In this document: in pieces, positions 1 to 64,000 of the stretch
Numbering within the stretch: the first letter of the stretch is position 1
How the letters are laid out: every line of letters begins with the position of its first letter
Assembly: GCF_963666255.1 (NCBI RefSeq)
Contig: NZ_OY762656.1
Coordinates: forward strand, 1,364,001 to 1,428,000
DNA: 64,000 nucleotides
Direction: 5' to 3'
Source: an uncultured Propionivibrio sp.
Lineage (GTDB): Bacteria; Pseudomonadota; Gammaproteobacteria; Burkholderiales; Rhodocyclaceae
Position numbers and translations under genes: made by a program
The notes under the pieces: generated by a model
What the model saw: only the letters and a program-made list of their open reading frames with translations
What the model was told of the DNA's origin: nothing
Databases searched by the model: none

Positions 1-535
1 GTGCGGTGATCGCTTCCTTGAGCTTGCGCGTCAGGGTGGGCGCGCGTCCGATGTCGTCGGGATAGAGGTTGCGCGCCAGCTGCTGGGTCAGCGTCGAGCC
101 GCCCTGACGGTCGCCGCCGAGTGTGTGGACGAGGGCGGCGCCGGTGCGAAAGAGGTCGAGTCCGTGGTGCTCGTAGAAGCGGTGGTCCTCAGTGGCGATC
201 AGGGCATCGACGACGTGGGGCGAGATGTCGGCAAGCCGGACCCATTGACGGTTGGCGAGCCGGAGTTCAGCGATTTTCTTGCCATCGGCCGAAAGGATTT
301 GTGCCGGGTGCTCGGTCGTCGCATTGCGGATGTCGCGGATGCTCGGGGTGAACGGGATCAGGACGATCGCATAGAGCAGCAGGGCCAGCGGACCGGCGGC
401 GAGAGCCAGGGCAATACCGCGCCGGGTCGGGTGGCGGAGATGTACGAGGGCGCGCTGCGCGATCGGTGTCGCTTCCGCACGCACGCGTTGCCATGCCAGG
501 CGAAGCGCGTCGGCCCAGGCCGTCGGAAAATTCAT
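1..535 (-). CDS. Penicillin-binding protein, GT51 transglycosylase N-terminus (partial)
   Basis: The gene runs off the left edge, so only about 178 N-terminal residues are visible. After a cytoplasmic stretch there is one hydrophobic membrane anchor (about residues 37-58), then the start of a GT51 peptidoglycan glycosyltransferase domain with the hallmark EDHRFYEHHGLD motif, whose glutamate is the expected catalytic base, and the GGSTLTQQLARNLYP motif. Family members polymerise lipid II into glycan strands on the outer face of the inner membrane; bifunctional ones also carry a transpeptidase domain, which would lie outside this window. The ATG start is preceded by a purine-poor leader, so the start is reasonable but not certain. 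The FecR-domain gene lies upstream on the same strand, 113 bp away. Confidence 0.9.
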   Translation of the reverse strand, partial: MNFPTAWADALRLAWQRVRAEATPIAQRALVHLRHPTRRGIALALAAGPLALLLYAIVLIPFTPSIRDIRNATTEHPAQILSADGKKIAELRLANRQWVRLADISPHVVDALIATEDHRFYEHHGLDLFRTGAALVHTLGGDRQGGSTLTQQLARNLYPDDIGRAPTLTRKLKEAITA

Positions 536-648
536 GGTTCGCTACGGAGGTTCTCGAAAAGAAGCGCAATGCTAGCAGGATGCGCTGGAAGCCGCTGTTT
601 TGATTGTGTAATTGAAGCTGCTCGTGTGGGTTTGGCACGTGCCGGTGG

Positions 649-1443
649 CTATTTGCCGCCGATGCTGCCGACGGCGTTCGTCGCGGCATTGTCCTGGCCG
701 ACGGCCGTGGCGCCCATGTCCTTGGCCGCAGCGTTGATCGTCGTGTTGCCCTGGATCGACGTGCCGCCGCCACCTCCTCCGCTGCGTCCTCCCCCGCCGA
801 ACTGGGCGCTGCCGCCGCCGAGGTTGAGGTATTTTGGCGCCGACTGGCGATTGGCGACGTAGGCGCGTTGGCCCTCGCCGACGGCGAAGGCGCCGGCGCG
901 GTTGGTCAGCGAGATCTCGCCGCGGTCGACCTGCACGTGCAGGCCGTTGTCGAGCCGCGCGCTGTATTCGGTGCCGCGGATGCCGATGGTGGCGGCTTGT
1001 GTCGTCACCCGGTAGGTGCCGCGGTTGATTTTGCCAAGCAGTCCCGTCACCGTCCGGAAGCCGCCCTTGACGAGGCTGAAGAATCCCTTGTCGTCGTCGC
1101 TGCGTCCGCCGGTGAAGGCGTACTGGTCGATGCGGAATTCCGAATCGGCGTTGAGCTGGACGACCGATTCGTCGCTGAAGCGGACGGTGATGCGGCCTTG
1201 CGTCCCGGTCACCAGCTGGTCGCCGGATTCGACGGTCATGCCGGGCAGCGCGGCGCGGCTCGTGCCGGCGGAAACAACGGTGGCCGGCGCGCTGCTGGTG
1301 ACGATCCGTCCGGCGGTGTCGGCGAATGCCGCTGTCGTCGTCAGCAGCAGGACCAGCACGAAAGCGTTGAGAAGACTCGGAATGCCATCGGGAAGGTGGC
1401 GGTTGCGACGGGTCGGCATGATCGTGGGCACGGAAATCGTCAT
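649..1443 (-). CDS. Exported FecR-domain protein with glycine-rich tail
   Basis: This 264-residue protein has a hydrophobic N-terminal segment ending in TAAFA, consistent with a signal peptide. A FecR-type domain follows: the segment around GDQLVTGTQGRITVRFSD, then NADSEFRI, GFRTVTGLLGK and ATIGIRGTEY is the usual order of the stand-alone periplasmic FecR family. The C-terminal quarter is a low-complexity glycine-rich linker (residues about 210-232). Unlike true FecR anti-sigma factors, it has no sigma factor gene beside it and no membrane-spanning transducer layout. In related genomes such proteins often accompany adenylate-cyclase or CHASE2 signalling proteins; here the neighbours are PBP and trpB2. 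The role is unknown. Confidence 0.75.
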   Translation of the reverse strand: MTISVPTIMPTRRNRHLPDGIPSLLNAFVLVLLLTTTAAFADTAGRIVTSSAPATVVSAGTSRAALPGMTVESGDQLVTGTQGRITVRFSDESVVQLNADSEFRIDQYAFTGGRSDDDKGFFSLVKGGFRTVTGLLGKINRGTYRVTTQAATIGIRGTEYSARLDNGLHVQVDRGEISLTNRAGAFAVGEGQRAYVANRQSAPKYLNLGGGSAQFGGGGRSGGGGGGTSIQGNTTINAAAKDMGATAVGQDNAATNAVGSIGGK

Positions 1444-1586
1444 GCACTCAGGATAGCCCAGGATGCGGCGATCGCGGGAAATAATGCGGCCTGCGCCGGG
1501 GCATTCCGCGGCGTCTGGCTGCAGGACGCGCCGCCGCCGGCTATACTTGCGCTTTTCAGAATCTTCGACAGTTCCCGGGAGTATTC

Positions 1587-2951
1587 ATGGAGTCCTTGCG
1601 TTTCGTCCTGCCCCAATCCGAAATTCCGACGCATTGGTATAACGTCGTCGCCGACATGCCCAATGCGCCGATGCCGCCGCTCGGGCCTGATGGCAAGCCG
1701 GCGACGCCTGAGCAGATGAGCGCCATCTTCCCGATGGCCATCCTCGAGCAGGAGATGTCGGCGGAGCGCTGGATTCCGATTCCGCAGCCGGTGCGCGAGA
1801 TCTATCGCCTGTGGCGTCCGTCGCCGCTGGTCCGCGCGGCGCGACTCGAGGAAATGCTGGGAACACCGGCGCGCATCTACTACAAGAACGAGAGCGTTTC
1901 GCCGGCCGGCTCGCACAAGCCCAATACCGCCATTGCGCAGGCCTATTACAACAAGCAGGCTGGCATCAAGCGCATCACTACTGAGACCGGCGCCGGCCAG
2001 TGGGGCTGTTCGATGGCGCTGGCAGGCCAGATGTTCGGGCTCGATGTCCGCGTCTACATGGTCAAGGTCAGCTACAACCAGAAGCCGTATCGCCGCTCGA
2101 TGATGCAGACCTGGGGCGCCGAAGTCTTCGCCAGTCCTTCCGACATGACGCAGACCGGTCGTGCCGCGCTGGCTGCCGATCCCAACAATCAGGGCTCGCT
2201 GGGCCTCGCCATTTCGGAAGCGGTCGAGGAAGCGGCATCGCGCGCCGATACCAACTATGCGCTCGGCTCCGTGCTCAATCACGTCGCCCTGCACCAGACG
2301 GTCATCGGGCTGGAGGCCAAGAAGCAGTTCGAGATGGCCGGCGACTGGCCGGACGTGATCTTCGCACCCTGCGGCGGCGGTTCATCGTTTGCCGGCATCG
2401 CCTTTCCCTTCGTCGCCGATAACGCCGCCGGCGGACACAACGGCAAGCTCGTGCAGCTCGTTGCGGTCGAGCCGGCGTCGTGCCCGTCGCTGACCAAGGG
2501 GCAATATGCCTATGACTTCGGCGACTCTTCCGGCTTTACACCGCTGATGAAGATGTTCACGCTCGGCCACGATTTCATGCCGCCGGGCATCCACGCCGGC
2601 GGCCTGCGTTATCACGGCGCTTCACCGCTCGTCTCCCAGCTTTACCACGAGGGCTTGATCGAGGCCATCGCCGTGCCGCAGCTGGCGACCTTCGAGGCCG
2701 GCGTCATGTTCGCCCACGCCGAGGGGCTCATCCCGGCGCCCGAATCCTGCCACGCCATTCGCGGCGGCATCGACGAAGCCCTGCGTTGCAAGGCGACCGG
2801 CGAGGCGCGCACGATCCTCATCAACGTTACCGGCCACGGTTACTTCGACATGGGTTCCTACGACCGCTACTTTGCCGGCGAACTCGAAGATTTCGAGTAT
2901 CCGGAAGCGGCGATCAAGGAATCGCTGACGCATCTGCCGCGCGTCGGCTGA
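1587..2951 (+). CDS. trpB2: TrpB2-type tryptophan synthase beta chain
   Basis: This 454-residue pyridoxal-phosphate enzyme is of the TrpB2 class, about 50 residues longer than canonical TrpB. The PLP lysine lies in the GSHKPNTA motif (about residue 111), followed by the substrate-binding ETGAGQWG motif and a glycine-rich PLP-phosphate loop (PCGGGSSFAG). It joins indole and serine to give tryptophan in the cytosol. TrpB2 proteins usually do not pair with TrpA, and no trpA is next to it here, so it may salvage free indole or use phosphoserine. The ATG at 1587 follows a GGGAG Shine-Dalgarno sequence. The SPOR gene begins 13 bp downstream, suggesting co-transcription. Confidence 0.93.
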   Translation: MESLRFVLPQSEIPTHWYNVVADMPNAPMPPLGPDGKPATPEQMSAIFPMAILEQEMSAERWIPIPQPVREIYRLWRPSPLVRAARLEEMLGTPARIYYKNESVSPAGSHKPNTAIAQAYYNKQAGIKRITTETGAGQWGCSMALAGQMFGLDVRVYMVKVSYNQKPYRRSMMQTWGAEVFASPSDMTQTGRAALAADPNNQGSLGLAISEAVEEAASRADTNYALGSVLNHVALHQTVIGLEAKKQFEMAGDWPDVIFAPCGGGSSFAGIAFPFVADNAAGGHNGKLVQLVAVEPASCPSLTKGQYAYDFGDSSGFTPLMKMFTLGHDFMPPGIHAGGLRYHGASPLVSQLYHEGLIEAIAVPQLATFEAGVMFAHAEGLIPAPESCHAIRGGIDEALRCKATGEARTILINVTGHGYFDMGSYDRYFAGELEDFEYPEAAIKESLTHLPRVG

Positions 2952-2964
2952 GAGAGGTTGAGCG

Positions 2965-3636
2965 ATGCGTGCCGCCGTTTTCCTGCTGATTCTCGCCAAC
3001 CTGATGTTCTTTGCCTGGGCGCAAGGACTGCTCGGTACCGGCGACAATCCTGACACCTTGCGGCTGAGCCAGCAGTTGCTGGCCGAGCGGGTGCGCGTCA
3101 TCAGCCGCGACGAGCCGCCGGCTGAGGCATCGGTGAAAGCAGCGAAAGCGGAGAAGCGCGAACCGGAAGCCTGCGTGATGCTGGGCGATCTGACGACAGC
3201 CGAGCTGACGCGCGTCGAGGCCCTGATCAAGGAAAAGGCGTCGGCGCTCCGGGTCGAGCGGAGCGAGACGGCGTCGGGTGGCTTCTGGGTCTTCATCCCG
3301 CCGTTGCCGAACAAGGCCGAGGCCGAACGCAAGGCCAGCGAGCTCAAGCGCTTCAAGATCCAGGATTTTGCCGTTCTCCAGGAGCCGGCGGCTGTACGCT
3401 TCGCCATCTCGCTGGGCGTCTTCTCGAGCCGGGAAGCGGCCGAGAGCCGGCTGGAAGAACTGCGGGCGAAAGGCGTTCGTTCGGCGAAAATCGGCGAGCG
3501 CGAGCGTAATGCCAGCGCCGCCCTCGAAGTGCGCGGCAGCGAGGCGCTGTTGGCGGCCTTGCGGCCGCTTCTGGCCGAGAACGGTGTCCAGGGCGCGCCG
3601 ACGGCGTGCCGGTCGGGGCGGACGGCGGCGCAGTGA
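2965..3636 (+). CDS. SPOR-domain membrane protein
   Basis: This 223-residue protein begins with a single hydrophobic helix (residues 3-20) and no cleavage site, so it is probably anchored in the inner membrane facing the periplasm. Residues about 105-180 resemble a SPOR fold, with the FWVFIPPLPNKAEAERKASELK start and a second repeat-like stretch FAISLGVFSSREAAESRLEEL. SPOR domains bind glycan strands stripped of stem peptides and bring proteins to the division septum. A cysteine at about residue 72 is notable. The stop overlaps the start of coaE (GTGA), so the two are translationally coupled. The position next to coaE-zapD-yacG fits a cell-envelope role. Confidence 0.75.
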   Translation: MRAAVFLLILANLMFFAWAQGLLGTGDNPDTLRLSQQLLAERVRVISRDEPPAEASVKAAKAEKREPEACVMLGDLTTAELTRVEALIKEKASALRVERSETASGGFWVFIPPLPNKAEAERKASELKRFKIQDFAVLQEPAAVRFAISLGVFSSREAAESRLEELRAKGVRSAKIGERERNASAALEVRGSEALLAALRPLLAENGVQGAPTACRSGRTAAQ

Positions 3637-4256
3637 GCGCCTGGGTGGTTGGCCTGACTGGCGGAATCGGCAGCGGCAAGAGCACGGTCGCCGATCTGTT
3701 CGCCGCGCGCGGGATCGCCGTCGTCGATACGGATGTCATTGCCCGCGAATTGACCGGACCCGGCGGGGCGGCGATGCCCGACATCGAGGTCGCCTTCGGT
3801 GCCGATGTCATCGCGCCGGACGGCAGCATGGATCGTGCGGCAATGCGGCAACGGGCGTTCGCCGATGCCGCCGCGCGTCAACGTCTCGAGGCGATCCTGC
3901 ATCCGCGCATTCGTCGGGAAGCTGATCGGCGCTGCAACGAAGCGGTGTCGCCGTATGTGCTCCTGGCGGTGCCGCTGCTCGCCGAAACGGGCGCCTATCG
4001 CGACCGTGTCGCACGTGTTCTCGTCGTCGATTGCGAAGAATCCACGCAGTTGGCACGCGTCATGGCGCGCAACGGGCTGCCGGCCGACAGCGTACGCGCG
4101 ATCATGGCGACGCAGGTGTCGCGCGATGCCCGTCTGGCGCTTGCCAATGACATTGTGACCAACGATGGCGCGCGAGAATTGCTGGAACCGCAGGTTGAAA
4201 CGCTGCATCGGCGTTATTTGCAGCTTGCGGGCCGCGAAAATCGCTGCAACGGTTGA
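3633..4256 (+). CDS. coaE: Dephospho-CoA kinase
   Basis: CoaE phosphorylates the 3'-hydroxyl of dephospho-CoA with ATP, the last step of coenzyme A synthesis. The P-loop GLTGGIGSGKST lies at the extreme N-terminus, with the conserved DTDVIARELT and LHPRIRREADRR segments after it. I chose GTG 3633, which overlaps the stop of the SPOR gene (GTGA) and yields a 207-residue protein of normal family length. An upstream in-frame GTG at 3606 would add nine residues with no family support. The order coaE-zapD-yacG is conserved in many beta- and gammaproteobacteria. Confidence 0.95.
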   Translation: MSAWVVGLTGGIGSGKSTVADLFAARGIAVVDTDVIARELTGPGGAAMPDIEVAFGADVIAPDGSMDRAAMRQRAFADAAARQRLEAILHPRIRREADRRCNEAVSPYVLLAVPLLAETGAYRDRVARVLVVDCEESTQLARVMARNGLPADSVRAIMATQVSRDARLALANDIVTNDGARELLEPQVETLHRRYLQLAGRENRCNG

Positions 4257-4316
4257 GATTTTGGCCCAGATGCCGCAGAATTCGCCTACCTCTCTCAGAC
4301 CCATCCCGGCGGCCAC

Positions 4317-5078
4317 GTGATCATCTACGAATATCCCTTCAACGAGCGCATTCGCACCTTGTTGCGCCTGGAGGACCTGTTCGACAAGGCCGACCATTTC
4401 ATCGAGCAGTCGGGCGCGCACGAGCACCATGTGGCGCTGCTGACGTTGTTCGAAATCCTCGAAGTGGCCGGGCGCGCCGATCTCAAGATGGATCTCATCC
4501 AGGAACTCGAGCGCCAGCGCCAGACGCTGCTCGGCTTCCGCAACAATCCGGCGATTTCCGAAGAGGCGCTGTCGGGGGCCTTGTACGAGCTTGAACAGGC
4601 TTCTGCATCCCTCCTCGCGATGGCCGGGAAAATCGGACAATCGCTGCGTGACAACGACTGGCTGATGGGCATCAAGAGCCGGGCGTCGATTCCTGGCGGG
4701 GTGTGCGAGTTCGATGTGCCGTCCTACCATTTCTGGCAGCATCAGGCGTCGGACGTGCGCAAGGAAGCGCTGGCCGGCTGGCTGAAGCCCTTCAAGCCGC
4801 TCGACCACGGACTCTCGATCGTACTGCGCCTGTTACGCAACAGCGGCGGCGTCGAGCATCTGGTGGCATCTGGCGGGGCGTTCCAGCGCACCATGACCGG
4901 CATCGCGTCGCAGATGGTGCGCGTCATCCTGCCGTCTCAGTCGTCGTTCGTGCCGGAAATCAGTGCCAACAAATATGCGTTGAACATCCGCTTCACGCGT
5001 CCCGACAGCGAGCACCGGCCGCGTCAGTGCGACAGCGGCGTCGAAGTGCCGTTCGACATCGTCTTCTGCGCACTCTGA
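4317..5078 (+). CDS. zapD: Cell division protein ZapD
   Basis: ZapD (253 residues) is a cytoplasmic FtsZ-associated protein that bundles FtsZ protofilaments during Z-ring assembly. The sequence matches the family from its start, with the typical [19 protein letters not shown] opening, an all-helical N-terminal half and a beta-rich C-terminal half ending with [10 protein letters not shown]. The start is GTG 4317 (VIIYEY), in the usual place for the family. The stop overlaps the start of yacG by one base (TGATG), so the two are coupled. It sits 60 bp after coaE, in the conserved coaE-zapD-yacG block. Confidence 0.96.
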
Positions 5079-5272
5079 TGGCTGTGCGTCATGTGACCTG
5101 CCCGCAGTGCGGAGGCGTCGCCGTCTGGTCGCTGGAGAATCCCTTCCGGCCGTTCTGCTGCGAACGCTGCAAACTCATCGATCTGGGCGCCTGGGCGGCG
5201 GAGACGTATCGCGTGCCGGCGCAGGAAAACGAAGTCCCCGACGTCGACACGCCTGACCCGTCGAGCGCCTGA
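5078..5272 (+). CDS. yacG: DNA gyrase inhibitor YacG
   Basis: This 64-residue protein carries a zinc ribbon of four cysteines at positions 8, 11, 27 and 31 (CPQC and CCERC), the YacG signature, followed by the conserved DLGAWA segment. YacG binds the GyrB subunit and blocks DNA binding by gyrase; a housekeeping role remains unclear. ATG 5078 overlaps the zapD stop by one base, the typical arrangement for this pair. Confidence 0.95.
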
Positions 5273-5373
5273 CGCGGTTTCTTCCGTGTCGCTGGCGACC
5301 GGGGTCCTGCGATGACGCGCTCTGCGGTTCATCACATTGGAATAAGCACCGGCTTCGGTTAGGATTGAACCCC

Positions 5374-6858
5374 ATGAACGGCCACGTCCCCGATTCCCGT
5401 CACGGCCCGGATGCCGGGCACCAGCTGCTGCGCTTCCCCTTGCTCATGATGGTGGCGACGGCGGCTGTCCTGCTTGTCTTTGCAGCGGCTTCGCTTGTTC
5501 TGGAGAATCGGCGGCACACCCTGCAAGAGGCCGGGCGCGAAAATCTCAATGTGGCGCGGCTCGTCGGTTTTCACACGATGTATGTCATCAATTCCAGTGT
5601 CCTGCTGCTTGACAGTGTTGCCGACCATGTCCGGAAAAAGGGGTTTGCCTATTTTCATGGCGAGGAAGGCAAGCGCTTCCTGCAGATGCGGACGCAGGAT
5701 TATCCCGACCTGCAGTCGATGCTGCTGATCGATCGGCACGGACAGTTGCTGGTCGGGGCGACGCTGCCGTTTCCGCCGCCCCGTGTGAATTATGAGGATC
5801 GCGACTATTTTCAGGCGCATGTCGGTGGCCAGGATCTGGTGTTCGGCGAACAACTCGTTAGCCGTACGCAGGGACGGCGAGGGGTGACGATCAGTCGCGC
5901 GATCCGGGGGGGCGATGGCGCCTTCGAGGGTATCGTGCTGCTGACGATCGAGTCCAGCCATTTCGAACGCATGTTCCAGTCGGTACGCGGTCTCGGTAAC
6001 GAGGAGATCACCGTCTTCAGAAATGACGGCGCCATTTTTGCGCGCTATCCCGAGATCGAGGTCGGGAAACGTTATCCGCAGGCATCGGTGTTCGCGAAGG
6101 CGCTGGAAATGTCGAGCGGTGTGTATGAGGCCACGAGTGTCTTCGATGAGCGCTTGCGGCTGGTTGCTTTCGAGCGACTCGGCGATTTTCCGCTGATCGT
6201 TGTTTCCAGCCAGTTGCGCGAACAGGTGCTGTCGTCATGGTGGTCGTTCTGCCTCGTCGTTTTCTTCACGCTTGTGCTTGCCCTGGTCTGGCTTGGCGCA
6301 GCCGGGCGTTATGCATTCCGCACGGTGCTTCACAATGAAACCCTGCAACTCGAACTCGCCCGGCTGGCGCGCACCGATGCCTTGACCGATCTCGCGAATC
6401 GGCGGCATTTCACCGAACTGGCGGAGAAGGAACTCGCCCGCTCCCAGCGTTACGGGTCATCGCTGGCGATGCTGATGGTCGATATCGATCATTTCAAGCG
6501 CATCAACGATAGTCACGGGCATGCCGGCGGTGACGAAGTGCTGCGGCAGTTGGGCGAAGTGTTCCGGCTGACGTTGCGCAACATTGACGTGGTCGGTCGG
6601 CTGGGCGGCGAGGAGTTCGCGATCGTGTTGGCGCAGTCGGGCCTGGATTCGGCGCTGGAGGTTGCCGAGCGTCTGCGTGCGACGATCGAACAACAAGGTG
6701 TTCTCCTGTCCAGCGGCATCCTGCTGCATTACACGGTCTCGATTGGCGTGACAGCGCTGACCGGCAACGAGGATTCCGTCGAGCGTCTGCTCAAGCGAGC
6801 CGATGACGCCCTGTACCTGGCCAAGAACGGCGGCCGGAATACGGTCAGGTCGGCCTAG
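5374..6858 (+). CDS. Membrane diguanylate cyclase (Cache-like sensor, GGDEF)
   Basis: This 494-residue protein has two membrane helices (about residues 22-42 and 285-305) flanking a periplasmic dCache-like sensor, and a cytoplasmic C-terminal GGDEF domain (about 330-494). The active-site loop reads GGEEF, a variant normally active in making cyclic-di-GMP from two GTP. The inhibitory I-site RxxD is present five residues before it (RNID), so product feedback is expected. The RTDALTDLANRRHF segment opens the domain. I chose ATG 5374 because AGGA lies 10 bases upstream; an in-frame TTG at 5365 sits too close to that site. It converges with the Nudix gene, overlapping by 4 bp. Confidence 0.92.
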   Translation: MNGHVPDSRHGPDAGHQLLRFPLLMMVATAAVLLVFAAASLVLENRRHTLQEAGRENLNVARLVGFHTMYVINSSVLLLDSVADHVRKKGFAYFHGEEGKRFLQMRTQDYPDLQSMLLIDRHGQLLVGATLPFPPPRVNYEDRDYFQAHVGGQDLVFGEQLVSRTQGRRGVTISRAIRGGDGAFEGIVLLTIESSHFERMFQSVRGLGNEEITVFRNDGAIFARYPEIEVGKRYPQASVFAKALEMSSGVYEATSVFDERLRLVAFERLGDFPLIVVSSQLREQVLSSWWSFCLVVFFTLVLALVWLGAAGRYAFRTVLHNETLQLELARLARTDALTDLANRRHFTELAEKELARSQRYGSSLAMLMVDIDHFKRINDSHGHAGGDEVLRQLGEVFRLTLRNIDVVGRLGGEEFAIVLAQSGLDSALEVAERLRATIEQQGVLLSSGILLHYTVSIGVTALTGNEDSVERLLKRADDALYLAKNGGRNTVRSA

Positions 6859-7811
6859 CCGGCCTCGCCCCAGCCACGCAGCATCGCGATGCCATGGGCG
6901 CCCTGAGTCTGGGCGTGTTCCAGCATGTCCCCTGACATGCCGCCGAGGGCGAACACCGGCAGCGGCATTCGCTCGGTCAATTGCGCGAATTGTTCCCAGC
7001 CCAGTCCCGGATGGCCGGGGTGCGTGCGGGTCGGCAGCACCGGTCCCAGCAGCACGAAATCGAGTCCGAGCAGCGTCGCCTGGGCCAGTTCCTCGGCGTT
7101 GTGACAGGAAGCGGCGACCCGGTCGATGTCCGGGCGGGTGCGGGTTTGCATCAGAGTCTCTGACGTCAGGTGCAGGCCGTCGGCGCCGATATCGCGCGCC
7201 AGTGCAATGTCATCATTGACGAGTACCCGCGTGCCCGGATGCTGGCGTGCCAGTGTCATCGCCTGGCGGGAGAACTCACGTCGGGCCGCTTCGGAAAGTC
7301 CCCGGTCACGCAGCTGGATGAGCCGAAGGCCGTGCTTCAACGCTGTTTCGAGGCGGTCAAGTTCGGTCGCGACGCCATTTTCGCCAGCATTCGTCAGCGC
7401 GCAGATGCGCGGGAGTTCGAGCGCACGCAGGATCGGGCCGTTGGCCGGCAGGACGGGCGAAACCGTCGGTGCCTCGCCGATGCGCGTCCAGATCATGCCG
7501 GTGTGTTCATGCGTATGAAGCTCGCCTTCCCAGGCATGAACGTGAAAAAACTTGAGCCGCACATGCGCGTGCGGATAGACGAACTCGCGCGTGATCCACG
7601 GATTCGCGTGCAGGACGCGAATGCCGAGTTCCTCGTCGAGTTCGCGGACCAGCGCCTGCGCCGTGGTTTCGCCGGCTTCGACCTTGCCGCCGGGAAACTC
7701 CCAGTAGCCGGCATAGGCCTTGCCCGGCGGGCGCTGGGCGAGCAGATATTCGCGGCCGGCGTCGCCGTCGCGCAGGAGTACGGCGGCGGCGACTTCGGTG
7801 ATGCCGGTCAT
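6855..7811 (-). CDS. Nudix hydrolase fused to ThiE-like domain (MutT family)
   Basis: This 318-residue protein has an N-terminal Nudix domain (about 1-130) with a full Nudix box, GX5EX7REUXEEXGU, starting near residue 40 (GGKVEAGE then RELDEELGI). Such MutT-type domains hydrolyse 8-oxo-dGTP. The C-terminal half (about 135-315) is a TIM-barrel domain related to thiamine-phosphate synthase, with QLRDRGLS, VLVNDD, GLHLTSE and LLGPVLPTRTHPGHPGLGWE motifs. The fusion is common in beta- and gammaproteobacteria and the ThiE-like half is usually not the main thiamine enzyme. It overlaps the DUF815 gene upstream by 4 bp and so forms an operon with it. Confidence 0.93.
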   Translation of the reverse strand: MTGITEVAAAVLLRDGDAGREYLLAQRPPGKAYAGYWEFPGGKVEAGETTAQALVRELDEELGIRVLHANPWITREFVYPHAHVRLKFFHVHAWEGELHTHEHTGMIWTRIGEAPTVSPVLPANGPILRALELPRICALTNAGENGVATELDRLETALKHGLRLIQLRDRGLSEAARREFSRQAMTLARQHPGTRVLVNDDIALARDIGADGLHLTSETLMQTRTRPDIDRVAASCHNAEELAQATLLGLDFVLLGPVLPTRTHPGHPGLGWEQFAQLTERMPLPVFALGGMSGDMLEHAQTQGAHGIAMLRGWGEAG

Positions 7812-8716
7812 TTCCGCTTTTTTGCCTTGGGTGCCGGCCTGTTGGTGCCGGCCCAGTCCTTGGCGAATTGCCAGGCGACACGGCCGCTGCGCGAACCGCG
7901 CATCAGCGCCCAGTTGAGCGCCTCGCGCTCGGCGCGGGCAATTTCGCTCTTGGTGCAGCCGAAGTGCTTGAGCCAGTGATTGACGATGTCGATGTAGGCG
8001 TCCTGGTCGAACGGGTAAAACGACAGCCAGAGACCAAAGCGTTCCGACAACGAGATTTTTTCCTCGATGGCTTCGCCCGGGTGGATTTCGTCGCCGACGC
8101 GATGCGTCTCGAGGTTTTCCTCGAAGTATTCCGGCATCAGGTGGCGGCGGTTGGACGTGGCGTAGATCAGCACGTTGTCCGGGGCGGCCGTGAGCGACCC
8201 GTCGAGCACGACTTTCAGCGCCTTGTAGGTGGCATCGCCGGCATCGAAGGAGAGATCGTCGCAGAAGACGATGAAGCGCTCGGGACGGTCTTCGAGCAGT
8301 TCGACGATGATCGGCAGATCGACGAGGTCGGCTTTTTCCACCTCGACGACGCGCAGGCCGCGATCGGCATATTCGTTGAGCAGCGCCTTGATCAGCGACG
8401 ATTTGCCGGAACCGCGCGCGCCGGTGAGCAGTACGTTGTTGGCGGGATGTCCGTCGACGAACTGGCGGGTATTGGTGTCAATGCGCGCCTTTTGCTCGTC
8501 GATGTCCTGCAGGTCGCTCAGCCGGATCGACGAGGCTTTGCGTACGGGATAGAGATAGCCGGAATTGGCTTGCTTGCGCCAGCGGAAGGCGATGGCGCTG
8601 TCCCAGTCGGGGGCGGCAGAAGCCGGGGGGAGAAGGGGGTCGAGACGTTCAAGCAGGCGTTCGGCGCGTGCCAGAAATTGGAGCAGAGCCTGCTCGGAGG
8701 GAGAAGCGGTAGACAT
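7808..8716 (-). CDS. DUF815 family AAA ATPase
   Basis: This is a P-loop ATPase of the DUF815 family, with Walker A GARGSGKSSL (about residue 90) and a Walker-B-like FCDDLSFD segment, plus the ATSNRRHL sensor-1 region characteristic of the family. I chose ATG 8716 (MSTASPSEQ), giving 302 residues; an upstream in-frame start at 8761 would leave only three bases to the divergent mltA start. Its function is not established; it is usually found next to a MutT/ThiE gene, as here, where the two overlap by 4 bp. Confidence 0.88.
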   Translation of the reverse strand: MSTASPSEQALLQFLARAERLLERLDPLLPPASAAPDWDSAIAFRWRKQANSGYLYPVRKASSIRLSDLQDIDEQKARIDTNTRQFVDGHPANNVLLTGARGSGKSSLIKALLNEYADRGLRVVEVEKADLVDLPIIVELLEDRPERFIVFCDDLSFDAGDATYKALKVVLDGSLTAAPDNVLIYATSNRRHLMPEYFEENLETHRVGDEIHPGEAIEEKISLSERFGLWLSFYPFDQDAYIDIVNHWLKHFGCTKSEIARAEREALNWALMRGSRSGRVAWQFAKDWAGTNRPAPKAKKRK

Positions 8717-8764
8717 GATGGCGCTATACTTCTGGGCTTGGAAAACCAGACACTCTAGCAAATC

Positions 8765-10021
8765 ATGGCGGGAAACCCAAACCGGAAGCCCGGAGTTTAT
8801 GTTGTTGTCCTGGCGGCGATGCTGCTCTCGGCATGTGCCTCATTGACCGGGACGCCGCCTGCGCCGGCGGTTTGTCCCATCAGTCAGGCCTGTCCAGTAT
8901 GCGCGGCGCCGGTGCCCTGCCCGGCGGTAAAGCCTGAGCCTGCCCCGGCCGCGCCGCCGTTGCGGGCTGCGAACTGGTCGGACCTGCCCGGATGGAGTGA
9001 CGACGATCTGCTCGCCGCCTGGCCGGCTTTCCTGCATTCCTGCAAGGCCCTGTCGAGCCGGGCGCAATGGCCGTTGTGGCGGGCGACCTGCGAAGAGGCG
9101 AAGACGCTCGTGGCGCCGGACAACGAGACGCTGCACCGCTTTTTCGAAGCGCGCTTGCGCCCCTACCAGCTGACCAATCCCGACGGGACGACGCAGGGGC
9201 TGATGACGGGTTACTACGAGCCGCTGCTGCAGGGCTCGCGCACGCGCACCCAGCGTTTTTCCGAGCCGCTGCTCGGCGTTCCCGACGACCTGCTGACGAT
9301 CGATCTGACCGAGGTCGCCCCCGATCTCAAGAACATGCGCCTGCGGGGCCGCCTGCAGGGCAACAAGGTGGTGCCGTACTTCTCGCGCGCCGAAATCGTC
9401 CGGCGCGAGCAGGCCTATGCCGATCGCGTGTTGGCGTGGGTCGACGATGCGGTCGAACTGTTCTTTCTGCAGATTCAGGGGTCGGGGCGGATCAAACTGC
9501 CCGATGGCAGCCTCATGCGGGTTAATTATGCCGATCAGAACGGCCATCCTTACCGCTCGCTCGGGCGCGAGTTGATCGATCGCGGCGAGTTGAAATCCGA
9601 GCAGGCGTCGATGCAGGGGATACAGGCCTGGGCGCGTGCGCATCCGGAGCGGCTGAACCAGATGCTTAATACCAATCCGAGTTACGTCTTTTTCCGCGAG
9701 GTGAAGTCCAAAGGCGGCGATAGTGACGGACCCGAGGGTGCCCTGGGCGTACCGTTGACGCCCGAGCGCAGCATTGCCGTCGATCCCCGCCATGTGCCGC
9801 TCGGCGTGCCGGTCTTCATGGCGACGACGCGTCCGAACAGCGAACAGCCTCTGCGCCGGTTGATGCTGGCGCAGGATACCGGTGGCGCCATCCGGGGCGT
9901 CGTACGCGCCGATTTCTTCTGGGGGTTTGGCGCCGACGCGGGCGCGCAGGCCGGGCGCATGCGCCAGTCGGGGCAGATGTGGGCGATCCTGCCGCCCGGG
10001 GTGGCACCAAAAGGGGAGTAA
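8765..10021 (+). CDS. mltA: Membrane-bound lytic murein transglycosylase A
   Basis: MltA (418 residues) cleaves the MurNAc-GlcNAc bond of peptidoglycan to leave 1,6-anhydro ends and acts from the inner leaflet of the outer membrane. A lipoprotein signal ends in the lipobox LLSAC (Cys about 22). The MltA domain contains LMTGYYEPLLQGS and the FFLQIQGSGRI segment, and the C-terminal 3D domain contains AQDTGGAIRG and the aspartate in RADFFWGFG, which matches the catalytic region. It is transcribed divergently from the DUF815 gene with only 48 bp between starts. Confidence 0.95.
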   Translation: MAGNPNRKPGVYVVVLAAMLLSACASLTGTPPAPAVCPISQACPVCAAPVPCPAVKPEPAPAAPPLRAANWSDLPGWSDDDLLAAWPAFLHSCKALSSRAQWPLWRATCEEAKTLVAPDNETLHRFFEARLRPYQLTNPDGTTQGLMTGYYEPLLQGSRTRTQRFSEPLLGVPDDLLTIDLTEVAPDLKNMRLRGRLQGNKVVPYFSRAEIVRREQAYADRVLAWVDDAVELFFLQIQGSGRIKLPDGSLMRVNYADQNGHPYRSLGRELIDRGELKSEQASMQGIQAWARAHPERLNQMLNTNPSYVFFREVKSKGGDSDGPEGALGVPLTPERSIAVDPRHVPLGVPVFMATTRPNSEQPLRRLMLAQDTGGAIRGVVRADFFWGFGADAGAQAGRMRQSGQMWAILPPGVAPKGE

Positions 10022-10063
10022 GGCGACAGCGGGTGCTCAAATTGGTGTGTTTCCGGTTGGCGA

Positions 10064-10080
10064 TGCACGCTTGTGGTGCC
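10064..10080 (+). promoter_or_regulatory. Probable NtrC binding site
   Basis: The 17-base element reads TGCAC-N7-GTGCC, nine of ten conserved positions of the NtrC consensus TGCACC-N5-GGTGCA. It lies about 60 bases upstream of the sigma-54 promoter of the ammonium transporter, a normal distance for an enhancer. A weaker, imperfect second half-site pair lies near 10034-10049. Inference from sequence only. Confidence 0.7.
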
Positions 10081-10132
10081 TGTTCGACGTCGTGTTGTTT
10101 TTAAGCCATTGAATTGATGATGTTTGAATTGA

Positions 10133-10147
10133 TGGAACGTATTTTGC
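10133..10147 (+). promoter_or_regulatory. Sigma-54 promoter of amt
   Basis: TGGAACGTATTTTGC matches the -24/-12 consensus TGGCACG-N4-TTGC at ten of eleven conserved positions, with the invariant GG and GC dinucleotides separated by exactly ten bases. It lies 34 bases before the amt start codon. With the NtrC-like site upstream, it predicts induction by nitrogen limitation. Confidence 0.85.
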
Positions 10148-10180
10148 ATTGACTCCTTCCACTGATTAACGGGAGGTGGC

Positions 10181-11383
10181 ATGGAAGCGGCAAAAACAGG
10201 CAGCGACGTACTTTTCATTTTGCTCGGCGGCATCATGGTGCTGGCCATGCATTCCGGATTCGCCTTTCTGGAACTCGGCACCGTGCGCAAGAAGAACCAG
10301 GTGAATGCCCTGGTGAAGATACTGGTCGATTTCTCGGTGTCGACGATCGCCTACTTCTTCATCGGCTTTTCGGTGGCGTACGGCGTCAATTTCTTCTCGG
10401 GGGCCGAAGTTCTGATGCAGCAGAACGGCTTTGAGTTGACGCGCTTCTTCTTCCTGCTCACCTTTGCTGCGGCGATTCCGGCCATCATTTCGGGCGGGGT
10501 CGCCGAACGGGCCAAGTTCAATCCGCAACTGATCGCCACTTTCGTTATTGTCGGGCTGATCTATCCGTTCTTCGAGGGCATTGCCTGGAACCAGGCGTAC
10601 GGCATCCAGGCGTGGCTGAAGGCGAGCTTCGGCCAGGAGTTTCATGATTTTGCCGGGTCCGTCGTCGTGCATGCCATGGGTGGATGGATCGCCTTGCCGG
10701 CCGTCATCCTGCTGGGCGCGCGCTCGGGGCGCTATGCCAAGAGCGGCGCCATCGCGGCGCATCCGCCGTCCTCGATTCCGTTTCTCGCGCTTGGCGCCTG
10801 GATCCTGACCGTGGGCTGGTTCGGCTTCAATGTGATGAGTGCGCAAACGCTCGACAAGATTTCCGGCCTCGTCGCCCTGAATTCGCTGATGGCGATGGTC
10901 GGTGGCACGCTTGTGGCGTTGATGCTTGGGAAGAATGACCCGGGCTTCGTCCATAACGGCCCCTTGGCCGGGTTGGTCGCGGTGTGTGCCGGTTCCGACA
11001 TCATGCATCCGATCGGGGCGTTGGCGGTCGGCGGCGTTGCCGGCGCGTTGTTTGTCGTGATGTTCACGCTGACGCAGAACCGCTGGAAGATTGACGACGT
11101 ACTCGGCGTCTGGCCGCTGCATGGCCTGTGCGGCGCCTGGGGGGGGGTCGCCGCCGGTATCTTTGGCCAGCCTGCTCTGGGCGGTGTCGGCGGGGTGTCG
11201 TTCGTCGCGCAAGTGATCATGACGGCGATGGCGATCGGCGTTGCGTTGATCGGCAGTACCGTGGTGTACGGCTCGCTCAAGGCAAGCTTGGGACTGCGAC
11301 TCGATCGCGAGGAAGAATTCAACGGTGCCGACCTGTCGATCCACAAGATCACCGCGACGCCGGAGCGCGAACCGAACTGGTGA
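10181..11383 (+). CDS. amt: Ammonium transporter (Amt family)
   Basis: This 400-residue protein has eleven predicted membrane helices and belongs to the Amt/Mep/Rh family, which conduct ammonium across the inner membrane. The pore histidine pair is recognisable in SVVVHAMGGW and in WPLHGLCGAWG. It starts directly with the first helix and has no cleavable signal peptide, so it is the shorter Amt type, and its C-terminal tail (RLDREEEFNGADLSIHK) resembles the cytosolic part that interacts with PII proteins. No glnK precedes it, although glnK-amtB pairing is common. ATG 10181 follows GGGAGG. Confidence 0.93.
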   Translation: MEAAKTGSDVLFILLGGIMVLAMHSGFAFLELGTVRKKNQVNALVKILVDFSVSTIAYFFIGFSVAYGVNFFSGAEVLMQQNGFELTRFFFLLTFAAAIPAIISGGVAERAKFNPQLIATFVIVGLIYPFFEGIAWNQAYGIQAWLKASFGQEFHDFAGSVVVHAMGGWIALPAVILLGARSGRYAKSGAIAAHPPSSIPFLALGAWILTVGWFGFNVMSAQTLDKISGLVALNSLMAMVGGTLVALMLGKNDPGFVHNGPLAGLVAVCAGSDIMHPIGALAVGGVAGALFVVMFTLTQNRWKIDDVLGVWPLHGLCGAWGGVAAGIFGQPALGGVGGVSFVAQVIMTAMAIGVALIGSTVVYGSLKASLGLRLDREEEFNGADLSIHKITATPEREPNW

Positions 11384-11396
11384 TGATGATATCCAA

Positions 11397-11456
11397 AAGA
11401 AAGTCTGTAACACCAGAAGAAAGTCTGTAACACCAGAAGAAAGTCTGTAACACTGA
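11397..11456. repeat. Three tandem 20-bp repeats after amt
   Basis: The unit AAGAAAGTCTGTAACACCAG occurs three times head to tail; the first two copies are identical and the third differs in its last bases (CACTGA). It sits between the amt stop and the terminator. It could be the terminal-repeat end of a lost IS21-like element or simple slippage; the sequence alone does not decide. Confidence 0.85.
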
Positions 11457-11494
11457 CGAGAAGCAATTGAGTCTGTCGGAGAATTAGCTAAACG

Positions 11495-11526
11495 GAGGCC
11501 GGGGAAATCACCCGGCCTCTTTGCTT
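11495..11526 (+). terminator. Rho-independent terminator downstream of amt
   Basis: A perfect 9-bp stem, GAGGCCGGG with CCCGGCCTC, encloses a 7-base loop and is followed by TTTGCTTATT. It lies 112 bp after amt. A closely similar hairpin with the same TTTGCTT tail occurs at 43128-43165. Confidence 0.85.
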
Positions 11527-11574
11527 ATTCCAGCTGTTCGTCGGCCTTAGCTGACGTTTACGGGCTTGAGATTA

Positions 11575-11688
11575 TTAGTCAGCAACGCGCCACGAAGCTG
11601 TCTGCTTGCCCATGATGACTATCTCCTTATGTGGCGATGGTGATTACAACAGGGTTGTCGCATTGATTCGCGCCTCGGCTTGAAGCAT
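11575..11688 (-). pseudogene. Remnant: end of a ccdA gene plus start of a following gene
   Basis: Read on the minus strand, the last codons of a CcdA-type gene (INATTLL then stop, 11644-11688) are followed by a spacer and a 12-codon reading frame that starts MGKQTAS and ends at 11575. The same order, with the same seven terminal residues, is present at the intact ccdA end at 38675-38745. Nothing upstream of the tail matches CcdA, so this is a fragment left by a rearrangement and is not expected to encode a working protein. Confidence 0.75.
11597..11667 (-). repeat. 71-bp segment duplicated at 38675-38745
   Basis: The reverse complement of this stretch aligns without gaps to 38675-38745, with 67 of 71 bases identical. 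It covers the last seven codons of ccdA, the intergenic spacer with its AAGGA ribosome site, and the first codons (M-G/S-KQTA) of the next reading frame. Confidence 0.93.
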
Positions 11689-11728
11689 TCACGGAACGCG
11701 TGAACTCAAATTGGCGAGAAAAGACTGC

Positions 11729-12445
11729 TTAGGGCTTGTTTGACAAAAGTTCATCCGGGGTAACCAGTACTCCGGCCGATATGATAAATGCTGCAGCACT
11801 TTCTATGTCTTTTGTAATGGCTTCTCGAGCTGCAGCGCTATCATGAGCAGTCAATGCCTTGAGAAGCAAGGAGTGATTGTCGATGGCTGCTCTGTTATTA
11901 AGACGAGTAATTCCGGATCGCAGATCATAGTTAAGAATTGGTCCAATCCGAAGCCATAACGCCTCGATTAATTGCAATAGCATTGGCATGTTTGACGCGC
12001 GATAGACAGAAAAATGAAGTTCCTTATTAAGATTGATCAAGCGAGATCCATCGGGCTGGTTCCGCGTCATTTCCTTGGAGAAGTCACTATCGAATTTGGC
12101 AACTTTGCGTATATCGTCATCAGAAATGAGTTCGCTTGCAACCTCTGTAGCCAATCCTTCGAGATTAATTCGAATGCGAGTGATTTCCCTAAATTGACTG
12201 ACAGTCATTGAGGGCACGCGAATCGTTCGACTTGGGCCCACTTCCAGCGCTTGTTCGGCTACGAGTCTTTGCATAGCCTCACGTACCGGCATGACGCTTA
12301 CTCCAAATGCCTCCGCCGTTGCGCGTAGTGAAATTGGCTCCCGTGGCATCACACGACCACTGATCAATAGCTCTTTCAACTGGTCATAGACATCTGTGCT
12401 CAATGTCTGGCGCTTAAGGGGCTTCATCAGGTTAACTATTGGCAT
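11729..12445 (-). CDS. GntR-family repressor with FCD domain
   Basis: The protein (238 residues from ATG 12445) has an N-terminal winged helix of the GntR family (about residues 10-75; LRATAEAFGVSVMPVREAMQRL is the recognition region) and a C-terminal all-helical FCD ligand-binding domain with the conserved histidines of LHFSVYRAS and IDNHSLLLKAL that usually hold a metal. Such proteins repress catabolic genes and release DNA on binding a carboxylate. ATG 12445 follows GAGAG with five bases between; an in-frame GTG at 12457 is possible. An operator copy overlaps its own promoter, and two more lie at the promoters of the neighbouring TRAP and thiolase genes, so it is very probably the regulator of this island. 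Confidence 0.9.
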   Translation of the reverse strand: MPIVNLMKPLKRQTLSTDVYDQLKELLISGRVMPREPISLRATAEAFGVSVMPVREAMQRLVAEQALEVGPSRTIRVPSMTVSQFREITRIRINLEGLATEVASELISDDDIRKVAKFDSDFSKEMTRNQPDGSRLINLNKELHFSVYRASNMPMLLQLIEALWLRIGPILNYDLRSGITRLNNRAAIDNHSLLLKALTAHDSAAAREAITKDIESAAAFIISAGVLVTPDELLSNKP

Positions 12446-12469
12446 AGTGACTCTCACGCTAGGTTATTC

Positions 12470-12488
12470 GATATCTGTGATCACTATA
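12470..12488 (-). promoter_or_regulatory. GntR operator 1 overlapping the gntR promoter
   Basis: The plus-strand core ATCTGTGATCAC matches operators 2 and 3 nearby. On the minus strand an extended -10 (TGtTATAGT, hexamer 12483-12488) overlaps it, so a bound repressor would block polymerase. This predicts autoregulation. Confidence 0.75.
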
Positions 12489-12553
12489 ACAGACTCAATT
12501 TCTTTTTTCTGATTTAGCCGCCCCCTGAGGTGGAGCGGTTGAAATGGATTCGA

Positions 12554-12679
12554 TCAGAATCTATGGTCTACTTTGATCAGTACCTCACCTGGTCCAGGTC
12601 TTGGAATGAGCAATCTTCTCAACGCCATATTTCCGGGCCAGTCCTTGACCTTCGCCAGCCCAATCATTGATTGTCTCAT
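12554..12679 (-). pseudogene. Truncated zinc alcohol dehydrogenase (N-terminal remnant)
   Basis: This 41-codon frame starts ATG 12679 after an AGGA ribosome site and reads MIGLAKVKDW, GNMALRRL and PRPGPGEVLIKV. The pattern matches the opening of the intact zinc alcohol dehydrogenase at 26642 (MIGLVKS, GNMDLRVL, PEP, QVQIEV). The frame stops just before the position of the catalytic CGSD motif, and nothing of the catalytic or Rossmann domain follows. It lies between the TRAP binding-protein gene and gntR on the same strand, so a dehydrogenase gene probably once stood there. Confidence 0.7.
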
Positions 12680-12760
12680 CAGTTTTTCCTAAACATACAA
12701 CCGAGGTGGTCGGTTCGATATTCCGAACCAACAACCCCGATCGGTTGAGACAGCTAATTG

Positions 12761-13786
12761 CTATTTCTGGGCTTTGGCCAGTTCACTCCAAAACTCTTTG
12801 AGTAGTTGCGGGTCGAAGTCCTTCGAATACGCATCGATAACAGGCTGAACGCGTTCGCGCATCCGTTTCTTTTCGGCCGCCGAAACTTCATTTACGGCTA
12901 GCCCACCTTTTGGTGATTTCGTCACGGATTCGATCACCTCCCGATTAATTTTGCGCTGATACAGCGTCGCCTCTTGTGCAGCATCCGTCACAACCTTCTT
13001 CTCGTCAGGATTGAGTCGGTCCCACGTTTTCTTGCTAAAGAGTACGATCAGTGGGTCGTACACAACGTTCGTCAACGAGAGATACTTTTGCACTTCAGCG
13101 AGGCGTGCCCCGTTAAATGAAGGGATTGCAGTCTCTTGTCCATCAACGGCTTTAACCTCAAGAGCCGTATAGACTTCTGTCCATGCTAAGGGAACCGGAT
13201 TGGCGCCCAAGGCCTTATAGATGTCGACGATGATCGGAATCTGAATGGTTCTTAGTTTCAGCCCTTGGAAATCTTCGAGTTTGGTAATGGGTCGCTTTGA
13301 ATTGCTAACATCGCGATAGCCATGTTCCCACCAGGCAAGGCCAACGAGATTCTGGTTGGCCAAACGGTCAAGTAACTTCTTGCCGAACGGCCCGTCGACT
13401 ACTTTGTCGGCCTGTTCCGGTGTTTGGAAAGTCATCGGCAGATAAAAGATGCCGAAGTTTTTGTCCATCGGGGAGATTAATCCGGCGGTAACGAAGGTGG
13501 CATCAACGGTTCCGCCTTGCAACGATGAAATAACTTGCGCATCGCCTCCTAGCGTGGCTGCCGCGTACAATTTTGCCTTCATCTTGCCGCCAGTTTTTTC
13601 GGCAATAACTTCAGCGAAACGCTGCCCGGCCATGGTAAAGGGGTGCTCACTTACCTGGGCCGAAGCAAACCGGAAGCTCTGTTCACGGATTTCGGCAGCA
13701 TTTACGGCTCCTATAGAAGCCAGTATTGCAGCAATCAATCCGCTGGTCACCAAGGTTCTCAATGGATTCACACGTTTCTTTTCCAT
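12761..13786 (-). CDS. TRAP transporter substrate-binding protein (DctP family)
   Basis: This 341-residue periplasmic protein has a signal peptide ending GAVNA|AEI and the DctP (type I TRAP binding protein) fold. The motif GGDAQVISSLQGGTVDA and the segment LEDFQGLKLRTIQIPI, whose arginine normally forms a salt bridge with the carboxylate of the ligand, support uptake of an organic acid. The small and large membrane subunits that fit it are at 18089 and 18693, on the other strand beyond the catabolic genes. The gene is divergent from the thiolase, with an operator upstream. Confidence 0.92.
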   Translation of the reverse strand: MEKKRVNPLRTLVTSGLIAAILASIGAVNAAEIREQSFRFASAQVSEHPFTMAGQRFAEVIAEKTGGKMKAKLYAAATLGGDAQVISSLQGGTVDATFVTAGLISPMDKNFGIFYLPMTFQTPEQADKVVDGPFGKKLLDRLANQNLVGLAWWEHGYRDVSNSKRPITKLEDFQGLKLRTIQIPIIVDIYKALGANPVPLAWTEVYTALEVKAVDGQETAIPSFNGARLAEVQKYLSLTNVVYDPLIVLFSKKTWDRLNPDEKKVVTDAAQEATLYQRKINREVIESVTKSPKGGLAVNEVSAAEKKRMRERVQPVIDAYSKDFDPQLLKEFWSELAKAQK

Positions 13787-13961
13787 CTTTATCTCCTGTG
13801 TAATTTATTGCCAAATTCACGACCCGTCAGTATCTGTCTTTACCATCCGACCCTTATCGAGCCGTAAACGCCAAAGATCTGCCTGATTCGCCCTCTTGAT
13901 GGTTGCAACTTTCAATGAAACCCGTGCCGCACAGCTGCATGATCTGAAATATTGCATATGA

Positions 13962-13977
13962 GATCTGTGATCACACT
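13962..13977 (-). promoter_or_regulatory. GntR operator 2 upstream of dctP
   Basis: GATCTGTGATCACACT is identical over all 16 bases to the reverse complement of operator 3 and shares a 12-base core with operator 1. The palindromic core GTGATCAC suits a dimeric GntR/FCD protein. It lies downstream of the predicted dctP promoter, between promoter and gene, where a repressor would act. Confidence 0.8.
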
Positions 13978-13992
13978 CGGTCACATGGCAAA

Positions 13993-14019
13993 TTTATACC
14001 CCGAAATTTTGCATGTCAA
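13993..14019 (-). promoter_or_regulatory. Probable sigma-70 promoter of dctP
   Basis: On the minus strand TTGACA (14014-14019) is followed after 15 bases by TATAAA (13993-13998). The spacer is short, so strength is uncertain. The promoter lies about 200 bp before the dctP start and just upstream of operator 2. Confidence 0.5.
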
Positions 14020-14200
14020 CAATTTCGTGAGCAATTCCCCCTCCCGGTGCGGGCCTTAGTGGCATCTCTCTGCGATTGAATGTCAACTTATTGATGTCGC
14101 CTCAGGGCGAATCGCTCGCTTAAAAAATAGTTGCCAAGATCCAGAAGTCTGCGAGCCGGCAGTTTTTTGGACACTGCCTTTTCAAGAGGCCGAAAGAAAG

Positions 14201-14229
14201 TTGACAAGCCGCTAAGAGGCGAATACATT
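14201..14229 (+). promoter_or_regulatory. Sigma-70 promoter of the thiolase operon
   Basis: A perfect TTGACA (14201-14206) and TACATT (14224-14229) are separated by 17 bases. The expected transcription start, about 14236, falls inside operator 3. Confidence 0.75.
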
Positions 14230-14232
14230 TCT

Positions 14233-14248
14233 AGTGTGATCACAGATC
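14233..14248 (+). promoter_or_regulatory. GntR operator 3 at the thiolase transcription start
   Basis: AGTGTGATCACAGATC is the exact reverse complement of operator 2. It begins four bases after the -10 hexamer, the classical location for a repressor that blocks promoter clearance. Confidence 0.82.
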
Positions 14249-14379
14249 ACTCATAAAAGATTAATGATTTCTGTTCTGCAAATTTGTTCCATAAGCTTTT
14301 CAGAACATCGACGAAAAATTCAATGGCCGCACTTCCTTGAATAGTGCCTGGCGACTTTACGGATACGGAGACCAATGAA

Positions 14380-15567
14380 ATGAACGCAAATGAAGTAGTT
14401 GTTGTAAGCGGGGTACGTACCGCGGTTGGTACGATGGGAGGTTCGTTGAAGGACTATCACCAGCATGACCTCGGAGGAAAGGTCATTGAAGAAGCTGTTC
14501 GTCGTGGAGGACTGTCCCCCGAACTCATTGATGAGGTGATCGTTGGCAACGTCGGCCAGATCGCTGAAAGTGGCTTCATTGCCCGGGTTTGCATGCTTAA
14601 GGCTGGACTTCCCTTGGAAACCACAGCCTATTCGGTGAACCGACAATGTGGGTCTGGTCTGCAGGCAATAAATTCGGCAGTACAGGCAATTCAGGCCGAC
14701 GAGGCAGAGATTGTCGTTGCCTGCGGTACAGAAAACATGAACATGCTGCCGCACTATATTCGGAAGCATCGTTTTGGCAATAAGTTCGGACATGAAACAC
14801 TTGAGGATGGTTTGCTTTCCATCCTCACATGGCCGATGGGCGGGTATCCAAACGGCGTCACCGCGGAAAACGTCGCCAGCCAGTTCAATATCTCTCGCAA
14901 AGATCAGGACGAATTCACGCTTTCTAGTCAAAAGAAGGCTGAAGATGCAATCAAAGCAGGGCGTTTTGTCGACGAAATTTTGCCTTTGGAAATCCGACAG
15001 GGAAAGGAGACCAAGTTGTTCTCCCAAGACGAACATCCCCGTTTCGGAATTACGATGGACAATCTCGCGCGCATGAAACCGGCCTTCAAAGAAGGCGGTT
15101 CGGTAACCGCAGCGAATTCCTCCGGCATCAACGACGGCGCGGCCGCTGTAGTTCTTATGAGTCGCCGACGGGCCGATGCCCTTGGCATCAAACCCCTCAT
15201 GCGAATTGTGAGTCAGGCCGTAGTGGGGAACCACCCAGACATCATGGGGTTTGCGCCTGCCCCGGCTACCCGAAAAGCTGTCGAAAAGGCAGGCCTTTCG
15301 TTGGCCGACATTGATCTCTTTGAGATCAATGAAGCGTTCGCCTCTCAAGCGGTTGCGGTTGTCCGTGATTTAGGTCTCCCCGATGACAAGGTGAACGTCA
15401 ACGGAGGCGCTGTTGCGCTCGGTCACCCAGTAGGGGCCAGCGGCACGATCCTCACGGTTCGTTTGATGTACGAACTCAAGCGCCGACAAGCACGCTACGG
15501 CGTGGTGGCCATGTGTATCGGCGGAGGCCAAGGTATTGCCACCGTCTTCGAAAACCTTCAAATGTGA
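14380..15567 (+). CDS. Acetyl-CoA C-acyltransferase (thiolase)
   Basis: This 395-residue thiolase cleaves 3-ketoacyl-CoA with CoA to acetyl-CoA and a shortened acyl-CoA, or runs in reverse. All catalytic parts are present: nucleophile Cys90 in NRQCGSG, NEAFA, His349 in GGAVALGHPVGASG and Cys379 in CIGGGQG. I chose ATG 14380, which has GGAG nine bases upstream; an in-frame GTG at 14344 lacks family support. Two bases separate it from the CoA-transferase, so the genes are co-transcribed. Together with the transferase and the dehydrogenase it forms a short CoA-dependent oxidation route. Confidence 0.94.
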   Translation: MNANEVVVVSGVRTAVGTMGGSLKDYHQHDLGGKVIEEAVRRGGLSPELIDEVIVGNVGQIAESGFIARVCMLKAGLPLETTAYSVNRQCGSGLQAINSAVQAIQADEAEIVVACGTENMNMLPHYIRKHRFGNKFGHETLEDGLLSILTWPMGGYPNGVTAENVASQFNISRKDQDEFTLSSQKKAEDAIKAGRFVDEILPLEIRQGKETKLFSQDEHPRFGITMDNLARMKPAFKEGGSVTAANSSGINDGAAAVVLMSRRRADALGIKPLMRIVSQAVVGNHPDIMGFAPAPATRKAVEKAGLSLADIDLFEINEAFASQAVAVVRDLGLPDDKVNVNGGAVALGHPVGASGTILTVRLMYELKRRQARYGVVAMCIGGGQGIATVFENLQM

Positions 15568-15569
15568 GC

Positions 15570-17156
15570 ATGGCCATGCTGAACGCGAATGTGGTTTCGG
15601 CTTCTGAAGCTGCGGCCTTGATCAACAATGGAGCAACGGTAGCGACCGTTGGAATGACTTTGGTAGGTGCCGCCGAAAGCATACTTAAGGCGGTGGAACA
15701 ACGTTTTCTGACCGATGGTTCGCCGTGTGGCCTGACGCTAGTTCATGCCTCCGGACAAAGCGACCGAGTGCGCGGCAACCAGCACTTCGCGCACGAAGGA
15801 ATGACGAAACGGATTATCGGCGGCCATTGGGGGTTGGCACCGAAGTGGATGGAGTTGATAACCAGCGACAAGGTGGAGGCATACAACTTGCCCCAAGGAC
15901 AACTCGCACAGTTGTATCGTTCGATGGCCTGTGGTCTTCCTGGAAAAATGAGCAAGGTGGGCCTCGGGACCTACATTGATCCGCGGATGGAAGGCGGCAA
16001 AATGAACGCACGCACCCGAGAGTGCCGCGATCTTGTAGAAGTGATGACCTACGCCGGCGAGGAATTTCTCTTCTACAAGGCGATTCCGTTGGACGTCGTC
16101 ATCGTCCGCGGCACGACGGCAGACGAGATGGGAAATATCACCTGCGAAGAAGAAGCAATGAAACTTGAGGTGATCGGTGCAGTGCTTGCTGCTAAACGAT
16201 TTGGTGGAAAAGTATTAGTGCAAGTTAAGCGCTTGGCGCGTGCCGGCACGCTGCATCCGAAAGATGTCGTTGTGCCTGGCTATTTCGTAGATGCGATAGT
16301 CGTCTGTGATGATCCTGAAAACGACCATCGGCAGTCGAGCAGCTTTTTCTTTGACCCTTCACTTTGCGGCGATCTGGTGATTCCAGAAACTACCGTCAAG
16401 GCACTACCGCTCACCGTACGTAAGGTTATCGGGCGTCGGGCGATCATGGAACTCCTGCCGGGAGCGGCCATTAACCTGGGAACCGGCATCCCAAACGATG
16501 TTATCGGTGCAATCGCCGCAGAAGAAGGGCTTTCTAACGACATTCTGCTAACCGTCGAGTCCGGGCTCTACGGAGGAATCCCGGAGGGGGGAGTGGATTT
16601 TGGCATTGCGCACAACACCTTGGCGCTGCTGGAACACCCCGTGCAAATGGATTTCTATAACGGCATGGGTGTGCCCTTCACTTTCATGGGGGCGGGAGAA
16701 ATGGATGCATCTGGAAACGTCAACGCCACCAAGTTTGGTGATCGTTGCACCGGATGTGGCGGCTTCATCGATATCACTCAGAACGCAGGCCACGTAATTT
16801 TCTGCTCGACGTTCACCGCACGTGGACTTGAAGTTGATTTCTCAGATGGTCGCCTGACCATCATCAAGGAAGGGTCGGAACGCAAGCTTGTTGAAAAAGT
16901 TGCTCAAGTCTCGTTCAACGGCGAGATCGCTCGCTCGAAAGGCCAAAAGGTTCATTTCGTCACGGAACGGGCGGTTTTCGAACTGCGATCTGAAGGGCCA
17001 GTGCTGACCGAAGTTGCAAACGGGGTTGACCTCGAACGAGATGTACTGTCGCAGATGGATTTTCGTCCGATTATTGCCGCTGATCTGAAAACTATCGATC
17101 CCTCAATCTATTTGGAGGGGGCCTTCGGGCTGAGAGAAAAGCTGTTCGCGAAATAG
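15570..17156 (+). CDS. Acyl-CoA:carboxylate CoA-transferase (YdiF/propionate type)
   Basis: This 528-residue protein is a fused alpha-beta class I CoA-transferase like YdiF or propionate CoA-transferase. The catalytic glutamate is Glu330 in the TVESGLYGG motif, which forms a glutamyl-CoA thioester. The oxyanion-type GTGIPNDVIGAI loop precedes it. The enzyme moves CoA from a donor, commonly acetyl-CoA, to an imported carboxylate, so no ATP is spent. The thiolase in front would regenerate acetyl-CoA. ATG 15570 lies two bases after the thiolase stop; ATG 15576 is an alternative. Confidence 0.92.
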   Translation: MAMLNANVVSASEAAALINNGATVATVGMTLVGAAESILKAVEQRFLTDGSPCGLTLVHASGQSDRVRGNQHFAHEGMTKRIIGGHWGLAPKWMELITSDKVEAYNLPQGQLAQLYRSMACGLPGKMSKVGLGTYIDPRMEGGKMNARTRECRDLVEVMTYAGEEFLFYKAIPLDVVIVRGTTADEMGNITCEEEAMKLEVIGAVLAAKRFGGKVLVQVKRLARAGTLHPKDVVVPGYFVDAIVVCDDPENDHRQSSSFFFDPSLCGDLVIPETTVKALPLTVRKVIGRRAIMELLPGAAINLGTGIPNDVIGAIAAEEGLSNDILLTVESGLYGGIPEGGVDFGIAHNTLALLEHPVQMDFYNGMGVPFTFMGAGEMDASGNVNATKFGDRCTGCGGFIDITQNAGHVIFCSTFTARGLEVDFSDGRLTIIKEGSERKLVEKVAQVSFNGEIARSKGQKVHFVTERAVFELRSEGPVLTEVANGVDLERDVLSQMDFRPIIAADLKTIDPSIYLEGAFGLREKLFAK

Positions 17157-17183
17157 ATGATCGATTATCAAAGGAGATTTGAA

Positions 17184-17921
17184 ATGAAACTGAAGAATAA
17201 GGTTGCGATTGTTACCGGAGCAGGACGTGGGCTGGGCAAAGGCATTGCACTTAAGCTGGCAGCCGAGGGCGCCAAGGTTGTAGTCGCCGATATTCTTGAG
17301 GAAAACGCCGTGGCCGTTGTTGCGGAAATCACTGCAGCCGGCGGCAAAGCTGTTTCTGCTGTCGCAAACATTGCACGGAAAAACGAGGTCGAAGCCATGG
17401 TGAGCACGGCAATCTCGGCCTTTGGCGGTTTGGATATCATGGTCAACAATGCGGGAATCAACCGTGACGGCCAACTCTTCAAAATGAGTGATGAAGATTG
17501 GGATTTGGTAATCTCGGTCAATCTGACCGGAACCTTTTACTGTACCCGGTTGGCTGCGCAGCACATGCGTGAAAAAAGCTATGGTCGGATTATCAATATC
17601 GCTTCAATGAGTTGGCTCGGCAACTTTGGCCAGGCTAACTATGCGGCGGCTAAAGCGGGCGTTGTGGGATTAACAAAGACTGCTGCACGCGAACTTGCCA
17701 AAAAGGGTATTACTTGCAACGCCATTTGCCCCGGCTTCATTGATACAGACATGACGCGCGGCGTGCCGGACAAGGTATGGGACATCATGGTCGGCAAGGT
17801 TGCTGCCGGACGTGCTGGCACTCCGGAAGAGGTCGGCAATGTCGTCGCTTTCTTGGCGTCCGACGAAGCGGCTTATGTCACAGGAGAAGTGATCAACGTG
17901 AGTGGTGGCATGGTGCTCTAG
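17184..17921 (+). CDS. Short-chain dehydrogenase (FabG/PhaB-like)
   Basis: This 245-residue SDR has the TGAGRGLGKG cofactor loop, NNAG, and the catalytic Ser141-Tyr153-Lys157 set (NIAS, NYAAAK). The serine-to-tyrosine distance is one residue shorter than in FabG. It is most like 3-oxoacyl-ACP or acetoacetyl-CoA reductases. In this context I infer that it oxidises a 3-hydroxyacyl-CoA to the 3-keto form for the thiolase. ATG 17184 has AAGGAG seven bases upstream. Confidence 0.9.
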   Translation: MKLKNKVAIVTGAGRGLGKGIALKLAAEGAKVVVADILEENAVAVVAEITAAGGKAVSAVANIARKNEVEAMVSTAISAFGGLDIMVNNAGINRDGQLFKMSDEDWDLVISVNLTGTFYCTRLAAQHMREKSYGRIINIASMSWLGNFGQANYAAAKAGVVGLTKTAARELAKKGITCNAICPGFIDTDMTRGVPDKVWDIMVGKVAAGRAGTPEEVGNVVAFLASDEAAYVTGEVINVSGGMVL

Positions 17922-17961
17922 AGCAGAGATGCCCCAGTGACGATGTTTGCCTCCTTGTTCC

Positions 17962-17993
17962 CCGTTCGATTACCGAAACCGCTGATCGAACGG
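17962..17993 (+). other. Intergenic hairpin between SDR and TRAP genes
   Basis: CCGTTCGAT and ATCGAACGG form a perfect 9-bp stem with a 14-base loop in the 167-bp gap before the TRAP small subunit. No U-tract follows, so it is more likely a processing or stability element than a full terminator. Confidence 0.6.
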
Positions 17994-18088
17994 AATACCG
18001 GAGCAGATTAACCCAACGGACCAGCGGTGAATCAATCATAAGTGGAAGCGTAAATGTCCCACAACGTCATAACGGAAGGGAAGGCAAG

Positions 18089-18688
18089 ATGAACCGGCTC
18101 ATTGATACCTATTTTCGAGCGCTTAAGTTCTTGGTCGTTTTTATGATCAGTGCCATGGTCGCACTGATATTCGGTAACGTTGTCTTGCGCTACGGCTTCA
18201 ATTCCGGCATTTCCGTGTCGGAGGAATTGTCGCGGTGGGCATTCGTGTGGTTGACCTACACCGGCGCCATTATCGCAATACGCGAAAACACCCACCTTGG
18301 CATGGACACACTTATCTCTAGGCTTCCAATGTCGGGGAAACGATTCTGCTACGTCTTAAGCCACCTTCTGATGTTGTTTTGCGTAGCACTATTTGGCATC
18401 GGTAGCTGGAAGCAGGCAGCGATTAATTTGCATGCAGAGGCATCAGCATCTGGACTTTCCATTGGCCTTTTCTTCTACGGTGCTGGTGTGTTTTTCAGCC
18501 TGCCCGCAATGCTGATTTTGCTCAAGAATCTGTGGCTGGTCCTCTCTGGCGGGCTGAATGACTCAGACCTTATCTGCATCAAGGAATCCGAAGAAGATCT
18601 TGATGAAAACGCCATTGCCGAGTTGCAGCAGGAAATGGAACGTGAAACGGTTCGGCTCTCTACCGAAGATAAAGCAAAGAAGGACTAA
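18089..18688 (+). CDS. TRAP transporter small permease (DctQ family)
   Basis: This 199-residue inner-membrane protein has four hydrophobic helices and the DctQ signature region with SEELSRWAFVWLTYTGA. It pairs with the large subunit that follows after four bases. The C-terminal tail after residue 160 is acidic and unusually long for DctQ. ATG 18089 has GGGAAGG upstream. With the large subunit and the binding protein at 12761 it makes a complete sodium-driven TRAP importer. Confidence 0.92.
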   Translation: MNRLIDTYFRALKFLVVFMISAMVALIFGNVVLRYGFNSGISVSEELSRWAFVWLTYTGAIIAIRENTHLGMDTLISRLPMSGKRFCYVLSHLLMLFCVALFGIGSWKQAAINLHAEASASGLSIGLFFYGAGVFFSLPAMLILLKNLWLVLSGGLNDSDLICIKESEEDLDENAIAELQQEMERETVRLSTEDKAKKD

Positions 18689-18692
18689 CATC

Positions 18693-19973
18693 ATGACCGT
18701 TGCTATCTTTTTGTTTTCGCTCTGCGGCGCTATGGCCCTCGGTATGCCGATTGCCTTCGCACTTATCGTCTGCGGCGTTTCCCTGATGTTGCACATGAAT
18801 ATGTTTGAGACGCAGGTGATTGCGCAAAATCTTATTCATGGCGCCGATAATTTTCAGTTAATGGCCATCCCGTTCTTTATGCTCGCCGGGACAATTATGA
18901 ATGCCGGGGGGATGTCGAAGCGCATTATCAACGTGGCCATGGCGTTGGTTGGTCATATCAGAGGGGGCCTAGGCTATGTGGCTATCGTTGCCTCGTGCAT
19001 CCTCGCTTCGCTATCTGGCTCTGCGGCGGCAGATGCGGCAGCCATGTCCGCACTGCTCTTTCCGATGATGATCAAGTCGGGCTACGACCCGGCAAAATCG
19101 GCGGGGCTCATAGCATCGGGCAGTATCATCGGCCCAATGGTTCCTCCCTCGGCCAACCTCATTCTTTTCGGCGTCACTGCAAGCCTTTCGATCACCAAGT
19201 TGTTCATGGCGGCCATCGTTCCCGGATTGTTAATTGCCCTAGGGATTACCGTCGCGTGGTGGTGGATGGCTCGGGATATGGAACTCGAAGTTCCGCCAAA
19301 GGCATCTCCAAAGGAAATCGCCTGTGCTCTACGCGATGGGGCTTGGGCGTTAGTTATGCCGGGAATCCTCGTATTCGGCCTGAAATTTGGCATTTTTACC
19401 CCGATGGAGGCTGGCGTTGTGTGTGCTGCGTACGCTTTGTTCGTATCAATGTTTGTCTACCGGGATCTTAAGGCCGACCAGATTTATGGTGTCTTGTTGC
19501 ACGCTGGCCAAACAGCCGCCATCGTTATGTTCCTGGTCGCATCAGCATTGGTGTCTGCATGGCTCATTACCATTGCGGACATCCCTCAGCAGGTCGTTGA
19601 GATGCTGCGACCATTCATGGGGAACAAAATCCTGCTCATGATCATGGTGAATATTCTCGTCGTCGTCATAGGCACGGCAATGGACATGACACCTACGATC
19701 TTGATTTTGACGCCAGTGCTGGTTCCGGTAATGGTTTCCGCGGGGATAGATCCGATTTATTTCGGCGTGGTCTTTGTGATCAATAACGCGATTGGATTAG
19801 TGACACCTCCTGTCGGGACAACCCTGAACGTCGTTTGTGGCGTTACCAAGGTCAAGATGGACCGCGTGATTGTCGGTGTTTGGCCATTCATGATTGCACA
19901 ACTCGTTGTGATGGGTTTGCTGATCGTTTTCCCTAATCTTGTCTTGGCTCCAATGAGATTTTTCATGGGGTAA
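18693..19973 (+). CDS. TRAP transporter large permease (DctM family)
   Basis: This 426-residue protein has the multi-helix DctM fold of the ion transporter superfamily, with the conserved AIPFFMLAGTIMNAGGMSKR segment, the SGSAAADAAA loop and two IGP-PPSANL / TPPVGTTLN hairpin motifs at the transport site. It moves the ligand delivered by the DctP protein, coupled to sodium. It ends the island; a 304-bp gap separates it from pckG. Confidence 0.94.
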   Translation: MTVAIFLFSLCGAMALGMPIAFALIVCGVSLMLHMNMFETQVIAQNLIHGADNFQLMAIPFFMLAGTIMNAGGMSKRIINVAMALVGHIRGGLGYVAIVASCILASLSGSAAADAAAMSALLFPMMIKSGYDPAKSAGLIASGSIIGPMVPPSANLILFGVTASLSITKLFMAAIVPGLLIALGITVAWWWMARDMELEVPPKASPKEIACALRDGAWALVMPGILVFGLKFGIFTPMEAGVVCAAYALFVSMFVYRDLKADQIYGVLLHAGQTAAIVMFLVASALVSAWLITIADIPQQVVEMLRPFMGNKILLMIMVNILVVVIGTAMDMTPTILILTPVLVPVMVSAGIDPIYFGVVFVINNAIGLVTPPVGTTLNVVCGVTKVKMDRVIVGVWPFMIAQLVVMGLLIVFPNLVLAPMRFFMG

Positions 19974-20277
19974 TACCCGGCATCAAGTCACAGGGAAGGG
20001 GCAGTGTCCGTGTCGACACTTTGGGATTCCTTCCTTTCCCTGTGCAATACATAAAACACTTTGACCTAGTCTATACCCGAATAGTATCCGTGGAATACAA
20101 GCAAAGGTCGCAGCAAGCTGGGCACCGGAAAACGAAGTTAAGTTCGACGCAAATTCGTCTCCGATATATATCAAGAAAACCTATTCTCTTTTTCGCTGCC
20201 CCTGATATGCAATCCCTATGTCATATTACAGCCATTCCACAAATAATTGAGTCCAAATAGAAGAGAGAGTATTTGTC
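19974..20277. other. Intergenic region before pckG
   Basis: No gene is visible in these 304 bases. A weak promoter-like pair, TTGACC and TAGTAT with a 15-base spacer, lies near 20060-20087. The GC content changes here from the AT-richer island to the GC-rich pckG, so this is the probable right edge of the island. Confidence 0.5.
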
Positions 20278-22113
20278 ATGAGTCAAACAGTATCAATCAA
20301 TGCACCATCGTATGTCGCCCATGAAGGCCTGAAGCAATGGGTCGCCGAAATCGCCGCACTGACCACGCCGGAGCGTGTCGTGTGGGCCGATGGCTCCCAG
20401 GAAGAATATGACCGTCTGTGTCAGGAACTGGTCGATGCCGGCACGTTCGTCAAGCTGAAGAAGCGCAAGAATTCCTACCTCGCATTTTCCGATCCCTCCG
20501 ACGTCGCCCGCGTCGAAGACCGCACCTACATCTGTTCCGAAAAGCAGGAAGACGCCGGCCCCACCAATAACTGGGAAGCCCCGGCCAAGATGCGCGACAC
20601 CCTGAACGGCCTGTTCAAGGGTTGCATGAAGGGCCGGACGATGTACGTCATCCCCTTCTCGATGGGCCCACTCGGTTCGCCGATCGCACAAATCGGTATC
20701 GAAATCACCGACTCGGCCTATGTCGTCGTCAATATGCGCATCATGACGCGCATGGGCAAGGATGTTTTCCCGATCCTCGGCAAGGATGGCACCTATGTTC
20801 CCTGCGTGCACTCGATCGGCGCGCCGAAAGAGCCGGGCACCAAGGACCCGAAGTGGCCGTGCAACCCGACCACCAAGTACATCGTCCACTATCCGGAAAC
20901 GCGCGAAATCTGGTCCTACGGCTCGGGTTACGGCGGCAACGCGCTGCTCGGCAAGAAGTGCCTGGCATTGCGCATCGCCTCGAGCATGGCGCGCGATGGC
21001 GGCTGGCTGGCCGAGCACATGCTGATCCTCGGCGTCGAGGCACCGACCGGTGAAAAGCACTATGTCTGCGCCGCCTTCCCGTCAGCCTGCGGCAAAACCA
21101 ACTTCGCCATGCTGGTCCCGCCGGCCGGGCTGAAGGGCTGGAAGATCACGACGATCGGCGACGACATCGCCTGGATCAAGCCGCGCAAGGACAAGGACGG
21201 CGTCACCCGCCTCTACGCGATCAATCCGGAAGCCGGTTTCTTCGGCGTGGCTCCGGGCACGAACGAGAAGACCAACTTCAATGCGATGGCCTCGCTGGCC
21301 GAAAACACCATCTTCACCAACGTCGCGCTGACCGACGACGGCGACGTCTGGTGGGAAGGCATGGGCCCGGCGCCCGCCCACGCGATCGACTGGCAGGGTA
21401 ACGACTGGACGCCGGAAATCGCCAAGGAAAAGGGCACCAAGGCTGCGCATCCGAACTCGCGCTTCACATCCCCCGCCTCGCAATGCCCGTGCATCGACAA
21501 GGACTGGTCGAACGGCGACGGCGTGCCGATTTCGGCTTTCCTGTTCGGCGGCCGCCGCGCCTCGACGGTGCCGCTGGTCTGCCAGGCCACCGACTGGGAA
21601 CACGGTGTCTACACCGCTGCCACGCTCGGCTCGGAAACGACGGCTGCTGCATTCGGCGCGCAAGGCGTCGTGCGTCGCGATCCGTTCGCCATGCTGCCGT
21701 TCTGCGGCTACCACATGGCCGACTACTACAACCACTGGCTGAAGATGGGCTCGGCAGCAACCAAGCAAGTGCCGATCTTCATGGTCAACTGGTTCCGCAC
21801 CGACGAGAAGGGCGGCTTCGCCTGGCCTGGCTTTGGTGATAACGCCCGCGTGCTGAAGTGGATCATCGACCGTTGCGAAGGCCGCGTCGGCGGCGTCGAC
21901 ACCGCGATCGGCATCATGCCGAAGTACGACGATATCGACTGGACTGGTGCCGATTTCAGCAAGGGACAGTTCGACAACGTCACCAAGCTCGACAAGGACG
22001 TCTGGCTTGGCGAACTCGCCGGCGTCAAGGAGTGGTTCGAGAAGATGGGCAGCAAGCTGCCGTCCGAGCTCGCCGCCATCCGCGACGAACTCGAGGCCAA
22101 GTTCAAGGCCTGA
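20278..22113 (+). CDS. pckG: Phosphoenolpyruvate carboxykinase (GTP)
   Basis: This 611-residue enzyme is the GTP-dependent PEPCK, which makes PEP from oxaloacetate for gluconeogenesis in the cytosol. The P-loop [12 protein letters not shown] (about residues 267-278) contains the reactive cysteine typical of GTP-type enzymes, and [16 protein letters not shown] and the FLFGGRR segment are the usual substrate motifs. Base composition is core-like, unlike the island on its left. Growth on acids from the adjacent TRAP systems would require it. Confidence 0.97.
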
Positions 22114-22131
22114 TGCTCTGACGCTCGACAC

Positions 22132-22155
22132 CAAGGCCGCCCGCAGGCGGCCTTG
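22132..22155 (+). terminator. Hairpin after pckG
   Basis: CAAGGCCGCC and GGCGGCCTTG form a perfect 10-bp stem with a CGCA loop 18 bases after the pckG stop. The following bases (ATGTCTATTG) are only moderately U-rich, so termination may be partial. Confidence 0.65.
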
Positions 22156-22199
22156 ATGTCTATTGAATATGAATAATCGATATCCATAAGGAGAACATC

Positions 22200-23366
22200 T
22201 TGCGCATCGTTGTTGCACCGGATTCGTACAAGGGGAGCGTTTCTGCGCTCGACGTGGCCAACGCAATGGCGCGGGGCATCCAGAAGGTATTTCCTGATGC
22301 CGAGGTGTGCAAGGTGCCCATCGCCGACGGCGGCGAAGGAACGGTAGAGGCGCTGGTAACGGCGACCGCTGGTCAACTGAAAACCAGCGAGGTGACGGGG
22401 CCGCTGGGCAGCCGTCTTCCGGCCCAGTGGGGTGTGCTTGGCGATGGACGAACGGCCGTGATCGAAATGGCGGCCGCATCGGGGCTGCCGCTAGTGGCGC
22501 CGGAGATGCGGAATCCCCTAATTACCACGACGCTGGGCACGGGCGAACTGATCAGTGCCGCGCTCGATGCCGGGCTACGCCGGATCATCATCGGCATCGG
22601 TGGCAGTGCGACCAATGACGGTGGCGTCGGAATGGCGCGTGCCCTGGGGGCGCATTTTCTCGATGCTCAGGGGCAGGAACTGGCCGAGGGCGGAGCGGCA
22701 CTTGCCCAACTGGCGAAGATCGATCTGAGCGGATTCGATCCGCGACTGCAGGAAACCGATCTGATCGTCGCATGCGACGTTGACAATCCGCTGTGTGGTC
22801 CGTGCGGTGCCTCCGCCGTGTTCGGTCCACAAAAGGGCGCGACTCCGGCCTTGATTGCGCGACTCGATGCGGCGCTGGTGAACTTCGCCGAGTGCGCGCA
22901 GCAAGCCACCGGACGGGACGTGGCGAACGTGCCGGGCGCCGGCGCGGCGGGCGGCCTGGGCGCCGGTTTGATGTTCTTCACACCGGCAAAGTTGCGTCCA
23001 GGGGTTGAAATAGTGCTTGAAGCCGTTGGTTTTGCCGACATCGTCAAGAGCGCCGGCTTCGTCATCACCGGCGAAGGACGGACTGACTTTCAGACGGCCT
23101 ATGGTAAGGCGCCGGTCGGCGTGGCCAGGGTGGCGAAACAATTCGACGTGCCGGTGTTCTGCCTCTCTGGCGGCCTCGGCGATGGTGCCGACGATGTGCT
23201 GGTACAGGGCATCGACGCCGTGATGAGCATCTGCGATCGCCCGATGGCGCTGGAAGACTGCATGAATGCTGGCGCGTCCTTGATCGAAGCGGGCACGGTA
23301 CGGCTATGTCGGATCGCCAAGGTGTTCGACGGTTCGCGACATGCATATGCCACTCGTCACCGCTAG
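22200..23366 (+). CDS. glxK: Glycerate 2-kinase (GlxK/GarK family)
   Basis: The protein (388 residues) matches the GlxK/GarK glycerate kinase family: APDSYKGS at the start, PIADGGEGT, the IGIGGSATNDGG phosphate-binding loop and NVPGAGAAGGLG. It phosphorylates D-glycerate with ATP, in this family giving 2-phosphoglycerate. The start is TTG 22200, with AAGGAG eight bases upstream; no ATG fits. It would drain the D-glycerate made by the glxR homologue at 32958. The hairpin upstream separates it partly from pckG, and the next operon has its own sigma-54 promoter. Confidence 0.93.
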   Translation: MRIVVAPDSYKGSVSALDVANAMARGIQKVFPDAEVCKVPIADGGEGTVEALVTATAGQLKTSEVTGPLGSRLPAQWGVLGDGRTAVIEMAAASGLPLVAPEMRNPLITTTLGTGELISAALDAGLRRIIIGIGGSATNDGGVGMARALGAHFLDAQGQELAEGGAALAQLAKIDLSGFDPRLQETDLIVACDVDNPLCGPCGASAVFGPQKGATPALIARLDAALVNFAECAQQATGRDVANVPGAGAAGGLGAGLMFFTPAKLRPGVEIVLEAVGFADIVKSAGFVITGEGRTDFQTAYGKAPVGVARVAKQFDVPVFCLSGGLGDGADDVLVQGIDAVMSICDRPMALEDCMNAGASLIEAGTVRLCRIAKVFDGSRHAYATRHR

Positions 23367-23548
23367 CTGCGGCGTACTCCTAAATTTTTTTTGTGCAAAA
23401 CCCCAGCCTCTGAGAATAACAGCACTGAAATCGCGCTCCAATCTCCCCCCGTCAGCGAAATACACTTTTTGGCACCAAATCGAGAGTTGTGTTTCACTTT
23501 ATTCTTTTACGGAATTCATAGTCCCCTATATATCAACGTGTTACGCAC

Positions 23549-23563
23549 AGGCACATCCTTTGC
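23549..23563 (+). promoter_or_regulatory. Sigma-54 promoter of the second TRAP operon
   Basis: AGGCACATCCTTTGC matches TGGCACG-N4-TTGC at nine of eleven conserved positions, with GG and GC ten bases apart. It lies 93 bases before the TRAP binding-protein gene in an otherwise non-coding 289-bp gap. The sigma-54 activator encoded at 28001 is the natural partner. Confidence 0.7.
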
Positions 23564-23655
23564 TAGCTGGTCAGGCGACGATTTATTTCGTCCTTGGATG
23601 TGTTTCCCGGCGAGCGCCCAGGGTCGCTGCCATTTCACAGATAAAGGGGATAACG

Positions 23656-24654
23656 ATGCGTTCGAATTTGGTAAAAAAAATAGTAATCGGCGCAGTTTGG
23701 CTAGGATTGTCGGTAATGTCGGGGGCATCCTATTCGGCTGATGTCATCAAGATCAAGATCGCCTACGGTAACAACGTCGGAGAACCGAATGACAAGGCGC
23801 TGCGCGAATGGGGGCGCCTAATGAAGGAGCGTAGCAAGGGGCGGGTCGAGTTCCAGTTTTTCCCGAGTTCACAGCTCGGTTCCCAGAAAGACGTGACGGA
23901 GCAACTGACGATCGGTTCGAACGTAATCACCATCTCTGACGGTGGTTTTCTGATGGATTATGTTCCCGAGTTTGGCGTGACCTACCTGCCATACATCTAT
24001 GACAACAAGGAGCAGCTCTTCAAGCTGGTCGATAGTGACCTGTTCAAGGACATGTCAAAAAAGCTTGAGGAAAAAGGGCTCTTCATTGTTCATAGCAAAT
24101 GGATTTATGGCGTGCGCAACATGTTGGTGAGCAAGCCTGTCTCTAAGCCGGCAGACCTCGCCGGCTTGAAGATCCGCGTACCGAATATCCGGCTGGCGAA
24201 CGAAATGATGGGTGCCATGGGCGCCACGGCGACACCGATGCCGCTCGCCGAAGCCTATCCGGCGCTAATGCAGGGCGTGATCAATGGCGCCGAGAATCCA
24301 ATTCCAGTCCTGTATGGCGGAAAGATGTATGAAGGCGCGAAATACCTGATCATGACCCGCCATCAGGTCAATCTAACCCCGTGGATTGCCGGGACCAGCT
24401 TCATCAAGAAGCTGCCGCCGGAGATCGTCACCATGCTCAAGGAAACCGGGGAAGAGGCCGGTAAGTTCCTCGACAAGCAGAACGAAATTGCGGACCAGGA
24501 AGCGGTAGCCAAGATGCAGGCGAGTGGCGTCAAGGTCATCGAGCCGGATCGAGCCGCCTTCAAGACGGCGATGGCTGATTTCCCGAATCGCTTTAGTAAG
24601 GAGTTTCCGCCTGAAGTCATGAAGAAGGTCTACTCCATCATCGGCAGCAAGTAG
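23656..24654 (+). CDS. TRAP transporter substrate-binding protein (DctP family), second system
   Basis: This 332-residue protein has a signal peptide ending ASYSA|DVI and the DctP fold. The LAGLKIRVPNIRLANEMM segment contains the ligand-binding arginine, and MGATATPMPLAEAYPALMQGVINGAE is the typical family block (shown here in parts). It would bind a hydroxylated acid or polyol-derived acid in the periplasm. It shares only family-level similarity with the binding protein at 12761. ATG 23656 has AAAGGGG upstream. Its permease genes follow directly. Confidence 0.93.
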   Translation: MRSNLVKKIVIGAVWLGLSVMSGASYSADVIKIKIAYGNNVGEPNDKALREWGRLMKERSKGRVEFQFFPSSQLGSQKDVTEQLTIGSNVITISDGGFLMDYVPEFGVTYLPYIYDNKEQLFKLVDSDLFKDMSKKLEEKGLFIVHSKWIYGVRNMLVSKPVSKPADLAGLKIRVPNIRLANEMMGAMGATATPMPLAEAYPALMQGVINGAENPIPVLYGGKMYEGAKYLIMTRHQVNLTPWIAGTSFIKKLPPEIVTMLKETGEEAGKFLDKQNEIADQEAVAKMQASGVKVIEPDRAAFKTAMADFPNRFSKEFPPEVMKKVYSIIGSK

Positions 24655-24665
24655 TCCGGGCCTGT

Positions 24666-24704
24666 AGGGGCCGGTTAGCCTGGGTACGCGGTTACCGGCC
24701 TTCC
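24666..24704 (+). other. Hairpin between TRAP binding protein and permease genes
   Basis: GGCCGGT (24669-24675) and ACCGGCC (24694-24700) can pair across an 18-base loop, with flanking AGG and CCT adding stem. Such a structure after an abundant binding-protein message often stabilises it and reduces read-through to the permeases. Confidence 0.55.
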
Positions 24705-24792
24705 CCTCAATCTTTCTGCGCAGAACTTCGATTGGCCTCGCCGTATGGCAGCAGGCCAGGGGATCTTCACGCCGTTTTTCAGGAAATTACCC

Positions 24793-25311
24793 ATGCGGAC
24801 TTTGCGTCACTTGTATGAATTAATCAGGAAGCTGGACAACCTGCTTGGCATGACGGCGATGGCCTTCATCGTCCTGCTCGCCTGCGCCAATGTCTTTATG
24901 CGCTATGTCGTCGGCAAGCCCTGGGGGTGGGTCGAAGAGGTCACGGTATTCTGCTTCGTCTGGCTGACCATGCTCGGTGCCTCGGCGGTCATCCATCTCG
25001 AAGGCCATTGTTCGATCGACGTTCTGGTTTCGCGCCTGCAGTCTAAATGGCGCCGGGTCTTCAGCATTGTCGCCGACCTGATCGTCCTCAGCACGCTCGG
25101 CCTGCTGATCTGGTTCGGCATCCTGCTGACGATCAAGGGCAAGACAAAACTCACACCGATTCTTGGTATCCCTTACAGCTACTTCGATGCCGCCATCCCG
25201 GTGTGCTGTTCGTTCATGATGATTTATTACATTCGTATGTTCTGGAACAGCCTGCAGGGGAACAAGAACACGACCGCACTTGATGACGAAACCGAGGAGC
25301 TTCCGCGATGA
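24793..25311 (+). CDS. TRAP transporter small permease (DctQ family), second system
   Basis: This 172-residue protein has four membrane helices and the DctQ signature EEVTVFCFVWLTMLGASAV. I chose ATG 24793 (MRTLRHLYEL), preceded by AGGAAA, over an upstream in-frame ATG at 24745. Its stop overlaps the start of the large permease by four bases (ATGA), so the two are translationally coupled. Confidence 0.93.
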   Translation: MRTLRHLYELIRKLDNLLGMTAMAFIVLLACANVFMRYVVGKPWGWVEEVTVFCFVWLTMLGASAVIHLEGHCSIDVLVSRLQSKWRRVFSIVADLIVLSTLGLLIWFGILLTIKGKTKLTPILGIPYSYFDAAIPVCCSFMMIYYIRMFWNSLQGNKNTTALDDETEELPR

Positions 25312-26591
25312 TCGTATTACTTGCTTTTCTGGTGATGCTGGCACTGTTTGCGATCAACGTGCCTGTGGCCTTCGCCATCAGCGCCGCATCCTTCACCTAT
25401 TTCTTTGTCGCTCAGGATATGTCGGCGGTCATGGTCATCCAGCGCATGGTGGGTACGGCTGAGAACCTACCCTTGCTGGCGATCCCATTCTTCATGATGC
25501 TCGGGTCGGTGCTCAATTACACGGGCATTACGAATCGACTGCTGATCCTCTCGGATGCGCTGTCGGGGCATATGCGCGGTGGTCTGGCGCAAACCAATGT
25601 GGTACTCGGAGCCTTGATCGGCGGTCCCTCAGGGGCCGGTCTTGCGGACGCGGCGATGATTTGCCGCGTTCTGGTGCCGGAAATGGTTAGAAACGGCTAC
25701 GGACGGCCTTTTGCCGCTGCCCTGACGGCCGCCTCGGCGCTGCTCGGGCCGATCCTGCCGCCGGGCATCGGTCTCATCATTTACGGCTTCGTTTCGGATA
25801 CCTCGATCGGCAAGCTCTTTGTCGGCGGTCTCGGGCCGGGCATTCTGCTGACCCTGCTGTTGATGGTCGTCGTCGATATTCTCGCTCGTCGGCGTGGCTA
25901 CAAGCCGACACGCGAGCGCATGGCTAGCCTCGGTGAAATTGGTAAGGCTTCTTTCGGAGCCATCTGGGGGTTGATGCTGATGGTGCTGATCCTGGGTGGT
26001 ATCCGCTACGGAATCTTCACGCCGACCGAGGCCGGGGCAGTGACCTGTATTTACGCGCTGATCGTCGGCATCGCCTACCGCGAAACGACCTGGAAGGACG
26101 TCAAGGTGGCGCTCGCCGAATCGGCTCGGGCCAATGGCGCCATCATGCTGATCCTGATGTCCTCGGCCGGCTTTGCCTGGGTCCTGACCTGGGAGGGCGT
26201 GGCAGCCAATGTGACCGAGATGCTGATGGGGGTGACGACGAGTCCGGTCGTCTTCCTGCTGATCGTCAACGTCTTGCTCGTGATCGTCGGAATGTTTATC
26301 GACGGCAATGCAGCGATCATCGTTCTGACGCCGTTGTTCATGCCGACGGTGCATGCCATGGGGATTGATCCGATTCACTTCGGGATCATGATGATCTTCA
26401 ATCTGTCGATCGGCGCCATTACGCCGCCTTTCGGCACGACGATGCATCTCACCTGCAAGCTGACCGGCGTCAAGCTCGATCAGTTCCTCAAGGAGATCGT
26501 ACCCTTCTATGGCGCATTGTATCTGACGCTGCTTATCACCACGTTCTACCCGCCGCTCTCGCTGGTGCTGGCGAACTGGGTGCCAATGTGA
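25308..26591 (+). CDS. TRAP transporter large permease (DctM family), second system
   Basis: This 427-residue DctM protein has the expected series of membrane helices and hairpins with AIPFFMMLGSVLNYTGITNR, GGPSGAGLADAAM, and the ILPPGIGLIIYG and TPPFGTTMHL transport-site loops. It overlaps dctQ by 4 bp. The zinc alcohol dehydrogenase starts 50 bp downstream on the same strand, so uptake and the first oxidation are probably co-expressed. Confidence 0.95.
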   Translation: MIVLLAFLVMLALFAINVPVAFAISAASFTYFFVAQDMSAVMVIQRMVGTAENLPLLAIPFFMMLGSVLNYTGITNRLLILSDALSGHMRGGLAQTNVVLGALIGGPSGAGLADAAMICRVLVPEMVRNGYGRPFAAALTAASALLGPILPPGIGLIIYGFVSDTSIGKLFVGGLGPGILLTLLLMVVVDILARRRGYKPTRERMASLGEIGKASFGAIWGLMLMVLILGGIRYGIFTPTEAGAVTCIYALIVGIAYRETTWKDVKVALAESARANGAIMLILMSSAGFAWVLTWEGVAANVTEMLMGVTTSPVVFLLIVNVLLVIVGMFIDGNAAIIVLTPLFMPTVHAMGIDPIHFGIMMIFNLSIGAITPPFGTTMHLTCKLTGVKLDQFLKEIVPFYGALYLTLLITTFYPPLSLVLANWVPM

Positions 26592-26641
26592 TCCGCAAAC
26601 CAAGCGGATCAATGGCCGATATTTTTGAAGAGGAGATTGGA

Positions 26642-27706
26642 ATGGAGAAGATGATAGGGTTGGTGAAATCGGCTGCCGGGCAGGGCAACATGGACTTGCG
26701 TGTTCTGCCGGTTCCGGAGCCTGCTGCAAGACAAGTGCAAATCGAAGTGGTTGCCACCGGAATCTGCGGGTCCGACCTGCACATTTACCACTCGGACATC
26801 AATTTGGCAATGAACCTCCCGGTCGTGACTGGCCACGAGTTTTCAGGCGTGGTCACCAAGGTCGGGGAAGGCGTTTCCAAGGTCAACATTGGTGACCGGG
26901 TTTCGGGCATCACCTCGTTCGAGACCTGCGGCGAATGCATCAACTGCAAGACGGGAAAAACCAATATTTGCCAGCACAAGAAACTCATCGGTTACTGGTA
27001 CGACGGCGCCTTCGCCAACTATATTGTCATTCCCGAGGGCAATGTCCAGAAACTGCCGGACAACGTTTCCTTCTATGAAGGCGCAGTGTTGGAACCGTTG
27101 TGCTGCGCGATCGAGGCCGTCATCGAGCTGACCCGTGTCAAGCCGGAAGATATCGTGCTGGTCACGGGGCCTGGGTTGATCGGGCAGCTGACGGCGCAGT
27201 TGGCGCAGCTCTGCGGCGGCCGCGTCATCCTGGCAGGAACCAAGAACGACAAGGCGCGGCTGGCCAAGGCGGTCGAGCAGGGCATTCACTACACGATCGA
27301 TCTCGATGCCACCGATCTTGAAGAAGTCGTGATGACGATGACGCACGGTCAAGGAGCGGATATTGTCTTCGAATGTTCCGGCGCCGGGGCCGCGGCGAGA
27401 ACCGGCCTCAAACTGCTGAGAAAAGGCGGGCAATACACGCAAGTCGGCTTGTTTGGCAAACCGATCGAAATCGATTTCGAGCAGATCGCTTACAAGGAGG
27501 CCAAAGTGACCGGGTCGCTCGGGCAGAACTGGCAAAACTGGAATCTTGCCATCAAGCTGCTCGCGCACAAGCGTATCCACCTGCAGGCGCTTGTTTCTGA
27601 CATTTTGCCGCTCGATCGTTGGCAGGAAGGGTTCCAGAAATTCAAGGATGGTTCCGGTATGAAGATCCTGCTTGAGCCGGTGTCCTATGTGGAGCCGCAG
27701 CGCTGA
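26642..27706 (+). CDS. Zinc-dependent alcohol/polyol dehydrogenase
   Basis: This 354-residue medium-chain dehydrogenase has catalytic zinc ligands Cys42 (CGSD) and His65-Glu66 (GHE), and structural zinc cysteines 96, 99, 102 and 110. A Rossmann domain begins near the VTGPGLIGQLTAQLAQ segment. It is most like sorbitol, threonine or 2,3-butanediol dehydrogenases, so it should oxidise a secondary alcohol of a polyol or hydroxy acid with NAD. ATG 26642 follows GAGGAG. A truncated relative lies at 12554-12679. Confidence 0.9.
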   Translation: MEKMIGLVKSAAGQGNMDLRVLPVPEPAARQVQIEVVATGICGSDLHIYHSDINLAMNLPVVTGHEFSGVVTKVGEGVSKVNIGDRVSGITSFETCGECINCKTGKTNICQHKKLIGYWYDGAFANYIVIPEGNVQKLPDNVSFYEGAVLEPLCCAIEAVIELTRVKPEDIVLVTGPGLIGQLTAQLAQLCGGRVILAGTKNDKARLAKAVEQGIHYTIDLDATDLEEVVMTMTHGQGADIVFECSGAGAAARTGLKLLRKGGQYTQVGLFGKPIEIDFEQIAYKEAKVTGSLGQNWQNWNLAIKLLAHKRIHLQALVSDILPLDRWQEGFQKFKDGSGMKILLEPVSYVEPQR

Positions 27707-28000
27707 AATACGAGTTCTCCGGGGTGCCGCCTGCGTGTGGGCGTCCCGGATGTGTTTCTTCGCAGCATGCGGGCCGGCGAGGCGCCGGCATCGATCATGG
27801 CATTTGGCATCGCGTCATTCCGGTCCGGAAGCTTGCATCGTTGCGCATCAGGCGCCGCGGCTCATGGCAAGCGAATGACAAACGCCTGACTTCGGAAAGT
27901 CCTCGCGTATCGGCCGGAAATCCCGCCGGTTCTCAGGCAAAATCATGACAAACTGGATTCTGCGGTCTGTCATTGCTTACTTGCCAACGAAAGCGCGCTC
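27707..28000. other. Gap with repeated TGACAAAC-like words before the sigma-54 activator
   Basis: No gene is visible. The words AATGACAAAC (about 27876), CATGACAAAC (about 27946) and, inverted, GTCTGTCATTGC (about 27965) occur here. Related ATGACA/TGTCA words also occur just upstream of the sigma-54 promoter at 30129, so they may be binding sites of the activator. This is tentative. Confidence 0.35.
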
Positions 28001-29920
28001 ATGAAGGAAATCGTCGTCATAGCCCCGTACGCCGCGATGGTGGATGTTACGGCCCGCGTCATTGAAACCCACGGACATACCTCGGTGAGCCTCATCGAGG
28101 CCAATATGGACAACGCCGTTGCGAAAGCACACGAGGCGATCCAGCAAGGAGGTAAGGTCATCATTTCGCGGGGCGGCCTGTTTGACCTGATCAAAGCCAA
28201 CGTCCCGGTCCCGGTGGTCGGGGTCAAAGTCACCGCATTCGATCTCATCGAGAGCTTCAGCGCACTGCCGCCGGCCGATCTTGAGGAAACCATCGGCGTC
28301 ATCGGGTTCAAGAATGTCATTGCCGGGGCCGAAAAAATCGCGAAAGCGATGCGCCTCAGCATCTCGCATGTCGAATTGCGGCACAAGGACGAAATCGAAC
28401 TCGAAGTCCTCCGGCAGATCGGCAGCGGCATTCGGGTGTTTCTTGGCGATGGCGATGTCGGCTCGGTGGTCAAGCGAAATGACTGCACATTTTCCCTGGT
28501 GCATTCCGGTAGCGAGGCCGTGCAGGACGCCATCATCCAGGCGAAGGAAATCCTGAACGCGTTGAAGCAGCAGAAGGAAAAGGCGCAGCAATTTGCCACC
28601 ATCATCGATTTTGTCCATGACGGAATCATCGCTGTCGATGCCAGCGGGGTGATTACGGTCTTTAACAGCGCGTCCGAGAAGCTTACGCACTTCAGCAAAC
28701 AGGAAGCGATCGGAAGGAAGATCACCGAGGTCGTTCCCGAGGTCAGGTTGCTCAATGTGCTGGAAACCGTTCGTCCTGAGATCGGCGATATCCAGCAACT
28801 GGAAAACGACACAGTGGTCGCCACCAATCGGGTGCCCGTGATTGTCGATGGTGAGGTGCTCGGCGCCGTGGCGACGTATCAGGACATCACCGAGGTCCAG
28901 AAACTCGAACAGAAAATTCGCATCAAACTTTCGCAAAAGGGCTTCATGGCGCAGTACAGGCTGAGTGACATAATTCATGCTAGCAGCATCATGGCGACCT
29001 GTATCCGAACGGCTGAGAAATTTTCCCACTACGACACATCGGTGCTGATTACCGGGCCATCGGGCGCCGGCAAGGAGCTTTTCGCGCAGGGTATTCATAA
29101 CAACAGCAAAAGAAAGAATTCGCCCTTTGTCGCCATCAACTGCGCCGCCCTGCCCGAGACGCTGATCGAAAGCGAGCTCTTCGGCTATGTCGAAGGCTCC
29201 TTCACCGGGGCAACGAAGAAAGGCAAGCCAGGATTGTTCGAGATGGCGCATGGCGGAACGATTTTTCTCGACGAGATCAGCGAGTTGCCATTGCTCCTCC
29301 AGGGCCGTCTCCTGCGCGTCCTGCAGGAAAAGGAGGTCATGCGCATCGGTGACAACAAGATGATTCCGGTCGATGTCAGAATTATTTGTGCTTCGAATCG
29401 CAGCCTGATCAATCTCGTCAATCAGAAGCAGTTCCGCAGCGATCTCTATTTCCGCATCTCGACGCTGCGATTGAAGATTCCACCGCTGAGCCAGCGCGCC
29501 GACGACATCGAGTTGTTGAGCAGTTACTTCTTGAAGGTCTACAGCAGCAAGTACAAGAAGGGGGCGCTGGCGATCAGCAGCGAGGCGCTCTCTTACCTGA
29601 AAGCGTATGTCTTCAAGGGGAACGTGCGTGAACTCCAGGGAATGATCGAGCGCGCCGTGGTGATCTCCGAGTCGCCGACGATCGAGATAGATGATTTCGA
29701 CGCATCGAGCTATTCCGATGACTATGACATGATGGATGCGGATGATGGCGTTCATTTTCTACCCGAAGGCCATACCCTGAAAGACATCGAATCGGAATAT
29801 ATCGAATACGTCTATCGACGGGCGAACGGTTCCGTCAAGGATGCCAGCGAGATACTGGGTATAGGCCGCTCGACGCTGTGGCGGCACATCAAGGAAAAGA
29901 ATATTCGCCCTGTTTGGTGA
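28001..29920 (+). CDS. Sigma-54-dependent activator with PrpR-type N-terminus
   Basis: This 639-residue regulator has a PrpR-like N-terminal sensor (about 1-180), a PAS domain (about 195-310), a sigma-54 AAA+ domain (about 325-560) and a Fis-type helix-turn-helix at the C-terminus (ASEILGIGRSTLWRHIKEK). Walker A is GPSGAGKE (352-359). The sigma-54 contact loop reads GSFTGA rather than GAFTGA, a tolerated variant. PrpR-type domains bind small molecules directly. It lies between the TRAP-dehydrogenase operon and the transketolase operon, both preceded by sigma-54 promoters, so it probably activates both on sensing a pathway intermediate. Confidence 0.93.
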   Translation: MKEIVVIAPYAAMVDVTARVIETHGHTSVSLIEANMDNAVAKAHEAIQQGGKVIISRGGLFDLIKANVPVPVVGVKVTAFDLIESFSALPPADLEETIGVIGFKNVIAGAEKIAKAMRLSISHVELRHKDEIELEVLRQIGSGIRVFLGDGDVGSVVKRNDCTFSLVHSGSEAVQDAIIQAKEILNALKQQKEKAQQFATIIDFVHDGIIAVDASGVITVFNSASEKLTHFSKQEAIGRKITEVVPEVRLLNVLETVRPEIGDIQQLENDTVVATNRVPVIVDGEVLGAVATYQDITEVQKLEQKIRIKLSQKGFMAQYRLSDIIHASSIMATCIRTAEKFSHYDTSVLITGPSGAGKELFAQGIHNNSKRKNSPFVAINCAALPETLIESELFGYVEGSFTGATKKGKPGLFEMAHGGTIFLDEISELPLLLQGRLLRVLQEKEVMRIGDNKMIPVDVRIICASNRSLINLVNQKQFRSDLYFRISTLRLKIPPLSQRADDIELLSSYFLKVYSSKYKKGALAISSEALSYLKAYVFKGNVRELQGMIERAVVISESPTIEIDDFDASSYSDDYDMMDADDGVHFLPEGHTLKDIESEYIEYVYRRANGSVKDASEILGIGRSTLWRHIKEKNIRPVW

Positions 29921-29930
29921 GGCTCGACGT

Positions 29931-29962
29931 CGGCCGTTCCTCCGGAATTCCGGGGGCGGCCG
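29931..29962 (+). other. Strong hairpin after the activator gene
   Basis: CGGCCG (29931-29936) pairs with CGGCCG (29957-29962) around an inner palindrome CCGGAATTCCGG. There is no clean U-tract, but it lies 10 bp after the stop and may end transcription with Rho or act as a 3' stabiliser. Confidence 0.5.
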
Positions 29963-30128
29963 CTTCCCGGCTTTCTTCCGGTCCAATACATCGCTCGGTT
30001 TGAAGGGCGTATCGCCCGATCTTTCCACGAGATTTCTGTGTCATTTTGAAACGGCGTACGCGCTGGGCAGTCCCCATTAGCGTCAATTTGTCACGTCAAT
30101 ACAATGTGTTATTGATATGCAATGGGGC

Positions 30129-30143
30129 TGGTCCGGTTGTTGC
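30129..30143 (+). promoter_or_regulatory. Sigma-54 promoter of the transketolase operon
   Basis: TGGTCCGGTTGTTGC matches TGGCACG-N4-TTGC at nine of eleven positions with correct GG-N10-GC spacing. It lies 131 bp before the transketolase start within a 353-bp gap that holds no gene. TGTCA-type words upstream (near 30040-30090) could be activator sites. Confidence 0.7.
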
Positions 30144-30273
30144 TGATATGGCGTCGAAATCGACTCTCCGCGGCCGCAGGCCGGCTTCAGGCGTATTGGC
30201 GCGGCAGGGTGATTCTTCCGGGGCGCCGGATTTTTCGCGCGTCGATCGTCTACTGATTGAGAAGGAATGTTAG

Positions 30274-31107
30274 ATGGGCCTGAGCAAAGAAGACAAGGAA
30301 CAACTGGAGCAGCGGTGCGCGAAATTCCGTCGCGACCTGATCAAGCTCCTGTACGGCATCCAGACCGGGCACCCGGGCGGATCGCTGTCCTCGACAGAGA
30401 TCATGACAACGTTGTACTTCGACAAGCTGCGCGTCGACCCGAAGAATCCGAAGGATCCGGATCGCGACCGCTTCATCCTCGGCAAGGGCCACGCTGCGCC
30501 GATGCTGTACATGATTCTCGCCGCCCGCGGCTTTTTCCCGCAGGACGACCTCGTCACACTGCGCCAACTCGACAGCCACCTGCAAGGTCATCCCTGCGCG
30601 AAGAAGACCTGCGGCGTCGAGCTCTCGACCGGACCGCTCGGCCTCGGTCTGCCCGCTGGCCTTGGCATGGCCATGGCGGCGAGGCTCGACGGACGCGATT
30701 ACCGCACCGTCGTATTGATGGGCGATGGCGAACTGCAGGAAGGCATCGTCTGGGAAGCCGCGATGTCGGCATCCAAGTTCGCCGCCGACAACCTGCTGGT
30801 CATCGTCGATAACAACGGCGTGCAGCTCGACGGCACCGTCAGCGAGATCATGCCGATGGGCGACATCGGCGCCAAGTGGCGCTCGTTCGGCTGGAACGTC
30901 ATCGAGATCGATGGCCACTGCGTCGAAGCGATCGCCGACGCCGTCGACCTGGCGGCTACCGTCAAGGGCGTACCGACGGTGATCGTCGCCAGGACCGTCA
31001 AGGGCAAGGGCGTCTCCTTCATGGAAGGCAAGAGCGCCTGGCACGGCAAGCCGATCGGCAAGGATGAATATGTAAATGCGATGAAGGAACTGGGGGTGAC
31101 GGCATGA
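30274..31107 (+). CDS. Transketolase, N-terminal (TPP-binding) subunit
   Basis: This 277-residue protein corresponds to the N-terminal third of transketolase. It has the GHPGGSLSSTEI and LGKGHAAPMLY motifs and the thiamine-diphosphate signature GDGELQEG ending with NN (residues about 150-185). The catalytic remainder is in the next gene, which overlaps by four bases. Split transketolases of this kind occur in several catabolic clusters and often act on unusual ketoses. ATG 30274 follows AAGGAATG. It transfers a two-carbon ketol group between sugars in the cytosol. Confidence 0.93.
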   Translation: MGLSKEDKEQLEQRCAKFRRDLIKLLYGIQTGHPGGSLSSTEIMTTLYFDKLRVDPKNPKDPDRDRFILGKGHAAPMLYMILAARGFFPQDDLVTLRQLDSHLQGHPCAKKTCGVELSTGPLGLGLPAGLGMAMAARLDGRDYRTVVLMGDGELQEGIVWEAAMSASKFAADNLLVIVDNNGVQLDGTVSEIMPMGDIGAKWRSFGWNVIEIDGHCVEAIADAVDLAATVKGVPTVIVARTVKGKGVSFMEGKSAWHGKPIGKDEYVNAMKELGVTA

Positions 31108-32069
31108 GCGCAAGCATGACAATGGCAACAACCAAGAGAGCCATCCGCGACGTCTATGGCGAGACGCTCGCGCAACTCGGGCGCGAGAATCCAGACATCG
31201 TCGCGCTCGATGCCGACGTCGGCAGTTCGAGCAAGAGCATCATCTTCGGCAAGGAATTCCCGCAACGCTACTACAACGTCGGCGTCGCCGAAGCCAACAT
31301 GGTCGCCATGGCCGCTGGCCTCGCCACCGCCGGCAAGATTCCCTTCGCCAACACCTTCGCCGCCTTCATGGTCTTGCGCGCCGCCGACCCGGTACGCAGC
31401 CTGATCGCCTACACCGGCCTCAACGTCAAACTCGCCGGCACCTACGCCGGACTCTCCGACTCGTATGACGGCGCCAGTCACCACGCCATTGCCGACATCG
31501 CCTTCATGCGCGCGCTGCCGAACATGACGGTGGTCTCGGTCTCCGACCCGGTCGAGGCCGAACTCGCCACGCGCGCGGTCGCTGCCCACAAGGGCCCGGT
31601 CTATCTGCGTCTGAGCCGCGCCGAAGTGCCGGTGATCCTCGACAAGGCACGCTACAACTTCGAAATCGGCAAGGGCGTCACGCTCGTCGAAGGCGGCGAC
31701 CTGACCATCGTCGCCACCGGCTACATGCTGGTCAAGGCGCTCGAAGCCGCCGAGATTCTGGCCAAGCGCGGCATCAAGGCGCGTGTCGTCAATATCCACA
31801 CGATCAAGCCGATCGACGTCGGCTTGTTGCTCCAGTGCGCACGTGAGACCGGCGCCATTGTCACGGCAGAGGAGCACAACGTCTACGGCGGCCTCGGCAG
31901 CGCCGTCGCCGAGGTGCTGAGCCGGCAATGTCCGGTACCGATGGAATTCGTCGGCATCGAGGACACCTTTACCGAATCGGGCGATTACGAGAAGCTCCTG
32001 CTGAAATACGGGCTCTCTGCGTCTCGCATTGCTGCGCGCGCAGAAGTTGTCCTACAACGAAAAGCCTGA
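31104..32069 (+). CDS. Transketolase, C-terminal subunit
   Basis: This 321-residue protein carries the pyrimidine-binding and C-terminal domains of transketolase. The conserved glutamate that activates thiamine diphosphate is in NVGVAEANMVAMAAG, and KGPVYLRLSRAEVP and TAEEHNVYGGLGSAVAE are family blocks (given in part). It overlaps the N-terminal subunit gene by four bases, so the pair forms one heteromeric enzyme. The isomerase gene follows after 74 bp. Confidence 0.94.
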   Translation: MSASMTMATTKRAIRDVYGETLAQLGRENPDIVALDADVGSSSKSIIFGKEFPQRYYNVGVAEANMVAMAAGLATAGKIPFANTFAAFMVLRAADPVRSLIAYTGLNVKLAGTYAGLSDSYDGASHHAIADIAFMRALPNMTVVSVSDPVEAELATRAVAAHKGPVYLRLSRAEVPVILDKARYNFEIGKGVTLVEGGDLTIVATGYMLVKALEAAEILAKRGIKARVVNIHTIKPIDVGLLLQCARETGAIVTAEEHNVYGGLGSAVAEVLSRQCPVPMEFVGIEDTFTESGDYEKLLLKYGLSASRIAARAEVVLQRKA

Positions 32070-32143
32070 GACGACGGCACCAAAAAACAATTCGGCCAGT
32101 TGGGCCTCATTATTTTGCGAGTCACCCCTTCGCGGAGATACGA

Positions 32144-32923
32144 ATGCCAAAATTTGCAGCCAATTTGAGCATGCTGTTCAACGAAATTCCGTTCATGGAC
32201 CGTTTTGACGCCGCAGCGGCAGCCGGCTTCAAGGGCGTGGAATTCATGTTTCCCTACACTTTCGATGCAGAAAAAATTGCCGAAAAACTTTCGGCAAACA
32301 AGCTAGCGATGGTGTTACACAATCTACCCGCTGGCAACTGGGACGCCGGCGATAGAGGACTTGCCTGCGACCCGACTCGGATCGGCGAATTTCAGGACAG
32401 CGTTGGCACAGCCATCGCTGTTGCCAAGACACTCGGTGCGAAACAACTCAACTGCATGGCGGGGAAAACACCACTCGGCATTGACGCTGATACCGTTCGT
32501 GCAACGTTTGTCACCAATCTCAAATTCGCCGCAAGCCAGCTCAAGAACGAAGGCATCCGGTTAGTCACAGAACCGATCAATTACCGCGACATGCCTGGCT
32601 ATTACCTGAACTTTAGTCGCCAGGCGTTGGACATCATTCGCGAGACCGGTTCCGACAATCTATTCCTGCAGTATGACATCTACCATATGCAGCGCATGGA
32701 AGGCGAGCTCGCAGGTACGCTCCAGGCCAATTTGCCGATGATCAAACATCTGCAACTGGCCGACAATCCTGGGCGTTTGGAACCTGGAACAGGGGAAATT
32801 AACTACCGCCACCTGTTTCGCCTCATCGACGACGTTGGCTACGATGGATGGATTGGCTGCGAGTACAAACCGAAGACGACAACGCTGGAAGGACTCGGTT
32901 GGATCAAATCACACGGTTTTTAA
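32144..32923 (+). CDS. hyi: Hydroxypyruvate isomerase family protein
   Basis: This 259-residue TIM-barrel protein matches the Hyi family: MPKFAANLSMLFNE at the start, TEPINYRDMPGYYL with a metal-binding glutamate, LQYDIYHMQRMEG and GEINY. Hyi interconverts hydroxypyruvate and tartronate semialdehyde; the close relative OtnI isomerises 2-oxo-tetronates, so the substrate is uncertain. It is more AT-rich than its neighbours. ATG 32144 follows GCGGAGA. The downstream reductase could use its product directly. Confidence 0.9.
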   Translation: MPKFAANLSMLFNEIPFMDRFDAAAAAGFKGVEFMFPYTFDAEKIAEKLSANKLAMVLHNLPAGNWDAGDRGLACDPTRIGEFQDSVGTAIAVAKTLGAKQLNCMAGKTPLGIDADTVRATFVTNLKFAASQLKNEGIRLVTEPINYRDMPGYYLNFSRQALDIIRETGSDNLFLQYDIYHMQRMEGELAGTLQANLPMIKHLQLADNPGRLEPGTGEINYRHLFRLIDDVGYDGWIGCEYKPKTTTLEGLGWIKSHGF

Positions 32924-32957
32924 TCCGCGCACTTTTCATACAAGGATGGAAACAGAC

Positions 32958-33842
32958 ATGAAAACAATTGGATTTATCGGACTGGGCATCATGGGACGCC
33001 CGATGGCGAAGAACCTGATCAAGGCGGGCTACTCGCTCATCGTCTATGACAAGTTCGCCCCCACCGACGACCTCGTCGCGCTCGGCGCCACCGCCGCGCC
33101 GTCGAACAAGGCCGTCGCCGCTCAAAGCGACGTGATCATCACGATGCTGCCGAACTCGCCGCACGTCAAAGACGCCGTCATGGGCGCCGACGGCGTGCTC
33201 GACGGCGCCAAGCCCGGCACGATCCTCGTCGACATGAGTTCGATCGCCCCGGCGGCCTCGCAGGAAATCTGCGCAGCCTGCCAGGCCAAGGGCGTCGTCA
33301 TGATCGACGCGCCGGTCTCCGGCGGCGAACCGAAGGCGATCGACGGGACGCTGGCGATCATGGTCGGCGGCGACGCTGCCGCTTTTGAAACGGTCAAGCC
33401 GCTGCTCGACAAGATGGGCGCATCGGTCGTGCGCGTCGGCAACATCGGTGCCGGCAACGTCACCAAGCTTGCCAACCAGATCGTCGTCGCCCTCAACATT
33501 GCCGCAGTCTCCGAAGCCTTCGTGCTGGCGACCAAGGCCGGCGTCAATCCCGAAGCCGTCTTCAACGCCATCAAAGGTGGCCTCGCCGGCTCAACGGTGA
33601 TGAACGCCAAGGTGCCGATGATGCTCGACGGCAACTTCAAGCCCGGCTTCCGCATCGAATTGCACATCAAGGATCTGCAGAACGCCCTCGACACGGCCCA
33701 CGCGCTCAACGTCGCGACGCCGCTGACGGCCAACGTCATGGAAACGCTGCAAGCCCTCAAGTGCGACGACATGGGCGCCTGCGACCACAGCGCCATCGTC
33801 CGTTTCTACGAGAAGCTCGCTAAGGTCGAAGTACGAAAATAG
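32958..33842 (+). CDS. glxR: 2-hydroxy-3-oxopropionate (tartronate semialdehyde) reductase
   Basis: This 294-residue beta-hydroxyacid dehydrogenase has the GLGIMGRPMAKNL cofactor loop, the substrate loop DAPVSGGEPKA, and the catalytic lysine in GAGNVTKLANQ (about residue 170). It reduces tartronate semialdehyde to D-glycerate with NAD(P)H; relatives act on L-threonate, so assignment rests partly on the hyi gene in front and the glycerate kinase at 22200. ATG 32958 is preceded by AGGATGGA. A terminator follows. Confidence 0.92.
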   Translation: MKTIGFIGLGIMGRPMAKNLIKAGYSLIVYDKFAPTDDLVALGATAAPSNKAVAAQSDVIITMLPNSPHVKDAVMGADGVLDGAKPGTILVDMSSIAPAASQEICAACQAKGVVMIDAPVSGGEPKAIDGTLAIMVGGDAAAFETVKPLLDKMGASVVRVGNIGAGNVTKLANQIVVALNIAAVSEAFVLATKAGVNPEAVFNAIKGGLAGSTVMNAKVPMMLDGNFKPGFRIELHIKDLQNALDTAHALNVATPLTANVMETLQALKCDDMGACDHSAIVRFYEKLAKVEVRK

Positions 33843-33863
33843 GAAGCACCGTCACTGCTAACA

Positions 33864-33886
33864 GAGGGGGCGACTAACCCCCTTCT
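33864..33886 (+). terminator. Terminator after glxR
   Basis: GGGGG (33866-33870) and CCCCC (33878-33882) form a short strong stem with a 7-base loop, extended by AGA/TTCT pairs and followed by TTCTATAA. It lies 23 bp after the glxR stop and ends the operon. Confidence 0.7.
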
Positions 33887-33962
33887 ATAAATCATGAGTA
33901 ACAGGAACTCCTGCCGACACAATAAATGCAGCAACACTCTCTATGTCGCTGATATTGATCAC
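33885..33962 (-). pseudogene. C-terminal tail of a GntR/FCD regulator (remnant)
   Basis: On the minus strand the 25 codons before the stop at 33885 contain DIESVAAFIVSAGVPVT. The end of the intact regulator at 11729 reads DIESAAAFIISAGVLVT, so the two are clearly related. The DNA-binding domain and the rest of the FCD domain are missing. The remaining frame opens with GTG after an AAGGAGATGAT sequence, but a functional peptide is unlikely. It indicates that the glxR operon once had a neighbouring GntR gene. Confidence 0.8.
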
Positions 33963-34410
33963 ATCATCTCCTTTTGTCGAAAAAAGCTCGGAGCTACCCC
34001 CTTTAGTTGGAGGATGCCATTTTCTTCGGTACGGCAGTTGTCTTGGCCTAACGCAAGCGAGTGATGCAACAAATTACACACATCAACTAAAAGATCAGTT
34101 GGGTAGGGCTATTGAATAGCCGCTGACCGGTACATTGCTGACTGATCTTGGGCGGAGTGCCGAGGTCGGCTTTGGCCGAGGCCCGGTCGTCGGCAAGACC
34201 GGCCATTGTGGTTTGATGCCAAACTCGTCGGCTTTGCTGAGTTTATCGAATTTTGGCCGCCTTCTTGCTTCAGAAGGCGGCTTCTCAGTGCCGCCCTCGA
34301 GTCTATCGACTCAATCCGGAGACATACCAAGTATAAGCCTAATGCTTGTTCAGTTTCTGCTCCGGCCATTCAAGAAGCGGTAACTTCTCCGAAAGCAGGA
34401 AATCCTTCAG
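33963..34410. other. Non-coding stretch with a bidirectional hairpin
   Basis: I see no gene in these 448 bases. GCCGCCTTCT (34256-34265) and AGAAGGCGGC (34272-34281) form a perfect 10-bp stem with a 6-base loop followed by TTCTC. It may be the terminator of a lost gene. Confidence 0.6.
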
Positions 34411-35052
34411 TTACCACTGCAACAGCCGTCGGCCCACAGATGCGCCAAAAATCGCCGGAATCAGAATGCCCAGGGAATACCATAGCCCAATAAACGGCGC
34501 AGACGATTCAGGACAGTGAAGACAGTACACCAGCGCGGCCGTTGCTCCGGAGAGAAGACCGGCAGAGAAGCCAGCCTGACGAAGGTTTGTCGGAGCCAGC
34601 CCTTTCATTGCCCAGATGACAGCAACGAAGACGGGAATGGACAGCGTCGCAATCAGGAACGGGCAGACACTCCAGGTTTTTCCAAGCAGCAAATCCATGC
34701 GCTGATCAGCATCCGCTGTGATCAGCGCAAAAACCGCCAGACACCACATGACAAGAACGGGGAGTCCAATAAAGGCGGGTACGCTATTAACCCGCGCACC
34801 TGGCCGCGAAAAACGAATCGAGGCAAAGGCCCCGGCCAAAAGCAAAGCGCCGACGAATCCGAGTTTTATCCAGAACATCATCGATAGTGCCGCTTCCGCC
34901 AGATCGGCCCGCACCTGCAACAGCGACAGCATCATCATCCCGGCGCCGGCCATCCCGGCAGCAATCGCTTTGGCATAACGGCGCTCGGCCAAGTGCGGCT
35001 CCACTGCTTCAATGCCAGTTGCCAGCAGGCCGATCAACTCATCCGTTTTCAT
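34411..35052 (-). CDS. nrsF: NrsF-type anti-sigma factor (DUF1109)
   Basis: This 213-residue protein has about six membrane helices and belongs to the DUF1109/NrsF family of anti-sigma factors that hold SigF at the inner membrane. Short cytosolic N-terminal residues ([15 protein letters not shown]) precede the first helix. A conserved pair of cysteines (LVYCLHCPE) lies in the fifth periplasmic region and fits a redox or hypochlorite-sensing switch. It overlaps the sigF stop by four bases. Confidence 0.9.
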
Positions 35053-35612
35053 CTCTCACCTCTGATCTTTGCCGCCAGATACTTTAAACCGCGATGCACG
35101 CCAACCTTGATCGCCGATTCCGACATTCCGGTCAGTTTCGCGGTTTCTGTCACCGACAATCCTTCAAGTTTGACGTGAACGATCGGAAGCCGCTGTTTGT
35201 CGGGCAGTTCGTCGAGCAGCCTATTTAGGTCGCGATGCGCTTCTGCCGCATCCGCATCGGCGGACGCAAAGAACGCCGATTCTTCGTCCAGCGGCTCGGT
35301 CAGCAGGTCCTTGGCTGCGCGGCGGCGCAACAGATCAACGAGCTTATATCGGGCGATGGCCTGCACCCAAGACGATACGGGCTGTCCCGGATCGTAGGTA
35401 TGGCGCTGGTTATGCACCGCCAGAAGCGATTCCTGCACAAGATCCTCCACGTCGTCCGGCAAACTTGCAAGGCGCTTCCGCAGGAAACTCCGCAGGTGAG
35501 CGCTCAACTCCTTCAGAAACGACCGATAGGCGACGGCATCGCCGGAAAGCCCGCCGAGCAGCAGACTCCTGAGACGTTGCTCCTTCGCCAATAAACCGTC
35601 TTTACCATTCAT
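35049..35612 (-). CDS. sigF: ECF sigma factor SigF
   Basis: This 187-residue ECF sigma factor has region 2 (about 25-95; [43 protein letters not shown] in parts) and region 4 with helix-turn-helix [23 protein letters not shown] (in parts). Pairing with nrsF identifies it as the SigF group, which in Azospira responds to reactive chlorine species. The ATG at 35612 overlaps a perfect SigF-type -10 element, so if that promoter is used the true start may be downstream or the gene is read from a second promoter. Confidence 0.9.
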
Positions 35613-35637
35613 TCGCAGATTCAGCGCCTTTGGTTAC
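35612..35637 (-). promoter_or_regulatory. SigF-type promoter facing sigF-nrsF
   Basis: On the minus strand GTAACC (35632-35637) and CGAA (35612-35615) are separated by exactly 16 bases, the published SigF consensus GTAACC-N16-CGAA. The final A of the -10 is also the first base of the annotated sigF start codon. It predicts autoregulation. Confidence 0.8.
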
Positions 35638-35688
35638 AGCGGATTGAAAAAACAACCTTCTCGCCAGGGAAATATTTTTTCCGAACGT

Positions 35689-35714
35689 GTAACCGAACGT
35701 CACTTCCCGGCGAA
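35689..35714 (+). promoter_or_regulatory. SigF-type promoter of the yedZ1-yedY1-mrpX operon
   Basis: GTAACC (35689-35694) and CGAA (35711-35714) are separated by exactly 16 bases, a perfect match to the same consensus as the divergent sigF promoter. It lies 59 bases before the chosen start of the cytochrome b gene. Confidence 0.85.
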
Positions 35715-35772
35715 CTACCTTGCAGAGTGTCCGGAAATGCGGACGCGAGGCCAATATGCCGGAGTGTACATT

Positions 35773-36372
35773 GTGAGCGACGAAAGAACGAGTTCGATTC
35801 ATCCGTTGTGGCTACGCCTGACCCACTGGATCAACGTCGCGGCGGCGAGCATCCTTGTCATGAGTGGATGGCGCATTTACAACGCGGCCCCGTTCTACGA
35901 TTTTGTCATCCCCAGGGACATCACGCTGGGGGGCTGGCTGGGTGGCGCGCTGCAATGGCATTTTGCCGCGATGTGGCTGCTGGCGGTTAACGGATTGATT
36001 TATCTGGCCTGCAATATCATCACCGGCCGACTGCTGAGTAAATTCCTTCCTTTGTCGCCACGCGCCTTCCTTGACGATGTGCGGGCCGCGTTGAAGGGGC
36101 GTCTGGAGCACACCGACCTCTCGCATTACAACACGGTACAGCGCGTGGCCTATCTCTTCGTAGTTGCCGATACGGCGATGCTGGTGCTGTCCGGTCTGGT
36201 GCTGTGGAAGTCGGTACAGTTTCCGCTACTGCGCGAACTGCTCGGTGGCTACGAAACGGCGCGACGAGTCCATTTCATCGCCATGTCCGCGCTGGTCGCC
36301 TTCGTCGGGGTCCATCTCGTCATGGTGGCCCTAGTGCCCCGGACCTTAATCATGATGATTCGCGGGCGCTAA
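35773..36372 (+). CDS. yedZ1: Cytochrome b subunit of methionine sulfoxide reductase (YedZ1)
   Basis: This 199-residue membrane protein has four helices and the b561/cytochrome-b fold, with haem-ligand histidines in RLTHWINVAA, QWHFAAMWLL and RRVHFIAMSALVAFVGVHLVM (in parts). It passes electrons from the quinone pool to the periplasmic reductase encoded next. I chose GTG 35773, with GGAG about nine bases upstream; an in-frame ATG at 35737 is an alternative. It opens the SigF-controlled operon. Confidence 0.88.
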   Translation: MSDERTSSIHPLWLRLTHWINVAAASILVMSGWRIYNAAPFYDFVIPRDITLGGWLGGALQWHFAAMWLLAVNGLIYLACNIITGRLLSKFLPLSPRAFLDDVRAALKGRLEHTDLSHYNTVQRVAYLFVVADTAMLVLSGLVLWKSVQFPLLRELLGGYETARRVHFIAMSALVAFVGVHLVMVALVPRTLIMMIRGR

Positions 36373-36383
36373 GGACCATTGCC

Positions 36384-37175
36384 ATGAACAACACCGAACA
36401 TTCGCACTGGCTGATCAGGAACGCCGACACAGTCCTCCGGGCCGCGCGTCGGGAAGTGGGTCGCGTTGTCGAACAACCGGCACGCCGCGCCTTTCTGCAG
36501 CGCTCGCTGACCTTGGGCGGACTCTCGTTGCTCAGCGGCTGCGCCTTGACTGACGAGGACAGCATCGATAGCGCGCTGGCGAAAATATCGCGCTTCAACG
36601 ACAAGGCGCAGGCCTGGCTGTTCGATCCCAACCGCTTGGCGCCAACCTATCCGGAGTCGATGATTACCAGGCCATTTCCGTTCAACGCGTTCTACGCCGA
36701 GAGCGATATTCCGGCCGTCGACGAATCGGCCTATCGCCTGGAAGTTACCGGCCTCGTGGCTGACAGAAAGACGTGGTCATTGGCCGAACTGCGTTCCATG
36801 CCGCAGACCGACCAGGTAACGCGGCACATCTGTGTCGAGGGCTGGAGCGCGATTGGCAAATGGGGCGGCATACCGTTCGCCAGTTTTCTGCGACGGGTCG
36901 GTGCGGATACGAGCGCGCGCTACGTCGGCTTCAAGTGCGCCGACGATTACTACACCAGCATCGACATGACGACGGCGTTGCATCCGCAAACGTTGCTGAC
37001 CTTGACCTACGACGGCCATCCGCTGCCGCCGCGCTATGGATTCCCGATGAAGCTGCGCATGCCGACCAAGCTCGGCTACAAAAATCCGAAACACATCCAG
37101 GCCATTTTTGTGACGAATACCTACCCCGGAGGCTATTGGGAAGATCAGGGGTACAACTGGTTCGGAGGCAGTTGA
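36384..37175 (+). CDS. yedY1: Periplasmic molybdopterin methionine sulfoxide reductase (YedY1)
   Basis: This 263-residue protein has the sulfite-oxidase fold and binds molybdopterin through the cysteine in RHICVEGWSAIGKWGG. The N-terminus has a twin-arginine motif (RRAFLQRS) followed by a hydrophobic stretch with a lipobox-like LLSGC, so it is a Tat substrate and perhaps a lipoprotein. YedY1 of Azospira repairs oxidised methionine in MrpX. The gene follows yedZ1 by 11 bp and precedes mrpX. Confidence 0.92.
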   Translation: MNNTEHSHWLIRNADTVLRAARREVGRVVEQPARRAFLQRSLTLGGLSLLSGCALTDEDSIDSALAKISRFNDKAQAWLFDPNRLAPTYPESMITRPFPFNAFYAESDIPAVDESAYRLEVTGLVADRKTWSLAELRSMPQTDQVTRHICVEGWSAIGKWGGIPFASFLRRVGADTSARYVGFKCADDYYTSIDMTTALHPQTLLTLTYDGHPLPPRYGFPMKLRMPTKLGYKNPKHIQAIFVTNTYPGGYWEDQGYNWFGGS

Positions 37176-37243
37176 GCATTTCCGCTTAGCCGCCCTGAAG
37201 TCCCGGCAAACCTGCCATTAATGTTACCCAAGGAGTTTGAACC

Positions 37244-37486
37244 ATGAAAACCAAGACCATCGCCGCTACTGTCCTTTCCATGTGCCTGACGCTCGCCGTA
37301 GGTTCCGCGTTTGCCGCAGACGACATGAAAAAGGACACCATGGGCAAAGAGAGCATGGCCAAGGAAACGATGGCCAAAGACGGCATGAAGAAGGACTCGA
37401 TGGCCAAGGACAGCATGAAGAAGGACTCGATGGCCAAGGACGGCATGAAGAAAGACTCGATGGGCAAGGACGAAATGAAGAAATAG
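37244..37486 (+). CDS. mrpX: Methionine-rich periplasmic peptide MrpX
   Basis: The 80-residue product has a signal peptide ending SAFA|ADD. The mature part of about 56 residues is built from five-residue repeats of the form M-K/G/A-K-D/E-X and contains 11 methionines, about one residue in five. In Azospira suillum the equivalent peptide is a sacrificial scavenger of hypochlorite, with YedY1 reducing it again. It has no folded-domain signature. ATG 37244 follows AAGGAG. Confidence 0.9.
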   Translation: MKTKTIAATVLSMCLTLAVGSAFAADDMKKDTMGKESMAKETMAKDGMKKDSMAKDSMKKDSMAKDGMKKDSMGKDEMKK

Positions 37487-37586
37487 GCACGCCAGGCGGT
37501 TTGCGGGCAGGCGGGCTTTGAGCGCCTGCCTGGCCCGGAGACCTGCCCAAGCCGACAATGCATCAAACCACTCTCAGGATGACATC

Positions 37587-37964
37587 ATGACTGCCAGAAT
37601 TTTTGCGATTGCACTGTTGTTGACAGCCAGCCCCGCCACCTTCGCGCTCGACTTCAAGCCCTACACGGCCGAGGCGTTGAATGCCGAGCAGCAGGCTGGA
37701 AAGCCCGTCCCCCTGCACTTTTACGCCAACTGGTGCCCGACCTGTCGGGCGCAGGAAAAAATACTCCAGCAATGGAAAGGCGACGCCAGTGTTCCCGGCA
37801 CCCTGCTCGTGGTTAATTACGACCATGAAAAGGAACTCAAGAAACAACTCGGGGTTCGCACCCAATCGACGCTGATCATCTACCAAGGCACGGCCGAGAA
37901 AGCCCGCCTGGCGGGTGAAACCGACGCGTACAAACTGCGCGCTGCATTGCTGTCGGCCCACTGA
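37587..37964 (+). CDS. Periplasmic thioredoxin-like protein
   Basis: This 125-residue protein has a signal peptide ending ATFA|LDF and a thioredoxin domain with the redox motif WCPTC. The TQSTLIIYQG segment holds the usual cis-proline region in altered form (the proline is absent, STL). It probably receives electrons from the CcdA protein encoded two bases downstream, and may serve cysteine or methionine repair in the same stress response. Confidence 0.88.
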   Translation: MTARIFAIALLLTASPATFALDFKPYTAEALNAEQQAGKPVPLHFYANWCPTCRAQEKILQQWKGDASVPGTLLVVNYDHEKELKKQLGVRTQSTLIIYQGTAEKARLAGETDAYKLRAALLSAH

Positions 37965-37966
37965 AC

Positions 37967-38698
37967 ATGGCTGCGCTTTCCCTTGGCCACGTTGGCCTCA
38001 GCCTGGCGGCAGGCAGCCTGACAACGCTCTCGCCCTGCGTGTTTCCGATGCTGCCGCTGGTACTGGGCGGGGCGATTCAGGGCAACCGCCTGGCGCCTGT
38101 GGTCATGGGTTCGGGGATGGCGATTTCGTTTGCCCTGATCGGCATGCTCGTCGGCGCCCTGGGACCGGCGCTGGGGATCGATTCGGACAACATACGCGTT
38201 TCTGGTGCCCTGCTGCTGGTCGCCTTTGGTCTCGTCATTCTGATTCCCGCACTCAACCGGCGCTTTTCCGAATGGATGCTGCCGATTGCCTCATCGGCCA
38301 ACAACGCTTCATCGCGCCTGGACGGTGGCTCACTGGGTGGCGCATTTCTGCTGGGAGGGGTTCTGGGACTGGTCTGGAGCCCTTGTTCCGGCCCCTTGCT
38401 GGCTTCGGCGCTGACGCTGGTTGCCAGTGAAGGCGGCGCAGCGCGTGGCGCGCTCATCTTAGGTCTGTTCGGCATCGGTGCCGCGATGCCACTCGTCGCC
38501 GTGGCCTACGCTTCGCGTCGCGGCTTCTCGCGTGCCCGTGGGTGGGTGCTGACGCGAATCGACGCGATCAAGAAGGGATTCGGCATCATCATTCTGCTGA
38601 CCGGAATCGCCGTCCTGACCGGCGCAGACAAATGGATCGAGTCACGTGTGGTCGGTCGACTCCCGGATGCGTGGATCAACGCGACAACCCTGTTGTAA
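37967..38698 (+). CDS. ccdA: CcdA/DsbD-type transmembrane thiol transporter
   Basis: This 243-residue protein has about six membrane helices and the two redox cysteines of CcdA/DsbD-beta, in TLSPCVFPMLPLV and VWSPCSGPLLAS. It shuttles electrons from cytosolic thioredoxin to periplasmic thioredoxin-like partners, here the product of the gene in front. The last codons (INATTLL) and the following 40 bases are duplicated at 11597-11667. Confidence 0.9.
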   Translation: MAALSLGHVGLSLAAGSLTTLSPCVFPMLPLVLGGAIQGNRLAPVVMGSGMAISFALIGMLVGALGPALGIDSDNIRVSGALLLVAFGLVILIPALNRRFSEWMLPIASSANNASSRLDGGSLGGAFLLGGVLGLVWSPCSGPLLASALTLVASEGGAARGALILGLFGIGAAMPLVAVAYASRRGFSRARGWVLTRIDAIKKGFGIIILLTGIAVLTGADKWIESRVVGRLPDAWINATTLL

Positions 38699-38745
38699 TC
38701 ATCATCGCCACATAAGGACATAGTCATCATGAGCAAGCAGACAGC
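38675..38745 (+). repeat. 71-bp segment duplicated at 11597-11667
   Basis: The end of ccdA, its downstream spacer with AAGGA, and the first codons of a following frame (MSKQTA) match 11597-11667 in reverse complement at 67 of 71 positions. After this segment the downstream gene is lost and the sequence runs into a NodT fragment. Confidence 0.93.
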
Positions 38746-38771
38746 CGCCGGGCGGGGGCGCCGTATCGACG

Positions 38772-38927
38772 TTTGCTCTGGAGGAATTCACGCTCCCGTC
38801 CGAGCTGCCGATGGTTCTGCCGTCCGATCTGGTACGCCGCCGACCCGACATTCAAGCAGCGGAAGCGCTTCTGCATGCAGCCAACGCGGAATACGGTGGT
38901 GCGTTGGGCGGGTTGTATCCACAGATA
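38772..38927 (+). pseudogene. NodT/OprM-type efflux outer membrane protein fragment
   Basis: The 52 codons read LEEFTLPSELPMVLPSDLV, RRRPDIQAAEALLHAANAEY and GGLYPQI, an internal block typical of NodT-family outer-membrane lipoproteins of RND pumps, where LPSxLVRxRPDIxAAE is diagnostic. No start, signal peptide or barrel remains on either side. It was probably brought here by deletion or recombination and is not expressed as a working protein. Confidence 0.85.
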
Positions 38928-39512
38928 GCGAAGCATCTTTGCCGATATCCTCGCTGCATTCCAGCAGCAATTTTTCAGCCCATCGTTGCCCGATCAGCTT
39001 TCTCCACCAAGCGCTTTGGGTCGGTATGCCATCGTGTGGGTCATGACCTTTCCTTGCGAAATGTTCAACGCTTTCTTCGGCGGGTCCCGCGGCACCGGCA
39101 AGCACCGCAACGACCGGGACCACCGTGGATGTGCAGACTGTTCGCCAAGCCGCTTCGGCTATCAAGCTAGTAGTCGTTCTTCAACAAAACCCGGGAAGGC
39201 CCCAGCTTTTTCTTATCCATCACTTGCAGCTCTAAGGGAGATGCTTGGCTAATAGCAGCCAAGAGATTATTGAGCTGAGCCACGACGGGCAGGCCTCATA
39301 CTGAAACCACAGGCCGGCAAGGAAGCCGATGATGATTGAGCGGGGGAAAAGGGGGGCTGAGTCCATGACTTTAGGCCAAGAGTTGAGAGCTTTCATTCTC
39401 AAGACGCTCGGATTCCATTACCACGCGTTAAACTGGCGATTTTCCGCGTTTTGTTCAGTTGTGTGCCGACAAAATTTGGGCTAGCCCGCTCCGCTGTGGA
39501 GGACAAAAGCGA
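38928..39512. other. Unassigned stretch between NodT fragment and PLD-like gene
   Basis: Short open frames exist on both strands (for example 38788-39165 on the minus strand) but none shows a recognisable domain or a credible ribosome site. I see nothing functional here; it is probably debris. Confidence 0.4.
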
Positions 39513-41192
39513 TCAAGCAGGGGGGAGGGCCGTAATCAACAAGTCGTTTCTTTCAAGAGCCGATCGGGTCAAGGTCAGTGACGGGCTCACATATTTCTCA
39601 TTGATCCGCTTTAGTCGAATGATGTTCTCGTTATAAGCATCGATGCCGGAGGACGACACGAAGAGTGTCAAAGGGTTGCCGAAGAGTAGCTTGCCCGCTT
39701 GTTGCGGGGAAATCCCCAGCTCCTTCGCGACATACCGGCTTGGTTTCTTTCCTGGAATTCCTCGATGTCCAGTCGGAGATGTTCGCAACCACTCAATCAG
39801 ACGGAAGCCAGCTTCATCGAGCGTTGTGCCCGGTGTCGTGTCGATTGAGACATCTGAACGAGTTGAAAGCGCTCCTGTTGTCCGTTTTTCAGAGTTACCA
39901 CGCACGACTTTTGACTTCTTGGCAATCCCCGCCTTCAAAGCCAAGCGGCGCGCTTCTTCTGCTCTCGCCGCGCGCAGGGCTTTTTGCTCTTCAAAATAGG
40001 ACGGGGTTTCGTCAACCAAGTCGTTCAGGTCGTACAGACCGGAATCGTCAACCTGGCGCGCCGGCTCTGGAGAACGTTGCTTTTCAAAGAGAGCGTTCCA
40101 TGCTGTCTGCGCACGATGGAAAAAATGGAAACGGCCGGTCCAGTCGAAATCCCGGGCAAGTTCATACAGAGGCAGCTGACCAGGCAGATCGTGAAGTGTA
40201 AGGAAGCCTGCGTCTATCAGCTCATCGACTAAAACTAGCTGGTCGCGATCGGAGATTCCTGTTTCCACCTCGAGGTCAGATTCCCGCGGTAGATCTCTTG
40301 GTGTGCCGAAGCGAAGTTCCTGGATGAGCCGCAGCAAATACTGATCGAAATTCCGGAGCCCATCGTTGAGCCGGCTTTTGTCCGACTGCACAAAACGGCC
40401 ATCGGTTAGGACCAGCCGGTTAACGGTCCCCTCTATGAACACGGAGCGCGGGTGATTCGCGCAATGCTGGATGAGCAGAAAATAGACCTCGCGAATGGTT
40501 GCAGACAGAGTCCGGCGGCGCACCTCAATGACAGCATCTCCTAAGGTGAAGCCGTTCGGCGCCAGGAGGTCCAAGGCTTGCTCAAGGGCCTTATCCAGCG
40601 AAGTGTAGTGCTGATCGTCTCGGCGCACGATGTCGTGTGCGACGGCCGCAAGGCTGAGCCTGTCCGCCGTGGGAAGCTCCCGGCGAGGCTCGACACGGAT
40701 TAGCTTCGCACGCACCTTTCGTGTTGCTGGAGCTAGCGCGAATTTCTGTCGACGGCTAACGTTTCGTGATGCCTCGTCGTCAAGCCACGCTACGAAAGCA
40801 TTTGTTTCGTCGACGATAGGAGCGGAAGTCTGTTGCCAAAGCCCGTTAAACCAGCGTTGCAGCTCGTTAACTTGCTCGCGGTCGTCCATGAATATCCCGA
40901 GTTCCGTCCGAGACAGAATTCCGGTATCGGTGAGGTTTGCCGACCCAAGCATCGCCGACGCGTCGCCGATCACCGCCTTGGCATGAATTCCCTCGCAATG
41001 ATGGATTTTGTCGAGATTGCTGCGGATAAAGCTCCAGGCACGTGGTCGCGCGCGGACGGAAAGGGAAGAAAGCCAAGCCTCCACGTCCGACACCAGCAGC
41101 CATGTCTCTGCATGCTCGATGATCCGCTCGATGTATGAAATGCCTATGTAAGGACTGATGATGCGTAGATTCGCTTGAGCAGCGACGAGCAA
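39513..41192 (-). CDS. Phospholipase D-like protein
   Basis: The protein (559 residues from TTG 41192) has one phospholipase-D half-site near the N-terminus: HAKAVIGD with GSANLTDTG (about residues 70-92), the HxK...GS(A)N arrangement of PLD-type nucleases. The middle is helical and unassigned; the C-terminus (RYVAKELGISPQQAGKLLFG) resembles a helix-turn-helix. There is no ATG or GTG: the frame stays open upstream to about 41290, and homology appears to begin before the TTG (DVSPFDEAILLVAAQANLRI). It may be 5'-truncated or use a rare start. Single-HKD proteins form dimers and occur in restriction and defence loci, which fits the remnants beside it. Confidence 0.65.
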   Translation of the reverse strand: MLVAAQANLRIISPYIGISYIERIIEHAETWLLVSDVEAWLSSLSVRARPRAWSFIRSNLDKIHHCEGIHAKAVIGDASAMLGSANLTDTGILSRTELGIFMDDREQVNELQRWFNGLWQQTSAPIVDETNAFVAWLDDEASRNVSRRQKFALAPATRKVRAKLIRVEPRRELPTADRLSLAAVAHDIVRRDDQHYTSLDKALEQALDLLAPNGFTLGDAVIEVRRRTLSATIREVYFLLIQHCANHPRSVFIEGTVNRLVLTDGRFVQSDKSRLNDGLRNFDQYLLRLIQELRFGTPRDLPRESDLEVETGISDRDQLVLVDELIDAGFLTLHDLPGQLPLYELARDFDWTGRFHFFHRAQTAWNALFEKQRSPEPARQVDDSGLYDLNDLVDETPSYFEEQKALRAARAEEARRLALKAGIAKKSKVVRGNSEKRTTGALSTRSDVSIDTTPGTTLDEAGFRLIEWLRTSPTGHRGIPGKKPSRYVAKELGISPQQAGKLLFGNPLTLFVSSSGIDAYNENIIRLKRINEKYVSPSLTLTRSALERNDLLITALPPA

Positions 41193-41328
41193 AATCGCTT
41201 CATCAAACGGCGAGACGTCTGATGATGACCGTTCAAGCGAGTGATACAGAATTTTGCTTAAGATGGTCTTGCACGAGATTGTTAGTGTTATCTACTAACC
41301 ATTATCATGCTCCCGTTATTGCTCAACC

Positions 41329-41583
41329 TCAATCCCGATCGGCGCCGGAGACTGCGGACCTACGAGGGCGGTGACTTGTTGGTGATGCCGCCACTTGGCT
41401 TCGATGGCCTCTAAGGGGGTGATTCAGCTTGGCTTCGGATTCAATCAGTCTTTCTGGCGAGTCCCAATCCAGCATGTCATTTTGGCTACAGCGGATTAAC
41501 TCGGTCGTTTGACGGTGCAGTATGTAGTGACCAAGTTCGTGTGCAATCGTGAAACCAAAGGTTCCTTGATGTAGTGAATAGTC
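41329..41583 (-). pseudogene. ImmA/IrrE-type metallopeptidase fragment
   Basis: An 85-codon frame without a start codon contains FTIAHELGHYILH, the HEXXH zinc motif in the exact context of ImmA/IrrE peptidases, followed by IRCSQNDM and LIESEAK, where the third zinc ligand would be. The frame has a stop directly upstream and loses similarity after LIESEAK. ImmA/IrrE proteins cleave repressors in mobile elements and toxin-antitoxin or defence loci. Confidence 0.8.
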
Positions 41584-41713
41584 TCAAGGCTTGGCGAGAG
41601 AGCTGTCGCGGCAGGATATGAATGCTTCCTTACCGTGAGTCATTCGGAAATTGGTGATCGTTCGGTGGCTCGCGGCGACAAACCCGTGCCTGTAAAAGAA
41701 GGAATGGTGTGCA

Positions 41714-42313
41714 ATGTCAGAAAAACCGGCCGTTCTTGAGGCAGCGCTTGCTCCATTTGTTTCCGCAGGCCATCGTGTGAGCGTGGTAGGCTCGCATCTC
41801 CTCCTGCACGATGTGCCCGTGGTTAACGAGTATCGCCAAATTCAGTTGGGAACCCTAGTCTCCACGTTTTTGCATACCGAAAGCGTAGTTGTTGCTCCTG
41901 CGACCCATCAGGTGTGGTTCGATGGCCCGTACCCGTGCTTTTCAGACGGTCGGCCTATCGAAGACATCAGGTGTTCCGAGGTTGTGGGCGGAGAATTAGC
42001 GCCCAATGTCCCGGCACGTTATTTTTTCTCCAATAAAGAAGTTGGTTGGACCGCCTATGCTAATCACTTTGACCAGCTGATGGAGTTGGCGCCCAAGGAA
42101 CTGATTCCTGGAGTTCTTTACGTTAGCCTTAAATACAAGCTGGCTCTTCATCTGTGCTGCTGCGGGTGCGGCGAAAAAGTTGTGACACCTTTGTCGCCTG
42201 CTGAGTGGCATTTGAGGCTTGCCGATGGAAAGGCAAGGATTCAGAGACTATGGCGTCGGGGACCGTCATCCCTCCGAACTTGGCGCGCCACGTGTAGAAC
42301 GATGCGTCACTGA
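41714..42313 (+). pseudogene. DUF6791/DUF6527-like protein truncated by an IS remnant
   Basis: From ATG 41714 (AAGGAATGG upstream) the first 120 residues resemble the domain found before E1-like ThiF adenylyltransferases (HDVPVVNEYRQIQLGTLVS, FDGPYPCFSDG, FFSNKEVG). Residues about 130-175 resemble the separate DUF6527 family (IPGVLYVSLKYKLALHLCCC, GCGEKVVTPLSPAEWHL). No adenylyltransferase domain lies between them, so an internal deletion may have fused two genes. The C-terminus after about residue 177 is encoded by reverse-strand IS3 sequence. Family names come from memory of motifs. A working protein is doubtful. Confidence 0.6.
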
Positions 42314-42470
42314 ATCCATGCTGACGACACAATTCCTTCACCGGCACGCCAGCTTCCGCCTGCTTTAAAAATCCGATGATCTGCTCTTCTGAAAACCGCT
42401 TCTTCAAGTCCATTCTCCTTCTCGAAAACGGACTTTACTAAATTACCCTTGGCACTGTTTAGCGGGGGCA
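42250..42470 (-). mobile_element. IS3-family orfA remnant with one terminal repeat
   Basis: On the minus strand ATG 42413 opens a frame reading KKRFSEEQIIGFLKQAEAG, then VKELCRQHGFSDASFYTWR and KFGGMTVPDA, the N-terminus of an IS3-group OrfA (helix-turn-helix). Similarity ends at about 42250, where the interrupted gene begins, and orfB is absent. A left-end-like repeat, TGCCCCCGCTAAACAGTGCC, occupies 42451-42470 (minus strand). The element is dead. Confidence 0.85.
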
Positions 42471-43127
42471 CCTCACGGGATTTGAGTTGTCAATGGCATG
42501 CTTATGCTAAGGGGGAATAGCGGGAGTACGAGCTTGGGGGGGCGCCTGTTTCGGCTGGTTTCTACGCTTCGGCAGGAGCACCGGTCGCGCTTCCATTCCG
42601 GTGTCGCCGACTCTAGTTCAGCGCCTCATGGAACAGAACTAATTAAATGTGAATTGCTTATTTGTCAATGCTATATAGATGCGCTGTTCAATATGCACAT
42701 TAAATTGATCCTGCTGGAAGCCGACGCGTCGTGCGCTAATCTGGTGGTGTGACGCGCATTCATTTGATTCGACCCGTGCCAGTTCATTCGGAGATCTCGT
42801 CATGCAGGCATCCATGCTTTGTACTTCGTGATTTGCTTTTGGGCATGATTCTCGAGACGGCTTTGGCAAGCGACGGATTGGCCGATTTACGGTACGAATC
42901 AGTGGTGGTCTTGATGAAAATTCTCAGGTTTTTGCCAAGCGGCGACGAAACAATATATTCTTGAAGTTATTGCAAATCATGTCGTTACGAATGCGCCGGG
43001 CTTTAATAAATACAGCCATAGTTATTCGTTAATTCTTGAATGCGTAGCAACGCATTGAAATGGCAGAGGTTCAAGTTAATATTGAGCGAAAACAACAGCA
43101 CTTAAGTCTGTTCAATGACAAACTGAT
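42471..43127. other. Unassigned stretch between IS remnant and zinc transporter genes
   Basis: Short frames (for example 42498-42752 plus strand, 84 codons) have no recognisable motif or convincing ribosome site. A small perfect hairpin, AATGCGT-AGCA-ACGCATT, lies at 43039-43056. The stretch is AT-richer than the surrounding genome. I see no gene. Confidence 0.4.
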
Positions 43128-43165
43128 AAGAGGCCGCGGAGGTTCCCCGGCCTCTTTGCTTTTTC
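43128..43165 (+). terminator. Rho-independent terminator, plus strand
   Basis: GAGGCCG (43130-43136) and CGGCCTC (43148-43154) pair and are followed by TTTGCTTTTT. It closely resembles the amt terminator at 11495. No intact plus-strand gene ends here, so it probably belonged to a deleted gene. Confidence 0.7.
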
Positions 43166-43239
43166 CGGTGGATTGGCAAAGCGGTCGAGTAGAAATACTT
43201 GCCCTGCCCGCCGCTTTGCTCTGGAAACACAGGATAGCG

Positions 43240-44013
43240 TCAGCAGCCTCCCCTCGTCGGCATGATCGATCGCATGCGGCTGACAGCAATGCCGACCGCC
43301 GCCAGAGTCCACACGATGAGCGGCCCGGACGGCAAGTCCGCCTGCGCCGATGCGATCAGTCCAATTGCATAGGCAGTCGCGCCCGCAAAATATGCTGTAC
43401 GGACTCTGGTGCGATCCGGACAGCTGCGACTCGCCAGTGCCGGGATGATGAGGCTGGCAAAGACCAGATAGACGCCGACCAACTGCACCGACGCCGTTAC
43501 GGCAAAAGCGAACAGCCCATAGAACCCCAGACGCCCGAGCCGTTGTCCGCGCCAACGGCGTACGATCAGGATTGCCGCGCTCAGTATTCCGACCGGGAGG
43601 AGCTGCCGATAGCTCACCCAGAGAATCTGCCCCGAGAGCAGTTCCTGGAGATGCTCTCCGCCATGCGGATTATTCGCGACCAGGAGCATCCCGGCACACG
43701 CCGCCAGGACGAACAGGACCCCGATCAACGCTTCCTGAATGTCGGGCCAGCGCCTTTCCGTCCACGTCAGCAACGCTGCGCCGATGAGCGCGGCGGTAAC
43801 TGCTGCGCCCTGGGCGATCCAGCCTTCCGGTTCAAAGCCCGCGCTGTCCGCCGCGATCACGCCCAGGGTTGCGATCTGAGCGATAGCCAGGTCGATGAAA
43901 ACAATGCCGCGTGACAATACCTGCATGCCCAGTGGCACATGCGTCGACAATACGAGCAAACCGGCGAGGAAGGCCGGTATCAGAATGGTGAGATCCATGA
44001 CATCCGGATTCAT
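43240..44013 (-). CDS. znuB: Zinc/manganese ABC transporter permease (ABC-3 family)
   Basis: This 257-residue protein has about eight membrane helices and the ABC-3 permease pattern, with PLGMQVLSRGIVFIDLAIAQ at the ATPase-coupling loop. It would form the channel for a divalent metal delivered by the binding protein encoded upstream. The last codons overlap debris. No ATP-binding subunit follows or precedes it in the window, so the transporter is incomplete here. Confidence 0.88.
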   Translation of the reverse strand: MNPDVMDLTILIPAFLAGLLVLSTHVPLGMQVLSRGIVFIDLAIAQIATLGVIAADSAGFEPEGWIAQGAAVTAALIGAALLTWTERRWPDIQEALIGVLFVLAACAGMLLVANNPHGGEHLQELLSGQILWVSYRQLLPVGILSAAILIVRRWRGQRLGRLGFYGLFAFAVTASVQLVGVYLVFASLIIPALASRSCPDRTRVRTAYFAGATAYAIGLIASAQADLPSGPLIVWTLAAVGIAVSRMRSIMPTRGGC

Positions 44014-44027
44014 TTCTACCTCCTTGT

Positions 44028-44933
44028 CTATTTCGTGGCCGCCAGCAGGCGCTGGATCGTGTCGTCAAAAAGCCCAAAGAGATCCTTGGCCTGGTCCGAT
44101 CCGCCGACGGTGAACGGCAGGAGGATCGCCGGAATCCCGGCGCGCTCGGCCAGCCATTCCGAACCGCGACTGTCGTTGTAGGTCGAGCGAATCACGGCGC
44201 GCGCCGGCTGTCGTTGCAACTGCGCAAACACGTCGGAAAGATGGCCGCTCGTCGGTTCGACACCCGGCTTGGGTTCCAGCGCGGCGACTTCCTTCAAACC
44301 GAGCCAGTTCTCCAGATAGACGAATGCCTTGTGGTGAACAACGATGGCCATGCCTTGCAACGGCGCGGCCTGCTTCTCCCACCCGGCAATCGCTTTGCTC
44401 CAACGCTGTGCAAATGATTGGCGATTGGCTTGATAGGTCGCCGCATTGGCCGGGTCGATTTCTGCCAAGCGTTTTGCCAAGCCCTCGGCGACCCGCGCTA
44501 TATTGTGCGGGTCCAACTGGATATGCGGATTCCCGCCCGGATGGACATCACCGAGCGAACGATCGATGCTGGTCGGCACTTCCAGCATGCGCACGAATTT
44601 CGAGGCTTCGAAGTAACCCGCTTGTCCTTCCTGAATCTTCGGATTGCCAGCCTGCTTGAGAAGAATCGGCAGCCATCCCATTTCCAGTTGAGCGCCGGTG
44701 CAGACGACGAGGTCGGCATTTCTCGCCCGTGCCAGCAGGCTCGGCTTGGCCTGGATGCGGTGCGGGTCCTGGAAGGCATTCGTCGCACTGAATACCGTCA
44801 CCTTGTCGCCGCCAAGTTCCTGTGCCAGGGCAGCCCATTCGGGCTCGCACGCGAGGATGTTGAGGGCGGCAAAGCCTGGCAGGGAAAAGGCCGAAAACAG
44901 CAGCGCCAACGCGCATTGAATATATCGAATCAT
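44028..44933 (-). CDS. znuA: Zinc/manganese ABC transporter substrate-binding protein
   Basis: This 301-residue cluster A-I binding protein has a signal peptide ending PGFA|ALN. The expected metal ligands can be placed: His in DPHRIQAKPS, His in GNPHIQLDPHN and His in VVHHKAFVYLENW, with an acidic ligand later. It lacks the long histidine-rich loop of many ZnuA proteins. It captures zinc (or manganese) in the periplasm for the permease 14 bp downstream. Confidence 0.9.
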   Translation of the reverse strand: MIRYIQCALALLFSAFSLPGFAALNILACEPEWAALAQELGGDKVTVFSATNAFQDPHRIQAKPSLLARARNADLVVCTGAQLEMGWLPILLKQAGNPKIQEGQAGYFEASKFVRMLEVPTSIDRSLGDVHPGGNPHIQLDPHNIARVAEGLAKRLAEIDPANAATYQANRQSFAQRWSKAIAGWEKQAAPLQGMAIVVHHKAFVYLENWLGLKEVAALEPKPGVEPTSGHLSDVFAQLQRQPARAVIRSTYNDSRGSEWLAERAGIPAILLPFTVGGSDQAKDLFGLFDDTIQRLLAATK

Positions 44934-44942
44934 GCTGGACTC

Positions 44943-46319
44943 CTAGAATTTGTGAGCGCCGTGTGCGCCCAGACTCATTTGGTATTGCAGGAAGATCTGG
45001 TTGTCGGTGATGCCTTCGCGCGACTTGTCCTGCGCGAATTGCAGACGGATGCGGGAGAATTCGCTGGGGTTGTAGTCGAACATCAGCGCACGCGCCGACG
45101 GCGCGTAACGCGAAGCCTGCAGTGAAGCGGCGTTGCTGCCGTAGTCGATCGATCCGGTCGCCAGGCGCTCCGTCCGCACCCCGACTCGCCATTTCGGCGC
45201 GAATTGATAGACGCCCTGCAGATACCAGCCCGATTGCACGCCAGAATACCGGTCGGTGGCCGTTCCCATCGATGCGGCATTGGTGTCATAGGTCAGGTCG
45301 CCGCTTTCCGTCCGGCGCAGATATTCGCCCTGCAATTTGAAGTTGGTGGCACTGGCATTGCCGTTCGGCGCCCATTTCCAGACGCCGTCGGCAATCCATA
45401 GACGGCTGTTGCCGCTGAAACTGTTGGTAACGGAAGTGCCGGTGGTGTCGGTGTCGTCGTACTGCCGGTCACGCGCCGCCGTACCAAGATAGGAAACGCC
45501 GGCCCGCCAACTGTGGCTGATGCCCACGTCGCCGCCCAGGTGCGCAAAAATGGCCGACGAGCCCGCGCCATTCTTGCTGCGCTCGGTGCCCGGATAGTTC
45601 GATCCGCGTCCCAGTTCAGCGCCGATTTCGACGAAGGTGTTCGTCGGCGCCAACCAGCGGACCTGGACACCGTCGCTGCCGAACTGTCCGCCGAGGAACG
45701 CACGGTAGGCCAGCGGCGCATCGACGAAGTCCCAGGTGTGCGCATGCTGTTCGTTGAGGTAACCGATGCCGGAATAGTGGCGACCGGCCTTGACGGTCAG
45801 CCCGTACGGCAGCGCGGTCGTCTGGATGAAGGCCTCTTCGGTCGACACGCTGTTGTCCGGCGCGATTGAGAACAGCATGGCGCCGTAGAACAGATGGTCG
45901 ATGTTGGCGGAAATGCCCAGTTCACTCTCGGTAAGACTCAGCCCGCGACCGGGTTTCACGCCGTCCAGCGTGTCGCTCGGCAGATGAAATCCGGTGATGC
46001 GATAGGACGCCGGATCTTTCGACAGATTGCCGTACTGTCCGGACAGGATCAGCGATACATCGGGATTGAAGGCATTGGACGCTGCGGTTGGCGCAGCGGC
46101 GGGCGCTTGCGGCACCGACTCGGCCACCTTGGCTTCCGTGTTTGAAACCTTGGTCTCGGCCTGGGACAGGCGGCTTTCAAGATCACGGATTCGTTTTTCG
46201 TAGGTTTCGCGCATGCGCGAAACTTCTTCGCGCAAGCTGCGCAGGTCGTTGTTGTCAGTTGCGGAAGCGAGCGTCGGCGCAAGCGCGAACGCCGCCAGAA
46301 GCGGTAGGGATAGACGCAT
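44943..46319 (-). CDS. Outer-membrane porin-like protein of the metal-uptake operon
   Basis: This 458-residue protein has a signal peptide ending TLASA|TDN, then a coiled coil (about residues 25-60; LREEVSRMRETYEKRIRDLE) and a C-terminal region of alternating aromatic beta-strands ending in F, as in outer-membrane barrels. Its place between a small exported protein and the zinc binding protein, with a 9-bp gap to the latter, suggests that it admits the metal across the outer membrane. It has no TonB box or plug domain. Confidence 0.75.
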   Translation of the reverse strand: MRLSLPLLAAFALAPTLASATDNNDLRSLREEVSRMRETYEKRIRDLESRLSQAETKVSNTEAKVAESVPQAPAAAPTAASNAFNPDVSLILSGQYGNLSKDPASYRITGFHLPSDTLDGVKPGRGLSLTESELGISANIDHLFYGAMLFSIAPDNSVSTEEAFIQTTALPYGLTVKAGRHYSGIGYLNEQHAHTWDFVDAPLAYRAFLGGQFGSDGVQVRWLAPTNTFVEIGAELGRGSNYPGTERSKNGAGSSAIFAHLGGDVGISHSWRAGVSYLGTAARDRQYDDTDTTGTSVTNSFSGNSRLWIADGVWKWAPNGNASATNFKLQGEYLRRTESGDLTYDTNAASMGTATDRYSGVQSGWYLQGVYQFAPKWRVGVRTERLATGSIDYGSNAASLQASRYAPSARALMFDYNPSEFSRIRLQFAQDKSREGITDNQIFLQYQMSLGAHGAHKF

Positions 46320-46387
46320 GATTCATCTCCAAAGCAATAGAACGCCTTCCGAGACGCTCGGAAGGTCGCGACAGTAGGGGTCAGGCT

Positions 46388-46744
46388 TTAGAGATGAATC
46401 GGTGGCGCGCGCGCGCCATAGGGGCGGAGCGGGGGCGAACGGAGCGGTGCCGCGGGGAGATCTTCGCATGGCGCTGGACAATCGGCCGGACCGGTCGACA
46501 GGGCAACGTCCGACGACGGCGCGGCGAGAATACCGGCATAGGCCAGGCATGACAGGCAATGATCATCGCCCTTGTCGTGGTGTCCGCCGGTCTCGCCGCC
46601 GGCGTCCTTCTGAATCGAACTGCTTGATGAAGTCTGGGTGTCTGCACCGACGTGTTCGATCCAGTGCGCGAACGCCGCCCCCTGCGCAAACAGCAGGAAA
46701 AACGCACAAACGAGGGCAAACCAGGAAGGGGAGCGGCGACGCAT
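46388..46744 (-). CDS. Small exported protein, DUF2946-like
   Basis: From ATG 46744 the product is 118 residues with a signal peptide (MRRRSPSWF...GAAFA) and a histidine- and cysteine-containing stretch, HHDKGDDHCLSCLAYAG, reminiscent of DUF2946 proteins found beside metal transport genes. The C-terminus is proline-rich. It heads the predicted metal-uptake operon, 68 bp before the porin gene. A metal-binding role is inferred only from composition and context. Confidence 0.65.
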   Translation of the reverse strand: MRRRSPSWFALVCAFFLLFAQGAAFAHWIEHVGADTQTSSSSSIQKDAGGETGGHHDKGDDHCLSCLAYAGILAAPSSDVALSTGPADCPAPCEDLPAAPLRSPPLRPYGARAPPIHL

Positions 46745-46837
46745 CCGGCAATGATACTTGAACTCGCCTTCAAAATGATGACAGCTGGCAGACGGTTGAA
46801 GCAGGTTGCGGGTGGGATACGTCCGTCCCCGCACACG

Positions 46838-47176
46838 CTATGGGGATGGCGTACTTTCTGTCGCCCCCTGTGGATGCAGGTGGATCGCCAGCCACAGGGC
46901 GCCGGCGGATGTTTGCGTCACCGAGTGTGGCGTGCGAGCGGGCAGGAAGAGGTAATCGCCGGCCGTCAATCGCGTTTCTTCGCCGTCGACGACCAGCGTT
47001 GCCGAACCACGCAGGAGCACGACCCATTCGTCCTGCTCCTGCAGATAGTCTCCGGGCACGATATCAGCCGAGCTGACGATGCGTTCGATGAGCAGATTGC
47101 GATGCGCGAGCAGGGTGTCGAAACGTTCGCCGCCCGGCGGCGGCCGGTCGTCCAGGAAGAGGTTGCCTGGGCGCAT
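46838..47176 (-). CDS. Cupin-domain protein
   Basis: This 112-residue protein is a single cupin domain with EQDEWVVLLRGSATLVVDGE and the second motif AGDYLFLPARTPHSV, typical of small cytosolic beta-barrels related to phosphomannose-isomerase cupins. The reaction is unknown. It starts 8 bp after the exported cupin gene and is probably co-transcribed. Confidence 0.85.
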   Translation of the reverse strand: MRPGNLFLDDRPPPGGERFDTLLAHRNLLIERIVSSADIVPGDYLQEQDEWVVLLRGSATLVVDGEETRLTAGDYLFLPARTPHSVTQTSAGALWLAIHLHPQGATESTPSP

Positions 47177-47184
47177 GGCGTTCC

Positions 47185-47625
47185 TCAGCGTGCGACCGGA
47201 ACGGTGGCGGTCGGTCCGACGCCGACTTCCTGGTAGCTGACATCGCCGTCCTTCGCCCACAGATAATGCGGGACGTTGGCCGGGGCGACGTAGAGCCCGC
47301 CGGCCGGAACCGCCGCCATCCTGGATTCGTCGAAGACGTCGCCAAATCCCACGTAGAGCGTGCCGGACAGCACCGTCGTGTGGCGGGTGTCGGGATGCGT
47401 ATGTACCGGAAGCTTTGCGTTCCTGGCCAGCGTGACGCGGAAGACATAGGCGCCGGCGTCCTGTTCGGCGCCGAGCATCCAGGCGCCGCGAACCAGCGGA
47501 TTGTTGGGCGGACTGAACCACCGCAGCGATTCGGGCAGTATTGGCTGCGGCGCCGGCGTTTGCGCCATCAGCGGGCTCGCGGCCAGTGTCGTTGCGAGCA
47601 ACAGGAGTGTGGCGGCGCGTTTCAT
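47185..47625 (-). CDS. Exported cupin-domain protein
   Basis: The 146-residue product has a signal peptide ending PLMA|QTP and a cupin barrel with HTHPDTRHTTVLSGTLYVGFG and PAGGLYVAPANVPHYLW motifs. The two histidines and the HxH-like pattern suggest metal binding. A periplasmic cupin preceding a cytosolic one is seen in other proteobacteria without a defined function. It lies 215 bp from the next upstream gene. Confidence 0.85.
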   Translation of the reverse strand: MKRAATLLLLATTLAASPLMAQTPAPQPILPESLRWFSPPNNPLVRGAWMLGAEQDAGAYVFRVTLARNAKLPVHTHPDTRHTTVLSGTLYVGFGDVFDESRMAAVPAGGLYVAPANVPHYLWAKDGDVSYQEVGVGPTATVPVAR

Positions 47626-47840
47626 GGGCAGGTTCCTTCCTTCGAGACCGGGGGCGGGCTATGCAAAAGGCATGGGTGCGACGATTGGCGCCCACTTTTC
47701 CAGATCGAAGGTGCCGCTGTCAATCGTATTTGGTTTGGCACGTTGCGGCGATGTGCGCCGAATTTCTCGATGCCCGGCCGCCGTCGATGCAACGCCTGGC
47801 GTTGGCGAAATGACGGTTTTGGCGGTGGTCAGGGCGGAAG

Positions 47841-48233
47841 TCAGTTATGTTTGCCGGCGGCTTCGATGCGGGCATACAGCGCGGCAAGCGATGTGCCGTT
47901 CGTGGTGTTGCCGAGAAGGCCGTTGACTTCGCTGCTGTCGTCGCTTTGCAGCAAAGGATTGCTGAGATTGGTGGCGAATTTGAGCGCCGTCAGCAAGCCT
48001 TTGGCGTTGTAGGTTTGCGCTGCCGTGGCATCGCTGCTGTTGTCGTTCTTGCTCAGGGTGACGAGGCTTTGGTAGAGCGGCAGGGCGTCGCCGCTGCCGT
48101 TGGCGATGGCCTGGTTCAGTGCCGTTTTGAGTTGGCCGTAGCTGCCCGAGGCGTTGGACGTGCTGGTGCTGCCGGCGTCGGAGTGCAGCGAGTTGAGTAT
48201 TGTCGAGACGGAGGCGTTGATGCTGGCGGTCAT
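47841..48233 (-). CDS. Hypothetical protein, small, serine/asparagine-rich
   Basis: I do not recognise this 130-residue product. It is polar and rich in Ser, Thr, Asn and Ala (for example LHSDAGSTSTSNASGSYGQL), with a helical pattern near the end (SLAALYARIEAAGKHN). It has no signal peptide, cysteine or transmembrane segment. The start is supported by AAGGAA before ATG 48233. Confidence 0.65.
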   Translation of the reverse strand: MTASINASVSTILNSLHSDAGSTSTSNASGSYGQLKTALNQAIANGSGDALPLYQSLVTLSKNDNSSDATAAQTYNAKGLLTALKFATNLSNPLLQSDDSSEVNGLLGNTTNGTSLAALYARIEAAGKHN

Positions 48234-48504
48234 GGCGACGTTCCTTGGCACGGTTTGACGGATGGGGCTGTTTTGCCATCCGGCGGCAAAATATGCCGTG
48301 CGCACCTCGCCAAACTGGGCAATGTCGGAAGAAATTGCCGGAATAAGCTCGGGTAACGGCGTGCACGGTCCCCGCCTGCCGTTATGCATTTAACGTGCCA
48401 TTGCCGCCCGGCCGCCCTCGGTCATAACGCCAGGCGGTCCGGGTCGGCGCGTCGGCGAATGGCTTCTGGCGAAGCCTCGCCTTCGTTTGCCTTCGCCGTC
48501 GCGC

Positions 48505-49389
48505 TCAGGCCGGCGTCGCCAACCGCCCGTCGCGGTAATCGTTGAGCGCCTGATAGATCTCCTGCTCGCTCGTCATGACGAAGGGGCCGTACTGGACGAT
48601 TGGCTCGCGCAGCGGCGCGCCGGCGATCAGCAGGACGCGGGCATCGTTTTCGCTGCTGATGACAACGCCATCGCCATCGGCGGAGTTGTCGAGGATCGCC
48701 ATGCGTTGTGACGGTACCGGCGTGCCGGCGATGTCGACACTGCCGCGATAGACGTAGACGAAGGCGTTGTGTCCGGGCGGCAGCGTCTGGGCGAAGCGGC
48801 TACCGGCCGGCAAATGCAGGTCCAGATAGAGCGGCGCCGTCGCCTCGCGGGTCACCGCGCCGGTGGTGCCGTGGCTGTCACCGGCAATGACGGTGACATC
48901 GACGCCGGCGGCGGTCGAAAAGCGTGGCAGTTCGGTTGCGGCGAAGTCGCGATACCACGGGGCCGTCATCTTGTCGCGCGCTGGAAGATTGAGCCAGAGC
49001 TGGAAGCCCTCCATGACGCCTTCTTCCTGTTGCGGGATTTCCGAGTGGATGATGCCGCGCCCGGCGGTCATCCACTGCACGCCGCCGTTTTCGAGCAGCC
49101 CCTCATGACCGGCACTGTCGCGGTGGCGCATGCGACCGGCAATCATGTAGGTGATCGTCTCGAAGCCGCGGTGCGGATGGTCGGGAAAGCCGGCGATGTA
49201 GTCGTCCGGGCGGTCGCTGCCGAAGGCATCGAGCATGAGGAAGGGGTCGAGCCGGCGCTGCAGCGACTGGGTCAGCACGCGCGTCAGCTTGACGCCGGCA
49301 CCGTCCGAGGTGGCTTTGCCGACGACGACGGTTTCGACACCGCGTGAACGTTGGACGGTTTCGGAGGGGATGCTGGTTGTGCGGGTCAT
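48505..49389 (-). CDS. Pirin-family protein
   Basis: This 294-residue bicupin has the pirin hallmark HPHRGFETITYMIAG, with metal-ligand histidines, then GGVQWMTAGRGIIHSEIP and GFQLWLNLP. Some pirins show quercetin 2,3-dioxygenase activity; others act in redox signalling. ATG 49389 follows AAGGAG. It lies 44 bp after the azoreductase gene on the same strand and may be regulated with it by the divergent LysR protein. Confidence 0.93.
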   Translation of the reverse strand: MTRTTSIPSETVQRSRGVETVVVGKATSDGAGVKLTRVLTQSLQRRLDPFLMLDAFGSDRPDDYIAGFPDHPHRGFETITYMIAGRMRHRDSAGHEGLLENGGVQWMTAGRGIIHSEIPQQEEGVMEGFQLWLNLPARDKMTAPWYRDFAATELPRFSTAAGVDVTVIAGDSHGTTGAVTREATAPLYLDLHLPAGSRFAQTLPPGHNAFVYVYRGSVDIAGTPVPSQRMAILDNSADGDGVVISSENDARVLLIAGAPLREPIVQYGPFVMTSEQEIYQALNDYRDGRLATPA

Positions 49390-49433
49390 GATGGCTCCTT
49401 GGCGAGCGCCAGCGGGCGCTCGCATTTTCCGGG

Positions 49434-50030
49434 TCAGGCGAGGACGGCGGCGAGGTCGGCAGCCGCTTCGGAAAAGCCTTGCTCGGCGGCTTCCGCGCCC
49501 ATGTTCAGGCCTTCGGCATAGACGAATTCGACGTCGCTCATGCCGAGGAAACCGAGGACGACCTTGAGGTACGGGACCTGGGTGTCGAAAGCGCCGTCGC
49601 GGTAACGGCCGCCGCGGGCGAGGGCGACATAGACTTTCTTGCCGGTCAGCAGGCCTTCCGGGCCCTTTTCGGTGTAGCGGAAGGTGACGCCGGCACGGGC
49701 GATCGCGTCGATCCAGCTCTTGAACTGGACCGAGACGCCGAGGTTGTACATCGGCACGCCGAGCACCAGCACATCGGCGGCTTGCACCGCGGCGATTTCG
49801 GCGTCATAACGCGCGACGAGGTCGGCCTGCTCACGCGAGCGCTGTTCGGCCGGGGTGAACAGGGCGCCGAGGGCGGTCTCGTCGAGGAAGGGGATCGGCG
49901 CGCTGGCGAGGTCGCGCAGCGTCAGCGTCGCGTTCGGGTTGGCGGCTTGCAGACGCGCAGTGATGCTGTCGGCGACGCGGGTGGAGTTGGCGCCGGTACG
50001 GGCGCTGGCGTTGATTTGCAGGATGTTCAT
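49434..50030 (-). CDS. azoR: FMN-dependent NADH-azoreductase
   Basis: This 198-residue flavodoxin-fold protein matches Azo[17 protein letters not shown] at the phosphate site, [27 protein letters not shown] (in parts) and the RGGRY segment. It reduces quinones and azo or nitro compounds by two-electron transfer and protects against thiol and quinone stress. It is divergent from the LysR gene at 50126, an arrangement typical of LysR-controlled reductases. Confidence 0.94.
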
Positions 50031-50113
50031 GAATTTCTCCTTGACGGGTGTGGATGGCATGGGCGTACTTTATTGCAGACAAAAATGCAGCGGAAGTCCG
50101 AAAAACGGGTAAC

Positions 50114-50135
50114 ATTGTTCCGTGTATGGAACAAT
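50114..50135. promoter_or_regulatory. Perfect palindrome over the LysR start codon
   Basis: ATTGTTCC-gtgtat-GGAACAAT is a perfect 8-6-8 inverted repeat containing the LysR ATG (50126). It has the T-N11-A layout of LysR sites and lies in the 95-bp divergent region with azoR, so it is a likely autoregulatory and activator site. Confidence 0.7.
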
Positions 50136-51043
50136 ATGAAGCCAACGATCTGCTGATCTTTTTCCGCGTCGCCGAGGCGGGCAGTTTCAGTCGTGCGGCC
50201 GAGCGGATCGGTCTGCCCAAGTCGACGGTGTCGCGCCGTGTATCGCTGCTTGAGGAGCGTCTCGGCGAACGGCTGATGTTGCGCACGACGCGTCGCCTGA
50301 CGTTGACCGAGTTCGGCCAGCAATTGCTCGAGCATGCGCGTCAGGTGGCCGCCGAGGTCGATGCCGTGCAGGCGCTCAGCGAGCATCGGCAGGCGCGGCC
50401 GAGTGGGCGCCTGCGCGTGTCGATGCCGAGCGATTTCGCCAATCTGCTGCTGACCGACATGCTGGCGGCGTTCATCGCGATGCATCCAGCGGTGTCGCTG
50501 GTGCTCGATCTATCGCCGCGCCGCGTCGATCTGCTTGGCGAGAATTTCGACATCGCTGTGCGCATGGGCGATCTGCCCGACGATGCCTTGCTGGCGGCAC
50601 GGCGCATCGCGATTTTTTCGACCGGCCTGTATGCGTCGCCGGGCTATCTCGTCGAGCATGGTGAGCCGGCGGCGCCCGAGGATTTGCTGTCGCATGACGG
50701 CTTGCGGCTGCTCGGGCGGCGCGGCGAGGCGGTGCCCTGGATTCTGTCGCGGGGAAAGCAGCGCTGGGAGGGCGTGCCGCCCGGGCGGACGACGGCAAAT
50801 TCGCCCGAGTTGCTGATCCGCCTGGCGTGCGCCGGGGCGGGCATCGCCGCCGCGCCGGACTACTTTGCCTTGCCGGCCGTGCGCCGTGGCGAGTTGCGGC
50901 GTGTCCTGCCCGACTGGCAGTTGCCCTCGCATCCGGCCTGGGCCGTGTTTCCGGGGCGGCGCCTGATGCCGGCCAAGACGCGTGCCTTCATCGACATGCT
51001 GGAAGCGGCCCTGGCTGGCGCCGTGCCGCCGGCTGCTGGCTGA
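50126..51043 (+). CDS. LysR-family transcriptional regulator
   Basis: This 305-residue regulator has an N-terminal winged helix (FFRVAEAGSFSRAAERIGLPKSTVSRRVSLLEERLGERL, given only as a location: residues 12-46) and a LysR substrate domain with the typical GRLRVSMP start of the first lobe. It is of the common group that controls divergent reductase genes; azoR and pirin are the probable targets. ATG 50126 lies inside a palindrome with no strong ribosome site. Confidence 0.92.
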   Translation: MEQYEANDLLIFFRVAEAGSFSRAAERIGLPKSTVSRRVSLLEERLGERLMLRTTRRLTLTEFGQQLLEHARQVAAEVDAVQALSEHRQARPSGRLRVSMPSDFANLLLTDMLAAFIAMHPAVSLVLDLSPRRVDLLGENFDIAVRMGDLPDDALLAARRIAIFSTGLYASPGYLVEHGEPAAPEDLLSHDGLRLLGRRGEAVPWILSRGKQRWEGVPPGRTTANSPELLIRLACAGAGIAAAPDYFALPAVRRGELRRVLPDWQLPSHPAWAVFPGRRLMPAKTRAFIDMLEAALAGAVPPAAG

Positions 51044-51052
51044 GCCGCCGTT

Positions 51053-51661
51053 TCAGCGGCGGGCGAGGCCGAGGCCCATGCGGCCGATCAGGCCGTCGCG
51101 CAGGATGAACTGGTGGTAGAAGGCGCCGCCGACGTGGAGGGCGAGCAAGGCGAAGATCGTGATGCCGATGCCGCGATGCAGTTCGTGCAGCGGCAAGGCG
51201 CTGAGGCCGCCTGGAAGGGTTGCCGCCTGTCCGAAGACTGCGGGGAAAACGCCGCCGAGCGCGGCCATGCCGATGCCGCTGGTGACCATCGCCAGGATCA
51301 GCAGGTCGAAGATGCGATGGACATAACGGGCGAGGCGGTCGGCCCAGGCCATGCCGCTGCTGAGAAAACACGGCCGTTCGGTACGACGGCGTGCCGCCAT
51401 GCGGACGAAGGTGAGCAGCAGGACGATCAGGCCGACCGACATGTGGCGGCGCAGCGCGTCGATTTTCTCGGGTGAATCGTGGCGGATGCCCGGCATGACG
51501 AAGGCGCTCATCACCAGCGCCGCGATGATCAGACCGGCCACCGCCCAGTGCAGCGCACGCATGACCGGGGCATGGCGTCGGGCGGCCCTGGCCGCGACCG
51601 GCTGCTGCGGATTGACTTTAGACGGCCGCGAGGCGGGGCGGTTTGAATACTCGGCTTTCAT
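51053..51661 (-). CDS. Cytochrome b561-type membrane protein
   Basis: From ATG 51661 the protein has 202 residues, with four membrane helices and haem-ligand histidines in MRALHWAVAG, LRRHMSVG, RYVHRIFD and ELHRGIGI. Such cytochromes move electrons from quinol to periplasmic partners. It ends the FtrABCD operon, 34 bp after ftrD, so it may supply electrons to iron handling. An in-frame ATG at 51691 is possible but lacks a ribosome site; AGAGGAAAG precedes the chosen start. Confidence 0.85.
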   Translation of the reverse strand: MKAEYSNRPASRPSKVNPQQPVAARAARRHAPVMRALHWAVAGLIIAALVMSAFVMPGIRHDSPEKIDALRRHMSVGLIVLLLTFVRMAARRRTERPCFLSSGMAWADRLARYVHRIFDLLILAMVTSGIGMAALGGVFPAVFGQAATLPGGLSALPLHELHRGIGITIFALLALHVGGAFYHQFILRDGLIGRMGLGLARR

Positions 51662-51694
51662 ATACTGCAACTTTCCTCTCTGTTTCTTCATCGT

Positions 51695-53131
51695 TCAGGC
51701 GCCAAAGATGGCGGGCCACCAGCAGGCGCCGATGATCGTGCAGCCGGCGAGACCCGGCAGGCCCGGCAGCCAGCGCCAGCGCGCCGGCACGCCTTGCCGG
51801 GCGAGGATCTTCTGGCTGAGCCAGACGCTCCACGCCGCGCCGACGACGAACAGCATTCCCTTCACCGCCTGGACGCCGGCGGTGCCAAACATCGTTTCCT
51901 TGATCGGGTCGAACAGCATGGCGCCGAGGCCGATCACGAGCGATACCATGGCGACCGGCGCGTACTGGTAGCCGAGCTCGGTAAAGCGCCGGCCGAAGCT
52001 GCCATCGCCGCCGACGCGTCCGGAGAGCGCGGCGGCGAGACCGGTCGTGGTGGCCAACAAGGCCGTCAGACCGACCATCCAGGCGATCATGAAACCGCTA
52101 ATTGTAAAGAAATCCAGCCACAAGAACACCTCGCCGCGTTGCGGATGGACACTGACGAGCCACGACGGACCGACGTCGAGCAGCCAGTTCCAGCCGTGTT
52201 CGAGCGCGGTCGCTCCGGCCCATTGACGCAGATGCTGGTAGGACGGCAGCACCAGCCAGAGAAAGGCGCCGAGGGCGACGCCGGTGTCGAGAAACAGGAA
52301 CCAGGCTTCGGCCGGGTTGGCGCGGTTGTCGCGGATGTTCTCGACTTCGACGCCGGGGCGGCGGAATTCCATGCGGACGCTGCCTTTCGCTTCCGGATTG
52401 ACGCAGCGGAAGCATTCGATGCAGTGGCGCGATTCGTTCTTGCCGACGAGGTCAATCATTGTCGGGCAGGCGCCCTTCTGACTGTAGGCGTCGCGGCCGG
52501 GGCGTCGCACCTGCGGCGCGAATTCGACGGCGCCGAGACGTGAATAGAGGCCGAGCAGGCGTCCGATCGGGCAGAGGTGACGGCACCAGGCGCGCTTTTT
52601 CCGGCCGAAGAGATAGCCGATGACGAGGGCGGCGAGCAAGGTACCGCCGAAGATTTCGGCGGCCGCTTCCGGATGGTCGCGCACGCCGACGGTCTGGCCG
52701 AGCACCGTGGTGATGACGAAGCTCACCGCCGGTGTTCCTTCCCAGCGCAGCCAGGCGGGGATGCGTTTTTGCGGGCCGATCTTGTTCAACCATTCCGAGG
52801 CGGCGCCCATCGGGCAAAAAATGCCGCACCAGGAACGGCCGGTGAAAATCACCGAGAGGAAGACCAGCGGAAACCACAGGCCCCACATGACGTAGTTGGC
52901 GAAGGTGGTGAAGTGCGTCAGCGGTGTTGCCGTTTCCGGCGCTTCGTCGAGAAACAGCGGCAGCACGATGATCAGCACGAAGGCGACGAAGGCGGCGGCG
53001 TGGACCCAGACGAGGCGTTCGCGATGCCGCACGAAGAAGCCTTCGATCGCGTCCCGGAAGGGCTTGGGCGTGCGGACGGGCGGGTTGGCGGTCTGGGCAA
53101 CGATCGGGATGACGATTTGTTTTTGCGACAT
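51695..53131 (-). CDS. ftrD: Polyferredoxin membrane protein of the ferrous iron system (FtrD)
   Basis: This 478-residue protein has several membrane helices and cysteine motifs WCGIFCPMGA, WCRHLCPIGR and HCIECFRCVNPE of the NosR/FixG-like polyferredoxins. FtrD-type proteins recycle electrons released when FtrB oxidises ferrous iron for the FTR1 permease. It follows ftrC by 37 bp. I chose ATG 53131 (MSQKQIVIP), as the longer frame extends into the intergenic space. Confidence 0.9.
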   Translation of the reverse strand: MSQKQIVIPIVAQTANPPVRTPKPFRDAIEGFFVRHRERLVWVHAAAFVAFVLIIVLPLFLDEAPETATPLTHFTTFANYVMWGLWFPLVFLSVIFTGRSWCGIFCPMGAASEWLNKIGPQKRIPAWLRWEGTPAVSFVITTVLGQTVGVRDHPEAAAEIFGGTLLAALVIGYLFGRKKRAWCRHLCPIGRLLGLYSRLGAVEFAPQVRRPGRDAYSQKGACPTMIDLVGKNESRHCIECFRCVNPEAKGSVRMEFRRPGVEVENIRDNRANPAEAWFLFLDTGVALGAFLWLVLPSYQHLRQWAGATALEHGWNWLLDVGPSWLVSVHPQRGEVFLWLDFFTISGFMIAWMVGLTALLATTTGLAAALSGRVGGDGSFGRRFTELGYQYAPVAMVSLVIGLGAMLFDPIKETMFGTAGVQAVKGMLFVVGAAWSVWLSQKILARQGVPARWRWLPGLPGLAGCTIIGACWWPAIFGA

Positions 53132-53168
53132 GGCGATCCTATATGTGTGATGCGAGCGGCGGCCGTGC

Positions 53169-53963
53169 TCAGCGGCGTCGCCAGAGCAGGGTGACGGCGA
53201 TCCAGTAGAGGGCCCACACGCCGAACGTGGCAAGCGCCGGGCGCGCCCGGTAACCGGCGAAGTCTGCCAGGAGCTTGCCGGCGGCGGTGGCGTCGTCGAT
53301 CAGCCAGGCGCTGTCCCAGAACGGGTCGATGAGCGGCGGCAGCCAGCCGGCGCCGATCAGGCGGTCACACGCGGCGACCGTCATCGCCGAAGCGATGATG
53401 AGCAGTGCGAACGAGGAAAGCCGCAGTACGAGGCCGATATCGAGTCGTGCGAGACTCCGGTTCGCCAGCCAGGCGGTAGCCGTCGCGGCGGCGAATCCGG
53501 CGCCGGCGCCGAACGCCATACTGCCGAGGTCGATGCTTTGCGCCAGGCCGCAGAGGAAGACGACGGTTTCGGCGCCTTCTCGCGCGACGGCCAGGGCGGC
53601 GACCAGCGCGACGCCGAGCAGGCCGTTTCGGCGCCGCGCTTCGGCGAGGCCGGACTGAAGCCTGCTCTTCATCTCCCGTGCATGACGTCGCATCCACAGC
53701 ACCATCTGCGTGATCATGCCGGCAGCAGCGATCAGCGCGGCGATCTGGAATGCCTCGAGCGTGTCGCCGGTGAGGTCGTCGCGGATGTCGAGCAGGGCCC
53801 AGCCCAGGGCCGCCGCCAGCGCGATGCCGGCGCAGACGCCGGCGGCGAGGGCGATGCGACCGCGTCGTCCTTCGCCGTTGGCCGTCAGCCAGGTCGCCAG
53901 CATGGCGACGATCAGCCAGGCTTCGAGACTTTCGCGCCAGACCACCAGCAATGCATTGGTCAT
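53169..53963 (-). CDS. ftrC: FTR1-family iron permease (FtrC)
   Basis: This 264-residue protein has seven helices and FTR1/EfeU signature segments: VVWRESLEAWLIVAML (the RExxE-type motif with REGLE replaced by RESLE) and AREGAETVVFLCGL (REGAE). The two acidic motifs move ferric iron through the inner membrane. It lies between the cupredoxin gene (18 bp) and ftrD. Confidence 0.93.
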   Translation of the reverse strand: MTNALLVVWRESLEAWLIVAMLATWLTANGEGRRGRIALAAGVCAGIALAAALGWALLDIRDDLTGDTLEAFQIAALIAAAGMITQMVLWMRRHAREMKSRLQSGLAEARRRNGLLGVALVAALAVAREGAETVVFLCGLAQSIDLGSMAFGAGAGFAAATATAWLANRSLARLDIGLVLRLSSFALLIIASAMTVAACDRLIGAGWLPPLIDPFWDSAWLIDDATAAGKLLADFAGYRARPALATFGVWALYWIAVTLLWRRR

Positions 53964-53981
53964 GTTTTTGATCCCGGGAAG

Positions 53982-54308
53982 CTAGTGCGCAACGATCCGG
54001 CCCTGGCCGGTTTGCGGGTGGAAGTCGTCGAAGAAGCGGTAGCTGCCCGGTTTCATCGGCGCAAAGACGAGGCTGCGCGTCACGCCCGGCGCAAGCACCA
54101 GTTCCTTGCGCAGCTCGAGACTTTCGAACTCGCTGGCGCCGGGGCCGTCGTTGCTGACCGTGAGACGGAAGCGCTGGCCGGCGACGACTTCGACGGACTC
54201 CGGTGAAAAGCGGCCATCCCTGATGCGCAGCAGGTAGGTCGGCATGTCGTCGGCATGGGCGCCGGGGCTCAGGCAGAGCACGGCGAGCAGTGGCAACAGG
54301 AATCGCAT
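53982..54308 (-). CDS. ftrB: Periplasmic cupredoxin (FtrB)
   Basis: From ATG 54308 the product is 108 residues with a signal peptide ending GAHA|DDM and a cupredoxin fold (RDGRFSPESVEVVAGQRFRL, PGSYRFFDDFHPQTGQGRIV). The blue-copper ligands are not canonical: no cysteine is present, so binding is through histidine and methionine as in FtrB and EfeO-type domains. It is thought to oxidise Fe(II) for FtrC. Confidence 0.88.
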   Translation of the reverse strand: MRFLLPLLAVLCLSPGAHADDMPTYLLRIRDGRFSPESVEVVAGQRFRLTVSNDGPGASEFESLELRKELVLAPGVTRSLVFAPMKPGSYRFFDDFHPQTGQGRIVAH

Positions 54309-54318
54309 GATGGGGCTC

Positions 54319-55803
54319 TCAATAGGCGATATTGGCGCGGACCGCGAACACCTTGATCGGCTTGGCATCGGCATTCCCACCGCTTTGGGTGATGTACTGG
54401 AAGTCCGGCGTCAACTCGACTTGCGGCGACAGACGGTAGCGGTAATAGATCTCGCTGACTTTTTCGGCGCCCTGTGGTGCATAGCTGAAGGCGCTGACGG
54501 TATGGTCATCGTCGAGCCATGCCGTCGCCGTCCCCGAACGGAAGGCGTTGCCGGCATGCAGGCGAGCCGTTGCGAAGCCGATGGCGTCGGCGCCGCGGCT
54601 CCAGTAGGCGCCCGAGAATTCCGCGCCGACGGTGCTGGCGCGGTTGAAGGTCAGTTCCCCCTTGAGCATTTTCCCGTAGCGGGCGAAGAGGTTGATGCCG
54701 TCGCCGACACGCTGGTCGACCGATGCGCCGACGCCGGTGTGCTTGGCGACGGTGTTATCGAAGTCGACGCCCTGGCTGCGGTTCCAGGCGTAGATCCGGT
54801 AGTTGCCCGGCCGGCTGTCGAAGAGCTTGAGCTGCTTTTCAGCCTGGACCATCGTCAGCGGCGCGGTCAGGCTGCGCTGGTAGTTGGCGCCGCGCGCGCC
54901 GGTGCCAAAGACGCCGAAGGACAGGCGCCACGGCTCGATCTTGTTGAAGTAGTTGACGTAGGAGGCGACAAAGCCGGGCTGGAAGCCGTTGGCGTCGACG
55001 CCAACTTCGCGTCCGGCGTCGAGCAGCGGGTTGTGTACGAACAGCGAGTTGAGGAACTGTCGCGACTCGTCGCCGGCCGCCGTGTTCTGGTCGAAGAAGC
55101 CGAAGATGTCCATCTTGCCGAAAGTGAGTTCCAGCGTTTCCCGCGAATACGGTTTGAAGCCGAGGAACGGCAAGGGGATTGCCGCGCGGTACCAGGCTTG
55201 TCCGAGAATCGCCACCGAATCGTCGGGGCTGGCGCCGGAAGCGCGGAAAGCGAGCGCGTTCGGTGTATTGGAGAAGGTGCCGAGGTTGGAAAAGGCCGAG
55301 TTGAGGCCAAGTCCCTGGCCCAGACGCACATGGGCGAAGAGCTTGTGCTCGATGTCGCCGAGCGGCGCCAGCGGCAACTCGACCGAGACGTCGGCGCGGT
55401 AATTGAGTTGGTTGCTGCTCCCGTCCATTCCTTGCGGTAGGCCGCTGGCGTGCTGGACGACGGTGGCGAGTGAGGCGCCGACCTTGATGCCGTCGAGCCC
55501 TTCGGCGATTTTGGCGGCCTTCTTCATGTTCAGCGCGTCTTTCTCGACGGCTTTAAGACGAACGGTCAGTTCCGGCTCGTTTTCCGAGAGCAAGGGGCTG
55601 TCGAGTGCCACGTTGATGCGCTCGTTCTCGCCGCGCAAGGAGCGCACCTGCTTTTCGAGTTCGGCATTACGGTTTTCCAGCGCTTCCAGTCTGGCGACGA
55701 GTTTCTCCAGGGCGGCCGCTTCAGATGTCGCCGCTAGGCTCGGGGCGGCGATGCCAACGGCCAGCAGCGCTGCCGCCAATCGCTTCAGTCGAGGGGGGCG
55801 CAT
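54319..55803 (-). CDS. OprB-like porin within the iron operon
   Basis: This 494-residue protein has a signal peptide ending PSLAA|TSE, a coiled coil (about residues 30-60; LEKLVARLEALENRNAELEK) and a C-terminal barrel-like region of the carbohydrate-porin type ending in Y. It begins two bases after the ftrA stop and ten bases before ftrB, so it is inserted in the ftr operon and may admit iron chelates through the outer membrane. Confidence 0.82.
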   Translation of the reverse strand: MRPPRLKRLAAALLAVGIAAPSLAATSEAAALEKLVARLEALENRNAELEKQVRSLRGENERINVALDSPLLSENEPELTVRLKAVEKDALNMKKAAKIAEGLDGIKVGASLATVVQHASGLPQGMDGSSNQLNYRADVSVELPLAPLGDIEHKLFAHVRLGQGLGLNSAFSNLGTFSNTPNALAFRASGASPDDSVAILGQAWYRAAIPLPFLGFKPYSRETLELTFGKMDIFGFFDQNTAAGDESRQFLNSLFVHNPLLDAGREVGVDANGFQPGFVASYVNYFNKIEPWRLSFGVFGTGARGANYQRSLTAPLTMVQAEKQLKLFDSRPGNYRIYAWNRSQGVDFDNTVAKHTGVGASVDQRVGDGINLFARYGKMLKGELTFNRASTVGAEFSGAYWSRGADAIGFATARLHAGNAFRSGTATAWLDDDHTVSAFSYAPQGAEKVSEIYYRYRLSPQVELTPDFQYITQSGGNADAKPIKVFAVRANIAY

Positions 55804-55805
55804 GG

Positions 55806-56351
55806 TCAATATCCGCCCTTTTTACCGATGCCGACATAGGTGAATTCATACTCGACCTCGAAAGGTTTGAACCAGGGCCGCACGCCGGTCGCCCGGTCGG
55901 TGTGCCGGCCAAAGTGCGCGTGCCGGTTCTCGCTCGGCGGCAGGATCGTGTATTTGACCTTGTACTTGCCCGGCCCGGCCAGCTTGATGTTTTCGCCATA
56001 GTGCGGCCCGTCGTTGGCGACCATCGGCATGAAGTCGCCGGCGACCTTGTAGTCGCCGCCGATCTTGGCGACTTCGTACTTGACGACCAGGTAAGGAATC
56101 CAGGCGCCTTCCTCGAAACCGTTCGGATTGTTGGCCAGCGCATGGATATCGGCCTCGATGTGGATGTCGGAGTCGGCAACCTTGCGCATCATGCCGTCGG
56201 GTTCCATCTCGATCGGCTGCAGATAGACCGCGGCGATTTCCATGCCGGCGCGTTGTTGCGGAACCCCAATCGGGTATTCGAGGGCATGCGCCGGAGTCGC
56301 GAGGACGAGGGCAAGACTGGCTGAGGCCAGAAGTTTCTTGAGGAGTTGCAT
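55806..56351 (-). CDS. ftrA: Periplasmic iron-binding protein, P19/FtrA family
   Basis: This 181-residue product has a signal peptide ending PAHA|LEY and matches the P19/Tpd/FetP family: EYPIGVPQQRAGMEIAAVYL, with a conserved Met and Glu for copper, HIEADIHAL and YHPHYGENI-type segment (NDGPHYGENIKL). The protein binds copper and ferrous iron and delivers iron to the FTR1 permease. A Fur box lies 64 bp upstream. It starts the operon. Confidence 0.92.
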   Translation of the reverse strand: MQLLKKLLASASLALVLATPAHALEYPIGVPQQRAGMEIAAVYLQPIEMEPDGMMRKVADSDIHIEADIHALANNPNGFEEGAWIPYLVVKYEVAKIGGDYKVAGDFMPMVANDGPHYGENIKLAGPGKYKVKYTILPPSENRHAHFGRHTDRATGVRPWFKPFEVEYEFTYVGIGKKGGY

Positions 56352-56414
56352 GGTGTTTCTCCGGAAGGGCGGCGCGATCCATGGACCGGAACGGCAGCGC
56401 ATATGTTGGTTATA

Positions 56415-56429
56415 TGAGAATGATTCTCA
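56415..56429 (-). promoter_or_regulatory. Fur box upstream of ftrA
   Basis: TGAGAATGATTCTCA is a perfect 7-1-7 inverted repeat and agrees with the Fur consensus TGATAATGATTATCA at 13 of 15 positions. A second run of GATAAT-like sequence follows immediately (TCTTATCGTAATGAGAA). It lies 64 bp before ftrA, so the operon should be repressed by iron. Confidence 0.87.
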
Positions 56430-56658
56430 CGTGCATTCTTATCGTAATGAGAACTGTTGTCAACAACTCGCCGGCCATGAGGTGGCGTCGGGATCGTTTT
56501 CATGGGCGATGGCCGGGTCAGCGTGCAGAATTCCCGACGGTGCCGGCGGGTTGTGGCTAAAATGACAGACTGCTCGCTGTTTCAGATGACAACTGGGTAC
56601 TGGCCGGGGGCCGGGCGGTTAAGAGTCGCTGACGGCGGGACTGGCGGATGAGCGACGA

Positions 56659-57447
56659 ATGAACGATAAAGCAGCCTTTTGGATCCTGCGGTGCAGCGGC
56701 CGGATACTCGTGCAGGGCGGGGTTTCGCCCGAACAGAGCTTTCCGTATGCGGTTGCCGGCGATGTCGGCAATCCTGGTGGTGCCCTGCTGGTCGGTGACT
56801 GGCAAGGGGCGCCGTGTTATGCCGCTGATGTCGATGCGACGCCAGCGGGGCTTGCCGGCGAACTCACCGGTTTGCGGGAAGTGTTTGGTGTTGCCGGTGC
56901 CGAGGCGTTTGCCCTGGCCGGGCGGGCGAGCTTGCTGCTCGACTGGCAGCGCAATCACCGCCATTGCGGACGGTGTGCGACGCCGACCGTCAAGAGAACG
57001 ACCGAGTTCGCGATGGAATGTCCGGCCTGCGGCCTGTTGGCCTACCCGCGGATTTCCCCGGCAGTGATGGTGCTGGTCATGCGTGGCGATCGCCTGTTGC
57101 TGGCGCGAAGTCCGCATTTTCGCCCTGGCGTGTTCAGTGCGTTGGCCGGCTTTGTCGAAGCCGGCGAAACGCTGGAGCAATGCGCCGTGCGCGAAGTGCG
57201 TGAAGAGGTCGGCATCGAGATTGCCAATCTCCGCTATTTCCAGAGTCAGCCCTGGCCGTTCCCCGATTCCCTGATGCTGGCGTTTTTTGCCGATTATGCG
57301 GGCGGCACGATTACCCCGGATCCGAGCGAGATCGAGGCGGCCGACTGGTTTTCGCTCGATGCCTTGCCAAGCTTGCCGGACCCGGTGAGTATCTCGCGGC
57401 GTCTCATCGATGCCGGTTGCCGACGACTGGCCGGGCTCGAACGCTGA
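56659..57447 (+). CDS. nudC: NAD+ diphosphatase / NAD-capped RNA decapping enzyme NudC
   Basis: This 262-residue Nudix enzyme has a zinc ribbon of four cysteines (HCGRCATP and ECPACG), the Nudix box starting GFVEAGE with REVREEVGIE, and the NudC-specific SQPWPFPDSLM segment. It hydrolyses NADH to NMNH and AMP and removes NAD caps from RNA 5' ends. ATG 56659 has a weak ribosome site, but its length matches the family. Confidence 0.95.
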   Translation: MNDKAAFWILRCSGRILVQGGVSPEQSFPYAVAGDVGNPGGALLVGDWQGAPCYAADVDATPAGLAGELTGLREVFGVAGAEAFALAGRASLLLDWQRNHRHCGRCATPTVKRTTEFAMECPACGLLAYPRISPAVMVLVMRGDRLLLARSPHFRPGVFSALAGFVEAGETLEQCAVREVREEVGIEIANLRYFQSQPWPFPDSLMLAFFADYAGGTITPDPSEIEAADWFSLDALPSLPDPVSISRRLIDAGCRRLAGLER

Positions 57448-57510
57448 CGCGGCGCTCATGACGGGGGCTGGCATGCCGGGGCAATCAAGCGCAGCTTTCT
57501 TTTCGGGAGA

Positions 57511-60423
57511 ATGCTGATGTCGCGGCGGTCGGCACCCGACGGAAGCGGGGGCGCGGTGCGGATCGTGTTGCTCTACGCGGTCTTTTCCTGTCTCTGGATT
57601 CTGCTGTCGGATCGCTTCGTGGTATTTCTGTTTAGCGATCCCGCGCTGATCTCTGCGGCGAATATCGGCAAAGGCTGGTTCTTTGTCGCCGTGACCTCAC
57701 TGCTGCTGTTCCAGTTGATCACCCGGACGCATCGGCGCCTGTTCGATTCGATGGCTTCGGAACTGGACGCGCAACGCGATCGGAATCGCGCGGTGCGCTT
57801 GCTCGAGATGCTCGCCGCCAATACGACCGATCTGGTGTTCGTGAAGGATCGCGCCGGTCGTTACGAGTTCGTGAATTCGAGCCTGGCGACTTCGATCGGA
57901 CGTCCGGAGAAAGAAATACTCGGGCGCGACGATCACGAGTTGCATACCGCCGAGGGCGCCGCCGCGTTGCGTGCCGAAGATCTCGCCGTCATGCAATCCA
58001 ATCGGGTCATGGAGTTCGAGGTGTCGCTGATGACCTCGATCGGGCTGCGGACGTTCCAGGCGACGAAAGGACCGATGCGCGAGGCGGACGGAACGGTCGT
58101 CGGCGTTTTCGGCGTTTCCCGCGACATCACCGACCGCCTGAGCGACGAGGCGCAGTTGCGCAAACTGTCCCTGGCGATCGAACAGAGTCCGAGCAGCATT
58201 GTCATTACGGATATCGAGGCACGTATCGAGTATGTCAATCGGGCGTTTCTCGACTGTACCGGCTTTACGCGCGCAGACCTGATCGGGCAGAACATGCGCC
58301 TGCTGAAATCGGGCAAGACACCGCCGGAGACCTATCAGGCAATGTGGGCAGCAATTACCGCCGGGAACGCCTGGAAGGGCGAGTTCATCAACCGCACGAA
58401 GGACGGGCGGGAATTCGTCGAGTTTGCCGTGATCGCGCCGCTGCGGCAGCCCGATGGCAGCGTGACCCACTTCGTCGCGATCAAGGAAGATACCACCGAG
58501 AAGAAGCGACTCGGCGAGGAGCTCGACCGCTATCGTAACCATCTCGAGGAACTGGTTGCCCTGCGCACGCAGGAACTGCAGGCGGCGCAGCGTCAGGCCG
58601 AGACGGCCAATCAGGCCAAGAGCGCTTTCCTGGCGAACATGAGCCATGAGATCCGGACCCCGATCAATGCCATCATTGGGCTGACCCATCTGCTCCGCCG
58701 CAGCGAGACCTCGCCGGTGCAGGCGGCTCGGCTCGACAAGATCGACGACGCCAGTCGGCATTTGCTCGCGGTGCTCAATGACATTCTGGATCTGTCCAAG
58801 ATCGAGGCGGATCGCTTGCAACTCGAAGACACGATCTTCCATTTGTCATCGGTCATCGACAGTGTCGGCTCGATCATCGGGCTGGCGGCGCGCGAAAAGG
58901 GTTTGGCGGTGACGCTCGATCACGGCGACGTACCCGTCTGGTTGCGCGGCGATCCGACGCGCTTGCGCCAGGCCTTGCTCAACTTTGCCAGCAACGCCGT
59001 AAAGTTCACCGATCGCGGCACGATCACCATCCGCGCGCGCGTGCTGGAAGCGCAGGGTGAGCAACTGCGGGTCCGTTTCGATGTGGTCGACACCGGCATC
59101 GGCATCGAGCCCGAGCAGCTCGGACGGCTATTCCAGGTATTCGAGCAGGCGGACTCGTCGACGACACGGAAGTTTGGCGGTACCGGTCTCGGTCTCGTGA
59201 TCTCTCAGCGATTGGCAACGCTGATGGGCGGCGAGGCCGGCGTGGATAGCCGTGTGGGTGAGGGCAGCACATTCTGGTTCACCGCGCGATTGCGGCGTGG
59301 CCCGCCGGATCGGCCGGCAGCATTGACAGCAACGCGTGCCGGCGAGGCCGAGATGTCGTTGCGCAAACGCCGTTCCGGCGCGCACATTCTCCTGGTCGAG
59401 GACACGGCGATCAACCGGGAGGTGGCGTTCGACCTGTTGAGCGGCGTCGGGCTCAAGGTCGATGTGGTCGAAGACGGTCTGCTGGCGGTGGAAAAGGCGC
59501 GCGAGAAGCGTTATGACCTCATCCTGATGGACATGCAGATGCCCAGGATGAACGGCCTGGAAGCGACACAGGCAATCCGGCGCCTGCCCGGCTATCGTGA
59601 GGTGCCGATACTGGCGATGACGGCCAATGTCTTCGATGAGGATCGTCTCTCCTGCGAAGACGCCGGCATGAACGATTTCATCTCCAAGCCGGTCGATCCG
59701 GAAAACCTATTTCGCAGCGTTCTGCTGTGGTTGCCGGCCGATATCGAGGACGCGGCGGCAACGCCCGAAGCGAGTCCGGTGGCGGCGATGGCGGCTCATC
59801 CCGCCGATCTTGAATGCCTGTTGCGCTTGTCCGAGCAGACGGTGATGGATGTTGGTCACGGCTTGTCGATGGTCGGCGGAAACAGTGCCAAGTACATTCG
59901 ATTGCTCGGCGACCTGGTCGAGCGTCATGGCCGGGATGCTGCCAAATTGGAGGCTTGTCTGGGCGCGGCCGATCGCGAGGGAGCGATCTTTGTGGCGCAC
60001 GCGCTCAAGGGGACGGCGGCGACCCTGGGGGTTGAGACCGTCGCGGCGTCGGCCGAACGCCTCGTTGCGTTGTTGCGGAAGAACGAGCCCGTCGATCCGG
60101 CGGGCGCCGAGGTGCAGGCCGATGTGGCGGCCATCGATGCGGCCTTTGTCGCGCTGGCGAAGGCCTTGCCGGAAAAGCGCCGGTCGCTCGCGAGTGCCGT
60201 GGATGAATCGGCGAGGGTGCCCTTGCCGGAACTCCTGGCCGAACTCGATGCGCTGGTGGCCGATGCCGACATTGCCGCCGTTGCCCTGTTCGAGCAACAC
60301 GCCGCGCAGTTGTCGGCCGCCTTCGGCGAGGTCCTGGAGCCTCTGGGGCGACAGATCCGCGGCTACGATTTCGAGAAGGCGCGCAGCACGCTGGTGCAGC
60401 TCATTTCCATGAATAAGTCATAG
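57511..60423 (+). CDS. Hybrid sensor histidine kinase with PAS, REC and HPt domains
   Basis: This 970-residue kinase has two N-terminal membrane helices (about 16-34 and 52-72), two PAS domains (about 90-205 and 215-335), a HisKA domain with the phospho-accepting His379 (SHEIRTP), an HATPase domain (about 490-605), a receiver domain with Asp674 (MDMQMP) and a C-terminal HPt domain with His830 ([12 protein letters not shown]). This is a complete His-Asp-His relay in one chain, so a separate output regulator is expected, but none is adjacent. The ligand is unknown. Confidence 0.94.
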
Positions 60424-60437
60424 GTCGGGAGGGGCAG

Positions 60438-60854
60438 ATGCTGATGAGGTTTCCGGTAGTTTTGTGGGCGTGTTTGTTGCCGATGCTGGTGCGGGCGGAG
60501 GTGGTGCCCATCGATAACGCGACGCTCGTGCAACTGATGGAAAAAGGGGTGCCGCTCGTCGACATCCGCACCGAGGGCGAATGGCGCGCGACCGGCGTCA
60601 TTGCCGGCAGTCGGACGCTGACCTTCTTCGATGAGCGCGGGCAGGCCAATCCTGCCGCCTGGCTCGACCAGGCGCGCCGGATCGCGCCACCGGACAAACC
60701 GCTGATCCTGATCTGCCGCAGCGGCAATCGGACACGCGAGGCGTCACGATTTTTGTCGGAACAGGCGGGCTACCGGACTGTCTATCATCTGGAGCGGGGC
60801 TTGTCGGGTTGGGTCGGCGAGAGGCGGCCATTGACGCCGTGGCGTCAGCCGTGA
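60438..60854 (+). CDS. Exported rhodanese-like protein
   Basis: The 138-residue product has a signal peptide ending MLVRA|EVV and a single rhodanese domain with the active-site loop CRSGNRTR after LILI. Periplasmic rhodaneses move sulfane sulfur or act in redox control. It begins 14 bp after the hybrid kinase and is likely co-transcribed. Confidence 0.9.
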   Translation: MLMRFPVVLWACLLPMLVRAEVVPIDNATLVQLMEKGVPLVDIRTEGEWRATGVIAGSRTLTFFDERGQANPAAWLDQARRIAPPDKPLILICRSGNRTREASRFLSEQAGYRTVYHLERGLSGWVGERRPLTPWRQP

Positions 60855-60909
60855 CGCTTTCGCTCGGGGCCGGTTTTGCGACTTTGGAATAAGATCGGGC
60901 GCTTAACCC

Positions 60910-60939
60910 TTGACTTCTCTAGGTTTTTGAAACTATAGT
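60910..60939 (+). promoter_or_regulatory. Sigma-70 promoter of zapB-like/zapA
   Basis: TTGACT (60910-60915) and TATAGT (60934-60939) are separated by 18 bases. The predicted start of transcription falls at 60945-60947, that is at or one base from the ATG of the next gene, so the message may be leaderless. Confidence 0.7.
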
Positions 60940-60946
60940 CCGAGCC

Positions 60947-61156
60947 ATGAAAAACGAGCTCGATGCGCTTGAACGTAAAATTGGCCAGATCGTCGGGCTG
61001 AACGCCGCGTTGCGAGCCGAGAATCTGCAACTCCGCCAACAGCTTGTGACGGCTGAAGCGGAGCGCGAGGCGATGGCGGCGCGCATGACCGCGGCGTGCG
61101 AACGGATCGAGCAGCTTGTCCAGCAACTTCCTGAATCGAAAGCGCCCGACGCTTAA
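60947..61156 (+). CDS. Small coiled-coil protein, ZapB-like (TIGR02449 type)
   Basis: This 69-residue protein is one continuous predicted coiled coil (LDALERKIGQIVGLNAAL, with ENLQLRQQL), the pattern of the small proteins encoded just before zapA in many beta- and gammaproteobacteria. It probably interacts with ZapA/FtsZ. It ends three bases before the zapA start. There is no visible ribosome site before ATG 60947. Confidence 0.85.
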   Translation: MKNELDALERKIGQIVGLNAALRAENLQLRQQLVTAEAEREAMAARMTAACERIEQLVQQLPESKAPDA

Positions 61157-61159
61157 CTT

Positions 61160-61504
61160 ATGCCCAACGACGTGACCTTTCTCGATATCGTTCTGCTCGG
61201 TAAGGAATACCGGGTTGCCTGTCCGCCTGAAGAGCGCGATGCGCTGCAGGCGGCTGTGGCGTATGTCGATGGCAAGATGCACGAGATCGCCGAAAAGACG
61301 CGCAGCAATATCGCCGAGCGGATCGCGGTCATGGCGGCGCTCAACATCGCGCACGAGCATCTCAATCTGAAAGCGACGGCAGGTACGCCGCAACTGACCA
61401 CGGAGTCGGAAACAGGAGTGGACATCGCTGCGCTTATGCGTAGAATTCAAGACATGGAGGCGCAACTGGATGCGGCGCTGGCGTCGCAAGAAAAGTTGTT
61501 CTAG
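61160..61504 (+). CDS. zapA: Cell division protein ZapA
   Basis: ZapA (114 residues) stabilises the Z-ring by cross-linking FtsZ. The N-terminal head (VTFLDIVLLGKEYRVACPPEE) and the C-terminal coiled coil (MRRIQDMEAQLDAALAS) match the family. 6S RNA follows it, an arrangement conserved across proteobacteria. Confidence 0.95.
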   Translation: MPNDVTFLDIVLLGKEYRVACPPEERDALQAAVAYVDGKMHEIAEKTRSNIAERIAVMAALNIAHEHLNLKATAGTPQLTTESETGVDIAALMRRIQDMEAQLDAALASQEKLF

Positions 61505-61532
61505 GGCATTGTTGCCCCGAGTCTCCGAAGTT

Positions 61533-61711
61533 GTTCCCTGCGGTGTTCGTCAAGGCCATATATTCCTTGAACCAATGCTAAATTGGCATCGGTTGCTGAC
61601 CTGATAAACCGCTGTTGTGTGCGCCCCTCGTCGGGTGTACCTGATGCGGAAGGAAAGCGACCTACTCTGAATTCCGGTTCAGGATGCCGGCCTAACGGCA
61701 CTTGCGGGGGC
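61533..61711 (+). ncRNA. ssrS: 6S RNA
   Basis: The roughly 180-base region after zapA has the hallmarks of a betaproteobacterial 6S RNA: a closing stem between CCCTGCGGTG at the 5' side and CACTTGCGGGG at the 3' side, an internal CCTTGAACC pairing with GGTTCAGG, and a long imperfect hairpin with a central bulge. 6S RNA mimics an open promoter and traps sigma-70 RNA polymerase in stationary phase. Ends are approximate. A strong terminator lies just downstream. Confidence 0.83.
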
Positions 61712-61721
61712 TTTATCCGGC

Positions 61722-61753
61722 AGCGCGGAGCTTGGCTCCGCGCTGTTTTTTTG
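61722..61753 (+). terminator. Strong terminator after 6S RNA
   Basis: AGCGCGGAGC and GCTCCGCGCT form a perfect 10-bp stem with a TTG loop, followed by GTTTTTTTG. It ends the zapA-ssrS unit 21 bp before the next start codon. Confidence 0.92.
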
Positions 61754-61773
61754 TTTGACCGGTTGTAGAACGC

Positions 61774-62349
61774 ATGGAAACTTTTCTGATTTCTTCCGTC
61801 GTCGTTGCCTTGAGCGAATTGGGCGACAAGACGCAAATGCTGGCCCTGTTGCTGGCGGCGAAGTACCGCCGTCCGGCACCGATCCTCCTTGCGCTGATTG
61901 TGGCAACCTTGCTGAGTCAGGCGCTGGGCGGCGGCGTGGCGATGCTGCTCAGCATGTTCATGAAGCCCGATGCCTTGCGTTGGACGCTGTGCGTCAGCTT
62001 CGTCGGCCTCGCCGGCTGGGCGCTGTCTTCCGATCCGTATGAAGCCGGTGAGGAAAAGCCTTTGCGCTTCGGCGTTTTCGGCGCAGCGCTCGTGGCTTTT
62101 TTCCTTGCCGAATTCGGCGGCAAGGCGCAGGTGGCGACGCTGGTCATGACGGCGCAGAGCAAGGCCGTGGTCAGCGTGGTGGCCGGTTCCTCGCTCGGCG
62201 TGCTGATCGCGACGCTGCCGGCGGTCCTGCTCGGTGACCGGCTGTCCGGACGTTTGCCGGTGGAGGCGGCGCACTGGCTGGCGGCCGGGTTGTTCGCCGT
62301 GCTCGCCTATGTGGCGTTCTTCGGCGGGGGCGCGCGCTTCGGTTTTTAA
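61774..62349 (+). CDS. GDT1/TMEM165 (UPF0016) family divalent cation transporter
   Basis: This 191-residue membrane protein has six helices and two copies of the E-x-G-D/G-K-T/A family motif: ALSELGDKTQM and FLAEFGGKAQVATL. Bacterial relatives export manganese. The second motif has glycine in place of aspartate and alanine in place of threonine, a divergence worth noting. No manganese riboswitch is recognisable in front. Confidence 0.9.
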   Translation: METFLISSVVVALSELGDKTQMLALLLAAKYRRPAPILLALIVATLLSQALGGGVAMLLSMFMKPDALRWTLCVSFVGLAGWALSSDPYEAGEEKPLRFGVFGAALVAFFLAEFGGKAQVATLVMTAQSKAVVSVVAGSSLGVLIATLPAVLLGDRLSGRLPVEAAHWLAAGLFAVLAYVAFFGGGARFGF

Positions 62350-62386
62350 GCGCTGCTGGTGTCGGGTCGTCGGGTAGAATGCCCCG

Positions 62387-64000
62387 ATGACTACATCATC
62401 CGATGCCTCGCGCGGGTTGAGGCACAGCGTTTGCCCGCATGATTGTCCGAGCGTCTGCGCGCTCGCCGTCGAACTTGAGGCGCCCGATCGCATCGGGCGC
62501 ATCCGCGGCGCCGATCAGCCCTATACCGATGGGATTATCTGCGCCAAGGTCGCACGCTATGCCGAGCGGATTCACCATCCCGAACGCCTGATGCATCCGT
62601 TGCGGCGTGTCGGCGCAAAAGGCAGCGGAGGCTTCGAACGCATTTCCTGGGAGACCGCTTTCGATCTGCTCGCCGGGCGACTCGGTTCGGTCGTCGCGCA
62701 GGATGGGCCGCAGTCCGTCTGGCCCTATCACTATGCCGGGACGATGGGTCTGGTGCAGCGCGCGGCGCTGCGCCGTCTCGGGCATCTGGCCGGCTGGTCG
62801 CGGCAGCGCGAGACCTTCTGCGTGGCGCTGGCCGACGCCGGCTGGCTCGCCGGTGCCGGCGTCAAGCGCGGCATCGACACGCGCGAAATCGTCGATTCTG
62901 ATTTGATCATCATCTGGGGCGGCAATCCGGTTCATACGCAGATCAATTTCATGCACTGGGCGCAAAAGGCGCGGCGCGCGCGCGGTGCCCGGCTGGTCGT
63001 CGTCGATCCCTACCGTACGCCGACGGCGGCACAGGCCGATGTGCACCTGGCGCTCCGACCGGGGACCGACGGTGCGCTGGCCTGCGCAGTGATGCACGTC
63101 CTGCTTGCCGAGGGGCTGGCCGATCGCGATTACCTGGCGCGTTACACCGATTTCTCGCCGCAGATCGAGCAGCACCTGGCGACACGGACGCCGCAATGGG
63201 CCGCGGAGATCACCGGCCTGACGGTTGAGGAAATCGTCGATTTCGCGCATGGCTATGGGCGAACACCGAACAGCTTTCTGCGCATCGGCTATGGGTTTAC
63301 GCGTCAGCGCAATGGTTCGGCGGCAATGCATGCCGTGTCCTGTCTGCCGGCGGTCAGCGGCGCCTGGCGGCATCGCGGCGGCGGCGCGCTGTTCGGACAG
63401 AGCGGGCTGTATGGGCTGAATACGGCTTTCCTGAATGGGCTGGACGCCGTCCGGCCCGACACCCGCCTGCTCGATATGAGCCGCATCGGTGCCGTGCTCG
63501 CCGGTGATCGGGGAGATCTTGGAGAAGGACCGCCGGTCAGGGCAATGATCGTGCAGAACACCAATCCGGCCGTGGTGGCGCCCGAGAGCGCGCGGGTGCG
63601 CGCCGGGCTGATGCGCGAGGATCTGTTCCTTTGCGTGCACGAGCATTTCATGACCGACACGGCGCAGTTGGCCGATCTTGTGCTGCCGGCGACGATGTTC
63701 CTCGAACATGACGATCTCTATCAGGCCTCAGGGCATACTTTCCTGCAATCGGCGGAGGCGCTCATTCCGGCACCCGGCGAGTGCCGCTCGAACCATGCTT
63801 TCATCAGCGAACTGGCGGGACGCCTGGGCGTTGCGCACGGCGCCTTCGGGATGTCCGCGGCGGCGGTGATCGACCGCGTGCTGGCCGATTCCGGGCGACC
63901 GTCGGCGAGCGAAATCCGCGCGCAAGGCGGGCTCGATTGCGCCTTGCCCTTCGAGCGTGCGCATTTCCTCGACGGCTTCGGTCATCCTGACGGCCGTTTC
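62387..64000 (+). CDS. Molybdopterin oxidoreductase (partial at right edge)
   Basis: Residues 1-538 are visible; the gene continues past the window. The N-terminus has a [4Fe-4S] motif, CPHDCPSVC with GIICAK, and the molybdopterin core motifs IIWGGNP, VVVDPYRTPTA and QNTNPAVVAP. This places it in the DMSO reductase superfamily. It has no Tat signal, so it is probably cytosolic. The substrate cannot be named without the C-terminus or neighbours. ATG 62387 follows a short leader. Confidence 0.93.
   Translation, partial: MTTSSDASRGLRHSVCPHDCPSVCALAVELEAPDRIGRIRGADQPYTDGIICAKVARYAERIHHPERLMHPLRRVGAKGSGGFERISWETAFDLLAGRLGSVVAQDGPQSVWPYHYAGTMGLVQRAALRRLGHLAGWSRQRETFCVALADAGWLAGAGVKRGIDTREIVDSDLIIIWGGNPVHTQINFMHWAQKARRARGARLVVVDPYRTPTAAQADVHLALRPGTDGALACAVMHVLLAEGLADRDYLARYTDFSPQIEQHLATRTPQWAAEITGLTVEEIVDFAHGYGRTPNSFLRIGYGFTRQRNGSAAMHAVSCLPAVSGAWRHRGGGALFGQSGLYGLNTAFLNGLDAVRPDTRLLDMSRIGAVLAGDRGDLGEGPPVRAMIVQNTNPAVVAPESARVRAGLMREDLFLCVHEHFMTDTAQLADLVLPATMFLEHDDLYQASGHTFLQSAEALIPAPGECRSNHAFISELAGRLGVAHGAFGMSAAAVIDRVLADSGRPSASEIRAQGGLDCALPFERAHFLDGFGHPDGRF

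Follow-up and report, generated by a model that had tools for sequence, protein, structure and literature searches.

Gene content and organization of cluster A

Which compound is degraded by a gene run that combines a TRAP transporter, a zinc dehydrogenase and a split transketolase with a glycerate kinase? Cluster A, which raises this question, lies within the window, the whole 64,000-nucleotide stretch of Propionivibrio DNA analysed here. Pfam and NCBIfam profile searches identified its gene set: glycerate kinase, DctP, DctQ, DctM, zinc dehydrogenase (ZnDH), the two transketolase halves (TKa and TKb), Hyi and GlxR (Table 1). Every component named in a preliminary description of this DNA is therefore present, with ZnDH passing no NCBIfam cut-off. 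The title of that description leaves out the sigma-54 activator with its PrpR_N domain, the gene for which sits between two cluster A operons.

Table 1. Features of cluster A in window coordinates.
Feature	Position	Strand	Basis or remark
Glycerate kinase (GlxK/GarK family, TIGR00045)	22200..23366	+	497 bits vs cut-off 168
-24/-12 (sigma-54)-like site AGGCACATCCTTTGCT	23549..23564	+	5' of dctP; 10/12 consensus positions
DctP, TRAP solute-binding protein	23656..24654	+	Pfam; R174 in KIRVP
DctQ, TRAP small permease	24745..25311	+	Pfam DctQ; 78% to L136 DctQ
DctM, TRAP large permease	25308..26591	+	Pfam DctM; 85% to L136 DctM
Zinc dehydrogenase (ZnDH), A-type	26642..27706	+	Pfam; ORF opens at 26588, start ~26642 chosen
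Sigma-54 activator (PrpR_N, PAS, AAA+ and Fis-type HTH domains)	28001..29920	+	Pfam
-24/-12 (sigma-54)-like site TGGTCCGGTTGTTGCT	30129..30144	+	5' of TKa; 10/12 consensus positions
Transketolase N-terminal half (TKa)	30274..31107	+	Pfam; 96% aa to cluster B
Transketolase C-terminal half (TKb), RSFYR phosphate-site motif	31104..32069	+	Pfam; 97% aa to cluster B
Hyi/OtnI, hydroxypyruvate isomerase-like TIM barrel	32144..32923	+	NCBIfam
Tartronate semialdehyde reductase (GlxR/GarR)	32958..33842	+	480 bits vs 397; 408 bits vs 341

Several listed open reading frames start too early, and the starts were revised for Hyi (32144, most likely), GlxR (~32958), DctP (23656) and ZnDH (~26642). The genes for the two transketolase halves overlap, with the TKb ATG at 31104 and the TKa stop at 31107. 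Each of the two operons is preceded by a -24/-12-like site, and the glycerate kinase gene lies upstream of the one before dctP. Such sites with at least nine matching positions are no more frequent in the window than expected by chance (35 observed, 38 expected), so only their position is informative.

Hyi exceeds the NCBIfam cut-offs for both Hyi (368.8 bits vs 353) and OtnI (358.6 bits vs 325). GlxR, described earlier as GlxR/LtnD-type, passed two tartronate semialdehyde reductase models but scores under the LtnD cut-off (183.7 bits vs 350). It also falls under the cut-off for sulfolactaldehyde reductase (197 bits vs 348).

Recurrence of the gene run

The full run (regulator, Hyi, GlxR, DctP, DctQ, DctM, ZnDH, TKa, TKb and glycerate kinase) recurs in cluster B (L009), a second such cluster in the window genome that is syntenic in relatives, in L112 of genome G005, where DctQ is assigned by position only, and in the MAG locus L033. 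Hyi and GlxR are absent from the L034 stretch; L035 has no Hyi match and ends inside TKa. The sigma-54 regulator of cluster A is 61-64% identical to those of L009, L112, L033, L034 and L035. Between clusters A and B, the transketolase halves share 96-97% amino acid identity, whereas TRAP and ZnDH share only 31-37%; Hyi, GlxR and glycerate kinase are related between the two. The DctP gene of cluster B spans L009:11372-12442. As judged by these comparisons, the cluster A genes are one real unit grouped beyond chance, in agreement with the single catabolic unit proposed at first. The PEP carboxykinase gene next door (20278), to which the preliminary description also gave meaning, is real, but no match to it was detected in any of the 18 related stretches searched, and it was rejected as a pathway member.

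The split transketolase and its neighbours

The transketolase is encoded as two separate chains, an N-terminal one that binds ThDP and another comprising the pyrimidine and C-terminal domains. In the PDB, TKa and TKb best match the corresponding pair of subunits from a Carboxydothermus split transketolase (6yak, 6yaj). The His positions of the catalytic site, which we presume to have their usual catalytic roles, are retained in TKa alignments, and ketol transfer, earlier named as the likely cut, finds support in the sequence. RSFHR is the phosphate-binding motif of classical transketolase, and RAFDR is found in a sulfofructose transketolase (PMC11659671). TKb has neither the classical motif nor the RAFDR of SqwGH; it carries RSFYR, a His-to-Tyr change with Tyr114 in place of the His. 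The motif occurs in 30 of 103 aligned rows (duplicates included) and in 25 of 91 tree tips, which form a single clade (support 0.996) with Tyr in all 25.

Four of the five phosphate-site residues (R, S, F, R) are conserved in TKb, which favours a reading in which the pair only feeds phosphorylated sugars into the pentose phosphate pathway while TRAP, ZnDH, Hyi, GlxR and the kinase degrade a different acid independently. We consider this improbable. A full-length transketolase and a transaldolase are present elsewhere in the window genome, the pair stays within the same gene run in L009, L112 and L033, and no other enzyme observed among these genes would yield the Hyi/GlxR substrate. The clade-wide His-to-Tyr change would likewise argue against activity restricted to phosphorylated pentoses. 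A changed phosphate site in a split transketolase, TRAP uptake and a GlxR-like reductase would also suit a sulfo-transketolase variant acting on a sulfonate acid. This is very improbable, given a motif other than RAFDR, the GlxR score for sulfolactaldehyde reductase, and a glycerate kinase that would have no substrate.

Gene neighbours were compared for the best 80 of at least 563 transketolase relatives, of which 69 loci were comparable and 11 were left out (nine whose stretch lacks a complete TKb, plus L048 with RALNR and L075 with an incomplete motif). Within this sample, a GlxR- or D-2-hydroxyacid-dehydrogenase-type reductase is nearby in 17 of 22 RSFYR loci versus 5 of 47 xxFHR loci, and a glycerate kinase in 7 of 22 versus 2 of 47; the families of neighbours came from clustering within this set of loci, whose related sequences do not count as independent. 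In the same best 80, 16 of the 17 RSFYR-locus reductases are of the D-2-hydroxyacid dehydrogenase type, counted here as reductases although the one member checked fell below all NCBIfam cut-offs. In L045, a clostridial MAG locus, A-type (45%) and B-type (47%) dehydrogenases flank one transketolase pair, followed by a TIM barrel, a hydroxyacid dehydrogenase and a kinase. Many clostridial loci have other partners, and no reductase, isomerase or kinase was seen in the L036 and L039 stretches.

The 69-locus counts do not include Propionivibrio loci retrieved by their position (L113 and L117 among them), some of which speak against a tight link. The L113 locus of G018 has an RSFHR pair in the vicinity of a regulator of the cluster A kind, a 2-hydroxyacid dehydrogenase, GlxR and glycerate kinase. 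The RSFHR pair of L117 (G005) is flanked by a glyoxylate carboligase (1134 bits vs cut-off 711) on one side and a reductase on the other. A reductase beside a transketolase is not special to RSFYR. Because the L117 carboligase adjoins the pair, it may make the semialdehyde there.

Uptake, oxidation and the size of the acid

R174 of DctP is invariant in seven aligned DctP proteins, and the AlphaFold model of the cluster A protein has a mean pLDDT of 76.5. From its KIRVP context, we take R174 to be the equivalent of SiaP Arg-147. Arg-147 of SiaP has a carboxylate-binding role (PMC4646407). Of the polyol or sugar acid first suggested as substrate, the acid is therefore most likely, and a polyol is unlikely. 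The best PDB relatives of DctP are 4o8m and 4ovt; their ligands, presumably L-galactonate and L-fuconate, were dropped as evidence.

The cluster A transporter is akin to a hexonate TRAP. Cluster A TRAP proteins are 78-85% identical (83% for DctP) to those of L136, an L-galactonate-type operon in the window genome with a tagaturonate reductase and a GarD/UxaA-family dehydratase. ZnDH, predicted as a likely penultimate-carbon aldonate dehydrogenase, is 50-51% identical to the dehydrogenases that adjoin the transketolase pairs of L039 and L036. A-type ZnDH is also found in L152 (79%), together with a GarD/UxaA-family aldonate dehydratase, a KDG-type kinase and a KDPG aldolase, and in L153 (76%), together with a DAK-type kinase; hexonates may therefore be its substrates. 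Within the genus, 5 of 28 genomes carry it (matches down to 43%), and 3 of 28, including the window's own, do so at 76% or more. A broader distribution across the class was rejected for both the A-type TRAP and the A-type ZnDH, since at strict cut-offs each is present in 1 of 274 genomes, the window's own.

In a six-carbon alternative, TRAP would import L-galactonate, D-altronate or another hexonate, ZnDH would form D-tagaturonate or a similar 5-keto acid, transketolase would release a four-carbon semialdehyde acid, Hyi/OtnI would convert this to 3-keto-tetronate, and a second transketolase cut would give glyoxylate. The L136 and L152 relationships, the OtnI score of Hyi and the carboligase beside a split transketolase in L117 all suit this scheme. 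A comparable two-round logic, with SqwI and SqwGH acting on sulfonates, exists for sulfoquinovose (PMC11659671). Still, we regard the hexonate scheme as unlikely: it leaves GlxR and glycerate kinase of both clusters without a clear role, because no carboligase in the window genome exceeds its cut-off, and the dehydratase-type L136 operon already serves such a substrate there. Tagaturonate, moreover, departs at C4 from the configuration that is standard in transketolase donors.

Sources of tartronate semialdehyde in the genome

Four tartronate semialdehyde reductases in the window genome score over the cut-off, one beside GarL and three in split-transketolase clusters (A, B and L012). A fifth is just under (330.6 vs 340.75), with no transketolase among the neighbours looked at. 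There are only two TIGR00045 glycerate kinases, one each in A and B. The single GarL (G000:C2:921094) lies about 440 kb before the window, and none is encoded in cluster A. No glyoxylate carboligase over the cut-off was detected in the window genome (98.33% complete), in a search that gave six weaker matches of up to 326 of 711 bits and in which 1 of 14 controls was over the cut-off. G005, also a bearer of cluster B, does have a carboligase, that of L117. Read directly from sequence are the genes themselves, the repeated occurrence of the run, the changed transketolase active site, the relationship of the TRAP proteins and this carboligase result for the window genome.

Threonate and erythronate are degraded by an LtnD-OtnI-OtnK-OtnC route, and LtnD and OtnI are known neighbours in tetronate routes. 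On this model, GlxR (as an LtnD-like enzyme) or ZnDH would oxidise threonate or erythronate, Hyi (OtnI-like) would, where required, shift the keto group to C3, and 3-oxo-tetronate would then be cut by transketolase into glyoxylate and a C2 unit. The OtnI score agrees with this, and the arrangement of pair, carboligase and reductase in L117 fits glyoxylate as the transketolase product there. With GlxR matching tartronate semialdehyde reductase rather than LtnD, and glycerate kinase roleless without a carboligase, we consider a tetronate substrate quite improbable.

Proposed pentonate route

We read cluster A, with a slightly better than even chance of being right, as a redox-balanced pathway that degrades a five-carbon aldonate via the split transketolase; its every substrate and reaction we infer from sequence. 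A pentonate would be taken up by the TRAP transporter and oxidised by ZnDH at its penultimate carbon to a 4-keto-pentonate (HOCH2-CO-CHOH-CHOH-COO-). The split transketolase would then transfer the HOCH2-CO- unit to glyceraldehyde-3-phosphate, yielding xylulose-5-phosphate and releasing tartronate semialdehyde. Hyi would interconvert tartronate semialdehyde and hydroxypyruvate, and so correct the C2 configuration, and GlxR would reduce the aldehyde to D-glycerate with NADH from the ZnDH step. Glycerate kinase would form 2-phosphoglycerate, and xylulose-5-phosphate would be recycled by ordinary transketolase and transaldolase. Cluster B, the three reductases in split-transketolase clusters, the carboligase result for the window genome, the RSFYR clade, the L045 arrangement and the TRAP relationship to L136 speak for this reading; the RSFHR pairs that have a reductase nearby, the other settings of A-type ZnDH and the place of the glycerate kinase gene upstream of the dctP site speak against it. 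That a C3 piece passes by way of Hyi and GlxR into glycerate and then 2-phosphoglycerate, as first described, agrees with the sequence; this piece is probably best explained as tartronate semialdehyde from 4-keto-pentonate.

Transketolase donors usually have the 3S,4R configuration. If this rule is kept, the substrate would be D-arabinonate or L-xylonate, C4 epimers that would give the same ketone, and the stereochemistry suggests that A takes D-arabinonate and B takes L-xylonate. A broader proposal, which we rate at somewhat below an even chance, is that the RSFYR clade of Propionivibrio and Clostridia is specialised for keto-aldonates and adds to glyoxylate carboligase and GarL as biological sources of tartronate semialdehyde, with C4-epimeric pentonates such as these two converging on one 4-keto-pentonate and no dehydratase step.

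If correct, the pentonate route would account for a clade of catabolic split transketolases, provide a carboxylate counterpart to sulfo-transketolase pathways, and allow redox-neutral pentonate use without dehydration. RSFYR would be a sequence mark to test in annotating such enzymes, which would be candidate natural enzymes for keto-aldonate cleavage. The route would also be a sink for ascorbate-derived L-xylonate, a listed ascorbate breakdown product (PMC11066805).

Relation to known systems

The pentonate transketolase route may be undescribed. Cluster A shares Hyi, tartronate semialdehyde reductase and glycerate kinase with the glyoxylate carboligase route (Gcl-Hyi-GlxR-GlxK), but in the window genome, unlike G005, transketolase in place of an above-cut-off Gcl would supply tartronate semialdehyde. 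Its last steps are of the GarR and GarK type, as in the glucarate/galactarate route (GarD/GudD-GarL-GarR-GarK), whereas the window genome's GarL lies elsewhere with its own reductase. AptAB, the apulose-4-phosphate transketolase of apiose use, is likewise a split transketolase within a catabolic cluster. As the preliminary description held, the companions of that pathway are absent: neither the apiose isomerase nor the apulose kinase family is among the cluster A genes annotated by Pfam and NCBIfam.

A scheme in which transketolase cleaves 5-keto-D-gluconate to tartaric semialdehyde has been put forward for plants, and a mutant E. coli enzyme reportedly has this activity (PMC11066805). There too, transketolase would cut a keto-aldonate next to its keto group once an aldonate 5-dehydrogenase has acted, but the acid is C6 rather than C5, and the scheme does not concern a bacterial catabolic operon (PMC11066805). 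The sulfo-transketolase pathway with SqwGH is found in Clostridium sp. MSTE9 and Faecalicatena (PMC11659671). Its split transketolase (PMC11659671) moves C2 from an acidic non-phosphorylated ketose to glyceraldehyde-3-phosphate, as cluster A would; in both, the phosphate-site motif is changed and the remaining acid aldehyde can be reduced. Cluster A differs from that pathway (PMC11659671) in its motif and its presumed carboxylate head group; the ketose would arise through a dehydrogenase rather than an isomerase, and the product would proceed to glycerate instead of being excreted.

Gene content of clusters A and B

Cluster A contains every gene named in the preliminary description: zinc dehydrogenase (ZnDH), TRAP transporter (DctP, DctQ, DctM), split transketolase (N half TKa, C half TKb), hydroxypyruvate isomerase-like protein (Hyi), tartronate semialdehyde reductase (GlxR) and glycerate kinase. 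A second such cluster, cluster B, lies on the opposite strand of the same 3.99 Mb genome, about 58 kb away (TKa positions), in the order regulator, Hyi, GlxR, DctP, DctQ, DctM, ZnDH, TKa, TKb, glycerate kinase. This run is repeated in genus relative G005 (L112; DctQ assigned by position) and in metagenome-assembled locus L033. Similar stretches lack Hyi and GlxR (L034) or a Hyi match (L035, which stops within TKa). The genes of cluster A form one unit. TKb of this kind was found in 5 of 28 genus genomes (E 1e-120 or better); G011 carries TKa (73% identity) on a contig that stops within TKb.

Cluster A by profile annotation of the window, and other features with coordinates
Feature	Location	Strand	Remarks
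Glycerate kinase	cluster A	+	
DctP, DctQ, DctM (TRAP)	cluster A	+	
Zinc dehydrogenase	cluster A	+	closest models threonine dehydrogenase and IolM, under every cut-off
Sigma-54 activator	cluster A	+	PrpR_N and PAS domains
Transketolase N half, C half	cluster A	+	stretch matching cluster B, 30328-32015
Hydroxypyruvate isomerase-like TIM barrel	cluster A	+	
Tartronate semialdehyde reductase	cluster A	+	stretch matching L012, 32966-33841
-24/-12 type site	23549		107 nt before dctP, 10/12 positions
-24/-12 type site	30129		145 nt before TKa, 10/12 positions
NrsF-like anti-sigma factor, ECF sigma factor	34411-35612	-	downstream of GlxR
FCD-GntR regulator, DctP	within 11729-19973	-	
Thiolase, CoA-transferase, SDR, DctQ, DctM	within 11729-19973	+	DctM by similarity alone
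L136	G000:C2:1714500-1734400		window genome
Hyi-like frame	G000:C3:410687-411562		47%; two internal TGA codons
Glycerate kinase, two overlapping frames	L034:11924-13103		metagenome-assembled
Glycerate kinase, two overlapping frames	L045:14983-16123		metagenome-assembled

The NrsF-like protein scores 154.7 bits, under its cut-off of 300. The genes at 11729-19973 form a separate TRAP cluster with a hydroxy acid as possible substrate.

Proposed source of tartronate semialdehyde

Four reductases of the window genome exceed the TIGR01505 cut-off. One adjoins GarL, a known source of tartronate semialdehyde. The other three, in A, B and a third cluster, L012 (TRAP, GntR regulator, a different split transketolase, GlxR and SDR dehydrogenase), each accompany a split transketolase; in L012 the reductase lies right next to TKb, in A the two are separated by Hyi, and in B by TRAP and ZnDH. 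A fifth reductase-like protein (330.6 vs a cut-off of 340.75, i.e. under it) is flanked in locus L156 by a TctC receptor and a GFO/IDH/MocA oxidoreductase. Within the TIGR00045 family the genome has two glycerate kinases, one each in A and B. Among the enzymes seen in these two clusters, only the transketolase cuts carbon-carbon bonds. Since its cut of HOCH2-CO-CHOH-CHOH-COO- would leave OHC-CHOH-COO-, tartronate SEMIALDEHYDE (tartronate semialdehyde), the chemistry points to a 4-keto-pentonate as the source. Elsewhere in the genome, a further Hyi-like frame is possibly a pseudogene.

Alternatively, the transketolase could release glyoxylate, a live possibility given locus L117 of G005, where one cluster holds a split transketolase, TIM barrel, DapA-like protein, glyoxylate carboligase (1134 bits vs a cut-off of 711) and reductase (422 vs 341). 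There the semialdehyde may be made by the carboligase, perhaps from glyoxylate freed by the transketolase. No glyoxylate carboligase over cut-off was found in the window genome (98.33% complete), where six weaker ThDP enzymes match under it; we therefore retain the 4-keto-pentonate as proposed substrate in A and B. L117 also encodes a fusion of DctP with a methyl-accepting-protein-like part.

The combination had been described as possibly new. No transketolase route for pentonates was found in the portions of open-licence literature on transketolase and TRAP ligands that were covered, a negative result that carries little weight. Among known routes, the proposed one is related to the sulfo-TK pathways and to the cleavage of 5-keto-gluconate that has been discussed in connection with tartrate synthesis.

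Transketolase phosphate site and gene neighborhoods

The phosphate-orienting motif is RSFHR in classical transketolase and RAFDR in sulfofructose transketolase, according to PMC11659671. TKb of cluster A has RSFYR (R15, S42, F88, Y114, R172), and L012 has Ser at the Y114 position. Among 103 TKb rows, some being the same locus twice, 30 are RSFYR, 55 RSFHR, 7 RAFHR, 5 RSFSR and 6 others. In a tree of 91 tips (FastTree, midpoint root), the 25 RSFYR tips form a single clade (support 0.996). The catalytic residues visible in the TKa and TKb alignments are kept. TKb with RAFDR occurs in genus relative G016 (L020).

Neighbors were counted for the best 80 of 563 relatives, 11 of which were dropped, leaving 69 non-independent rows with full TKb (22 RSFYR, 47 xxFHR). 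In this set a GlxR- or D-2-hydroxyacid-dehydrogenase-type reductase is near 17/22 RSFYR vs 5/47 xxFHR pairs, Hyi or TIM barrel c2 near 16/22 vs 3/47, glycerate kinase near 7/22 vs 2/47, ZnDH near 6/22 vs 2/47 and an IolO-like epimerase near 13/22 vs 0/47; GlxR proper accompanies the RSFYR pair in L033 only. The picture is not uniform: the L036 and L039 stretches contain neither reductase nor kinase, and PdxA- and racemase-like genes are additional members of many loci in Clostridia. Clostridia may use a D-2-hydroxyacid dehydrogenase and a different, preceding TIM barrel in place of GlxR, an arrangement compatible with conversion of tartronate semialdehyde to hydroxypyruvate and then D-glycerate. 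In a related, richer route, L040, L041, L047 and L050 add to the RSFYR transketolase an IolO-like epimerase, an Asp/Glu racemase-like protein, a TctA-type transporter and a PdxA-like dehydrogenase; L038, L043 and L044 have fewer of these members. The divided glycerate kinase frames of L034 and L045 may reflect assembly error or decay.

RSFYR is not required for the association, because reductases also lie near RSFHR pairs in L117 and in L113 of genus relative G018. The latter has, in order, the pair, TIM barrel, Rid protein and a regulator sharing 63% identity with its counterpart in A; next, on the opposite strand, come 2-hydroxyacid dehydrogenase, reductase (488.5 bits vs a cut-off of 397) and glycerate kinase (496.8 vs 168). 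Two more window-genome loci encode split transketolases, L010 with acetolactate-synthase-like ThDP enzyme, AroE-like protein, TIM barrel, Asp/Glu racemase, LysR regulator and DctM, and L011 with SDR, TRAP and DhaK-like Dak1 protein. These and L012 are probably more ketol-transfer routes for other acids.

Candidate acids

SiaP Arg-147 binds carboxylate and has an equivalent in 98% of DctP proteins (PMC4646407). The equivalent in DctP of A is R174, placed by its KIRVP context and kept in 7/7 aligned DctP proteins.

Transketolase donors are usually 3S,4R. As a pentonate, such a donor would have C2-OH left and C3-OH right (Fischer), so the substrate would be D-arabinonate or L-xylonate, which differ solely at C4 and would give the same ketone. 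In L045 an A-type dehydrogenase (45% to A) lies before one transketolase pair and a B-type (47% to B) after it, an arrangement to be expected if the two yield that ketone from different epimers. By the same stereochemistry the freed semialdehyde would be L-configured, so Hyi would act ahead of D-glycerate.

The TRAP of A resembles that of L136 (83/78/85% for P/Q/M), which encodes a sigma-54 regulator, zinc dehydrogenase, tagaturonate reductase (602.8 bits vs a cut-off of 359), and GarD/UxaA-family dehydratase and KDG-type kinase, both under NCBIfam cut-offs; we infer an L-galactonate-type operon. L-galactonate and D-altronate share the C2-C4 configuration of D-arabinonate (PMC6336799). D-arabinonate would therefore suit A, leaving L-xylonate for B. 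Ascorbate breakdown products include L-xylonate and L-lyxonate (PMC11066805). Two more genus genomes also encode an A-type ZnDH (76-79%). In L152 its neighbours are a further zinc dehydrogenase, a dehydratase, a KDG-type kinase and a KDPG aldolase; in L153 they are a TRAP (DctP 48%, DctM 52% to A), a TIM barrel and a DAK kinase. These contexts fit a ZnDH making HOCH2-CO- ketols and do not specifically imply a C5 acid.

Origin and regulation of cluster A

The transketolase pairs of A and B share 98.3% of bases across 1688 bp (96-97% of amino acids), and this near-identity drops at the coding-region edges. Identities elsewhere are 80% for GlxR, 74% for kinase, 52% for Hyi, 37% for DctM, 33% for ZnDH and 31% for DctP. 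The GlxR genes of A and L012 agree in 99% of bases, a match confined to the gene. These near-identities point to recent copying or gene conversion among parallel pathways. Because these genes are near-identical to those of other clusters and TRAP and ZnDH are divergent, cluster A resembles another point of entry into the pathway of B, a patchwork put together in part from copied genes and having an uptake system and initial oxidation step of its own.

The number of -24/-12-like sites in the window is no higher than chance, so the sigma-54 argument is one of position. No such site was found in 22100-22215 for the glycerate kinase of A, which lies upstream of the dctP site. Sites precede Hyi in L009 (cluster B), L112 and L033 (10 positions each), DctP in L034 (9) and L136 (11), ZnDH in L036 (11) and the PdxA-like gene in L040 (10), several of the gene starts behind these positions being uncertain.
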